Positions 1 to 64,000 of a stretch of DNA of 64,000 nt are shown here, piece after piece. Made by a program: the position numbers and the translations under genes. The stretch covers positions 6,820,001-6,884,000 of the forward strand of contig NW_026909196.1 in NCBI RefSeq assembly GCF_033115175.1, read 5' to 3'. The first letter of the stretch is position 1. Each line of letters begins with the position of its first letter. This DNA is from Lepus europaeus (Eukaryota > Chordata > Mammalia > Lagomorpha > Leporidae). A model generated the notes under the pieces. That model did not search any database, was not told the origin of the DNA, and worked only from the letters and a program-made list of their open reading frames with translations.

Positions 1-641
1 TTTGAATGTTTTTCAGGGAACATTTAATTTTGTGCTTGGAATCACTAATTGTTCATCATGGGAACACTAGCTCTACACATTCGTATTTTCTAGGCAGAAA
101 GCTAGATGAACTGCGACAAACAAAAAATGATATTTCTGTTTGTATAGGTGACATTTTATGCACTTGCCTAACGAAAAGACATTGCTTTTCTCCAAAACCA
201 TTTTTACTCTGATTTTCTCGGTCCACTGCATATGAATTCCACTACTTTTTTTCCGGATATGACTGGATGAAAACAGAAATATACGGTTGTGTTTTGGCTA
301 ACTCAATCCAAATATTGTGAAATCATCAGTGTTTGTGTTTTCTGGATGTTATCGATGGACTTTATTGTTTTGAATGTTTTTATCAGGAAAAACTTAATTT
401 TGTACCATTGAAACACTAATTGGTTCGTCAAGGGGACACCAGCTCTACACATTCGTATTTTCTAGAGAGAAAATGAAAGGAACTGCGGCAAACAAACATG
501 ATATTTCTGTTTGTATAGATGACATTTTACACACTTGCGTAACGAAAATACGTTGCTTTTCTTCAAAACCATTTTTACTGTGATTTTCTCGGTCCATTGC
601 ATACGAATTCCACACCGGTTTGTCCGGATATGACTGGATGA

Positions 642-659
642 AACCGGAAATATCCGGTT
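642..659. other. Dyad-symmetric element of the satellite monomer (example copy)
   Basis: AACCGGAAATATCCGGTT: two 7-bp arms (AACCGGA and TCCGGTT) that are perfect inverted repeats around a 4-bp centre. Other perfect or near-perfect copies lie in monomers near 3980, 4355, 5095, 6206, 49346, 63168 and 63916. Many monomers carry CCAG instead of CCGG in the left arm, the change expected from deamination of a methylated CpG. A third CCGG lies about 20 bp upstream in TTTGTCCGGATATGAC. Any function is unknown. Confidence 0.7.
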
Positions 660-3600
660 TTGTTTTGGCTAACTCAATCCCAGATATTGCTACAGACTCT
701 GTGTTTGTGTTTTCTGGATATTATCAACGGACTTTATTGCTTTTAATGTATTTTATCGGGGAACATTTAATTTTGAGCTTGGATACAGTAATTGGTTCCA
801 CATGGGACACCAGCTCTATATATTCATATTTTCTAGGAAGAAACATCAGGAAATGCGGCAAACAAAGATGATATTTTTGTTTGTATACATGAGATTGTGT
901 GCACTTGCCTAAGGAAAAGACTGCTTTTCTCCAAAACCATTTTTACTGTTATTCTCTCAGTCCATTGCATATGAATCCACACCACTTTGTCCGGATATGA
1001 CTGGATGAAACCAGAAATATCCGGTTGTGTTTTGGCTAACTCAATCCCAGATATTGCTACAGCATCTGTGTTTGTGTTTTCTGGATATTATCGATGGATT
1101 TTATTGTTTTGAATGTTTTTATCAGGGAACATTTAATTTTGTACCATAGAAACACAAATTGGTTCATCATGGGAACACCAGCTCTACACATTCGTATTTT
1201 CTAGGCAGAAAGCTAGATGAACTGTGACAAACAAACATGATATTTCTATTTGTATAGGTGACATTTTATGCACTTGCCTAATGAAAAAACTTTGCTTTTC
1301 TCCAAAACCATTTTTACTCTGATTTTCTTGGTCCATTGCATACGAATTCCACACCAGTGTGTCCGGATATGACTGGATGAAACCAGAAATATCCAGTTGT
1401 GTTTTGGCTAACTCAATCCCAGATATTGCTACAGCCTGTGTTTGTGATTTCTAGATATTATCAATGGACTTTATTGTTTTGAATGTTTTTTATCGGGGAA
1501 CAATTTATTTTGACCTTGGATACAGTAATTGGTTCCACATGGATACACCCGCTCTATATATTCATATTTTCTAGGGAGAAAGCTAGAGGATCTGTGGAAA
1601 ACCAACATGATATTTCTGTTTGTATAGATGACATTTTATGCACTTGCCTAATGAAAAGACTTTGCTTTTCTCCAAAATCACTTTTACTATTATTCTCTTA
1701 GTCCGTTGCGTACGAATTCCACACCACTTTGTCCAGATATGACTGGATGAAACCAGAAATATCCGGTTGAGTTTTGGGTAACTCAATCCGAAATATTGTG
1801 AAAGCCTCTGTGTTTGTGTTTTCTGGTTATTATCGATGAATTTATTGTTTTAAATGTTTTTATCTGGGAACATTTATTTTTGTAGCGTTGAAACACGAAT
1901 TGGTTCATCATGGGGGCACCAGCTCTACACATTTGTATTTTCTAGGGAGAAAGCTAGAGGAACTGCGACAAACAAACATGATATTTCTGTTTGTATAGAT
2001 GACACTTTATGCACTTGCCTAATGAAAAGACTTTGCTTTTCTCCAAAACCATTTTTACTGTGATTTTCTTGGTCCCTTGCATACGAATTCCACACCAGTT
2101 TGTCTGGATATGACTGGATGAAACCGGAAATATGCGGTATTGTTTTGGATTATTCAATCCCAGATATTGCTGCAGCCTCTGTATTTGTGTTTTCTGGATA
2201 TCATCAACGGACTTTTTTGTTTTGAATGTTTTTTATCAGGGAACATTTTATTTTGAGCTTGTATACAGCAATTGGTTCCACATGGAGACACCAGCACTAC
2301 ATATTCGTATTTTCTAGGGAGAAAGTTAGAGTAACTGCGACAAACAAACCTGATATTTCTCTTTGTATAGATGACATTTTATGCCCTTGCCTAATAAAAA
2401 GACTTTGCTTTTCTCCAAAACCATTTTTATTCTGATTTTGTCAGACTATTGCATTCGAATTCCACCTCACGTTTTCCGGATATGACTGGATGAAACCGGA
2501 AATATCCGGTTTTGTTTTGGCTAACTCAATCCGAAATATTGTGAAAGCCTCTGTGTTTGTGTTTTCTGGATATTATCTATGGACTTCATTGTTTTGAATG
2601 TTTTTATCAGGGAAGATTTTATTTTGTGCTTGGAATCACTAATTGGTTCATCATGGGAACACCAGCTCTACACATTCGTATTTTCTAGGGAGAAAGCTAG
2701 AGGAAATGCGAAAAACAAACATGATATTTCTGCTTGTATCGATGACATGTTTTGCACTTATCTAAGGAAAAGACTTTGCTTTTCTCCAAAACCATTTTTA
2801 CTGAGATTCTCTCAGTCCATTGCATACGAATTCCACACCACTTTGTCCGGATATGACTGAATGAAACCAGAAATATCCTGTTGTGCTTTGGCTAACTCAA
2901 TCTGAAATATTGTGAAATCCTCTGTGTTTGTGTTTTCAGGATATTATCAACGGACTTTGTTGTTTTGAAGTTTTTTTTATCGGGGAACATTTAATTTTGT
3001 GCTTGGAAACACTAATTGGTTCTACATGGAGACACCAGCTCTACACATTCGTATTTCCTAGGGAGAAAGCTAGAGGAACTGCGACAAACAAACATGATAT
3101 TTCTGTTTGTGTCGATGACATTTTATGCACTTGCCTAATGAAAAGACTTTGCTTTTCTCCAAAACCATTTTCACTGTGATTTTCTCGGTCCATTGCATAC
3201 GAATTCTAAACCACTTTGTCCGGATATAACTGGATGAAACCGGAAATATGCGGTATTGTTTTGGATTATTCAATCCCAGATATTGTTACAGCCCCTGTGT
3301 TTCTGTTTTCTGGATATTATCAACGGACTTTTTTGTTTTGAATGTTTTTTATCGGGGAACATTTTATTTTGAGCTTGGATATAGTAATTGGTTCCACATG
3401 GAGACACCAGCTCTACATATTCATATTTTCTAGGGAGAAATCTAGAGGAACTGCGGCAAAGAAACATGATATTTCTCTTTGTATAGATGACATTTTATGC
3501 ACTTGCCTAAAGAAAAGACTGCTTTTCTCCAAAACCATTTTTACTGTTATTCTCTCAGTCCATTGCATACGAATTCCTCACCAGTTTGTCCAGATACGAC

Positions 3601-4617
3601 TGGATGAAACCAGAAATATCCGGTTGTGTTTTGGCTAACTCAATTCGAAATATTGTGAAAGCCGCTGTGTTTGTGTTTTCTGGATATTATCAATGGACTT
3701 TATTGTTTTTAATATTTTTATCAGGGAACATTTAATTTAGTACCGTAGAAACACTGATTGGTTCATCAAGGAGACTCCAGCTCTACAGATTCATATTTTG
3801 TAGGGAGAATGCTATACGATCTGCTGCGAACAAACATGATATTTCTGTTTGTATAGATGAGATTTTATGCACTGGCCGAAGGAAAAGACTTTGCTTTTCT
3901 TCAAAACCATTTTTACTGTGATTTTCTCGGTCCATTGCATACGAATTCCACAGCAGTTTGTCCGGATATGACTGGATGCAACCGGAAATATCCGGTTTTG
4001 TTTTGGCTAACTCAATCCCAGATATTGCTACAGCCTCTCTGTTTGTGTATTCCTGATATTATCCATGGACTTTATTGTTTTGAATGTTTTTATCAGGGAA
4101 CATTTAATTTTGTACTGTTGAAACACTAATTGGTTCATCATGGGAACACCAGCTCTACACATTCGTATTTTCTATGGAGAAAGCTAGAGGAAGTGCGGCA
4201 GACAAACATGATATTTCTGTTTGTATAGATGACATTTCATGCACTTGCAAAACGAATATACGTTGCTTTTCTCCAAAACCATTATTACTGTGATTTTCTC
4301 GGACCATTGCATACGAATTTGACACCATTTTGTCCAGATATGACTGGATGAAACCGGAAATATCCGGTTTTGTGTTGGCTAACTCAATCCCAGATATAGC
4401 TACAGCCTCTGTGTTTGTGTTTTCTGGATATTATCCATGGACTTTATTTTTTTCAATGTTTTTTATCAGGGAACATTTAATTTTTTGCTTGGAAACACTA
4501 ATTGGTTCCACATGAAGACACCAGCTCTGCACATTCGTATTTTCTAGGGTGAAAGCTAGAGGAACTGCGACAAAGAAACATGATATTTCTGTTTGTATCG
4601 ATGACATTTTATGCACT

Positions 4618-5400
4618 TGCCTAACGAAAAGACATTGCTTTTCTCCAAAACCATTTTTACTCTGATTTTCTCGGTCCACTGCATATGAATTCCACTACAT
4701 TTTTTCCGGATATGACTGGATGAAACCAGAAATATCCGGTGGTGTTTTGGCTAACTCAATCCAAATATGGTGAAATACTCTGTGTTTGTGTTTTCTGGAT
4801 ATTATCGATGGACTTTATTGTTTTGAATGTTTTTATCAGGAAACACTTAATTTTGTACCGTTGAAACACTAATTGGTTCATCAAGGGGACACCAGCTCTA
4901 CACATTCGTATTTTCTAGAGAGAAAATGAAAGGAACTGCGGCAAACAAACATGATATTTCTGTTTGTATAGATGACATTTTACACACTTGCGTAATGAAA
5001 ATACGTTGCTTTTCTTCAAAAGCAACGTAACTGTGATTTTCTCGGTCCATTGCATGCGAATTCCACACCGGTTTGTCCGGATATGACTGGATGAAACCGG
5101 AAATATCCGGTTTTGTTTTGGCTAACTCAATCCCAGATATTGCTACAGCCTCTGTGTTTGTGTTTTCTGGATATTATCAACGGACTTTATTGCTTTTAAT
5201 GTATTTTATCGGGGAACATTTAATTTTGAGCTTGGATACAGTAATTGGTTCCACATGGGACACCAGCTCTATATATTCATATTTTCTAGGAAGAAACATC
5301 AGGAAATGCGGCAAACAAAGATGATATTTCTGTTTGTATACATGAGATTGTATGCACTTGCCTAAGGAAAAGACTGCTTTTCTCCAAAACCATTTTTACT
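4618..5400 (+). repeat. Near-identical duplicate of satellite segment 165-947
   Basis: Positions 165-947 and 4618-5400 correspond base for base at a fixed offset of 4,453 bp, with a handful of differences, while neighbouring monomers differ far more. Both contain the same unusual features: GACATTGCTTTTC in place of GACTTTGC, CCACTGCATATG before the EcoRI site, and a GGAAGAAACATCAGG variant. The match stops abruptly near 947/5400. This is about two monomers of a larger unit of roughly 12 monomers, so the left block has its own higher-order periodicity, different from the 3,980-bp unit in the middle block. Confidence 0.8.
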
Positions 5401-6943
5401 CTGATTTTCTCGGTCCACTGCATATGAATTCCACTGCATTTTTTCCGGATATGACTGGTTGAAAACAGAAATATACGGTTGTGTTTTGGCTAACTCAATC
5501 CAAATATGGTGAAATACTCTGTGTTTGTGTTTTCTGGATATTATCGATGGACTTTATTGTTTTGAATATTTTTATCAGGAAACACTTAATTTTGTACCGT
5601 TGAAACACTAATTGGATCGTCAAGGGGACAGCAGCTCTACACATTCGTATTTTCTAGGGAGAAAGCTAGAGGAACTGCGGCAAACAAACATGATATTTCT
5701 GTTTGTATCAATGACATTTTATGCACTTGCCTAACGAAAAGACATTGCTTTTCTCCAAAACCATTTTTACTCTGATTTTCTCGGTCCACTGCATATGAAT
5801 TCCACTCCATTTTTTCCGGATATGACTGGATGAAAACAGAAATATACGGTTGTGTTTTGGCTAACTCAATCCAAATATGGTGAAATACTCTGTGTTTGTG
5901 TTTTCTGGATATTATCGATGGACTTTATTGTTTTGAATGTTTTTATCAGGAACCACTTAATTTTGTACCGTTGAAACACTAATTGGTTCGTCAAGGGGAC
6001 ACCTCCTCTACACATTCGTATTTTCTAGGGAGAAAGCTAGAGGAACTGCGGCAAACAAACATGATATTTCTGTTTGTATAGATGACATTTTACACACTTG
6101 CGTAACTAAAATACGTTGCTTTTCTTCAAAAGCAACGTAACTGTGATTTTCTCGGTCCATTGCATACGAATTCCACACCAGTTTGTCCAGATATGACTGG
6201 ATGTAACCGGAAATATCCGGTTTTTTTTTTTTTGCTAACTCAATCCCAGATATAGCTAAAGCATCTGTGTTTGTGCTTTCTGGATATTATCGACGGACTT
6301 TTTTGTTTTGAATGTTTTTATCAGGGAACATTTCATTTTGTACCGTAGAAACACTAATTGGTTCATCATGGAGACACCACCTCTACATATTCGTATTTTC
6401 TAGGGAGAAAGCTAGAAGAACTGTGGCAAACAAACATGATATTTCTGTTTGTATAGATTACAATTTTTGCACTTGCCTAAAGAAAAGACTTTGCTTTTCT
6501 CCAAAACAATTTTTACTGTGATTTTCTGGGTCCATTGCATATGAATTCCAACCCACTTTCTCCGGATATGACTGGATGATACCAGAAATATCCGGTTGTG
6601 TTTCGGCTTAGTATATCCCAGATATTGCTACAGCCTCTGTGTTTGTGTTTTCTGGATATTATCAACGGAGTTTATGGTTTTGAATATTTTTCATCAGGGA
6701 ACATTTAATTTTGTACCGTAGATTCACTAATTGGTTTCATATGGATATACCAGTCTACACATTCGTATTTTCTAGGGAGAAAGCTAGAGGAACTGCGACA
6801 AACAAACATGATATTTCTGTTTGTATAGATGACATTTTATGCACTTGCCTAACCTAAAGATGTTGCTTTTCTAAAAAATCATTTTGACTGGGATTTTCTC
6901 AGTCCATTGCATGGAATTCAACCCCATTTTGTGCAGATATGAC

Positions 6944-8007
6944 AGGGCCTAGAACAAAGGACAGAGTCATTATTAGAGGAGCTAAGAAAGGTGCTGTCTA
7001 AGCTACAATTAAGTTTTCTGATTGAGAGGCAAATAGAACCTGATAGAAGGGGCTTGATAATAATCTGTTGGGCTTCAGGCCTTGAAAGTTAATAGGCCCA
7101 GACATATCTATCTCTTCACATGGGGTATATCCTAAGGGAGGTGTGAACCTCCTAGGGGAAGGCACTCTGTTGACTTTCATTACTTGGCTGGCCTGGGAGG
7201 AGAGCTGGCCAGGTAAATGCAGGTGGCATCTCTAACAAGCAATTTACAGTTCTGCCTGCAATGTTGCTTACCCTACTTGACCATACCCTCAGCTGCAGTG
7301 GTCACTTTGGAAGTTGGGCTGAGTGAAGGGCTTTTCAGCTTAGAGCCAATAAGTTCTGTGGCTCTGACCTGGGCATCCTTCGACTCCAGGGCAGGTCCAT
7401 TTCCAGTGATCCAACTCTTGGCAGAGCTGCCAGTGCTCTTCGCAAGCTGACTTCTGCTGAAGCCCAGGCTTACCACACTGAAAGCCACTGCAGTGGACTG
7501 GCCTGTTGGGTCTCCTTGAGGGCAGATCACTGTACAGATCAGCCATTAATAGGCCTGCCACCCATTGCTTCTGATGCCTAGCTTTATTTTCCTCCTGGTT
7601 TGTGTTAAAGCAGACCAGAGGATGCAAGTCAAGGGAGTGCCCAAGTCCCATCTCTAATCTTTGGTGGCCTGAACTACAAGTCTATAGTCACAGGCATGTT
7701 CTGTAGTAGTTTTTCCAAGGTAGACAATGCCCATGAGGAAAATTATATTCTCACTTTAAAACTTTCTTTCCCTTTGGTCTGAAAGGGAGGTTTTTTTCTA
7801 CTTACTGCTTACTTCGCTGATGGCGAAGTGAATCTAGCTATGAGATTATTATTTAAATTCTTATTTTGGCTATGCTATTACAGAAAAATGTTAGCCATCT
7901 CTTTTATAAGGTCTAAAGATTAAATTGTGCATCCTACAGATTCCTTCATAATAGAATTAGTTTCCTAGCTTGAAGAGAATAGAGAAATGAAAGAATAAGT
8001 TGGGCTT
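6944..8007 (-). mobile_element. Half-L1-like LINE fragment, lacking its 3' end
   Basis: Closely matches 10735-11790 and 53408-54470, which are parts of minus-strand LINE insertions in this window. Relative to those it begins about 620 bp inside the element, so the L1 3' end and poly(A) tail are missing at the satellite junction, and it is 5' truncated near 8007 (after TTGGGCTTA). Loss of the 3' end cannot result from ordinary target-primed reverse transcription, so 6943/6944 is a rearrangement breakpoint. The trinucleotide GAC is shared by the satellite and the element at the join. No protein-coding potential is evident; short open frames on both strands are fortuitous. Confidence 0.8.
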
Positions 8008-8979
8008 ATTAGTTTCATTAAAGACAAAGGATCATATCTTGTGTACCTAAACTTGTTCAGCCAGTTCTCTATTTTGTTTTTATGTGTTTGTCAGAAGAGA
8101 ACAAACTGTTAGTGTATCACCAAAAACCAATATACTTAGTGTAAATGAAAGCTTAACCCCAAACAATCTTATCAGAGATGCTCATGTTCAAGCACTATTC
8201 CTTCTGCATGGTCCTTCCTGTCCCTTTTCAAGAGTCAAAGGAACATGCCCTCCTTTGAAAGTTGTTTTTGTATCTGAAGTGATGAGAGTTTTAGGCAGGT
8301 AAATATAGGATTATAAGGACCAGTTATCTCATGATCCCTTTTCTCTTTCCTTCCTCCAGCTGAATCTTCACACTTATGTATATTCTTCTAGGGGAAAAAA
8401 ATGAGCACATACCAGGTGAGTTCACGTTTTAATAACCAGTGTGTTTTACAGTAAATTTCATAAGAGTTTCTATGTCAGTATATTTACATGGACAAGTAGA
8501 ATAGAAATGGACCAGACACATACATAGAAGATACTCTTATAGAAACACACAGGTGACTAGAAGAGCAAGGGTGGCATGCAAGTAGATGCAGGGTTTTATA
8601 TCTGCATTACAAATTTTACCAAATCAAACTCCAAATTATTTCTGACATTTTTGATAGTCTTAGCAGAATGGCAGACTGGAAATGATATGGGAAAAAGTTA
8701 AAAGGTTTACATTGATGAGAAAGATAAAGCAAACCTCTTCCTCATGAGATATAATCATGAACACAAATGTGTTTGTTGTTCTTCAAGTGGTTGTTTAAAT
8801 TAACTTGCTGAAATAACAGAATGTAACATCTACTTGTTCTTCATAGAAATAGAAAATGTAATGTTAAATGCAAACTTGCTCAGTACTGTTTTTCAAGAAC
8901 TGAAACACAGTAATTAAATTAGATTTGTTTCCTTCGAATCAACTGACTGTCCTGAAAATTACTCTCCATAAACATTTTT
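8008..8979. other. Non-repetitive flank with no recognisable gene
   Basis: A-T rich sequence without clear similarity to the other repeats here. A 72-codon open frame at 8084-8302 (+) shows no domain I recognise and no start or splice context that supports it. It may be upstream intronic or flanking sequence of the KRAB-ZNF locus. The last 13 bases (8967-8979) are the left target-site duplication of the next SINE. Confidence 0.5.
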
Positions 8980-9314
8980 CTTTTTGACAGGCAGAGTGGA
9001 CAGTGAGAGAGAGAGAGACAGAGAAAAAGGTCTCCCTTTGCCGTTGGTTCACCCTCCAATGGCCGCCGTGGCTGGCGCACTGCGGCCGGCGCAGCACGCC
9101 GATCCGATGGCAGGAGCCAGGTGCTTCTCCTGGTCTCCCATGGGGTGCAGGGCCCAAGGACTTGGGCCATCCTCCACTGCACTCCCTGGCCATAGCAGAG
9201 AGCTGGCCTGGAAGAAGGGCAACCGGGACAGAATCCAGCGCCCCGACCGGGACTAGAACCTGGTGTGCCGGCGCCACTAGGCAGAGGATTAGCCTAGTGA
9301 GCCGCAGTGCCGGC
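8980..9314 (-). mobile_element. CSINE, young, minus strand
   Basis: Reverse complement of a complete C-repeat SINE: T-rich start and GACAGGCAGAGTGGACAG, CT/GA tract, GGTTCACCCTCCAATGGCC, GGGCCCAAGGACTTGGGCC, and at the far end the tRNA-like head (TAGTCCCGG-type B box) finishing in GCCGGCC. It is flanked by the direct repeat CATAAACATTTT (8967-8978 and 9315-9326), a target-site duplication. GC-rich and little decayed, so a recent insertion. Confidence 0.93.
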
Positions 9315-9326
9315 CATAAACATTTT

Positions 9327-9690
9327 GAGTACCCATGATACTCAGACTGTTTAGCAGATGATTTATAATTCTGGCTTTTTCAAATGTTCCCACAATTTTC
9401 ATTCAACTTCAAATATCTCTGATGCCTTGGTGTCTTTTCACACTTGCCTAGAATCTCCAGTGACCCAAACTAGATTACAATCAAATCAAGTGAATGTTGT
9501 CTTGTCCTTTCTTTACTTGACTTTACTATAACACTAGCCTGTACTTCTCACTCTGCCCTTCTGGAAAGTTCTCTGAGAGTGACACTATCAGCCCTTATCT
9601 TCTTTTATCATTTCACTTAAATCATCCTGTTTTCATCCTTGGCCCTTTGTCTTCTTTACTTTGACTGATTTCATCCTCTCACTTTTTTTT
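9327..9690. other. Unassigned sequence
   Basis: T-rich sequence between a SINE and an old LINE fragment. I see no open frame of interest, no RNA gene and no confident repeat family. Confidence 0.4.
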
Positions 9691-9862
9691 TCTACAGCTT
9701 TATTGGGTTTCAATTCACCCATTTAAAGTATAAAGTTCAGTGATATTTTTTAGTAAATTCACAAATATGGGCAAAAATCATCAGAGTCAAATCTAGAACA
9801 TTTTTATTTCCTTAAAAAGAAACTATATACTTTAACTAACATTCCATTGTGTTGTATCTCCA
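9691..9862 (-). mobile_element. Ancient L1 (L1M-type) 3'-end fragment
   Basis: Reads as the reverse complement of an old mammalian L1 3' region: CAGCTTTATTGGGTTTCAATTCACCCATTTAAAG, then GTATAAAGTTCAGTG and a degraded continuation. The same kind of sequence occurs at 20950-21000 in this window. It is followed almost directly by antisense ORF1-like sequence rather than ORF2-like sequence, so it could be the 3' end of the ancient element described at 9863-14830. Confidence 0.5.
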
Positions 9863-10085
9863 AGAAGTCAATAAACTCCTTTCTTTAGATTTGCTGAACC
9901 ATTTCATTAGTTCTTGTAGGACAGTTTTCTTGTGATTAATTCTCTATTTTGTAATTCTCTATTAATTTCTCTGTTCTTGCTGAATATAGAGGATTGTGGG
10001 CTAATAATCCTTTTCTTTCAGCACTTTGAATATGTCATCCCGCTGCCTTCTACTTTCTATGCTTTTTCATTAGAAACCATTTTTT

Positions 10086-11861
10086 TATTTTTATTTTATT
10101 TTTTTAACTTTTATTTAATGAATAAAAATTTCCAGTGTACAGCTTATGGATTACAATGGCTTCCCCCTCCCATAACTTCCTTCCCACCCGCAACCCTCCC
10201 CTCTCCCTCTCCTTCTCCGCTTCCATTCACATCAAGATTCATTTTTAATTCTCTTTATATACAGAAGATCAATTTAGTATAAAGATTTCAACAGTTTGCA
10301 CCCACATAGAAACACAAAGTGAAACATACTGTTTGAGTACTAGTTATAGCATTAAATCACAATGTACAGCACATTAAGGACAGAAATCCCACATGAGGAG
10401 CAAGTGCACAGTGGCTCTTGTTGTTGACCCAACAAATTGACACTCTAGTTTATGGCTCCAGTAACCACCCTAGGGTGTCGTCATGAGTTGCCAAGGCTAT
10501 GGAAGCCTTCCAAGTTTGCTGACTCTGATCATATTTAGACAAGGTCATAAAAGACAGGGTGAGGATAGTAACCAATGATCCTAAGAGTGGCATTTACCAG
10601 GTTTGAACAATTATACAGCATTAAGTGGGGAAGAGGACCATCAGTACACACAGGTTGGGAGTAGAGCCATTGGTGGTAGAGTAGAGGTTATGATTACAAA
10701 GGAATGAGGCCCAAGTGCACTAGACAGGGCCTAGAACAAAGGACAGAGTCATTATTAGAGGAGCTAAGAACGGTGCTGTCTAAGCTACAATTAAGTTTTC
10801 TGATTGAGAGGCAAATAGAACCTGATAGAAGGGCTTGATAATAATCTGTTGGGCTTTAGGCCTTGTAAGTGAAGAGGCCCAGACCTATCTATCTCTTCAC
10901 ATGGGGTATATCCTAAGGGAGGTGTGAACCTCCTAGGGGAAGGCACTCTGTTGACTTTCATTACTTGGCTGTCCTGGGAGGAGAGCTGGCCAGGTAAAGG
11001 CAGGTGGCATCTCTAGCAAGAAATTTACAGTTCTGCCTGCAATGTTGCTTACCCTACTTGACCATACCCTCAGCTGCAGTGGTCACTTTGGAAGTTGGGC
11101 TGAGTGTAGGGCTTTTCAGCTTAGAGCCAATAAGTTCTGTGGCTCTGACCTGGGCATCCTTCGACTCCAGGGCAGGTCCATTTCCAGTGATCCAACTCTT
11201 GGCAGAGCTGCCAGCGCTCTTCACAAACTGACTTCTGCTGAAGCCCAGGCTTACCACATTGAAAGCACTGCAGTGGACTGGCCTGTTGGATCTCCTTGAG
11301 GGCAGATCACTGTACAGAACAGCCATTAATAGGCCTGCCACCCATTGCTTCTGATGCCTAGCTTTATTTTCCTCCTGGTTTGTGTTAAAGCAGACCAGAG
11401 GATGCAAGTCAAGGGAGTGCCCAAGTCCCATCTCTAATCTTTGGTGGCCTGAACTACAAGTCTATAGTCACAGGCATGTTCTGTAGTAGTTTTTCTAAGG
11501 CAGACAATGCCCTTGAGGAAAATTATATTCTCACTTTAAAATTTTCTTTCCCTTTGGTCTGAAAGGGAGGTTTTTTCTACTTACTGTATACTTCACTGAT
11601 GGCGAAATGAATCTAGCTATGAGATTATTAGTTAAGTTCTTATTTTGGCTATGCTATTACAGAAAAATGTTAGCCATCTCTTTTGTAAGGTCTAAAGATT
11701 AAATTGTGCGTCCTACAGATTCCTTCATAATAGAATTAGTTTCCTAGCTTGAAGAGAATAGAGAAATGAAAGAACAAGTTGGGCTTAGAATAGAGAAATG
11801 AGGGAGCAAGTCCTAGATCGCTTGCTGAAAATAGCAATATGACATGAATACTTAGCAAACA
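10086..11861 (-). mobile_element. 5'-truncated half-L1-like LINE insertion
   Basis: Begins (on the + strand) with the complement of a poly(A) tail and of the lagomorph L1 3' terminus (AACTTTTATTTAATGAATAA, then CCTCCCATAACTTCC), followed by about 1.6 kb of non-ORF2 sequence shared with 52790-54545 and in part with 6944-8007. It is bounded by the direct repeat ATTAGAAACCATTTTTT (10069-10085 and 11862-11878), a 17-bp target-site duplication, which proves a single retrotransposition event with 5' truncation near 11858. It lies inside the ancient antisense ORF1 remnant. No intact coding region. Confidence 0.88.
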
Positions 11862-12054
11862 ATTAGAAACCATTTTTTAAAAATTTGATGTCATTTCTCT
11901 CTTGCTGCTTTTAAGAGTATCTGTTTGTCTTTGACTTTTTAACACTTTATCATGTGCCTAATTGTAGTTATCTTAACTCCAAGATTATCCCACTAGAGAT
12001 TTATTGAGCTTTGTGAGTATATAATCATGTTCATCAAATTTAGGAACTTCTTTT

Positions 12055-12897
12055 TTTTAATCTAAAGATTTTTTTAAAACTTTTATTTAGTACATATAAA
12101 TTTCCAAAGTACAGTTTATGGATTACAATGGCTGTCCCCCCTCCCCATAACTTCCCTCCCACTTGTACCCCTTCCATCTCCCGCTCCCTCTCCCATTCCA
12201 TTTACATCAAGATTCATTTTCAATTATCTTTATATACAGAAGATCGATTTAGTATATATTAAGTAAAGATTTCATCAGTTTGCACCCACACAGAACATAA
12301 AGTGTAAAATACTATTTCAGTACTAGTTATAGCATTAATTCACATTGGACAAATAATTAAGGACAGAGATCCCACATGAGGAGTAAGTGCACAGTGACTC
12401 CTGTTGTTGACTTAACAATTTGACACTCTTGTTTATGGTGTCTGTAATCTCCCTAGGCTCTAGTCATGAGTTGCCAAAGCTATGGAAGCCTTTAGGGTTC
12501 ACCGACTTCGATCATATTCAGACAAGGTCACAGTCAAAGTGGAAGTTCTCTCCTCCCTTCAGAGAAAGCTACCTCCTTCTTTCATGGCCCCATTCTTTCT
12601 ACTGGGATCTCACTCACAGAGATCTTTCATTTATGCCCTCTTCCTTTTTTTGCCAGAGTTTCTTGACTTTCCATGCCTAAAATACTCTCATGGGATCTTC
12701 AGCCAGATCCAAATGCCTTAAGGGCTGATTCTGAGGCCAGAGTGCTGTTTAGGACATCTGCCATTCTATGAGTCTGCTGTGTATCCCGCTTCCCATGTTG
12801 GATCATTCTCTCCCTTTTTAATTCTATCAGTATTAGCAGACACTAGTCATGTTTGTGTGATCTCTTTGACTCTTAGACCTATCAGTGTGATCAATTC
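12055..12897 (-). mobile_element. L1 3' UTR fragment, minus strand
   Basis: Reverse complement of the last part of the L1 at 27266-34114. The order is L1 3' terminus (AACTTTTATTTAGTACATAT), pyrimidine-rich tract, GAGATCTTTCATTTA, GGCATTTGGATCTG (as complement), CATTCTATGAGTCTGC and GTGATCTCTTTGACTCTTAG, ending near 12897 where the ancient LINE sequence resumes. It lies wholly within the 3' UTR, so it is a severely 5'-truncated copy. I could not define a convincing target-site duplication. Confidence 0.85.
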
Positions 12898-13477
12898 TTA
12901 ACCATTATTTGCCCACTGCCAGACCTTTTATCACTCCCTCTCCGATGTGCTCATTATTCTATCCACAGCTCTTTTTTTTTACCTTTTTTTCCCAATCTGT
13001 TTCTCAGGCTGCATAATCTCACTGACTGTTTTATCTAGTTATTCATCCTTTTAGTACTCAAACCTGTTGACAGATTTTTTTGTTGTATGAGATTTTTTTT
13101 GTTTCAGTTATTATCCTTTTCAACTCTAAATTTTCTGTTTAGTTCCTTTTTATAATTTCTGTCTGCTAATTGATACCTTTATTGAATGAAATACTGATCT
13201 CATACTGTGCTTTAGCCCTGACATATCATTTCCTCTAAGTCTTTGAGCAATATAAAAGAGCTGAATTAAAGTCCTTGTATAGTTAAGTCTATTGTCTGCT
13301 TCTTCAGAAGCAGTGTCTATTGATTACCCTTTCTTTTCCTGCATGTAGGTTATAATTACTTATTTACTTTTAAAATAATTTTTGTTGCAAACTAGATATT
13401 TTAAATAAAATCATGTGGCTATAGTCACCATACTGTGCAACAGAATATCAGAACTTATTTATTCTTTTTAATTTTCT

Positions 13478-13794
13478 TAGATTTATTTTATTTATTTGAA
13501 AGACAGCAAGACAGAGAGAAGGAGAGACAGAGAGAAGAGATCTTCCTTCTGCTGGTTCACTCTCCAAATGACTGCAATGCCCAGGTGGGCTAGATCAAGG
13601 CCAGGAGCCAAGAATTCTATCCAGGTCTCCCATGTGGGTGGCAGGGGCCCAAGTGCTTAGGCTATCCTCTTTCCCAGCTGTATTAGCAGGGAGCTGGATT
13701 GAAAATGAAGCAACCAGGACTCAAACTGTTACTCTTATATGGGATGCTGGCATCGCAGGTTGCGATGTAACCTGTTGTGCCACAATGCCTGACT
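13478..13794 (-). mobile_element. Older CSINE-family SINE, minus strand
   Basis: Starts with TAGATTTATTTTATTTATTTG and a GA-rich tract, then GGTTCACTCTCCAAATG, GGAGCCAAGAATTC, GGGGCCCAAGTGCTTAGGC and CAGCTGTATTAGCAGGGAGC. This is the older lagomorph SINE type with an AGATTTATTT-type tail. Diverged from the young CSINEs. It lies within the ancient LINE remnant. Confidence 0.85.
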
Positions 13795-14235
13795 TTATTT
13801 CCCTTTTCCAACTGTAACAGTATCCTCATTGACCAGAAAGGTTGTTGTTGAATAATTTTTAAAACTAACTCTGTAGAACCTATATTTCTTGTTATTTTTA
13901 GTAGCTGAAGTCTCTATAGAAATTTCCTGAAATGCTTGAACCAGTAAGTCTCCTAGTCTATGTTAGGGGGCTTTCTGCAAGTTGGGCATTCCTTCAGCAG
14001 TCATCCAGGCAATTTACTACTTTGCTGGCCTTGATTTCCTGCTTACTTCAAACCTTGAGGTCACCCAGAGGTGACAGCTTCAAGCTTTCTCACATCTTTC
14101 CTGAGCAAGCTGACAGCTCTGGGCGTTATGTTCAGTGCTGTTCATTTAGGTGGCCATCTACAGTCTCAGGAGTGTATCAGAACTATTCAGAACCTTTATG
14201 AATATCTCACTCCTCAGATTTTCCTTTTAGTTTTT

Positions 14236-14553
14236 TTTTTTTTGGACAGGCAGAGTGGATAGAGAGACAGAGAGAAAGGTCTTCCTTTTCGCCATTGGTT
14301 CACCCTCCAATGGCCGCTGCAGCCGGCGCATCGTGCTGATCCGAAGCCAGGAGCCAGGTGCTTTTCCTGGTCTCTCATGTGGGTGCAGGGCCCAAGGACT
14401 TGGGCCATCCTCCACTGCCTTCCCGGGCCATAGCAGAGAACTGGCCTGGAAGAGGGGCAACTGGGATAGAATCCAGTGCCCCAACCGGGACTAGAACCCT
14501 GTGTGCCGGTGCTGCAAGGTGGAGGATTAGCCTGTTAAGCCACGGCACCGGCC
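14236..14553 (-). mobile_element. CSINE, young, minus strand
   Basis: Complete reverse-complement CSINE, from the poly-T/GACAGGCAGAGTGG end to the CACGGCACCGGCC end, flanked by CCTTTTAGTTTTT at 14223-14235 and 14554-14566 (target-site duplication). It splits the antisense ancient LINE sequence. Confidence 0.92.
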
Positions 14554-15069
14554 CCTTTTAGTTTTTGATGAGCTGTTTTTTGTTATCCACCACCTCAGGT
14601 TGCTGGTTGCTCAGTTAAACAATTACCTTTAAATGTTTTGAACAAATGCCTCTAAGGAATGGGCCTCTTCATACCAAGTGAGCTCTGATTAGTTCAAATA
14701 GTCTTATAGGTAAAGTCCTCCAAAGAACCATCATCCACGTCAGATAATGACAGTGTTCTGGGGCTAAAGCTTTGACAGAACCATAACCCAGTTGACTTAT
14801 TTCACAGTGTGGTTTTTCAAAGCTACCATGCAGTTGGAGAGAGAGGGATGGGTATAGGACAATTTAAAATGCCATTGAGGCACTTTGACCATTTTGAGTA
14901 GCTATTTTTCTGGTGTATATATGTTCCATAGATTGTACAGGCCTTTAGTTAGCTTCATGTGTTCTGAAAAAGTTGATTCTATAATTATTGTAAATTTTTC
15001 ACTGATATGTGGGACAGAGAATTTTCTCAGAGACCTGAGCTTCTGCTTGCAAATTGCTGTGAAGCCTTA

Positions 15070-16290
<1,221 letters not shown>

Positions 16291-17913
16291 TGTAAAGATA
16301 CATTGAGATAGATTTAAGGAATATTTTAATGAATCAATATATCCATGTATATATGTGAACCTTTTCCTATTATATTCTCTAAGTAGACACTTTATTTGTT
16401 ATGTTACGGTTGAGCCAAAACAGTTAATCTTTGCATTTAAAGCAAACTACTGTGTTTTTCACATTTTATTGAGCCCAATAATTCTTTTCACAAGTAGACA
16501 AGCAAGGAAAAATTGTTGTACATTTTATGTTTCACATAGTTTAATCAGAGTGAGAACAGTTACTCAGTTGAAAACTTTTTATGTAGTAATGTATTGTTAG
16601 CCCAACAGATGTTCTATATCTATCCCTTATTTCATGATCTTCAAGGAGTTATACCTATAATAATTACATAAAAAAGGGGAAATGGAAAATAAACACTGGA
16701 CAACATGTGTACAAAATTCCCTCCCTACTCCTGTTATTTTACATGAGTGCTAATGTGTTTTGGCAAATAAGTTTTCAGTTGGGGCCTGCTAAGACATGAC
16801 ACTATTTATGAGTTATATCTTATATCTTACTTGGTTCTTGAACTTGTGGAATGCAGGATTCATATGTATTTTCAGTTTTTATTTTTTCCTCAAGTAACAC
16901 CAGTACTGCTTCACTATGGCCATCACTAGCTAATTTTTTTATATTTTCATAGTTCAGACTGGTGAAGATATTTGTGATTGAAATGTCAGATCCTGAAAGG
17001 GGCTAAATCTACTTTGAAATGAATCTGCAATCAGGATTTCAAAGCTTTTCTGATCATTTTAGTGATCTTTTATGACTAGACTTTTTCAGAAGTACTACAT
17101 AAAGAATTTTAGCATGTTTTTATAAATGCACAAATAAATGTAAGTACAGTGAGGTCCCCTACTATTTTATTAAAATAGCTTAAAATTTATAACAAAAATG
17201 AATCATTGTCATTAATATGTTAGTTAAGAACACATAAAGCTCATATTTGTTAGACTTACAAAATTATTTAAATGTATTTGCCTTTTATTTAACTCTATTT
17301 AATAAAATGTATAAGCTAGCTAATCCCTGTTCTCTGATTTAAATCATTTTAAAAATCTTATCCCACCTCCTAAAACAAAAAGTTTTAATCATAAATAGAA
17401 ATTTAAGATTGTCAACCCTGTTTTTCAGAAGGATGACTGTTAATTGCACACAAACAACATGAAATGCATTTCCCCCTAGTACTAATATTTCAGTCAAAAT
17501 TCAGACTAACAGTGGCTAAGAGATAGGTCATTCACTTGCTGAGGTGCTCCAATTCTTAAACTTCAGCTTCAAATTAATTAATGACCATGAAAAGATGCAA
17601 TAATCTACTGTTTTTCCCACATTGTCAAACAATCCATGACTTTATCGTAATTAGAATCAGGCCATATTTAAGAAGTATTATGGTTCACAGAATTTTTTAA
17701 ATGTAATTAAAGGGAAGTGACATACATCTTTTGGGCCTTAGTGTGAGGAGATGAATCTAAAAATACTCCTAGTTGTACTTCTTTCTATTTAATTTTGTAA
17801 AATCTGTACAAAAGAAAATCATGAAATTACCTTAGTTGCTTTGTCATAAAAACCATTTGGTTGTATGGTAGCTATTACATAGCAAAATTTCTTCAATTAA
17901 CAACTAAGAATTT
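16291..17913. other. AT-rich sequence, possibly GOLM2 retrocopy 3' UTR
   Basis: About 1.6 kb of AT-rich sequence without an open frame that looks coding (an 81-codon frame at 16355-16600 is composed of low-complexity codons). As it directly follows the GOLM2 pseudogene with no SINE or LINE boundary in between, it may be the copied long 3' UTR, but I cannot confirm that from memory of the parent gene. Confidence 0.35.
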
Positions 17914-18252
17914 TTTTAAGTTTTATTTATTTATTTGAAAGGCAGAGTTACAGAGAGAATGGAAGAGACAGAGAGAGAGAGAGGTCTTCCATTTACTGGT
18001 TCACTCCCCAAATGGCCACAATGGCCAGAGCAAGGCTGAGCCAGGCTAAAGCTAGGAGCCAGGAGCTTCATCCTGCACTACCATTTGGCTGTCAAGGGCC
18101 CAAGTACGTGAGCCCTCTTATGTTGCATTTCACAGACCATTAGCAAGGAGTTAGATTGGAGCTAGAGCTGCTGCCAGGGGGTTGAATTGGTGGCCATGTG
18201 GGTGCTGGTGTCACAGGTGGCAGCTTTACTACACTACAACACCAGCACCAGC
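17914..18252 (-). mobile_element. Older CSINE-family SINE, minus strand
   Basis: TTTTATTTATTTATTTGAAAG tail type, GA tract, GGTTCACTCCCCAAATGGCC, GGGCCCAAGTACGTGAGCC and GCACCAGCAGCC head region. Diverged. Confidence 0.85.
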
Positions 18253-18325
18253 AGCCTAGATATTTCATAACTGGAGAAATCCCAGACTAATTGATAATAT
18301 TTTTGACCGTATTAACTATGTGAAT

Positions 18326-18582
18326 CTTTTAAAAATATTTGTTTATTTGAAAAGCAGAGTTAGAGATGGAGGAGGCAGAGAAAGATCTTCCATCTGTTCA
18401 CTCCCCATTTGGCCACAACCACTGGGGCTGGGCCAGGCCAAAGCCAAGAGCTTCTTCTAGGTCTCCCATATGGGTGTCAGGGGCCTGGATCAGAAGTAGA
18501 GCAGCTGGGACACTTACTGGCACCCATATGGGATGCCAGTGTCACAGAGGATTGCTTAATCTCCTATGCGACAACAACTACC
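18326..18582 (-). mobile_element. Older SINE, shortened, minus strand
   Basis: Contains ATTTGTTTATTTGAAAAGCA, TTCACTCCCCATTTGGCC and AGGTCTCCCATATGGGTG, but lacks part of the core. Flanked by CTATGTGAAT at 18316-18325 and 18583-18592, a probable target-site duplication. Confidence 0.8.
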
Positions 18583-18749
18583 CTATGTGAATGAACATTC
18601 TACAATCTGTTTTAGACATACTGTTTTTATGTTTTACTTCTGCCTTAAGCTTTCAGGTTTTCTTGATGTATTTTTTTGCCCTAATTTAGTGTTAAGTTGA
18701 TGGAAATCATCTCTTGCTGGGTTCTGATAAATTAAAAATTGAAAAAAGA

Positions 18750-19017
18750 GGCTATTTATCTCTTTATGAAAGACAGAATCTTCCATCCACTGGTTCATTC
18801 CTCAAATGGTTGCAACAGCCAGGAGCCAGGAACTCCATCCTGGTTGCCCACATGGATGGCAGGGACCCAAGTGCTTGAGCCATTGTCTTCTCTCTTCTAG
18901 GTGCATTAGCAGGAAGCTGGATCAGAAGCAGAATACCCAGCACTCAAACCTGAACTCCAGTATGGAGTGTAGGCATCCTAAGTAGCGGCTTAACCTGATG
19001 GACCACAACATCCACCC
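18750..19017 (-). mobile_element. Older SINE fragment, minus strand
   Basis: Recognisable by CTTCCATCCACTGGTTCATT, GGAGCCAGGAACTCCATCC, GGACCCAAGTGCTTGAGCC and CATTAGCAGGAAGCTGGATC. The GA-rich tract is largely lost. Old and diverged. Confidence 0.75.
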
Positions 19018-19396
19018 CTGAAGTCATCTGGAATCTTTTCCTTTTATCAGTTTCCAAGTCTACTAGTTTTCATAGAATTTTTCTTTAATTTGTGGCTTGT
19101 AATTTTTTCTTCCAGCGTCTTTAATATTCATGATTCCTTGAATGGTGTTTTGCTACTTTTCTTTTCTCAATCCCCTTGTGTTCAAGGAAGTTTCTGTCTC
19201 TAATAACTTCAATTTCCACCCAGATGGGCAATGATTCTCAAATTCTGTCCTCATCCTAGAGCTTCCTTCTGCATTCTGAAATAATGTTTCCTGGCAATTC
19301 TGCCTTATTTTCCAGAGAATCTTAATGTTTCCACATGAACAGTTCTGTCTCACTAAAACTTTTTTTTAAAAAAAATGTAAAATGTCATCCTACTTT
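19018..19396. other. Unassigned sequence between SINEs
   Basis: About 380 bp, T-rich, no recognised repeat family or coding feature. Confidence 0.4.
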
Positions 19397-19644
19397 AAAA
19401 CATATTTTATTTACTTAAAAGGCAGGGTGACAAAGAGAAAGGGAGAGACAAAGAGAGAAAGAGATCTTCCGTTCACTGGTTCACTCTCTCAAATGGCCGC
19501 TACAGCCAGGGATAGGCCAGGCTGAAGCCAGGAGCCTCAGACTGAGTCTCCCGTGTCGGTGGCAAGAGTCCAACCAAGTATGTGGGCCATCATCTAGTGC
19601 TTTTCCAGGCACATTAGTAGGGAGCTGGATTAGAAGCAGAACTA
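19397..19644 (-). mobile_element. Older SINE fragment interrupted by a CSINE
   Basis: Reverse-complement older SINE from the ATTTTATTTACTTAAAAGGC tail to AGGGAGCTGGATTAGAAGC. It breaks off exactly where the plus-strand CSINE begins; I do not see the remaining head beyond that insertion. Confidence 0.8.
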
Positions 19645-19973
19645 GGCCAGCACCGTGGCTTAACAGGCTAATCCTCCACCTTGCGGTACCAGCACACCAG
19701 GTTCTAGTCCCGGTTGGGGCGCCGGATTCTATCCCGGTTGCCCCTCTTCCAGGCCAGCTCTCTGCTATGGCCCGGGAAGGCCTTGGAGGATGGCCCAAGT
19801 CCTTGGGCCCTGCACCCGCATGGGAGACCAGGAGAAGCACCTGGCTCCTGGCTTCGGATAAGCGAGATGCGCCGGCCTCAGCAGCCATTGGAGGGTGAAC
19901 CAACGGTAAAGGAAGACCTTTCTCCCTCCCTCTCTCTCTCTCTCACTGTCTAACTCTGCCTGTCAAAAAAAAA
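19645..19973 (+). mobile_element. CSINE, young, plus strand
   Basis: Complete forward copy: GGCCAGCACCGTGGCTTAAC head, GGTTCTAGTCCCGGTTGGGG (B-box region), GGATGGCCCAAGTCCTTGGG, CT-rich tract and poly(A) at 19965-19973. It lies 70 bp upstream of the KRAB-A exon. Confidence 0.92.
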
Positions 19974-20019
19974 GAGTACATAGGAAAAGTAGTGATTTTT
20001 CAAAGATTTCTAATTCTAA

Positions 20020-20202
<183 letters not shown>

Positions 20203-20220
20203 TAGAATATATATCCTTTC

Positions 20221-20551
20221 TTTTTCTGTTAACTTTTTTTAAAAAATATTATTTATTTATTCGAAAGGTAAAATTGGAGAGAGGGAGAGGCAGAGGCAGA
20301 GAGCAAGAAGTCTTCCATCTGCTGATTCACTCCTAAAATGGCCACAAAGGCCAGGGCTGGGCCAGTGCAAAGCCAGGAGTCAAGATCTTTGTCCTAGCAT
20401 CACACATGTGTGCAGGGGCCTAAGCACTTTTCCAGGCACATTAACACAGAGCTGTATCAGAAGTGGAGCAGCCAGGACTAGTTCTAGTACCCATATGGGA
20501 TGCCAGCACTTTAAGCGACAGCTTAACCTGCTATGCCACAATGTTGGCCCC
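20221..20551 (-). mobile_element. Older SINE in the KRAB-A/KRAB-B intron
   Basis: Reverse-complement older SINE (ATTATTTATTTATTCGAAAG tail, GAGGCAGAGGCAGAGAGC, CATATGGGATGCCAGC, ending GTTGGCCCC). Flanked by imperfect 15-bp direct repeats (AATATATATCCTTTC at 20206-20220 and AATATACATCCTTTT at 20552-20566). Confidence 0.85.
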
Positions 20552-20756
20552 AATATACATCCTTTTTAAAAATTATCATGACATATGGGCCCTTATAGAG
20601 ATGAATATTGTACTGGCTTTGAATTAAGAGGTCTAAGGTTAAGAGACAAAAATGATGGTTTTATCCCATTGAAAACTTTGCCATGTTTTTGAATCTTCAG
20701 AATCCCAAAAGCCCATGAATCTCATCTATATATATTCTCAATTATTCTGTTTATAG

Positions 20757-20852
20757 GATATTGTGTTACCAAACCTGATGTGATATTCAAATTGGAACAA
20801 GGTGAAAAGCTGTGGTCCTTGGAGGACAAATTGCTAAACCAGCAGGAACCAG
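20757..20852 (+). CDS. KRAB-B box exon
   Basis: A 96-bp exon, typical for KRAB-B, with acceptor CTGTTTATAG and donor GTGAGT. Read in the phase left by the KRAB-A exon it is fully open and includes YCVTKPDVIFKLEQGEKLW and LEDKLLNQQEP, ending with one base of the next codon, again phase 1. KRAB-B strengthens repression by the A box. Correct size, phase and splice signals in both exons indicate they were under coding constraint until recently, or still are. The next recognisable exon of the locus is the degenerate zinc-finger exon about 4.2 kb downstream. Confidence 0.88.
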
Positions 20853-20914
20853 GTGAGTGAACACTGACAGAAAGAGATCTGGGGTTGTTTGACCTTAGAA
20901 GAACACTTTTGTTA

Positions 20915-21570
20915 GTTTATTTTTTTAATTATTGAAATAGTTATTGAAATATAATGCATGTATCATATACTTCCTTATTTAAAGTGCAAAGTTCAGTGAC
21001 TTGGCATATGCACAAATTTATACAAACATCACCACAGTCAATTTTCATCACTTCCGAAAGAAACCTGTATCTTTCAGTTATCACCCTTCTAACCCCTAGC
21101 CTCTCTGGTCCTAAGCAATTACTAATGTCCTTCTGTCTCTACATTTGCCTATTCTGGACATTTCATATAAATGGAATTATATAACATTTGATCATTTATT
21201 ACTGGTTTCTTTTGCTTAGTTTACAAGATTGATATGTATCAGTACTTCATCCTTTTGTGGCCAGATAATATAACACTGTATGGACATACCACATTTTGTT
21301 TGCCTATTCATTAGTGATTTGCCTTTGGGCTGTTGTGAATAAAGCTGATATAAACATTCATTTACATGTTTCTATATGGATATATGTTTTTATTTTTCTT
21401 AAGTATATACTTAGGATGAAACTGCTGGGTGATACAGCACCTCTTTGCTTATATCTTTGAGGACCTAATTTTTCTGATTTATACACATCCTCACCATAGT
21501 AGGAGATTTTATTCTAACCATTCTTATGGATATGAAGTGGTCCCCTTGTGGTTTTGATTTATATTTCTGT
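20915..21570 (-). mobile_element. Ancient L1M fragment, minus strand
   Basis: Reverse complement of an old mammalian L1 3' region: TTATTTAAAGTGCAAAGTTC, CTGTCTCTACATTTGCC, TTCTGGACATTTCATATAAA, GTATCAGTACTTCATCC, TGGACATACCACATTTTG and GTGGTTTTGATTTATATTTC. Very diverged, non-coding. Confidence 0.8.
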
Positions 21571-22284
21571 TAGTCTGCTGGAGCTTTCATAATAAAATAC
21601 CATAAGCTGAGTGGCTTAAACAACAAAAATGTATTTCTTACAGTTGTATAGGCTGAAATTCCAAGATTAAGGTGCCAGTAGGTTGATTTCTGATAAGGCC
21701 TCTCTTTTTCTTTTCTTTTTGAAAGATTTTATTTATATATTTGAGAGGCAGAGTTACAGATGGTGAGAGGGAGAGACAGAGAGGAAGGTCCTCCATCCAT
21801 TGGTTCACTCCCCAAGGGGCTGCAATGGCCAGAGCTGAGCCAATCCAAAGCCAAGAACCAGGATCTTCCTCCAGGTTTCCCATGTAGGTGCAAGGGCCCA
21901 AGTGCTTGGGCCATCTCCCACTGCTTTTCCAGGCCATAGCAGGGAGCTGGATCAGAAGAGGAGCAGCTGGGACTAGATCCGGCGCCCATATGGGATGCTG
22001 ATGCTGCAGGTGGAGGATTAACCTACTGTACCATAGCACCAGCCCCAGGCCTCTTTTTCAATTCTACAGTCACCTTCAGACTGTGCCTTCATATGGCCTT
22101 TTCCTTATGCACATGCAGTTGAAGAGAAAGAATATCCTAGTGTTTCTTCCTTTACTTACAAGAACTCCTGTCCTGTAAGATAAAGCCCCACGCTTATGAC
22201 CTCATTTAAAACCATACTTCCTCATTACACATGAGGGTTAGGGCAATAACATGAAATTGGGGAGGAGACATAGTTCAGTCCATA
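21571..22284 (+). mobile_element. Ancient LTR-like repeat, split by a SINE
   Basis: The left part has TGTTAGTCTGCTGGAGC, GTGGCTTAAACAACAAAAAT and GGTGCCAGTAGGTTGATTTC; the right part (22060-22284) has CCTTCATATGGCC, CTTATGACCTCATTTAAAAC and AGTTCAGTCCATAA. Order and wording match a common ancient mammalian interspersed repeat of LTR/MaLR-like appearance, but I do not name the family. Interrupted by the SINE at 21711-22046. Confidence 0.5.
21711..22046 (-). mobile_element. Older CSINE-family SINE, minus strand
   Basis: Reverse-complement SINE: AGATTTTATTTATATATTTG tail, TTGGTTCACTCCCCAAGG, AAGGGCCCAAGTGCTTGGGC, AGCACCAGCCCC end. Flanked by AGGCCTCTCTTTTTC (21696-21710) and AGGCCTCTTTTTC (22047-22059), a target-site duplication differing by a CT unit. 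Confidence 0.9.
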
Positions 22285-22300
22285 AAAATCTACTGGATCA

Positions 22301-22620
22301 GCCAGTGCCATGGCTCACTTGGCTAGTCCTCTGCCTGCGACACTGGCACCCTGGGTTCTAGTCCCGGTTGGGGCGCCAGATTCTGTCCTGGTTGCTCCTC
22401 TTCCAGTCCAGCTCTCTGCTATGGCCCAGGAAGGCAGTGGAGGATGGCCCAAGTGCTTGGGCCCTGCACCTGCATGGGAGACCAGGAGGAAGCACCTGGC
22501 TCCTGGCTCGGATCAGCGCAGCACATTGGCCGTAATGGCCATTTGGGGAGTGAACCAACGGAAGGAAGACCTTTTTCTCTGTCTCTCTCTCTCTCACTGT
22601 CTAACTCTGCCTGTCAAAAA
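22301..22620 (+). mobile_element. CSINE, plus strand
   Basis: Forward copy from GCCAGTGCCATGGCTCACTT through GGTTCTAGTCCCGGTTGGGG and GCTTGGGCCCTGCACC to the CT tract and poly(A). Flanked by AAAATCTACTGGATCA (22285-22300) and AAAATCTACCTGATCA (22621-22636), a 16-bp target-site duplication with two mismatches. Confidence 0.92.
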
Positions 22621-22636
22621 AAAATCTACCTGATCA

Positions 22637-23095
22637 CTTAGGACAGCAGTGACCTTTTTATATGCATATTAGCCTTTGTCTATGCTATTAAGCAATCTTG
22701 GGAATTTTCAAGTTACATTTTTAAATTATTTATTAAAAGAAAGTAAAATTATCAGAATTATTAGGAATAAAGCATACTTACGGAACATTTTTGTTATGGA
22801 GAAATATAAATAAAGGGCATAACATAAAGGTTGACATAATTTACATCAAGTCTATCTTCCAGTCAATGCAAATAATTGGATTAGTTGAAAACAATATCTC
22901 TAAATAAGTGACTTAGAAAAATTGTAATGAAAGATGTTGAATTAATAAAATAATTTAGGACTCATGTCCTGTTATTAAGATTTTAACTTAGGGAATAAGT
23001 GCATTAAATGAAAAGAGTCCCTTTTAGCTCAAGAGCACAGATTATAGAAAACCTTTAAGTATTTTAATGACTAAACCGAAAAGTATGTCAGTGTT
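22637..23095. other. AT-rich intron-like sequence
   Basis: No coding feature or repeat family recognised. Probably intronic between the KRAB-B exon and the zinc-finger exon. Confidence 0.4.
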
Positions 23096-23107
23096 CATAA
23101 AATAATG

Positions 23108-23497
23108 GAAAGAGAATTGGAATGAAAAAAAAAAACTGGTGTTAAATTGGAAATGGCATATAAAATTAATTAATTAAAAAAATTATGTAGGATCTCTGTC
23201 TTTAATGTGCTGCACACTGTTATTTAATGCTATAACTAGTACTCCAACAGTATTTTTTAAATTTTGTGTTGCTATATGGGAGCAAACTGTTGAAATCTTT
23301 ACCTAATATATACTAAACTGATCTTCTTTATATAAAGAGAATTGAAAGTGAATCTTGATGTGAATGGAAGGGGAGAGGGAGCTGGACAGGGGAGGGTTGC
23401 CAGTGGGAGGGAAGTTATGGGAGGGGGGAAGCCATTGTAACCCATAAGCTGTACTTTGGAAATTTGTATTCATTAAATAAAAGTTTAATAAATAAAA
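23108..23497 (+). mobile_element. L1 3'-end fragment, plus strand
   Basis: Matches the final 390 bp of the L1 at 27266-34114: GGTGTTAAATTGGAAATGGC, TTATGTAGGATCTCTGTC, CTAATATATACTAAACTGAT, GAGGGAAGTTATGGGAGG and ATTAAATAAAAGTTTAATAA, then poly(A). Bounded by AAAATAATGGAA at about 23096-23107 and just after the tail (about 23499-23511), a likely short target-site duplication. Severely 5' truncated. Confidence 0.9.
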
Positions 23498-23511
23498 AAA
23501 AATAATGGAAT

Positions 23512-24058
23512 TCTAACGACCTAAAACTCAGTAGAATTAGGAACTCATACTGTCTCCTCAAATAAGGAACTCATAACTCTGTCTCACCTGAACATTAAAT
23601 AAACACCCCTACAGAAGGTATTAGTGACATTTTTATTAAAGTGGACCATACATTCCATTGTATGCCATCTGCAAAAAACAAACCTTTCAAGTTCCTACAA
23701 AATAATCATACAATATTGAAAATATAAATTTTAAAGAGAGAATCACCACAAATATTACTTGAACATAGTTTGTAAAATCTAGAAATTAATAATTGAGTAA
23801 ACAAAAACACATAAATAATTTTCTAAGTTATCTTTTAAACATTGTATAAAAGGAAATCAAAACCAAATTTATGTAATACTTAAGAAATTATAAATGTAAC
23901 TGCAAATTAGAAACCTTCAAATGCAGCTAAATTAGTGAGCATTGATTAAGCAGGAACAGTAATAAAAGTACATTGATGAAAACAGAAGACTTTGGAAGTA
24001 GAATCAGAAATTATTACATTGTAAACTGAGAAACAGAATGTTCTTAGAATAAAAAATG
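23512..24058. other. AT-rich intron-like sequence
   Basis: About 550 bp without recognised coding or repeat content. Confidence 0.4.
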
Positions 24059-24417
24059 AGCTGACATTGTTGTGCAGCAGTAAAAGCCACCACCTGCAAC
24101 ACTGGCATCCCATACAGGTGCTGGTTCATTTCTCAGCTGCTCCTCTTCCAAACCAACTCCCTACTGATAGCTTGGGAAAAGCAGTGGAAGATGGCCCAAG
24201 TGTTTGAGCCTCTGCTACCCATCCAGGTGGGAAACCCAGATGAACCTCCTGGCTCTGAGCTTCCACCTGGCCCAGCCGTCACCACTGAAAACATCTGGGG
24301 AGTGAGCCAGCAGATGGAACATGTCTCTTTCTCTGTCTCTCCCCCTTTCCTTGTAATTCTGAATTTCAAATCAGTAAATGTGCTCAAAAAAGAATAAAAA
24401 ACAAAAAATAGATGACA
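24059..24417 (+). mobile_element. Older SINE, plus strand
   Basis: Diverged forward lagomorph SINE: GAGCTGACATTGTTGTGCAG head, GATGGCCCAAGTGTTTGAGC, GGGGAGTGAGCCAGCAGATG, then TCTCTTTCTCTGTCTCTCC and an A-rich tail near 24390-24417. Confidence 0.8.
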
Positions 24418-24569
24418 GACAAAAAAGGAATCATCTACATATCTATCCTTAAACTATAATCTTGATTAACTTATTAATTAGAATTAGGTTTTGGAATTAG
24501 GCAGTTTTCTTATCTTCTTTATTGATTTTAAAATGACCTTTTTAATCCTCACAAAACAAGTATTGAAGC

Positions 24570-24830
24570 ATTTTAAGGGACTATGTTGAATTTATAAATG
24601 AAATTAAGGAGAATTGTCATCTTAGAATTTAGAATTTAGTTTCCCAGTCCATAAACAAAATATACCTCCCACTTATTTAGGATTTCTTTCATTAATGTCT
24701 TGTGGTTTTCAGTATACTATACCAAGGCTTTGGTGCTATGATAAATGATACTGTTTCTCTCATTTCAGATTCCAGTTGATTTGTTCACAGGTGTAAGATT
24801 GTTTGTAGACCACATATTCTGCCCTTGTTA
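24570..24830 (-). mobile_element. Old L1 ORF2-region fragment, minus strand
   Basis: Reads as antisense L1 ORF2: TATGTTGAATTTATAAATG, GAGAATTGTCATCTTAG, CCCAGTCCATAAACAAAATA, CACTTATTTAGGATTTC and TCTTGTGGTTTTCAGTATAC are in the order expected for the complement of an L1 reverse-transcriptase region. Heavily diverged, not open. Confidence 0.65.
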
Positions 24831-24842
24831 AAAATTCTTACT

Positions 24843-26312
<1,470 letters not shown>

Positions 26313-26714
26313 GTAAAGAATTTGGGAAGTCCTGAATTAGTTCAAGTGTTATTAGGTAACAGAGAGTGGGGGAACTCATGTCATGAAGATGGATAAATGG
26401 TGCTACATAACAAACATGGTAGAATGCACAGTGAAAGAAGCTTGAGCATGGAACTGGATTCTCCATTTTACATCTTTACAAGTTGGTTTTCTTTTTTCCC
26501 ATGCATTAAGTTTGTAGTCTGTTGAGCTCTTACAGCTGTAGTCTATTAAATGCATATATTTGATCAATTCTTTGTCCAAGTGGGTTGAAATCTTATGCAT
26601 ATATGTCCAAAAACTAGAAGGGATCAACTTACTGTATGTCAGAGACTTAATATGAGGAGAAAACTTTGTATTAACATCTTGAATAGTCAGAAGCCTTCTT
26701 TAAAAATCAGGGAG
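26313..26714. other. 3' flank of the zinc-finger pseudogene
   Basis: About 400 bp after the last finger, probably the old 3' UTR. I see no clear polyadenylation signal before the next SINE and no other feature. Confidence 0.45.
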
Positions 26715-26985
26715 GTCTAGGGGTAGGCCTTGTCATGCAGTGGGTTAAGCACCCCATATAATAGCCTGCTCAAGTCCTGTCTGCTTGCAATCCTGCTCCC
26801 TGCTAAATCTCCTGGGAAAGCAGCAGAAGATGGCCCAAGTGTTGGGCTGCTTTCTCCTACACAGGAGACCCAGATGGAGTTCCCAGCTCCTGCCTTTGGC
26901 CTTGCCTATCCCTGGCCATTGCAGCCATCTGGGGAGTAATCCAGTGGATGGAAAAAATGTTCAATAAATATATCTTTTAAAGAAT
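26715..26985 (+). mobile_element. Older SINE, plus strand
   Basis: Forward diverged lagomorph SINE: GGCCTTGTCATGCAGTGGG head, GCAGAAGATGGCCCAAGTG, CATTGCAGCCATCTGGGGAG, ending with AATAAATATATCTTTTAAAG. Confidence 0.8.
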
Positions 26986-27265
26986 CAGGTAGGACTCAGG
27001 GAGAACAGAAGACTTTATAAAAGTGAGCTGCATTAAACATCAAGTAATTATAGTAAAATTCTATATGTTGTATAAATGACTTTTTTTCCACCTGTTTTCA
27101 GAAAATAATTTTCTGAGAAGATTTGTCAATCTCAGAATCAAGGATAAAATTACTAAGAACTGATGTACTAAAACAAGTACTTTCATATGATATCAAAAAT
27201 TACAAGAAAATACTTACAGACAAATTCACTGTAAAAAGTCTTTAAAGTGAAAAAAAATCACTTGA
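26986..27265. other. Unique flank left of the full-length L1
   Basis: A-T rich sequence ending AAAAATCACTTGA at the L1 5' end. It is not satellite and has no counterpart after the L1 poly(A), so no target-site duplication brackets that L1. Confidence 0.5.
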
Positions 27266-27997
27266 GGGGGTGGAGCCAAGATGGCGGATAGTGAGGACGT
27301 GCGCCTTAGTTTGGGAAAATAAAGTTTCATAAAAGTGGAATTACTGTAGCCTCAGGAAAAGACTCAAGAAAAAAACTGCAGAGGAAACACTTCCGGATCT
27401 AGTGGATGTGGAACAGAGGACTTACAGGGAGCCCACCGCGTGGAAAACCAACCAAGACGAGCCGAGCAGCGGGAGACGAGCCAGAGCCACAGAATCTCAC
27501 CAGCGCGGGAACCGGAGGGGGGTAAGACAAAGACCTCAGAAACCCGAGACATTGGGGGGGGGCAGAGGCCTCTCCCTTCACTCACCAAGCAAAACAAAGA
27601 GCACCGCAATGTTACATACGTAAAGCGCAGCCAAACTCAGTAACTTTAGCGAAACTCCAGAACACATTGAGGGCTGCATAAACTCTTTGTGTGGTCCCAG
27701 GGGTAGATCAAACGAATACTCACAGAGGCCAGATTTCAACTACCCTCAACTCCACTCCCAACTGAGTCAAAAAAACAAAAAGAGAGAGAGCGAGCCAGCA
27801 AGGAGCAAGTGAGTGAGCAATCTGGGAGAGTGTCTCTTTACACAGCCTTAAACCTGAAGAATCAAGCATAGCTCTCTGGCCACACCCATCACAGCCCCGA
27901 AGGCTCCAACAAAGCAGACAGATCACTTAGAGGAATAGTATAGCGAGAAAAAAAACAACACAGCAAAAAAAAAAAAACACCATAAATTATCTCCAAC

Positions 27998-29053
27998 ATG
28001 CCAAACAACAAACATAGAAGCTGAGGTAACAAGAGCAAGGAAGACACTATGACGCCCTCAAGTGAACAAGGCACGCCAATGCAAGATTATGAAGATGAAG
28101 AGATAGAGGAAATGCAAGAAGCAGATCACAAAAAATTGATAAGAACATTAAGAAGTTCTCAAAAACAAATTCTTGAACTACAGAAATCCTTAATGGACAA
28201 GATAGAAAATCTCTCGTGAAAATGAAATATTAAGGAGGAATCAAAATGAAATGAAACAACTAATGGAACAGGAAACTGAGATAGTGACAAAAAACCACAA
28301 TGAAATGAAGAACTCAATAGATCAAATGGCATACACATTAGAGAGCCTTAAAAACAGAATGGGTGAGGCAGAAAAGAGAATATCAGAATTAGAAGACAGA
28401 GAACAGGAAAGGAAACAGTCAAATCAAAGAAAAGAAGAAGAAATCAGAAATCTAAAAAATACTGTCAGGAATCTACAGGATACTATTAAAAAACCCAACA
28501 TTTGGGTTCTAGGAGTTCGTGAAGGCATGGAGAGGGAGAAAGGATTAGAAGGCCTTTTTAGTGAGATACTAGCAGAAAATTTCCCAGGTTTGGAGAAGGA
28601 CAGAGACATCCTAGTACAGGAAGCTCATAGAACCCCTAATAAACATGATCAAAAGAGATCCTCACCACGGCACGTCGTAATCAAACTCACCACAGTGAAA
28701 CACAAAGAAAAGATCCTAAAATGTGCAAGAGAGAAACGCCAGATTACTCTCAGAGGATCTCCAATTAGACTCACAGCTGACTTCTCATCAGAAACCCTAC
28801 AAGCCAGGAGAGAATGGCGAGATATAGCCCAGGTACTAAGAGAGAAAAACTGCCAGCCCAGAATATTATATCCTGCAAAGCTCTCATTTGTGAATGAAGG
28901 TGAAATAAAGACCTTTCACAGCAAACAGAAACTGAAATAATTTGTCACCACTCGTCCAGCCCTGCAAAAGATGCTTAAAGATGTGTTACATACAGAAACA
29001 CAGAAACACGGTAACCAATATGAAAGAAGGAAAAGGAAGGAAACCTCACAGCA
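27998..29053 (+). pseudogene. L1 ORF1 (RNA-binding chaperone), broken
   Basis: ATG at 27998 (MPNNKHRS), a TGA at codon 9 where the related copy at 56989 has a sense codon, then sequence including YEDEEIEEMQEAD and LRSSQKQILELQKSL. A 2-bp loss in a CT run near 28213 (CTCTCG here, CTCTCTCG in the related copy) shifts the frame. From 28251 to 28940 the frame is open: coiled coil rich in E, K and R, the RNA-recognition-like part with PNIWVLGVREGME, then the C-terminal domain through SETLQARREWRDIAQVLREK, ending at a TAA where a GAA codon is expected. ORF1 protein normally trimerises and coats L1 RNA. Confidence 0.9.
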
Positions 29054-29101
29054 AAAGATCACAGGAATCTCAAACCATATGTTAGAAAATATGTTTGGCA
29101 A

Positions 29102-32100
29102 ATGGCAGGGCAAATTTACTCCTTCTCAATAGTCACATTGAATGTTAATGTCTTGAACTGTCCAGTTAAAAGACACTGATTGGCTGATTGGGTTAAGGAA
29201 CAAAACCCATCTTTTTGCTGCTTACAAGAAACTCATCTTTCCAACAATGATCCATACAGGCTGAAAGTGAAAGGCTGGAAAAAGATATACCATTCCAACA
29301 GAAATGAAAAAAGAGCGGGCGTAGCCATCTTAATATCGGACAACATAAACTTTACCACAAAAACTGTCAGGAGAGAAAAAGAAGGGCACTATATAATGAT
29401 TAAGGGATCCATTCAACAGGAAGATATAACAATTATCAATGTATAGGCACCTAATCACAGGGCACCAGCTTATTTAAAAGACTTGTTAATGGACTTAAAG
29501 GGAGACTTAGACCCCAATACAATAGTACTGGGGGACATCAATACTCCACTCTCAGAGATAGACAGATCAACAGGACAGAAGATCAAAAAGGAGACAACAG
29601 ATTTAAATGACACTATAGCCCAAATGGATCTAACAGATATCTGCAGAACTTTTCATTCTACACATAAAGAATTTACATTCTTCTCAGCAGTATATGGAAC
29701 CTTCTCTAGGATTGACCACATACTAGGCCATAAAGCAAGTCTCAGCAAATTCAAAAGAATTAGAATCATACCATGCAGCTTCTCAGACCACAAAGGAATG
29801 AAATTGGAAATTGGCAACTCAGGAATCCCTAGAGCACGTGCAAACACATGGAGATTGAACAACATGCTCCTGAATGAACAATGGGTCATAGAAGAAATTA
29901 AAAGAGAAATCAAAAATTTTCTGGAAGTAAATCAGGATAACAGCACAACATACCAAAACCTATGGGATACAACAAAAGCAGTGTTAAGAGGAAAGTTTAT
30001 ATCAATAGGTGCCTACATGAAGTAATTGGAAAGGCACCAAATAGATGAGCTTTCAAGTCATCTCAAGGATCTAGAAAATCTGCAGCAAACCAAACCCAAA
30101 CCCAGTAGGAGAAGAGAAATAATTAAAATCAGAGAAGAAATTAACAGGATTGAATCCAAAAAAACATTACAAAAAATCAGCCAAACGAGGAGCTGATTTT
30201 TTGAAAAAATAAACAAAATTGACACCCCATTGGCTCAACTAACTAAAAAAAGAAAAGACCCAAATCAATAGGATCAGAGATGAAAATGGAAATATAACTA
30301 CAGACACCACAGAAATAAAAAGAATCATCAGAAATTACTACAAGGACTTGTATGCCAGCAAACAGGGAAATCTATCAGAAATGGACAGATTCTTGGACAC
30401 ATACAACCTACCTAAATTGAGCCAGGAAGACATAGAAAACCTAAACAGACCCATAACTGACACAGAAATTGAAACAGTAATAAAGGCCCTCCCAACAAAG
30501 AAAAGCCCAGGACCAGATGGATTCACTGCTGAGTTCTACCAGACATTTAGAGAAGAACTAACTCCAATTCTTCTCAAACTATTCAGAGCAATCGAAAAAG
30601 AGGGAATCCTCCCAAATTCTTTCTATGAAGCCAGCATCACCTTAATTCCTAAGCCGGAAAAAGATGCAGCATTCAAAGAGAATTACAGACCAATATCCCT
30701 GATGAACATAGATGCAAAAATACTCAATAAAATTCTGGCCAATAGAATGCAACAACACATCAGAAAGATCATCCACCCAGACCAAGTGGGATTTATCCCT
30801 GGTATGCAAGGATGGTTCAACGTCCGCAAAACAATCAACGTAATACACTACATTAACAGGCTGCAGAAGAAAAACCATATGATTCTCTCAATAGATGCAG
30901 AGAAAGCATTTGATAAAATACAACACCCTTTCATGATGAAAACTCTAAGCAAACTGGGTATGGAAGGAACATTCCTCAATACAATCAAAGCAATATATGA
31001 AAAACCCACGGCCAACATCCTATTGAATGGGGAAAAGTTGGAAGCATTTCCACTGAAATCTGGTACCAGACAGGGATGCCCTCTCTCACCACTGCTATTC
31101 AATATAGTTCTGGAAGTTTTGGCCAGAGCTATTAGGCAAGAAAAAGAAATTAAAGGGATACAAATCGGGAAGGACGAACTCAAACTATCCCTCTTTGCAG
31201 ATGATATGATTCTTTACTTAGGGGACCCAAAGAACTCTACTAAGAGACTGCTGGAACTCATTGAAGAGTTTGGCAAAGTAGCAGGATATAAAATCAATGC
31301 ACGAAAATCAACAGCCTTTGTATACACAGGCAATGCCACGGCTGAGGAAGAACTTCTAAAATGAATCCCATTCACAATAGCTACAAAAACAATCAAATAC
31401 CTTGGAATAAACTTAACCAAAGACGTTAAAGATATCTACAATGAAAACTACAAAACCTTACAGAAAGAAATAGAAGAGGATACCAAAAAATGGAGAAATC
31501 TTCCATGCTCATGGATTGGAAGAATCAATATCATCAAAATGTCTATTCTCCCAAAAGCAATTTATACATTCAATGCAATACCAATCAAGATCCCAAAGAC
31601 CTTCTTCTCAGATCTGGAAAAAATGATGCTGAAATTCATATGGAGACACAGAAGACCTCGAATAGCCAAAGCAATCCTGTACAACAAAAACAAAGCTGGA
31701 GGCATCACAATACCTGATTTCAGAACATACTACAGGGCAGTTGTTATCAAAACAGCATGGTACTGGTACAGAAACAGGTGGATAGACCAATGGAACAGAA
31801 TAGAAACACCAGAAATCAATCCAAACATCTACAGCCAACTTATAGTTTACCAAAGATCCAAATCTAATCCCTGGAATAAGGACAGTCTATTCAATAAATG
31901 GTGCTGGGAAAATTGGATATCCACGTGCAGAAGCTTGAAGCAAGACCCATACCTATCACGTTACACAAAAATTCACTCAACGTGGATTAAAGACTAAAAT
32001 CTACGACCCGAAACCATCAAATTATTAGAGAGCATTGGAGAAACCCTGCAAGATATATGCACGGGCAAAGACTTCCTGGAAAATACTCCAACAGCACAGT

Positions 32101-32921
32101 CAGTCAAAACCAAAATTAACATTTGGGATTGCATCAAATTGAGAAGTTTCTGTACTTCAAAAGAAACAGTCAGGAAAGTGAAGAGGCAACCAACAGAATG
32201 GGGGAAAATATTCGCAAACTATACTACAGATAAAGGATTGATAACCAGAATCTACAAAGAAATCAAGAAAATCCACAACAACAAAACAAACAACCCACTG
32301 AAGAGATGGGCCAAGGACCTCAAGAGACATTTTTCGAAAGAGGAAATCCAAATGGCCAACAGACACATGAAAAAATGTTCAAGATCACTAGCAATCAGAG
32401 AAATGCAAATCAAAACCACAATGAGGTTCCATCTCACCCCGGTGAGAATGGCTCACATTCAGAAATCTACCAACAACAGATGCTGGAGAGGATGTGGGGA
32501 AAAAGGGACACTAACCCACTGTTGGTGGGAATGCAAACTGGTTAAGCCACTATGGAAGTCAGTCTGGAGATTCCTCAGAAACCTGCACATAACCCTACCA
32601 TACAACCCAGCCATCCCACTCCTTGGAATTTACCCAAAGGAAATTAATTTGGCTAATAAAAAAGCCATCTGCACATTAATGTTTATTGCAGCTCAATTCA
32701 CAATAGCTAAGACCTGGAACCAACCCAAATGCCCATCAACAGTAGACTGGATAAAGAAATTATGGGACATGTACTCCATAGAATACTATACAGCAGTAAG
32801 AAACAACGAAACCCAGTCATTTGCAACAAGATGGAGCAATCTGGAAAACATCATGCTGAGTGAATTAAGCCAGTCCCAAAGAGACAAATATCATTTGTTT
32901 TCCCTGATCGGTGACAACTGA
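29102..32921 (+). pseudogene. L1 ORF2 (endonuclease and reverse transcriptase), broken
   Basis: About 1,273 codons, the normal L1 ORF2 length. The endonuclease part retains family signature residues: QETHL (29225-29239), [23 protein letters not shown] and [10 protein letters not shown]. The reverse-transcriptase part has [56 protein letters not shown] and the catalytic FADD box at 31194-31205. The cysteine-rich C terminus ([16 protein letters not shown]) is present. Disabling changes: TGA 29177-29179, TAG 29444-29446, TAA 30023-30025, TGA near 30192, a frameshift in an A-rich run near 30241-30262, TGA 31362-31364 and TAA 31995-31997. ORF2 would nick target DNA and copy L1 RNA into it. Confidence 0.93.
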
Positions 32922-35050
32922 GCGCCAACGGGGAAACCTGTTGAAGTGAAATGGACACTATAAGCAACAATGAACTGATCAGCTCCTGTCCTGACTTTAG
33001 ATGTACAATGTAATACTTTATCCTTTTTAGTATTTGTTGTTTTTGTTGTTGTTCTAGTACTATTGGTTGAACTCAGTAATTAACACACAATTATTCTTAG
33101 GTGTTTAAATTTTAACTGAAAAGTGATCCCTGTTAAATCTAAGAGTGGAAAAAGAGAGGGAGGAGATGAACAATTTGGAACATGCTCAATCGGACTGGCC
33201 GCAAATGGTGGAGTTAGAAATGTGCCAGGGGATTCCAACACAATCCCATCAAGATGGCATGTACCAATGCCATTGCACTAGTCCAAGTGATCAATTTCAG
33301 CTCACAATTGATAGCTCTGATAGGTCTAAGAGTCAAAGAGATCACACAAACAAGACAAGTATCTGCTAATACTAACTGATAGAATCAAAAAGGGAGAGCA
33401 AGATCCAGCATGGGAAGCGGGATACACAGCAGACTCATAGAATGGCAGATGTCCTAAACAACACTCTGGCCTCAGAATCAGCCCTCAAGGCATTCGGATC
33501 TGGCGGAAGAGCCCATGAGAGTATAGCAGGCATGGAAAGCCAAGATATCATGGAAAAAAAAGACCTAAATGAATGATCTCTGTGAGTGAGATCCCAGTGG
33601 AAAGAACGGGGCCATCAAAGAAGGAGGTACCCTTCTCTGAAGGGAGGAGAGAACTTCCACTTTGACATTGACCCTATCGGAATAAGATCAAAGTCAGCGA
33701 ACTCTAAAGGCTTCCATAGCCCTGGAATTGGAAATGAAAAAAAAATCCCGGTGTTAAAATGGAATTGGCATAGAAAATTAATTGATTTGAAAAAAAATTA
33801 TGTGGGATCTCTGTCTTTAATGTGCTGTACATTGCTATTTAATGCTATAATTAGTAATACAATGGTAGATTTTTCACTTTATGTTGCTATATGGGCAAAA
33901 TCTTGAAATCTTTATCTAATATATACTAAACTGATCTTCTGTATATAAAGAGAATTGAAAATGAATCTTTACATGAATGGAAGGGAAAAGGGAGCGGGAA
34001 AGGGGAGGGTTGTGGGCGGGAGGGAAGTTATGGGAGGGGGGAAGCCATTGTCACCCATAAGCTATACTTTGGAAATTTATGTTCATTAAATAAAAGTTTA
34101 ATAACAAAAAAAAAGAAACCGGAAATATACGGCTTTGTTTTGGCTAACTCAATCCCAGATATTGATACAGCCTCTGTGTTTGTGTTTTCTGGATATTATC
34201 AATGGAGTTTATTAGTTTGAATGTTTTTTATGGGGGAATATTTTATTTTGAGCTTAGATTCACTAATGGTTCCACATAGAGACACCAGCTCTACATATTG
34301 TATTTTCTAGCGAGTAAGCTAGAGAAACTGTGGCAAACAAACATGATATTTCTGTTTGTATAGATGACATTTTATGCACTTGGCTAACGAAAATACTTTG
34401 TTTTTCTCCAAAACCATTTTTACTCTGATTTTCTCGGTATATTGCATACGAATTCCACACCACTTTGTCCAGATATGACTGGATGTAACGGGAAATATCC
34501 GGTGGTGTTTTGGCTAACTCAATCCAAAATATTGTGAGAGCCTCTGTGTTTGTGTTTTCCAGATATTAGTGATGGACTTTATTGTTTTGGATGTTTTCAT
34601 CAGGGAAGATTTAATTTTGTACCGTTGAAACACTAATTGGTTCATCATGGGGACACCAGCTCTACACATTTGTATTTTCTAGGGAGAAATCTAGAGGAAC
34701 TGCGGAATAAAACAAGATATTACTGTTTGTATAGATGACATTTTATGCAGTTGCCTAATGAAAAGACTTTGCTTTTCTCCAAAACCATTTTTACTCTGAT
34801 TTTCTCGGTCTATTGCATACGAATTCCACACCACTTTGTCCGGATATGACTGGATTAAACCAGAAATATCCAGTTGTGTTTCGGCTAACTCAATCCGAAA
34901 TATTATGAAAGCCTCTGTGTTTGTGTTTTCAGGATATTATCGATGGACTTTATTATTTTGAATATTTTTATCAGGGAACATTTAATTTTGTACCATTGAA
35001 ACACTAAGTGGTTCATCATGGGGACACCAGCTCTACACATTCGTATTTTC

Positions 35051-38000
35051 TAGGAAGAAAGCTAGAGGCACTGCGGCAAACAAACATGATATTTCTGTTT
35101 GTATAGATGACATTTTATGCACTTGCCTAATGAAAAGACTTTGCTTTTCTCCAAAATCATTTTTACTTTGATGTTCTGGGTCCATTGCATACGAATTCCA
35201 CACCAGTTTGTCCAGATATGACTGGATGAAACCATAAATATCCGGTTGTGTTTGGCTAACTCAATCCCAGACATTGCTACAGCCTCTGTGTTTGTGTATT
35301 CCTGATATTATCCTACGGACTTTATTGTTTTGAAAGTTTTTTATCGGGGAACATTTAATTTTGTGCTTGGAATCACTAAGTGGTTCCACATGAAGACAGC
35401 AGCTATACACATTCGTATAGATGACATTTTATGCACTTGCCTAATGAAAAGACTTTGCTTTTCTCCAAAACCATTTTCACTCTGACTTTCTCAGTCCATT
35501 GCATACATTCCACAACAGTTTTTCCAGATATGACTGGATGAAACCATAAGTATCCGGTTGTGTTTGGCTAACTCAATCCCAGACATTGCTACAGCCTCTG
35601 TGTTTGTGTATTCCTGATATTATCCTACGGACTTTATTGTTTTGAAAGTTTTTTATCGGGGAACATTTAATTTTGTGCTTGGAATCACTAAGTGGTTCCA
35701 CATGAAGACAGCAGCTATACACATTCGTATAGATGACATTTTATGCACTTGCGTAACGAAAAGACTTTGCTTTTCTCCAAAACCATTTTCACTCTGATTT
35801 TCTCAGTCCATTGCATACGAATTCCACACCAGTTTGTCCGGATATGACTGGATGAAACTGCAAATATCCGGTTTTGTTTTGGCTAACTCAATCCCAGCTA
35901 TTGCTACAGCCTCTGTGTTTGTGTTTTTATTTGGATATTATCAACGGACTTTATTGCTTTGAATGTTTTTTATCGGGGAACATTTTATTTTGAGTTTGGA
36001 TACAGTAATTGGTTCCACATGGAGACACCAGCTCTACACATTCGTATTTTCTAGGGAGAAAGCTAGAGGAACTGCGGCAAACAAACATGATATTTCTGTT
36101 TGTATAGATAACATTTTATGCACTTTCCTAACTAAAAGACTTTGCTTTTCGGCAAAACCATTTTTACTGTGATTTTCTCGGTGCATTGCATACGAATTCC
36201 ACACCAGTTTGTCTGGATATGACTGGATGTAAACAGAAATATCCGGTTGTGTTTTGGCTAACTCAATTCAAAATATTGTGAAAGCCGCTGTGTTTGTGTT
36301 TTCTGGATATTATCGATGGAATTTATTGTTTTGAATATTTTTGTCAGGGAAAATTTCATTTTGTACCGTTGAAGCACTAATTGGTTCATCATGGGTACAT
36401 CAGCTCCAAACATTTGTATTATCTAGGGAGAAATCTAGAGGAACTACAGCAAACAAACATGATATTTCTGTTTGTATAGATGATATTTTATGCACTTACC
36501 TAATGAAAAGAATTTGCTTTTCTCCGAAACCATTTTTACTGTGATTTTCTCGGTCCATTGCATACGAATTCCACACCACTTTGTCCGGATATGAGTGGAT
36601 GAAACTGAAAAACTATCCGGATTTGTTTTCGCTAACTTAATCCCAGATATTGCTACAGCCTCTGTGTTTGTGTTTTCTGGATATTATCAACGGACTTTAT
36701 TGGTTTGAATGTTTTTTATCGGGGAACATTTTATTTTGAGCTGGGAAACACTAATTGGTTCCACATGGAGACACCAGCTCTACAAATTCATATTTGCTAG
36801 GGAGAATGCTAGAGAAACTGTGACAAACAAACATGATATTTCTGTTTGTATAGAGGACATTTTATGCACTTGCCTAATGAAAAGACTTTGCTTTTCTCCA
36901 AAATCACTTTTACTGTTATTCTCTTAGTCCATTGCGTATGAATTCCACAACACTTTTTCGTTATATGACTGGATGAAACCAGAAATATCTGGTTGTGATT
37001 TGGCTAACTCAATCCCAGATATTGCTACAGCCTCTGTGTTTGTGTATTCTGGATATTATCAACAGACATTATTGGTTTGAAAGTTTTTTATCGGGGAACA
37101 TTTTATTTTGAGCTTGGATACAGTAATTGGTTCTACATGGAGACACCAGCTCTACACATTCGTATTTTCTAGGGAGAATGCTAGAGGACCTGCGACAAAC
37201 AAACATGATATTTCTGTTTGTTTGGATGACATTTTATGCACTTGCCTAACGAAATGACTTTGCTTTTCTCCAAAACCATTTTTAATGTGATTTTCTCGGT
37301 CAATTGCTTATGAATTCAACACCACTTTGTCCGGATATGACTGGATGAAACCAGATATATCCGGTTGTGATTTGGCTAACTCAATCCCAGATATTGCTAC
37401 TGCCTATGAGTTTGTGTATTCCTGATATTACCCAGGGACTTTTTGTTTTGAAATTTTTTTGTCGGGGAACATTTAATTTTGTGCTTGGAATCAATAATCG
37501 GTTCCACATGGAGACACCAACTCTACACATTCGTATTTTCTAGGGAGAAAGCTAGGGGAACTGCGGCAAACAAACATGATATTTCTGTTTGTATAGATGA
37601 CATTTTATGCACTTGCCTAACGAAAAGACTTTGCTTTTCTCCAAAACAATTTTTACTGTGATTTTCTCATTCCATTGCATATGAATTCCACACCAGTTTG
37701 TCCAGATATGACTGGATGAAACCAGAATTATCCGGATGTGTTTTGGCTAACTCAATCCCAGATATTGCTACAGCTTCTGTGTTTGTGTATTCCTGACATA
37801 ATCCACGGACTTTATTGGTTTGAAAGTTTTTTGTCGGGGAAAATTTAATTTTGTGCTTGGAATCACTAATTGGTTCTACATGGAGACACCAGCTCTACAC
37901 ATTCGTATTTTCTAAGGAGAAACCTAGAGGAACTGTGGCAAACAAACATGATATTTCTGTTTGTATAGAGGACATTTTATGCACTTCCCTAACGAAAAGA

Positions 38001-39030
38001 CTTTGCTTTTTTCCAAAACCATTTTTACTGTGATTTTCTCGGTCCATTGCATACGAATTCCACACCAGTTTGTCCAGATATGACTGGATGAAACCAGAAA
38101 TATTTGGTTTTGTTTTGGCTAACTCAATCCCAGATATTGCTACAGCCTCTGTGTTTGTGTTTTCTGGATATTATGGATGGACTGTATTGTTTTGAATGTT
38201 TTTATCAGTTAATATTTAATTTTGTACAATAGAAACACTAATTGATTACACATGGGGACACCAGCTCTACACATTCTTATTTTCTAGTGAGAAAGCTAGA
38301 GGAACTGCAGCAAACAAACATGATATTTCTATTTGTATAGAGGACATTTTATGCACTTGCCTAAGGAAAAGACTTTACTTTTCTCCAAAACCATTTTTAC
38401 TCTGGTTTTCTCAGTCCATTACATACGAATTCCACACCAGTTTGTCCGGATATGACTGGATGAAACTGAGAAACTATCCGGATTTGTTTTGGCTAACTCA
38501 ATCGCAGCTATTGCTACAGCCTCTGTGTTTGTGTTTTCTTGATATTATCCACGGACTTTATTGTTTTGAATGTTTTTTATCGGGGAACATTTTATTTTGA
38601 GCTTGGATACAGTAATTGGTTCCACATGGAGACACCAGCTCTACACATTTGTATTTTCTAGGGAGAAAGCTAGAGGAACTGCGGCAAACAAACATGATAT
38701 TTCTGTTTGTATCGATGACATTTTATGCACTTGCCTAACTAAAAGACTTTGCTTTTCTCCAAAACCATTTTTACTGTGATTTTCTCAGTCCATTGCATAC
38801 GAATTCCAAGCAAGTTTGTCCGGAAATGACTGGATGAAACCAGAAATATCCGGTTGTGTTTTGGGTAACTCAATCCGAAATATTGTGAAAGCCTCTGTGT
38901 TTGTGTATTCCTGATATTATCCACGGACTTCATTGCTTTGAAATTTTTTTATCGGGGAGTATTTAATTTTGTGCTTGGAATCACTAATTGGTTCCACATG
39001 CTGACACCAGCTCTACACATTCGTATTTTT
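35051..39030 (+). repeat. Satellite higher-order repeat, copy 1 (3,980 bp, 11 monomers)
   Basis: Starts at a diagnostic TAGGAAGAAAGCTAGAGGCA. It has eleven monomers: two shortened ones of about 312-316 bp followed by nine of about 370-376 bp. Each position matches the base 3,980 bp downstream; over 36541-36980 I find a single difference from 40521-40960. Adjacent monomers within the unit differ far more, the hallmark of a higher-order repeat. Confidence 0.9.
35331..35958 (+). repeat. Pair of shortened satellite monomers (about 312 bp each)
   Basis: Two consecutive monomers read ACATTCGTATAGATGAC where full monomers have about 58 further bases between ATTCGTAT and the later TTTGTATAGATGAC. 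The deletion is flanked by GTAT on both sides. The first of the pair has also lost part of the EcoRI site (CATACATTCC). Equivalent pairs lie at 39307-39936 and 45469-46095; copy 3 of the higher-order repeat has only one. Confidence 0.85.
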
Positions 39031-42000
39031 TAGGAAGAAAGCTAGAGGCACTGCGGCAAACAAACATGATATTTCTGTCTGTATAGATGACATTTTATGC
39101 ACTTGCCTAATGAAAAGACTTTGCTTTTCTCCAAAATCATTTTTACTTTGATGTTCTGGGTCCATTGCATACGAATTCCACACCAGTTTGTCCAGATATG
39201 ACTGGATGAAACCGTAAATATCCGGTTGTGTTTGGCTAACTCAATCCCAGATATTGCTACAGTCTCTGTGTTTGTGTATTCCTGATATTATCCTACGGAC
39301 TTTATTGTTTTGAAAGTTTTTTATCGGGGAACATTTAATTTTGTGCTTGGAATCACTAAGTGGTTCCACATGAAGACAGCAGCTATACACATTCGTATAG
39401 ATGACATTTTATGCACTTGCGTAACGAAAAGACTTTGCTTTTCTCCAAAACCATTTTCACTCTGATTTTCTCAGTCCATTGCGTACATTCCACACCAGTT
39501 TTTCCAGATATGACTGGATGAAACCATAAGTATCCGGTTGTGTTTGGCTAACTCAATCCCAGATATTGCTACAGCCTCTGTGTTTGTGTATTCCTGATAT
39601 TATCCTACGGACTTTATTGTTTTGAAAGTTTTTTATCGGGGAACATTTAATTTTGTGCTTGGAATCACTAAGTGGTTCCACATGAAGACAGCAGCTATAC
39701 ACATTCGTATAGATGACATTTTATGCACTTGCGTAACGAAAAGACTTTGCTTTTCTCCAAAACCATTTTCACTCTGATTTTCTCAGTCCATTGCATACGA
39801 ATTCCACACCAGTTTGTCTGGATATGACTGGATGAAACTGCAAATATCCGGTTTTGTTTTGGCTAACTCAATCCCAGCTATTGCTACAGCCTCTGTGTTT
39901 GTGTTTTTATTTGGATATTATCAACGGACTTTATTGCTTTGAATGTTTTTTATCGGGGAACATTTTATTTTGAGTTTGGATACACTAATTGGTTCCACAT
40001 GGAGACACCAGCTCTACACATTCGTATTTTCTAGGGAGAAAGCTAGAGGAACTATGGCAAACAAACATGATATTTCTGTTTGTATAGATAACATTTTATG
40101 CACTTTCCTAACTAAAAGACTTTGCTTTTCAGCAAAACCATTTTTACTGTGATTTTCTCGGTGCATTGCATACGAATTCCACACCAGTTTGTCTTGATAT
40201 GACTGGATGTAAACAGAAATATCCGGTTGTGTTTTGGCTAACTCAATTCAAAATATTGTGAAAGCCGCTGTGTTTGTGTTTTCTGGATATTATCGATGGA
40301 ATTTATTGTTTTGAATATTTTTGTCAGGGAAAATTTCATTTTGTACCGTTGAAGCACTAATTGGTTCATCATGGGTACATCAGCTCCAAACATTTGTATT
40401 ATCTAGGGAGAAATCTAGAGGAACTACAGCAAACAAACATGATATTTCTGTTTGTATAGATGATATTTTATGCACTTACCTAATGAAAAGAATTCGCTTT
40501 TCTCCGAAACCATTTTTACTGTGATTTTCTCGGTCCATTGCATACGAATTCCACACCACTTTGTCCGGATATGAGTGGATGAAACTGAAAAACTATCCGG
40601 ATTTGTTTTCGCTAACTTAATCCCAGATATTGCTACAGCCTCTGTGTTTGTGTTTTCTGGATATTATCAACGGACTTTATTGGTTTGAATGTTTTTTATC
40701 GGGGAACATTTTATTTTGAGCTGGGAAACACTAATTGGTTCCACATGGAGACACCAGCTCTACAAATTCATATTTGCTAGGGAGAATGCTAGAGAAACTG
40801 TGACAAACAAACATGATATTTCTGTTTGTATAGAGGACATTTTATGCACTTGCCTAATGAAAAGACTTTGCTTTTCTCCAAAATCACTTTTACTGTTATT
40901 CTCTTAGTCCATTGCGTATGAATTCCACAACACTTTTTCGTTATATGACTGGATGAAACCAGAAATATCCGGTTGTGATTTGGCTAACTCAATCCCAGAT
41001 ATTGCTACAGCCTCTGTGTTTGTGTATTCTGGATATTATCAACAGACATTATTGGTTTGAAAGTTTTTTATCGGGGAACATTTTATTTTGAGCTTGGATA
41101 CAGTAATTGGTTCTACATGGAGACACCAGCTCTACACATTCGTATTTTCTAGGGAGAATGCTAGAGGACCTGCGACAAACAAACATGATATTTCTGTTTG
41201 TTTGGATGACATTTTATGCACTTGCCTAACGAAATGACTTTGCTTTTCTCCAAAACCATTTTTAATGTGATTTTCTCGGTCAATTGCTTATGAATTCAAC
41301 ACCACTTTGTCCGGATATGACTGGATGAAACCAGATATATCCGGTTGTGATTTGGCTAACTCAATCCCAGATATTGCTACTGCCTATGAGTTTGTGTATT
41401 CCTGATATTACCCAGGGACTTTTTGTTTTGAAATTTTTTTGTCGGGGAACATTTAATTTTGTGCTTGGAATCAATAATCGGTTCCACATGGAGACACCAA
41501 CTCTACACATTCGTATTTTCTAGGGAGAAAGCTAGGGGAACTGCGGCAAACAAACATGATATTTCTGTTTGTATAGATGACATTTTATGCACTTGCCTAA
41601 CGAAAAGACTTTGCTTTTCTCCAAAACAATTTTTACTGTGATTTTCTCGTTCCATTGCATATGAATTCCACACCAGTTTGTCCAGATATGACTGGATGAA
41701 ACCAGAATTATCCGGATGTGTTTTGGCTAACTCAATCCCAGATATTGCTACAGCTTCTGTGTTTGTGTATTCCTGACATAATCCACGGACTTTATTGGTT
41801 TGAAAGTTTTTTGTCGGGGAACATTTAATTTTGTGCTTGGAATCACTAATTGGTTCTACATGGAGACACCAGCTCTACACATTCGTATTTTCTAAGGAGA
41901 AACCTAGAGGAACTGTGGCAAACAAACATGATATTTCTGTTTGTATAGAGGACATTTTATGCACTTCCCTAACGAAAAGACTTTGCTTTTTTCCAAAACC

Positions 42001-43010
42001 ATTTTTACTGTGATTTTCTCGGTCCATTGCATACGAATTCCACACCAGTTTGTCCAGATATGACTGGATGAAACCAGAAATATCCGGTTTTGTTTTGGCT
42101 AACTCAATCCCAGATATTGCTACAGCCTCTGTGTTTGTGTTTTCTGGATATTATGGATGGACTATATTGTTTTGAATGTTTTTATCAGTTAATATTTAAT
42201 TTTGTACAATAGAAACACTAATTGATTACACATGGGGACACCAGCTCTACACATTCTTATTTTCTAGGGAGAAAGCTAGAGGAACTGCAGCAAACAAACA
42301 TGATATTTCTGTTTGTATAGAGGACATTTTATGCACTTGCCTAAGGAAAAGACTTTACTTTTCTCCAAAACCATTTTTACTCTGGTTTTCTCAGTCCATT
42401 ACATATGAATTCCACACCAGTTTGTCCGGATATGACTGGATGAAACTGAGAAACTATCCGGATTTGTTTTGGCTAACTCAATCGCAGCTATTGCTACAGC
42501 CTCTGTGTTTGTGTTTTCTCGATATTATCCACGGACTTTATTGTTTTGAATGTTTTTTATCGGGGAACATTTTATTTTGAGCTTGGATACAGTAATTGGT
42601 TCCACATGGAGACACCAGCTCTACACATTTGTATTTTCTAGGGAGAAAGCTAGAGGAACTGCGGCAAACAAACATGATATTTCTGTTTGTATCGATGACA
42701 TTTTATGCACTTGCCTAACGAAAAGACTTTGCTTTTCTCCAAAACCATTTTTACTGTGATTTTCTCAGTCCATTGCATACGAATTCCAAGCAAGTTTGTC
42801 CGGAAATGACTGGATGAAACCAGAAATATCCGGTTGTGTTTTGGGTAACTCAATCCGAAATATTGTGAAAGCCTCTGTGTTTGTGTATTCCTGATATTAA
42901 CCACGGACTTCATTGCTTTGAAATTTTTTTATCGGGGAGTATTTAATTTTGTGCTTGGAATCACTAATTGGTTCCACATGCTGACACCAGCTCTACACAT
43001 TCGTATTTTT
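39031..43010 (+). repeat. Satellite higher-order repeat, copy 2 (3,980 bp)
   Basis: Full-length copy. Monomer starts are near 39307, 39619, 39937, 40313, 40685, 41054, 41426, 41798, 42170, 42544 and 42916. Almost identical to copy 1 at constant offset, with scattered single-base changes. Confidence 0.9.
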
Positions 43011-45187
43011 TAGGAAGAAAGCTAGAGGCACTGCAGCAAACAAACATGATATTTCTGTTTGTATAGATGACATTTTATGCACTTGCCTAATGAAAAGACT
43101 TTGCTTTTCTCCAAAATCATTTTTACTTTGATGTTCTGGGTCCATTGCATACGAATTCCACACCAGTTTGTCCAGATATGACTGGATGAAACTGTAAATA
43201 TCCGGTTGTGTTTGGTTAACTCAATCCCAGATATTGCTACAGCCTCTGTGTTTGTGTATTCCTGATATTATCCTACGGACTTTATTGTTTTGAAAGTTTT
43301 TTATCGGGGAACATTTAATTTTGTGCTTGGAATCACTAAGTGGTTCCACATGAAGACAGCAGCTATACACATTCGTATAGATGACATTTTATGCACTTGC
43401 GTAACGAAAAGACTTTGCTTTTCTCCAAAACCATTTTCACTCTGATTTTCTCAGTCCATTGCGTACATTCCACACCAGTTTTTCCAGATATGACTGGATG
43501 AAACTGCAAATATCCGGTTTTGTTTTGGCTAACTCAATCCCAGCTATTGCTACAGCCTCTGTGTTTGTGTTTTTATTTGGATATTATCAACGGATTTTAT
43601 TGCTTTGAATGTTTTTTATCGGGGAACATTTTATTTTGAGTTTGGATACACTAATTGGTTCCACATGGAGACACCAGCTCTACACATTCGTATTTTCTAG
43701 GGAGAAAGCTAGAGGAACTGCGGCAAACAAACATGGTATTTCTGTTTGTATAGATAACATTTTATGCACTTTCCTAACTAAAAGACTTTGCTTTTCGGCA
43801 AAACCATTTTTACTGTGATTTTCTCGGTGCATTGCATACGAATTCCACACCAGTTTGTCTGGATATGACTGGATGTAAACAGAAATATCCGGTTGTGTTT
43901 TGGCTAACTCAATTCAAAATATTGTGAAAGCCGCTGTGTTTGTGTTTTCTGGATATTATCGATGGAATTTATTGTTTTGAATATTTTTGTCAGGGAAAAT
44001 TTCATTTTGTACCGTTGAAGCACTAATTGGTTCATCATGGGTACATCAGCTCCAAACATTTGTATTATCTAGGGAGAAATCTAGAGGAACTACAGCAAAC
44101 AAACATGATATTTCTGTTTGTATAGATGATATTTTATGCACTTACCTAATGAAAAGAATTCGCTTTTCTCCGAAACCATTTTTACTGTGATTTTCTCGGT
44201 CCATTGCATACGAATTCCACACCACTTTGTCCGGATATGAGTGGATGAAACTGAAAAACTATCCGGATTTGTTTTCGCTAACTTAATCCCAGATATTGCT
44301 ACAGCCTCTGTGTTTGTGTTTTCTGGATATTATCAACGGACTTTATTGGTTTGAATGTTTTTTATCGGGGAACATTTTATTTTGAGCTGGGAAACACTAA
44401 TTGGTTCCACATGGAGACACCAGCTCTACAAATTCATATTTGCTAGGGAGAATGCTAGAGAAACTGTGACAAACAAACATGATATTTCTGTTTGTATAGA
44501 GGACATTTTATGCACTTGCCTAATGAAAAGACTTTGCTTTTCTCCAAAATCACTTTTACTGTTATTCTCTTAGTCCATTGCGTATGAATTCCACAACACT
44601 TTTTTGTTATATGACTGGATGAAACCAGAAATATCTGGTTGTGATTTGGCTAACTCAATCCCAGATATTGCTACAGCATCTGTGTTTGTGTATTCTGGAT
44701 ATTATCAACAGACATTATTGGTTTGAAAGTTTTTTATCGGGGAACATTTTATTTTGAGCTTGGATACAGTAATTGGTTCTACATGGAGACACCAGCTCTA
44801 CACATTCGTATTTTCTAGGGAGAATGCTAGAGGACCTGCGACAAACAAACATGATATTTCTGTTTGTTTGGATGACATTTTATGCACTTGCCTAACGAAA
44901 TGACTTTGCTTTTCTCCAAAACCATTTTTACTGTGATTTTCTCAGTCCATTGCATACGAATTCCAAGCAAGTTTGTCCGGAAATGACTGGATGAAACCAG
45001 AAATATCCGGTTGTGTTTTGGGTAACTCAATCCGAAATATTGTGAAAGCCTCTGTGTTTGTGTATTCCTGATATTATCCACGGACTTCATTGCTTTGAAA
45101 TTTTTTTATCGGGGAGTATTTAATTTTGTGCTTGGAATCACTAATTGGTTCCACATGCTGACACCAGCTCTACACATTCGTATTTTT
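43011..45187 (+). repeat. Satellite higher-order repeat, copy 3, internally deleted (2,177 bp)
   Basis: Same start and end sequences as the other copies but 1,803 bp shorter. One of the two 312-bp monomers is missing near 43500, and a block of four full monomers is missing near 44925, where the fifth full monomer (ACGAAATGACTTTGC) continues directly into the sequence that normally follows about 1.49 kb later (GAATTCCAAGCAAGTTTG). Both losses are whole monomer multiples and the phase is kept, as expected from unequal exchange between monomers. Confidence 0.88.
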
Positions 45188-48100
45188 TAGGAAGAAAGCT
45201 AGAGGCACTGCGGCAAACAAACATGATATTTCTGTTTGTATAGATGACATTTTATGCACTTGCCTAATGAAAAGACTTTGCTTTTCTCCAAAATCATTTT
45301 TACTGTGATGTTCTCGTTCCATTGCATACGAATTCCACACCAGTTTGTCCAGATATGACTGGATGAAACCGTAAATATCCGGTTGTGTTTGGCTAACTCA
45401 ATCCCAGATATTGCTACAGCCTCTGTGTTTGTGTATTCCTGATATTATCCTACGGACTTTATTGTTTTGAAAGTTTTTTATCGGGGAACATTTAATTTTG
45501 TGCTTGGAATCACTAAGTGGTTCCACATGAAGACAGCAGCTATACACATTCGTATAGATGACATTTTATGCACTTGCGTAACGAAAAGACTTTGCTTTTC
45601 TCCAAAACCATTTTCACTCTGATTTTCTCAGTCCATTGCATACATTCCACACCAGTTTTTCCAGATATGACTGGATGAAACCATAAGTATCCGGTTGTGT
45701 TTGGCTAACTCAATCCCAGATATTGCTACAGCCTCTGTGTTTGTGTATTGCTGATATTATCCTACGGACTTTATTGTTTTGAAAGTTTTTTATCGGGGAA
45801 CATTTAATTTTGTGCTTGGAATCACTAAGTGGTTCCACATGAAGACAGCAGCTATACACATTCGTATAGATGACATTTTATGCACTTGCGTAACGAAAAG
45901 ACTTTGCTTTTCTCCAAAACCATTTTCACTCTGATTTTCTCAGTCCATTGCATACGAATTCCACACCAGTTTGTCCGGATATGACTGGATGAAACTGCAA
46001 ATATCCGGTTTTGTTTTGGCTAACTCAATCCCAGCTATTGCTACAGCTTCTGTGTTTGTGTTTTTATTTGGATATTACAACGGACTTTATTGCTTTGAAT
46101 GTTTTTTATCGGGGAACATTTTATTTTGAGTTTGGATACACTAATTGGTTCCACATGGAGACACCAGCTCTACACATTCGTATTTTCTAGGGAGAAAGCT
46201 AGAGGAACTGCGGCAAACAAACATGGTATTTCTGTTTGTATAGATAACATTTTATGCACTTTCCTAACTAAAAGACTTTGCTTTTCGGCAAAACCATTTT
46301 TACTGTGATTTTCTCGGTGCATTGCATACGAATTCCACACCAGTTTGTCTGGATATGACTGGATGTAAACAGAAATATCCGGTTGTGTTTTGGCTAACTC
46401 AATTCAAAATATTGTGAAAGCCGCTGTGTTTGTGTTTTCTGGATATTATCGATGGAATTTATTGTTTTGAATATTTTTGTCAGGGAAAAAATTTCATTTT
46501 GTACCGTTGAAGCACTAATTGGTTCATCATGGGTACATCAGCTCCAAACATTTGTATTATCTAGGGAGAAATCTAGAGGAACTACAGCAAACAAACATGA
46601 TATTTCTGTTTGTATAGATGATATTTTATGCACTTACCTAATGAAAAGAATTCGCTTTTCTCTGAAACCATTTTTACTGTGATTTTCTCGGTCCATTGCA
46701 TACGAATTCCACACCACTTTGTCCGGATATGAGTGGATGAAACTGAAAAACTATCCGGATTTGTTTTCGCTAACTTAATCCCAGATATTGCTACAGCCTC
46801 TGTGTTTGTGTTTTCTGGATATTATCAACGGACTTTATTGGTTTGAATGTTTTTTATCGGGGAACATTTTATTTTGAGCTGGGAAACACTAATTGGTTCC
46901 ACATGGAGACACCAGCTCTACAAATTCATATTTGCTAGGGAGAATGCTAGAGAAACTGTGACAAACAAACATGATATTTCTGTTTGTATAGAGGACATTT
47001 TATGCACTTGCCTAATGAAAAGACTTTGCTATTCTCCAAAATCACTTTTACTGTTATTCTCTTAGTCCATTGCGTATGAATTCCACAACACTTTTTCGTT
47101 ATATGACTGGATGAAACCAGAAATATCTGGTTGTGATTTGGCTAACTCAATCCCAGATATTGCTACAGCCTCTGTGTTTGTGTATTCTGGATATTATCAA
47201 CAGACATTATTGGTTTGAAAGTTTTTTATCGGGGAACATTTTATTTTGAGCTTGGGTACAGTAATTGGTTCTACATGGAGACACCAGCTCTACACATTCG
47301 TATTTTCTAGGGAGAATGCTAGAGGACCTGCGACAAACAAACATGATATTTCTGTTTGTTTGGATGACATTTTATGCACTTGCCTAACGAAATGACTTGG
47401 CTTTTCTCCAAAACCATTTTTAATGTGATTTTCTCGGTCCATTGCTTATGAATTCAACACCACTTTGTCCGGATATGACTGGATGAAACCAGATATATCC
47501 GGTTGTGATTTGGCTAACTCAATCCCAGATATTGCTACTGCCTATGAGTTTGTGTATTCCTGATATTACCCAGGGACTTTTTGTTTTGAAATTTTTTTGT
47601 CGGGGAACATTTAATTTTGTGCTTGGAATCAATAATCGGTTCCACATGGAGACACCAACTCTACACATTCGTATTTTCTAGGGAGAAAGCTAGGGGAACT
47701 GCGGCAAACAAACATGATATTTCTGTTTGTATAGATGACATTTTATGCACTTGCCTAACGAAAAGACTTTGCTTTTCTCCAAAACAATTTTTACTGTGAT
47801 TTTCTCGTTCCATTGCATATGAATTCCACACCAGTTTGTCCAGATATGACTGGATGAAACCAGAATTATCCGGATGTGTTTTGGCTAACTCAATCCCAGA
47901 TATTGCTACAGCTTCTGTGCTTGTGTATTCCTGACATAATCCACGGACTTTATTGGTTTGAAAGTTTTTTGTCGGGGAACATTTAATTTTGTGCTTGGAA
48001 TCACTAATTGGTTCTACATGGAGACACCAGCTCTACACATTCGTATTTTCTAAGGAGAAACCTAGAGGAACTGTGGCAAACAAACATGATATTTCTGTTT

Positions 48101-49055
48101 GTATAGAGGACATTTTATGCACTTCCCTAACGAAAAGACTTTGCTTTTTTCCAAAACCATTTTTACTGTGATTTTCTCGGTCCATTGCATACGAATTCCA
48201 CACCAGTTTGTCCAGATATGACTGGATGAAACCAGAAATATTTGGTTTTGTTTTGGCTAACTCAATCCCAGATATTGCTACAGCCTCTGTGTTTGTGTTT
48301 TCTGGATATTATGGATGGACTGTATTGTTTTGAATGTTTTTATCAGTTAATATTTAATTTTGTACAATAGAAACACTAATTGATTACACATGGGGACACC
48401 AGCTCTACACATTCTTATTTTCTAGGGAGAAAGCTAGAGGAACTGCAGCAAACAAACATGATATTTCTGTTTGTATAGAGGACATTTTATGCACTTGCCT
48501 AAGGAAAAGACTTTACTTTTCTCCAAAACCATTTTTACTCTGGTTTTCTCAGTCCATTACATACGAATTCCACACCAGTTTGTCCGGATATGACTGGATG
48601 AAACTGAGAAACTATCCGGATTTGTTTTGGCTAACTCAATCGCAGCTATTGCTACAGCCTCTGTGTTTGTGTTTTCTCGATATTATCCACGGACTTTATT
48701 GGTTTGAATGTTTTTTATCGGGGAACATTTTATTTTGAGCTTGGATACAGTAATTGGTTCCACATGGAGACACCAGCTCTACACATTTGTATTTTCTAGG
48801 GAGAAAGCTAGAGGAACTGCGGCAAACAAACATGATATTTCTGTTTGTATCGATGACATTTTATGCACTTGCCTAACGAAAAGACTTGGCTTTTCTCCAA
48901 AACCATTTTTACTGTGATTTTCTCAGTCCATTGCATACGAATTCCAAGCAAGTTTGTCCGGAAATGACTGGATGAAACCAGAAATATCCGGTTGTGTTTT
49001 GGGTAACTCAATCCGAAATATTGTGAAAGCCTCTGTGTTTGTGTATTCCTGATAT
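45188..49055 (+). repeat. Satellite higher-order repeat, copy 4 (nearly full length)
   Basis: Follows the 3,980-bp unit from its start through the monomer at 48708, then leaves it near 49055, about 110 bp before the unit would end, at CTGATATTACACACGG. Beyond this the array returns to ordinary diverged monomers, so 49055 is the right boundary of the amplified region. Confidence 0.88.
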
Positions 49056-50225
49056 TACACACGGACTTTATTGTTTTGAATGTTTTTCATCAGGAAACAT
49101 TTATTTTTGTGCTTGGAATCACTGATTGGTTCCACATGGGGACACCAGCTCTACACATTCGTATTTTCTAAGGAGAAAGCTAGAGGAACTGCGGCAAACA
49201 AACATGATATTTCTTTTTGTATCGATGACATTTTATGCACTTGCCTAACGAAATGACTTTGCTTTTTTCCAAAACCTTATTTACTGTGATTTTCTCAGTC
49301 CATTGCATACGAATTCCACACCACTTTGTCCGGATATCACTGGATGAAACCGGAAATATCCGGTTTTGTTTCGGCTAACTCAATCGCAGATATTGCTACA
49401 GCCTCTGTGTTTGTGTATTCCTGATGTTACACAAGGACTTTATTGTTTTGAATGTTTTTCATCAGGTAACATTTATTTTTGTGCCTGGAATCACTGATTG
49501 GTTCCACATGGAGACACCAGCTCTACACATTCGTATTTTCTAAGGAGAAAGCTAGAGGAACAGCGACAACCAAACATGATATTTCTGTTTGTATCGATGA
49601 CATTTTATGCACTTGCCTAACGAAATGACTTTGCTTTTCTCCAAAACCTTATTTACTGTGATTTTCTCAGTCCATTGCATACGAATTCCACAGCACTTTG
49701 TCAGGATATGACTGGATGAAACCGGAAATGTCCGGTTTTCTTTTGGCTAACACAATCCCAGATATTGGTACAGCCTCTGTGTGTGTGTTTTCTGCATATT
49801 ATCAATTGACTTTATTGTTTTAAATGTTTTTTATCGGGGAACATTTTATTTTGAGCTTGGATACAGTAATTGATTCCACATGGCGTCACCAGCTGTACAT
49901 ACTCTTATTGTCTAGTTAGCAAGCAAGAGGAACTGCAACAAACAAACATGATATTTCTGTTTGTATAGATGACATTTTATCCACTTGCCTAACTAAAAGA
50001 CTTTGCTTTTCTCCAAAACCATTTTTACTGTGATTTTCTCGGTCAATTGCATACGAATTCCACACCACTTTGTCCATATGTGACTGGATGAAACCGGAAA
50101 TGTCCGGTTTTGTTTTGGCTAACTCAATCTGAAATATTGATACAGTCTCTGTGTTTGTGTTTTCCGGATATTATCCAGGGATTTTATTGTTTTGAATGTT
50201 TTTATCAGGGAACATTTCATTTTCT

Positions 50226-50572
50226 TTTTTTTTTTTTTTTTTTTTTGACAGGCAGAGTGGACAGTGAGAGAAAGGCAGAGCGAAAGGTCTTCCTTTTGCC
50301 GTTGGTTCACCCTCCAATGGCCGCCGCGGTAGCGTGCTGCGGCCGGCGCACCGCGCTGTTCCGATGGCAGGAGCCAGGTGTTTATCCTGGTCTCCCATGG
50401 GGTGCAGAGCCCAAGCACTTGGGCCATCCTCCACTGCACTCCCGGGCCACAGCAGAGAGCTGGCCTGGAAGAGGGGCAACCGGGACAGGATCGGTGCCCC
50501 GACCGGGACTAGAACCCGGTGTGCCGGCGCCGCAAGGCGGAGGATTAGCCTGTTGAGCCACGGCGCCGGCGA
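50226..50572 (-). mobile_element. CSINE inserted in the satellite, minus strand
   Basis: Complete, GC-rich, little-decayed reverse-complement CSINE (poly-T, GACAGGCAGAGTGGACAG, GGTTCACCCTCCAATGGCC, GAGCCCAAGCACTTGGGCC, ending GGCGCCGGCG). Flanked by AACATTTCATTTTCT at 50211-50225 and 50573-50587, a perfect 15-bp target-site duplication made of satellite sequence. The satellite continues in phase on both sides. Confidence 0.95.
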
Positions 50573-52773
50573 AACATTTCATTTTCTACCGTAGAAACAC
50601 TAATTGGTTCATCATGGGGACACCAGCTCTACATATTCGTATTTTCTAGGGAATAAGCTAGAGGAACTGCAGCAAACAAACATGATATTTCTGTTTCTAT
50701 AGATGACATTTTATGCACTTGCCTAACGAAAAGACTTGGCTTTTCTCCAAAACCATTTTTACTGTGATTTTCTCCATCCATTGCATACGAATTCCACACT
50801 ACTTTCTCCGGATGTGATTGGATGAAACCAGAAATGTCCGGTTTTGTTTTGGCTAACTCAATCCCAGATATTGGTACAGCCTCCGTGTTTGTGTATTCCT
50901 GATATTATCCTCGGACTTTATTGTTTTGAATGTTTGTTATCAGGAAACATTTAATTTTGGGCTTGGATACAGTAATTGGCTCCACATGGAGACACCAGCT
51001 CTACATATTCGTATTTTCTAGGGACAAAGCTAGAGGGACTGCAACAAACAAACATGATATTTCTGTTAGTATAGATGACATTTTATGCAGTTTTCTAACA
51101 AAAAGACGTTGCTTTTCTCCAAAACGACTTTTACTGTGAGTTTCTTGGTCCAGTGCATACGAATTCCAGAGCAGTTTGTACGGATATGAGTGGATGAAAG
51201 CAGAAATATCTGGTTGTGTTTTGGCTAACTCAATCCCAGATATTGCTACAGCCTCTGTGTTTCTGTTTTCTGGATATTATCAATGGATTTTATGGTTTTG
51301 AATGTTTGTTATCTGGGAACATTTAATTTTGGGCTTAGATACAGTAATTGGTTCCACATGGAGACACCAGCTCTACACATTCGTATTTTCTAGGGAGAAA
51401 GCTAGAGGAACTGCGGCAAACAAACATGATATTTCTGTTTGTATCGATGACATTTTATGCACTTGCCTAACGAAAAGACTTTGCTTTTCTCCAAAACCAT
51501 TTTTACTGTGAGTTTCTCGGTCCATTGCATATGAATTCCACACCAGTTTGTCCAGATATGACTGGATGAAACCAGAAATATCCGGTTGTGTTTTTGCTAA
51601 CTCACTCCGAAATATTGTGAAAGAATCTGTGTTTGTGTTTTCTGGATATTATCGATGGACTTTTGTTTTGAATGTTTTGCTCGGGGAACATTTTATTTTG
51701 AGCTTGGATAAAGTAATTGGTTCCACATGGATACACCAGCTCCACATATTCGTATTTTCTAGGTAGAAAATAAGTAGAACTGTGACAAACAAACATGATA
51801 TTTCTGTTTGTATAGATGACATTTTATGCACTTGCCTAACGAAAAGACTTTGCTTTTCTCCAATACCATTTGTACTGTGATTTTCTCGGTCCATTGCATA
51901 CGAATTCCACTCACTTTGTCCGTATATGACTGGAAGTAACCATGAATATCCGGTTGTGTTTTGGCTAACTCAATCCCAGATATTGCTGCAGCCTCTGTGT
52001 TTGTGTATTCCTCATATTATCTACGGACTTCATTATTTTGAATGTTCGATATCGGGGAACATTTAATTTTGGGCTTGGAATCAGTAATTGGTTCCACATG
52101 GATACACCAGCTCTACATATTCGTATTTTGTAGGGAGAAAGCTAGAGGAACTGCGGCAAACATGATATTTCTGTTTGTATAGATGACATTTTATGCACTT
52201 GCCTAACAAAAATACGTTGCTTTTCTCCAAAACCACTTTTACTGTGATTTTCTTGGTCCAGTGCATACGAATTCCAGAGCAGTTTTTACGGATATGACTG
52301 GATGAAACCAGAAATATCCGGTTGTGTTTTGGCTAACTCAATCCCAGATATTACTACAGCATCTGTGTATGTGTTTTCCGGATATTATCAATGGACTTTA
52401 TGGTTTTGAATGTTTGTTATCGGGGAACATTTAATTTTGGGCTTGGATACAGTAATTGGTTCCATATGGAGACACCAGCTCTATACATTCGTATTTTCTA
52501 GGGAGAAAGCTAGAGGAACTGCGACACACAAACATGATATTTCTGTTTCTATAGATGACATTATATGCACTTGCCTAACAGAAACACTTTGCTTTTCTCC
52601 AAAACTATTTTTACTCTGATTTTCTCATCCCATTGCATACGAATTCCACACCACTTTGTCCGGATTTGACTGGATGTAACCAGAAATATCCGGTTGTGTT
52701 TTGGCTAACTCAATCAGAAATATTGTGATAACTTCTGGGTTTGTGTTTTCTGGATATTATCGATGGACTTTAT

Positions 52774-52789
52774 TGTTTTGAATGTTTTT
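52774..52789. repeat. Target-site duplication, left, of the ORF2-less LINE
   Basis: TGTTTTGAATGTTTTT, the last satellite bases before the LINE poly(T). Repeated with one mismatch at 57895-57910 (TGTTTTGAATGATTTT). Confidence 0.8.
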
Positions 52790-54544
52790 TTTTAACTTTT
52801 ATTTAATGAATATAAATTTCCAGTGTATAGTTTATGGATTACAATGCCTTCCCCTTCCCATAACTTCCCTCCCACCCACAACCCTCCCCTCTCCCGCTCC
52901 CTCTCCCCTTCCATTCACATCAAGATACTTTTGCAATTCTCTTTATATACAGAAGATCAATTTAGTATAAAGATTTCAATAGTTTGCACCCACAGAAACA
53001 CAAAGTGAAACATACTGTTTGAGAACTAGTTATAGCATTAAATCAAGATGTACAGCACATTATGGATAGAGATCCCACATGAGGAGCAAGTGCACAGTGA
53101 CACCTGTTGTTAACCCAACAAATTGACACTCTAGTTTATGGCTCCAGTAACCACCCTAGGGTGTCGTCATGAGTTGCCAAGGCTATGGAAGCCTTCCAAG
53201 TTTGCTGACTCTGATCATATTTAGACAAGGTCATAAAAGACAGGGTGAGCATAGTAACCAATGATCCTAACAGTGGCATTTACCAGGTTTGAACAATTAT
53301 ACAGCATTAAGTGGGGAAGAGGACCATCAGTACACACAGGTTGGGAGTAGAGCCATTGGTAGTAGAGTAGAGGTTATGATTACAAAGGAATGAGGCCCAA
53401 GTATGCTAGACAGGGTCTAGAACAAAGGACAGAGTCATTATTAGAGGAGCTAAGAAAGGTGCTGTCTAAGCTACAATTAAGTTTTCTGATTGAGAGGCAA
53501 GTAGAACCTGATAGAAGGGGCTTGATAATAATCTGGTGGGCTTTAGGCTTTGTAAGTTAAGAGGCCCAGACCTATCTATCTCTTCACTTGGGGTATATCC
53601 TAAGGGAGGTGTGAACCTCCTAGGGGAAGGCACTCTGTTGACTTTCATTACTTGGCTGGCCTGGGAGGAGAGCTGGCCAGGTAAAGGCAGGTGGCATCTC
53701 TAACAGGAAATTTACAGTTCTGCCTGCAATGTTGCTGACCCTACTTGGCTGTCCCCTCAGCTGCAGTGGTCACGTTGGAAGTTGGGCTGAGTGAAGGGCT
53801 TTTCAGCTTAGAGCCAATAAGATCTGTGGCTCTGACCTGGGCATCCTTCGACTCCAGGGCAGGTCCATTTCCAGTGATCCAACTCTTGGCAGAGCTGCCA
53901 GGGCTCTTCACAAGCTGATTTCTGCTGAAGCCCAGGCTTACCACCTTGAAATCCACTGCAGTGGACTGGCCTGTTGGGTCTCCTTGAGGGCAGATCACTG
54001 TACAGATCAGCCATTTATATGCCTGCCACCCATTGCTTCTGATGCCTAGCTTTCTTTTCCTCTTGGTTTGTGTTAAAGCAGACCAGAGGATGCAAGTCAA
54101 GGGAGTGCCCGTATCCCATCTCTAATCTTCGGTGGCCTGAACTAAAGTCTATAGTCACAGGCATGTGCTGTAGTAGTTTTTCTAAGGTAGACAATGCCCA
54201 TGAGGAAAATTATATTCTCACTTTAAAACTTTCTTTCCCTTTGGTCTGAAAGGGAGGTTTTTTTTCTACTTACTGTATACCTCAGTGATGGCGAAGTAAA
54301 TCTAGCTATGAGATTATTATTTAAATTCTTATTTTGGCTATGCTATTACAGAAAAATGTAAGCCATCTCTTTTATAAGGTCTAAAGATTAAATTGTGCAT
54401 CCTACAGATTCCTTCATAATAGAATTAGTTTCCTACCTTGAGAATAGAGAAATGAAAGAACAAGTTGGGCTTAGAATAGAGAAATGAGGGAGCAAGTCCT
54501 AGATCACTTGCTGACATTAGCAATATCACATGAATACTTAGCAG

Positions 54545-55892
54545 TTTCAACCATTAGATAACAACTTAAGAAAACATTTACCATAAAGTCCAATGCATTC
54601 TATAAATTTTAAGAATCATGTATTTGAAAACACCTCTTAAATATCTAACATGGTGTAGTTTGTTTAACCAGTAAACTTAAGCACACTCATCTAAAATGTT
54701 TTTAGTTTCTTTCTACCAACAAGTTTAAAACATATGATACACAGATTCAGGTCACAGAAATTCAAATGTATCTTTGATTGATTTTAGCAGCTTAAATTTA
54801 TGGACAATCTTATCTATAAGTCATTTAAAATAAAACTCAATAAAATTTCCCCATGTGGACATACAATATGTACACACATATAACATAGCATAGTAGTCCA
54901 ATATAGCAATTTTAATAATAGCTTTTAAAATCTTTAACTCTTTTTGTAGATTGCCAATTGATTTGAATTGCTTTTTGTTTTTAGTAACTTCAGTTAACCA
55001 TACTTTCTCTCAGTTGGTACTGTCAATAAATTATTGGCTTCATCTGTTTACAGAGCCATCCCAAAGTACTGAATACAATAGAAGTGGCTGGAAAAAGTCC
55101 ATAGGAACCTATAGGAGGACAGCTAAACACAGAACCAACAAGGCTTTAGTTTTATGAGCAGCAAATCATATATAACTGTGGATGACAAAAAACTTTAAGT
55201 CGCCATGTTTAAAATTATAAACTCATCAACCAACAAGAGGCACTTGCTTACTTCACAGTATTTTTGAAAGCACCTGTAGGATTTTACAAGTATTTAACCC
55301 TTTAAGCCTCTGGGGCTTTCTCATTAAGATAACTATCATGTCTAGTAACACAAGATCATTAGACTTTTTAATTCTCAATCATTTGTATTAATAGCATTTT
55401 CCATTATAGAAACTTAAAATTTGGTACCATGTCACATCTTGACAGTACTTCTAATATAATCCAAATAGCCTGATTAGTTGGTGTCTCTATAAGATGAGAG
55501 ACATAGGTCCTTCGATTTTTTCAGTTGGGCCCAAACTGGAAAAACCAAAGTCCAAGATTTACTGGAAATTTTAGAGTCCAGATTGTTTGGAACTTTCATT
55601 TTTTGAATGCCTGTCAAGAATGCCAAGAAGGCTCAAAATCCAAAATATCTGGTTGAAATAAGATTCCTTAAAATCATGACATAACATAGACCAAATTTGA
55701 TCATTGTTACAAGGTGATTATTCAAATCTTTGAAAAGAAGCACATATTTAAATAACCCATAGCTCTTAATAAAAATTCTGCTGTTTTTGAACAATTAGAA
55801 TTGAACAGACATCAAGAGAACATAATAGATTACTATAACACATTGCTGTAACAGAGCATCAGAGTTTAATTCTATGTCAAAGAGAAATTGAG
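54545..55892. other. Non-coding interior of the half-L1 candidate, seen only in this copy
   Basis: About 1.35 kb between the ORF1 end and the part shared with the copies at 6944 and 10086. AT-rich, with no open frame of interest and no trace of endonuclease or reverse-transcriptase motifs on either strand. No target-site duplication or poly(A) marks either edge, so it appears to belong to the element and not to a separate insertion. Confidence 0.6.
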
Positions 55893-55927
55893 CTTCCTGT
55901 GATCTTTTGCTGTGAGGTTTCCTTCCT

Positions 55928-56989
55928 TTACCTTCTTTCATATTGATGACCATGTTTCTGTGTTTCTGTGTGTAACACATCTTTAAGCATCTTTTGCAGG
56001 GCAGGACGAGTGGCGACAAATTCTTTCAGTTTCTGTTTGCTATGAAAAGTCTTAATTTCACCTTCATTCACAAATGAGAGCTTTGCAGGATATAATATTC
56101 TGGGCTGACAGTTTTTCTCTCTTAGTACCTGGGCTATGTCTCACCATTCCCTTCTAGCTTGTAGGGTTTCTGATGAGAAGTCTGCTGTGAGTCTAATTGG
56201 AGATCCTCTAAGAGTTATCTGACGTTTCTCTCTTGCACCTTTTAGAATCTTTTCTTTATGTTTCACTGTGGTGAGTTTGATTACAACATGTCGTGGTGAG
56301 GATCTCTTTTGGTCATGTTTATTAGGGATTCTATAAGCTTCCTGTACTAAGATGCCTCTGTCCTTCTCCAAACCTGGGAAATTTTCTGCTAGTATCTCAC
56401 TGAAAATGCCTTCTAATCCTTTCTCCCTCTCCATGCCTTCAGGAACTCCTAGAACCCAGATGTTAGGTTTTTTAATAGTATCCTGTAGATTCCCAACAAT
56501 ATTTTTTAGATTTCTAATTTCCTCTTCTTTTCTTTCGTTTGCCTGTTTCCTTTCCTGTTCTCTGTCTTCTAAGTCTGATATTCTCTCTTCTGCTTCACCC
56601 ATTCTGTTTTTAAGGCTTTCTAATGTGTTTGTCATTTGATCTATTGAATTCTTCATTTCATTATGATTTCTCATCACTATCAGAGTTTCTTGTTCTACTA
56701 GTTGTTTCATTTCATTTTGATTCCTCCTTAATATTTCATTTTCACGAGAGAGATTTTCTATCTTGTCCATTAAGGATTTCTGTAGTTCAAGAATTTGTTT
56801 TTGAGAACTTCTTAATGTTCTTATCAATTTTTTGAGATCCGCTTCTTGCATTTCTTCTATCTCATCATCTTCATAATCTTGAATTGGGGTGTCTTTTTCA
56901 TTTGGGAGCGTCATAGTGTCTTGCTTGTTCTTGTTACCTTGGTTTTTGCGTTTGTTGTTTGGCATGTTGGAGATATTTGGTTTCTTCAC
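55928..56989 (-). pseudogene. ORF1 of the half-L1 candidate, one internal stop
   Basis: Open from ATG at 56989 (MKKPNISNMPNNKRKNQGNK; the MPNNK start used by the other L1 lies 8 codons in) for 282 codons to a TGA at 56141, where the second L1 copy has CGA after ARREW. That is a C-to-T change at a CpG, the commonest mutation. Beyond it the same frame continues without another stop to a TAA at 55928-55930, total about 353 codons. The order is acidic N terminus (DYEDDEIEEMQEAD), long coiled coil, central RNA-binding part (PNIWVLGVPEGMEREKG) and C-terminal domain. One stop and no frameshift make it much better preserved than the ORF1 at 27998. Confidence 0.88.
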
Positions 56990-57894
56990 TGTGGTGTTTT
57001 TTCTTGTTACACTATGGCTCTATATTAAGTGGACTGTCTGCTTTCAGTGGAGCCTTAGAGGCTTGAAATGAGTGTGGCCTGAGAGCTGTGTTTGGTTCCT
57101 CAGGGTTGAGGGTGTGTCAAAGAGGACACTCCCAGGTTAGGCGTGGTAAATCTCTCTTTCTTTCTTTCTTTTTTTTTTTGCTTCAAAAGGGAAGTAATTC
57201 CACACAGCTGAACGTAATTGGAGGTAGTTAGCAGGTGAATGATATACCCACAGGAGCCAGAGATCAGAAGCTCTTTCCCAAGAACCACACAGGGAATCTC
57301 TGCTGCCCTCAGTGTGGGCTCAACTCTCCTGCAGTATCCCACTGGATTGCCAAGCCAGATGCCAATCTCCTGTTATTTCACCCCTCCCCCCAGAGTCAGG
57401 CTTCTCTGCTAGGCTCAGGGCTGGCGCAGACCCGAGGTCGCCCTGCTTATGACGTATGTCCAAAATGGGGACTGCTCTTTGTCTTGTTAGCCTTTGAGAG
57501 GTGAGCGGAGAGAGAGAAACTCGTGTCCATATCGGTCACTTTTTTTTTTTCCTCTCTCTCTTCTAGTTAGCCTGGTGAACTTTTCCCCACGGAGTTTCAA
57601 GCCTCATTCCCTCTAGTCTCCTCTTTCTGCTTGCCCGCTGGTGTCTCGGGCTATTAAGGATCGGCTCACCTCGCGTTCCAGCGCTGGTGCGTTGATTCTG
57701 CCGCTGGTGTTCCGAACCTGGGCTCCCACGCTCTCCACGCAGGTCCACTGTGAATCACTAGTTCTGGAAGAGTTTCCTCTGCTGTTTCTTCCCCTACTCT
57801 TCCTTGACCCTGAAGTATCTCCACTGTTATTAACTTGTGTGTTTCCGAACTATCAATGTGCTCACTTCCTATTCCGCCATCTTGCCGCTCTCTC

Positions 57895-60800
57895 TGTTTT
57901 GAATGATTTTATCAGGGAACATTTCATTTTGTACCGTAGAAACACTAATTGGTTCATCATGGGGACACCAGCTCTACACATTCGTATTTTTCTAGGGAGA
58001 AAGCTAGAGGAACTGCGGCAAACAAACATGATATTTCTCTTTGTATCGATGACATTTTATGCACTTGCCTAATGAAAAGACTTTGCTTTTCTGCAAAACC
58101 ATATTTACTGTGATTTTCTCGGTCCATTGCATACGAATTCCACACCAGTTTGTCCGGATATGACTGCATGAAAACAGAAATATCCAGTTGCGTTTTAGCT
58201 AACTCAATCCGAAATATTGTGAACGCCTCTTTGTTTGTGTTTTCTGGATATTATCAATGTACTTTATTGTTTTGAATGTTTTTTATCAGGGAACATTTAA
58301 TTTTGTACCATTGAAACACTAATTGGTTCATCATGAGGACACCAGCTCTACACATTCGTATTTTCTAGGGAGAAAGCTAGAGGAACTGCGACAAACAAAC
58401 ATGATATTTCTGTTTGTATAGATGACATTTTATGCACTTGCCTAGCGATAAGACTTTGCTTTTCTCCAAAATAACTTTTACTGTGATTTTCTCAGTCCAG
58501 TTATATGAATTCCAGAGCAGTTTGTCCAGATATGACTGGATGAAAACAGAAATATCCAGTTGTGTTTTGGTTAACTCAATCTGAAATATTGTGAAAGCCT
58601 CTCTTTTTGTGCACTTGCTTAACGAAAACACTTTGCCTTCCTCCAAAACCATTTTTACTCTGATTTTCTCAGCCCGTTGCATACAAATTCCACTCCACTT
58701 TGTCCGGATATGATTGGATGAAACCAGTAATATCCGGTTGTGTTTTGGCTAACTCAATCCGAAATATTGTGAAAGCCTCTGTGTTTGTGTTTTCTGGATA
58801 TTATTGTTGGACTTTATTGTTTTGAATGTTTTTATCAGGGAACATTTAATTTTGTACTGTTGAAGAACTAATTGGTTCATCATGGGGACACCAGCTCCAC
58901 ACATTCGTATTTTCTAGGGAGAAATCTAGAGGAACTGCGGCGAACAAACATATTTCTGTTTGTATAGATGACATTTTATGCACTTGCCTAACGAAAATAC
59001 TTTGCTTTTCTCCAAAACCATTTTTACTGTGATTTTCTCTGTCCATTGCATACGAATTCCACAACACTTTGTCCGAATATTACTGGATGAAACCGCAAAT
59101 ATCCGGTTTTACTTTGGCTAACTCAATCCCAGATATTGCTACAGCCTCTGTGTTTGTGTATTCCTGACATTATCCACGGACTTTAATGTTTTGAATGTTT
59201 TTATCAGGGTATATTTAATTTTGTGCTTGCAAATACTAATTGTGTCCACTTGGAGACACCAGCTCTACACATTCGTATTTTCTAGGGAGAAAGCTAGAGG
59301 AACTGCGGCAAACAAACATGATATTTCTGTTTGTATCGATGACATTTTACATACTTGCGTAACGAAAATACTTTGCTTTTCTCCAAAACCATTTTTACTG
59401 TGATTTTCTCTGTCCATTGCATACGAATTCCACACCAGTTTGTCCAGATATAAATGGATGAAACCGTAAATATCCGGTTGTGTTTTGGCTAACTCAATGC
59501 CAAAAATGTGAAAGATTCTGTGATTGTGTTTTTTGGATATTAACGATGGACTTTATTTTATTGAATGTTATTATCAGGGAACATTTAATTTTGTACCGTA
59601 GAAAGACTAATTGGTTCATCATGGGGACACCAGCTCTACACATTCATAATTTCTAGGGAGAATGCTAGAGGAACTGCGGCAAACAACCATCATATTTCTG
59701 TTTTTATAGATGACATTTTATGCACTTGCCTAACGAAAAGACTGCTTCTCTCCAAAACCATTTTTACTGTGTATTTCTCGGTACATTGCATACGAATTCC
59801 ACACGACTTTGTCCAGATATGACTGGATGAAACTGAAAAACTATCCGGATTTATTTTGGCTAAATCAATCCCTTCAATTGCTACATCCTCTGGGTTTGCG
59901 TTTTCTGGATATTATCAACGGACTTTATTGTTTTCAATGTTTTTTTATCGGGGAACATTTAATTTTCTGCTTGGAATCACTAATTGGTTCCACATGGAGA
60001 CACCAGCTTTTCATATTCATATTTTCTAGGGACAAAGCTAGAGGAACTGCGGCAAACAAACATGATATTTCCGTTTGTATCGATGACATTTTATGCACTT
60101 TCCTAATGAAAAGACTTTGCTTTTCTCCAAAAATATTTTTACTCTGATTTTCTCGGTCCATTGCATATGAATTACACACCAGTTTGTCAGGATATGACTG
60201 GATGAAAACAGAAATATGCTGTTGTGTTTTGGCTAACTCAATTCGAAATATTGTGAAGGCCTCTGTGTTTGTGTTTTCCGGATATTATCGATGGACTTTA
60301 TTGTTTGAAAGTTTATATCAGGGAACATTTAATTTTGTACCGAAGAAAGACTAATTGGTTCATCAAGGGGACACCAGCTCCACATATTCGTATTTTGTAG
60401 GGAGAAAGCTAGAGGAACTGCGGCAAACAAACATGATATTTCTGTTTGTATAGAAGACATTTTATGACTTGCCTAAGGAAAAGACTTTGCTTTTCTCCAA
60501 AACCATTTTTACTGTGATTTTCTCGGTCCATTGCATACGAATTGACAACACTTCGTCCGGATATGACTGGAAGAAACTCAAAAACTATCCGGATTTGTTT
60601 TGGCTATCTCAATCCCAGCAATTGCTACAGCATCTGTGTTTGCGTTTTCTGGATATTATCAATGCTCTTTATTGATTTGAACGTTTTTTATCGGGGAACA
60701 TTTTATTTTGAGCTTGGATACAGTAATTGGTTCCACATGGAGACACCAGCTCTACACATTCGTATTATCTAGGGAGAAAGCTAGAGGAACTGTGACAAAC

Positions 60801-63800
60801 AAACATGATATGTCTGCTTGTATCGATGACATTTTGTGCACTTGCCTAACGAAAAGACTACTTTTCTCCAAAACCATTTTTACTGTGATTTTCTCGGTCC
60901 ATTGCATACGAATTCCACACCACTTTGTCCGGATATGTCTGGATGAAACCAGAAATATGCGGTTGTGTTTTGGCTAACTCAAACCGAAAAATTGCTACAG
61001 CCTCTGTGTTTGTGTATTCCTGATATTATCCATGGACTTTATTGTTTTGAATGTTTTTTATCAGGGAACATTTAATTTTGTGCTTGGAAACACTAATTGG
61101 TTCCACTTGGAGACACCAGCTCTACACATTTGAATTTTCTAGGGAGAATGCTAGAGGAACTGCGACAAACAAATATGATATTTCTGTTTGTATAGATGAC
61201 ATTTTATGCACTTTCCTAACGAAAAGACTTTGCTTTTCTCCAAAACCATTTTTACTCTGATTTTCTCGGTCCATTGCATATGAATTCCACAGAAGTTTAC
61301 CGGATATGATTGGATGAAACCGGAAATATCCGGTATTGTTTTAGCTTACTCAGTCCGGATATTGCTACAGCCTCTGTGTTTGTGTCTTCCGGATATTATC
61401 AACAGACTTTATTGTTTTGAATATTTTTATCAGGGAAAATTTATTTTTGTGCTTGGAAACAGTAATAGGTTCCACATGGAGACTCCAGCTCTACATATTT
61501 GTATTTTCTAGGGAGAAAGCTAGAATAACTGCGGCAACCAAACATGATATTTCTGTTTGTACAGATGACATTGTATGTACTTGCCTAATGAAAAGACTTT
61601 GCTTTTCTCCAAAACCATTTTTACTGTGATTTTCTCGGTCCATTCCATACGAATTCCTCAACAGTTTACCGGATTTGACTGGATGAATCCGGAAATATCC
61701 GGTTTTGTTTTGGCTAACTCAACCCGAAATATTGTGAAAGCCTCTGTGTTTGTGTATTTCTCATATTATCCATGCACTTTATTGTTTTGAATTTTTTTTT
61801 ATCAGGGAACCTTAATTTTGTGCTTGGAAACACTAATTGGTGCCACATGGAGACACCAGTTCTACACATTCGTATTTTCTAGGGAGAAAGCGAGAGGAAC
61901 TGTGGCAAACAAACATGATTTTTCTGTTTCTATAGATGACAGTTTATGCACTTGCCTAATGAAAAGACTTCGCTTTTCTCCAAAACCATTTTTACTGTGA
62001 TTTCCTCGGTCCATTGCATACGAATTCCACACCAGTTTGTCCGGATATGACTGGATGAAACCAGAAATATCCGGGTTTTTTTGGCTAACTCAATCCGAAA
62101 TATTGTGCCAGACTCTGTGTTTGTGTTTTCTGGATATTATCGATGGATTTTATGGTTTTGAAAGTTTTTTATCAGGGAACATTTAATTTCATACTGTTGA
62201 AACACTAATTGGTTCATCATGGGAACACCAGCTCTACACATTTGTAATTTCTAGGGAGAAAGCTAGAGGAATTGCGGTAAACAAGCACTATATTTCTGTT
62301 TGTATAGATGACATTTTATGCACTTGCATAACGAAAAGACTTTGCTTTTCTCCAGAACGATTTTTACTGTGATTTTCTGGGTCCATTGCATTCGAATTCC
62401 ATACCAGTTTGTCCGGGTATGACTGCATGATACCGAAAATCTCCCGTTTTGTTTTGGCTAACTCAATTCGAAATATTGCTACAGCCTGTGTTTTTGTGTT
62501 TTCAGGTATTATCAACGGACTTTATTGTTTTGAATGTTTTTTATCGGGGAACATTAATTTTGAGCTTAGATACACTAATTGGTTCCACATGGTGACAACA
62601 GCTCTACACATTCGTATTTTCTAGGGAGTAAACTAGAGGAACTGCCGCAAACAAACATGACATTTCTGTTTGTATAGATGACATTTTATGCCCTGGCCTA
62701 ACGAAAAGACTTTGCTTTTCCCCAAAACCAATTTTACTGTGATTTCCTCGGTCCATTGCATATGAATTCCAGACTAGTTTGTCCAGATATGACTGGATGA
62801 AACCAGAAATATCCGGTTGTGCTTTGGCCATTTCAATCCGAAATGTTGTGAAGCCTCTGTCTTTGTGTTTTCTGGATATTATCGATGGACTTCATTGTTT
62901 TGAATGTTTTTATCAGGGAACTTTAATTCTGTACCATTGAAACAGTAATTGGTTGATCACGGGGACACCAGCTCTACACATCTGTATTTTCTAGGGAGAA
63001 AGCTAGAGGAACCACGGCAAGGAGACATGATATTTCTGTTTGTATAGATGAGAATTTATGCACTTGCCTAACGAAAAAACTTTGCTTTTCTCCAAAACCA
63101 TTTTTACTGTGATTTTCTCGGTCCATTGCATACGAATTCCACACCACTTTGTCCGGATAAGACCGGATGAAACCGGAAATATCCGGTTTTATTTTGGATA
63201 ACACAATCCCAGATATTGCTACAGCATCTGTGTTTGTGTATTCCTGATATTATCCACAGACTTTATTGTTTTGAATGTTTTTTATCGGGGAACATTTAAT
63301 TTTATTTTGTGCTTGGAATCACTAATTGGTTCCACATGGAGACACCAGCTCTACACATTCGTATTTTCTAGGGAGAAAGCTAGAGGAACTGTGGCAAACA
63401 AACATGATATATCTGTTTGTATCGATGACAGTTTATGCACTTTCCTAACGAAAAGACTTTGCTTTTCTCCAAAAACATTTTTACTCTGATTTTCTCGGTC
63501 CATTGCATATGAATTACACACCAGTTTGTCAGGATATGACTGGGTGAAAACAGAAATATCCGGTTCTGTTTTGGGTAACTCAATCCGAAATATTGTGAAA
63601 GCCTCTGTGTTTGTGTTTTCTGGATATAAACGATGGACTGTATTGTTTTGAATATTTTTATCAGGGAACATTTAATTTTGTACCGTGGAAACACTAATTG
63701 GTTCACCATGGGGAAACCAGTTCTAAATATTTGTATTTTCTAGGGAGAAAGTTAAATCAACTGCGGCAAACAAACATGATATTTCTGTTTGTATAGAGGA

Positions 63801-64000
63801 TATTTTATGCACTTGCCTAACGAAAAGACTTTGCTTTTCTCCAAAACCATTTTTACTGTGATTTCCTCGATGCATTGCATACGAATTCCACAGCAGTTTC
63901 TCTGGATATGACTGGATGCAACCGGAAATATCCGGTTTTGTTTTGGTTAACTCAATCCCAGATACTGCTACAGCCTCTGTGTTTTTGTTTTCTGGATGTT
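57895..64000 (+). repeat. Satellite array, right block
   Basis: About 16 further monomers in the same orientation, continuing to the window end. The phase resumes with the target-site copy TGTTTTGAATGATTTT, exactly the monomer position at which the middle block stopped. Monomers are diverged from one another. One variant (GAATTACACACCAGTTTGTC) recurs at 60169 and 63511, 3,342 bp or nine monomers apart. A partly deleted monomer lies near 58590-58640. Nothing but satellite was found here. Confidence 0.95.

Follow-up and report, generated by a model that had tools for sequence, protein, structure and literature searches.

Structure of the element

The window, a 64,000-nucleotide stretch of Lepus europaeus DNA, contains between positions 52774 and 57910 an L1-like element that carries ORF1 in front of a long region other than ORF2. 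The features of this element and of related sequences in the window are as follows (the element and its relatives at 10102-11857 and 6941-8008 are read on the minus strand):

52790..57894, minus strand: full-length half-L1 (HAL1-type) element, one insertion
52774..52789, strand not applicable: target-site duplication at the element's 3′ end, TGTTTTGAATGTTTTT, within the 372-bp satellite
57895..57910, strand not applicable: target-site duplication at the element's 5′ end, TGTTTTGAATGATTTT, pairing with 52774-52789 with one mismatch
56966..57894, minus strand: 5′ UTR of L1 type, starting GAGAGAGCGGCAAGATGGCGG
55928..56965, minus strand: ORF1 frame of 345 aa, ATG at 56965, one stop at codon 275 (56141-56143)
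55888..55927, minus strand: post-ORF1 spacer, common to ORF2-bearing L1s as far as 55888
53236..55887, minus strand: middle, 2.65 kb, which replaces ORF2 and is without detectable ORF2 homology
52790..53235, minus strand: L1-type 3′ tail, ca. 445 bp, with AATAAA and a short poly(A), matching L1 3′ tails
10102..11857, minus strand: 5′-truncated member of the family, flanked by a duplication of its own, ATTAGAAACCATTTTTT; 94.8% identity to the 3′ part of the window copy
6941..8008, minus strand: family fragment that begins at the satellite edge, without the 3′ tail; 95.4% identity to the 3′ part of the window copy
27277..34101, plus strand: decayed full-length L1 with ORF1 and ORF2, the comparison element within the window

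A first-pass annotation, made from the letters alone, had described the same succession of a 5′ UTR, ORF1, non-ORF2 DNA and an L1 3′ end, as well as two more copies of the unusual 3′ part, and all of these were found where it had placed them. It had also set the join between the ORF1 part and the middle near 55893; the join is indeed a recurrent one (see below), but L1 homology ends at 55888. The 5′ UTR of the half-L1 is similar only in part to that of the full L1 at 27277-34101.

Coding capacity and sequence variation of ORF1

Copies of the element were sought in the genome to which the window belongs (2.93 Gb). The fetched set consists of the copies that matched the window copy best and is not a random sample; three of them (L010, L026 and L028) coincide with L002, L003 and L008 and were left out of the count of distinct loci. 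The Pfam domain Transposase_22 was matched in the ORF1 of the window copy, and both Transposase_22 and Tnp_22_dsRBD in that of the sister copy L005, whose protein matches the human L1 ORF1p structure 2ykp (E 2e-64).

ORF1 might be a mere passenger, i.e., L1 proteins would move the RNA in trans in the manner of a processed pseudogene or a SINE, its own ORF1p being irrelevant. The exact 345-aa frame is not kept in 19 of 33 distinct loci (one of these is intact at 344 aa, and several are truncated or rearranged), as this explanation would have it; against it, the frame is open in the remaining 14, namely 7 of 20 dispersed loci and 7 of 13 on satellite contigs. The half-L1 ORF1 is 92-93% identical to the L1 ORF1 of the same genome, with dN of ca. 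0.03-0.04 and dS of ca. 0.22, which speaks against a passenger, though this divergence is partly L1's own. Half-L1 ORF1s were split from five sampled L1 ORF1s at 100/100.

Variants were counted in 15 dispersed copies; copies with incomplete ORF1 were excluded, and L023, a near-copy of L022, was omitted both here and from the separation of half-L1 and L1 ORF1s. With an expected nonsynonymous share of 0.733, nonsynonymous changes are under-represented among variants common to at least two copies (23 of 43, p 0.005), while singletons look near neutral (66 of 98, p 0.21). The former result argues against a passenger ORF1 and the latter for it, as does the lack of a significant difference between the two classes (Fisher p 0.13). 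On balance, we consider the passenger explanation unlikely.

The middle region

The first-pass annotation had proposed that 52790-55892 be checked for ORF2 homology, and none was detected. A tblastn search against 52790-55900, in which the query consisted only of the five open pieces of ORF2 from the L1 in the window, gave a best E value of 0.32, and DNA alignment of the middle to ORF2 scored no better than alignment of shuffled sequences. We therefore reject the idea that the middle holds ORF2 remnants. The window half-L1 thus does not possess an ORF2 with the endonuclease and reverse transcriptase of an autonomous L1. The longest sense frame of the middle (126 aa, 53744-54121) had no Pfam match, so that a known coding domain in it was likewise rejected; the same holds for a known RNA family, since an Rfam scan of 52700-58000 returned nothing at the gathering score.

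Genome DNA searches for the source of the middle were saturated with copies of the family itself. Within the window, another L1-type tail lies at 12078-12530, and the sequence upstream of it is the reverse complement of 12531-13500. The latter aligned with the middle with a score above all 30 shuffles in a first test; in a second test, 2, 1 and 48 of 100 dinucleotide shuffles scored at least as high in the three scoring schemes tried. No such signal came from the 3′ UTR of the full L1 in the window (10, 16 and 65 of 100 shuffles reached its score). Since the results for 12531-13500 are mixed, part of the middle may, judging from these alignments, be faintly and anciently related to an L1 3′ UTR.

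Recurrence of the join and comparison with autonomous L1s

A pattern spanning the ORF1/middle join, with up to 3 mismatches allowed, matched the genome 7,962 times; reversed-pattern controls matched 0 times. The start of the middle was matched 8,006 times, a number close to that of the joins, though the two sets were not paired place by place. Of 629 candidate matches, 40 were scored, among them the window itself, and every one of these 40 extended across the join. Copies L009-L038 were retrieved by a query spanning the join; when an ORF1 query that ended before it was used, all eight fetched loci, one of which is the window itself, also carried the join. A chance pair of truncated L1s, against which the first-pass annotation had argued from the matching flanks, is thus rejected, since the join recurs thousands of times.

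Matches to the middle/tail junction (17,238), to the join (7,962) and to the 5′ end (3,142, with a 34-base pattern near the 5′ UTR start) become fewer in the 3′-to-5′ direction, which fits target-primed reverse transcription with 5′ truncation. On contig C1, 16 listed 5′ ends were checked, and for two of them no join or middle start is listed ca. 2 kb downstream, so some of the 5′-end matches may belong to other elements.

Autonomous L1s of the same genome were examined for comparison. ORF2 frames of at least 1,300 aa are present in more than 40 of 110 scored matches (of 90,609 candidates); thus, half-L1s coexist with L1s bearing long open ORF2 frames. The 3′ tail was shared by 28 of 30 fetched loci containing the C-terminal part of ORF2, with half-L1 to L1 tail identity of 79.6-87.0% (10 loci with unbroken tail alignment), and the middle was found in none of the 30. 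In 10 of 12 loci retrieved by the ORF2 core, ORF1 homology stops at exactly 55888, and in the 10 comparable L1 loci the position of the join is the inter-ORF spacer just before ORF2. At the ORF1 boundary, half-L1 joins outnumber L1 (7,962 vs. 4,797).

One-off deletions within L1 are common and the outer parts of the element are L1-derived, so that the window copy, or a small group, might have lost ORF2 from an L1 family with the same ORF1 and 3′ UTR; yet given the near-equal numbers of joins and middle starts, the absence of the middle from the fetched ORF2-bearing loci and the position of the join, such an internal deletion is extremely improbable and, also as a unique event, refuted for this genome at the sensitivity used. 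The first-pass annotation had named in advance three outcomes contrary to its own reading: a unique join, an interior derived from an unrelated insertion, and an ORF2 flanked by the same parts in other copies. At the sensitivity reached here none of them was obtained: join and middle start both recur by the thousand, and no class of ORF2-bearing copies is visible.

Insertion sites and the satellite

The half-L1 of the window is bracketed by a 16-bp target-site duplication inside the 372-bp satellite. The T/A mismatch between the two halves of this duplication is private among the copies read, three sister copies having the same base on both sides. An identical satellite/5′-end junction recurs 40 times, always on contig C13, C185 or C223. 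Thus, a single insertion was multiplied along with the satellite to 40 copies, of which the window copy is one; the single insertion event claimed by the first-pass annotation is borne out by the duplication at both ends, with the amendment that its product has since been amplified. These 40 marked copies of one insertion could be used for tracing the spread of the array between contigs. Rsat I, a rabbit satellite with 375-bp units according to the part of the source available (PMC6096579), was rejected as the host satellite, since neither of the published Rsat I primers had a match in the window with up to 3 mismatches. The sequence of one albumin exon of this genome departs at 2 of 75 residues from the closest chain of known structure, that of rabbit, so the host may be a leporid other than the European rabbit.

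The flanks differ among all eight unlinked copies for which both ends were read (copy C2, without readable ends, is not among them). Target-site duplications were clear in four and probable in two; in copies C6 and C8 no duplication was seen. The duplication in copies C1 and C5 is only ca. 10 bp long, not above mispaired controls; in copy C1, AAATCCAAAA is present at both junctions, and the automatic duplication scorer chose a chance match instead. That satellite or segmental duplication rather than retrotransposition was the main source of copies, as did happen with the window copy and its sisters and is suggested by L022 and L023 (near-identical neighbours 13 kb apart on contig C43), is almost certainly wrong, with only 40 such junctions against 3,142 5′-end matches, different flanks in all eight unlinked copies and a copy-number gradient consistent with reverse transcription.

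Discussion

We conclude with high confidence that the element belongs to a half-L1 (HAL1-type) family of non-LTR retrotransposons, and the first-pass interpretation, which had inferred a lagomorph family of this kind, is supported by the large number of copies that carry this exact join and by unlinked copies with duplications of their own. The anatomy is fixed (5′ UTR, ORF1, a 2.65-kb non-ORF2 middle and an L1 3′ tail), and the join is present in thousands of copies, dispersed through insertions that show target-site duplications and 5′ truncation. As in a HAL1, an L1-type ORF1 is present and open in some copies; ORF2 is absent from the copies of the family, as indicated by the lack of homology in the window middle and by the recurrent join; the element is multicopy, with one structure spread by retrotransposition; and it derives from L1 of the same lineage, being homologous in ORF1, spacer and 3′ tail to L1s of the same genome.

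The family is probably mobilized in trans by L1 ORF2p. The 5′ UTR would drive synthesis of an RNA encoding ORF1p, which would coat its own half-L1 RNA in cis. ORF2p of autonomous L1s would nick T-rich targets and, acting in trans, reverse-transcribe the half-L1 RNA starting at the poly(A) tail. The window copy is one insertion of the family into a 372-bp satellite monomer, afterwards multiplied with the satellite.

It is possible, and only a little short of probable, that an ORF1-only lineage has long existed beside autonomous L1 in leporids, with its own ORF1 under purifying selection and a 2.65-kb 3′ region recruited from elsewhere. Since in such a lineage half-L1 joins outnumber L1 at the ORF1 boundary, ORF1p would have to be cis-acting despite the borrowed ORF2p. 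Half-L1s part the two L1 proteins in nature, as their RNA retains ORF1 without ORF2. A young and very numerous family of this kind, with intact ORF1s and with L1s bearing long open ORF2 frames in the same genome, offers a natural test of which protein is required in cis, and also of how an L1 parasite competes with L1.

Compared with the autonomous L1 of the same genome, the half-L1 is alike in ORF1, the inter-ORF spacer and the 3′ tail; the L1 differs by having ORF2, by its 3′ UTR upstream of the tail and by a 5′ UTR that is dissimilar over much of its length. Bao and Jurka 2010 is reportedly the paper that defined HAL1. SpIREs (spliced integrated L1 elements) are L1 copies without an internal part. 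They differ from the leporid half-L1, which has a non-ORF2 middle and multiplies in that very form. In the part of the source available, SpIREs are described as arising from splicing of human L1 RNA (PMC5860796).

In the open-licence titles and abstract openings retrieved, no half-L1 of rabbit or hare is described; the family may nevertheless be already catalogued. Guinea pig and marmoset have HAL1 families that (HAL1-1H_Cpo, HAL1-3D_Cpo, HAL1-1C_Cja and others) appear in a table in which no family less than 1% divergent is listed for rabbit or pika, as far as the available part of that paper goes (PMC3183009); by name and by that table, they are recent half-L1s too. HAL1s are stated to have had several independent origins in mammals (PMC5753468, available in part), and the kind is thus already known from other mammals. 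Likened to them by description rather than by sequence, the leporid family is, as they are, L1-derived, non-autonomous and multicopy, with ORF1 only, and differs in the 2.65-kb middle that replaces ORF2.

Structure of the Half-L1 Element in the Window

A single full-length element, embedded in a 372-bp satellite array, occupies the minus strand between 52790 and 57894. From its 5′ end, it consists of a 5′ UTR, ORF1, a spacer, a middle section in place of ORF2 and a 445-bp L1 tail. The features used here are:

52790–57894, minus strand: half-L1 element (window copy)
ATG at 56965, minus strand: ORF1, a 345-aa frame interrupted once, by a stop at codon 275
53236–55887, minus strand: middle section
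52790–53235, minus strand: L1-type tail
27277–34101: decayed L1 with both ORFs present, used for comparison

The first-pass annotation had claimed a single insertion event between matching flanks, and TGTTTTGAATG(T/A)TTTT is indeed found on both sides, in satellite phase, as would be expected of a target-site duplication.

When aligned with the decayed L1, the window copy matches piecewise from the 5′ UTR through ORF1 to 55888 (L1 position 29073, before ORF2), and matching resumes over the last ~445 bp. An extra 82-base match within ORF1 (68%, E 0.002) was taken as chance. The claim that the interior lacks ORF2 held up when homology was searched for: five open ORF2 pieces of the window L1 gave a best E value of 0.32 against the middle, and when 100 dinucleotide shuffles were scored under each of three schemes, 87, 20 and 36 of them reached the score of the DNA alignment between the middle and ORF2. 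Alignment of the middle with the 3′ UTR of the same L1 was likewise attained in 10, 16 and 65 of 100 shuffles. The alignment with 12531–13500, a region upstream of another L1-type tail, was attained by 2, 1 and 48 of 100 shuffles, a weak signal present in two of the three schemes; part of the middle may therefore be related, faintly and anciently, to some L1 3′ UTR.

Abundance in the Hare Genome

The genome from which the window derives (2.93 Gb, 649 contigs) was searched with 34-base patterns allowing up to three mismatches; reversed-pattern controls gave no matches. The ORF1/middle join was found 7,962 times, confirming that it is not a one-off, the middle start 8,006 times, the middle/tail junction 17,238 times and a pattern near the half-L1 5′ end 3,142 times. 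The L1 ORF1/ORF2 join gave 4,797 matches, a comparison tilted in favour of the half-L1 because the L1 join lies farther from the L1 3′ end and its pattern suits young L1s only. On contig C1 below 54.9 Mb, a perfect join or middle start lies ~2 kb downstream of 14 of 16 5′ ends among the matches listed. With a 301-base join query, all 40 scored matches (the best 40 of 629 candidates, window included) span the join at 98–100%. The join is also present in all eight loci, window copy included, retrieved by an ORF1 query ending short of it (L001–L008). Loci L009–L038 were retrieved by the join query itself. Records L002–L038 represent 34 distinct places, the window being one of them, and the join sequence is identical, bar single changes, in 37 of 37.

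Copies with ORF2 between the same parts, the counter-case raised by the first-pass annotation, did not emerge as a class: none of 30 loci fetched with the ORF2 C-terminal part (the window L1 among them) contains the middle, and the near-equal numbers of joins and middle starts leave little room for another class of element with the same middle. The tail is common to 28 of these 30 loci, as an unbroken alignment of 79.6–87.0% identity in 10 and as shorter pieces in the rest; the other two, one of which has masked bases, showed no match to the half-L1. Among 12 loci fetched with the ORF2 core, ORF1 homology stops at 55888 in 10; in this set, L071 has a half-L1 3′ piece adjoining a truncated L1, and L079 gave no match. 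More than 40 of 110 scored ORF2 matches have frames of at least 1,300 aa, which makes an L1 helper, supplying ORF2p in trans, plausible.

Independent Insertions and Satellite Amplification

Both element ends were sought in 13 copies besides the window copy. Both satellite flanks of the window copy recur at C223 8.77 Mb, at C185 3.68 Mb and on C13; a copy at C185 3.72 Mb, whose 5′ part is lost, has the same 3′ flank. The satellite/5′-end junction was found in 40 places (27 on C13, 6 on C185 and 7 on C223). The window copy (52774–57910) thus belongs to one insertion multiplied together with the satellite, spread on C13 over 92.4–102.6 Mb and present in a single orientation on each of the three contigs.

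The ends of the C2 copy were not readable. The remaining eight copies all have different flanks, and a check for target-site duplications of their own found clear ones in four, probable ones in two and none in two. The duplications of the C9, C3 148.4 Mb and C12 copies each exceed all 56 mispaired controls; the fourth clear case (near C3 64.94 Mb; L004 and L083) is unusually long, at 97 bp with 3 mismatches. The C1 and C5 copies have probable duplications of ~10 bp at both junctions, which do not exceed mispaired controls; in the C6 and C8 copies, both junctions were read and no duplication was seen. In the C8 copy (78.3 Mb, L003), a fragment of the half-L1 middle (positions 53–160, corresponding to 54168–54283) adjoins the 5′ end upstream in the same orientation, which we read as a chimeric or nested arrangement. 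Within the window, a truncated copy at 10102–11857 has a 17-bp duplication of its own.

Several other features of the window were observed. A half-L1 fragment at 6941–8008 begins at a satellite edge and lacks the 3′ tail; this border is more suggestive of a rearrangement breakpoint than of the end of an insertion. Blocks made up of short, 312-bp monomers turn up repeatedly in the 372-bp satellite (35101–36047, 39081–40027 and 45238–46183), suggesting a higher-order repeat. No Rsat I primer sites were found in the window. One albumin exon agrees with the rabbit chains 4f5v and 3v09 at 73 of 75 residues; taken with the missing primer sites, this single exon suggests that the host is a leporid and may not be Oryctolagus. 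A run of C2H2 zinc-finger repeats at 25019–26258 looks like a pseudogene within a non-satellite island, since the sole frame of at least 120 aa in 24000–26500 is 195 aa long.

ORF1 Constraint and Age of the Family

Apart from the window copy, 14 of 33 distinct loci have the exact 345-aa frame open. Among dispersed loci the figure is 7 of 20; among loci on satellite contigs, which are not independent, it is 7 of 13. The ORF1 protein of one locus, L005, contains Transposase_22 and Tnp_22_dsRBD domains, and its alignment to human L1 ORF1p (2ykp) spans 226 residues (E 2e-64). The ORF1s of 28 half-L1s split from those of five sampled L1s at 100/100. Between half-L1 and L1, dN is ~0.03–0.04 and dS ~0.22. 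In 15 dispersed copies, 23 of 43 shared variants are nonsynonymous (expected share 0.733, p 0.005), as are 66 of 98 singletons (same expected share, p 0.21). The shared variants show a deficit of nonsynonymous changes, but their direct comparison with singletons is not significant (p 0.13); constraint on ORF1 during the family's spread is therefore likely, not proven.

Divergence of the middle among 17 dispersed copies, a sample skewed toward close relatives of the window copy, averages 2.4% (1.6 kb fetched part), with 0.65% private changes per copy. Mutation rates are a few per billion per year, at which many sampled insertions would date back no more than a few million years. Divergence of the half-L1 tail from L1 tails and the ORF1 dS are concordant, and agree on a half-L1/L1 split that would be older than these insertions. 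Of 23 join/tail pairs on C1, among the perfect matches listed, 11 are 2,640–2,668 apart, 11 are 1,820–2,199 apart and one is at 3,197. The middle thus exists in variants, and its length classes (~2.66 kb and ~1.8–2.2 kb) hint at half-L1 subfamilies.

Relation to Known Half-L1s

Given its abundance, the family may well be present in repeat libraries under some name. ORF1-only derivatives of L1, or HAL1s, are an established kind of element with several origins (PMC5753468), and recent HAL1 families have been named in guinea pig and marmoset (PMC3183009). We file the hare half-L1 with this kind, as a further family.
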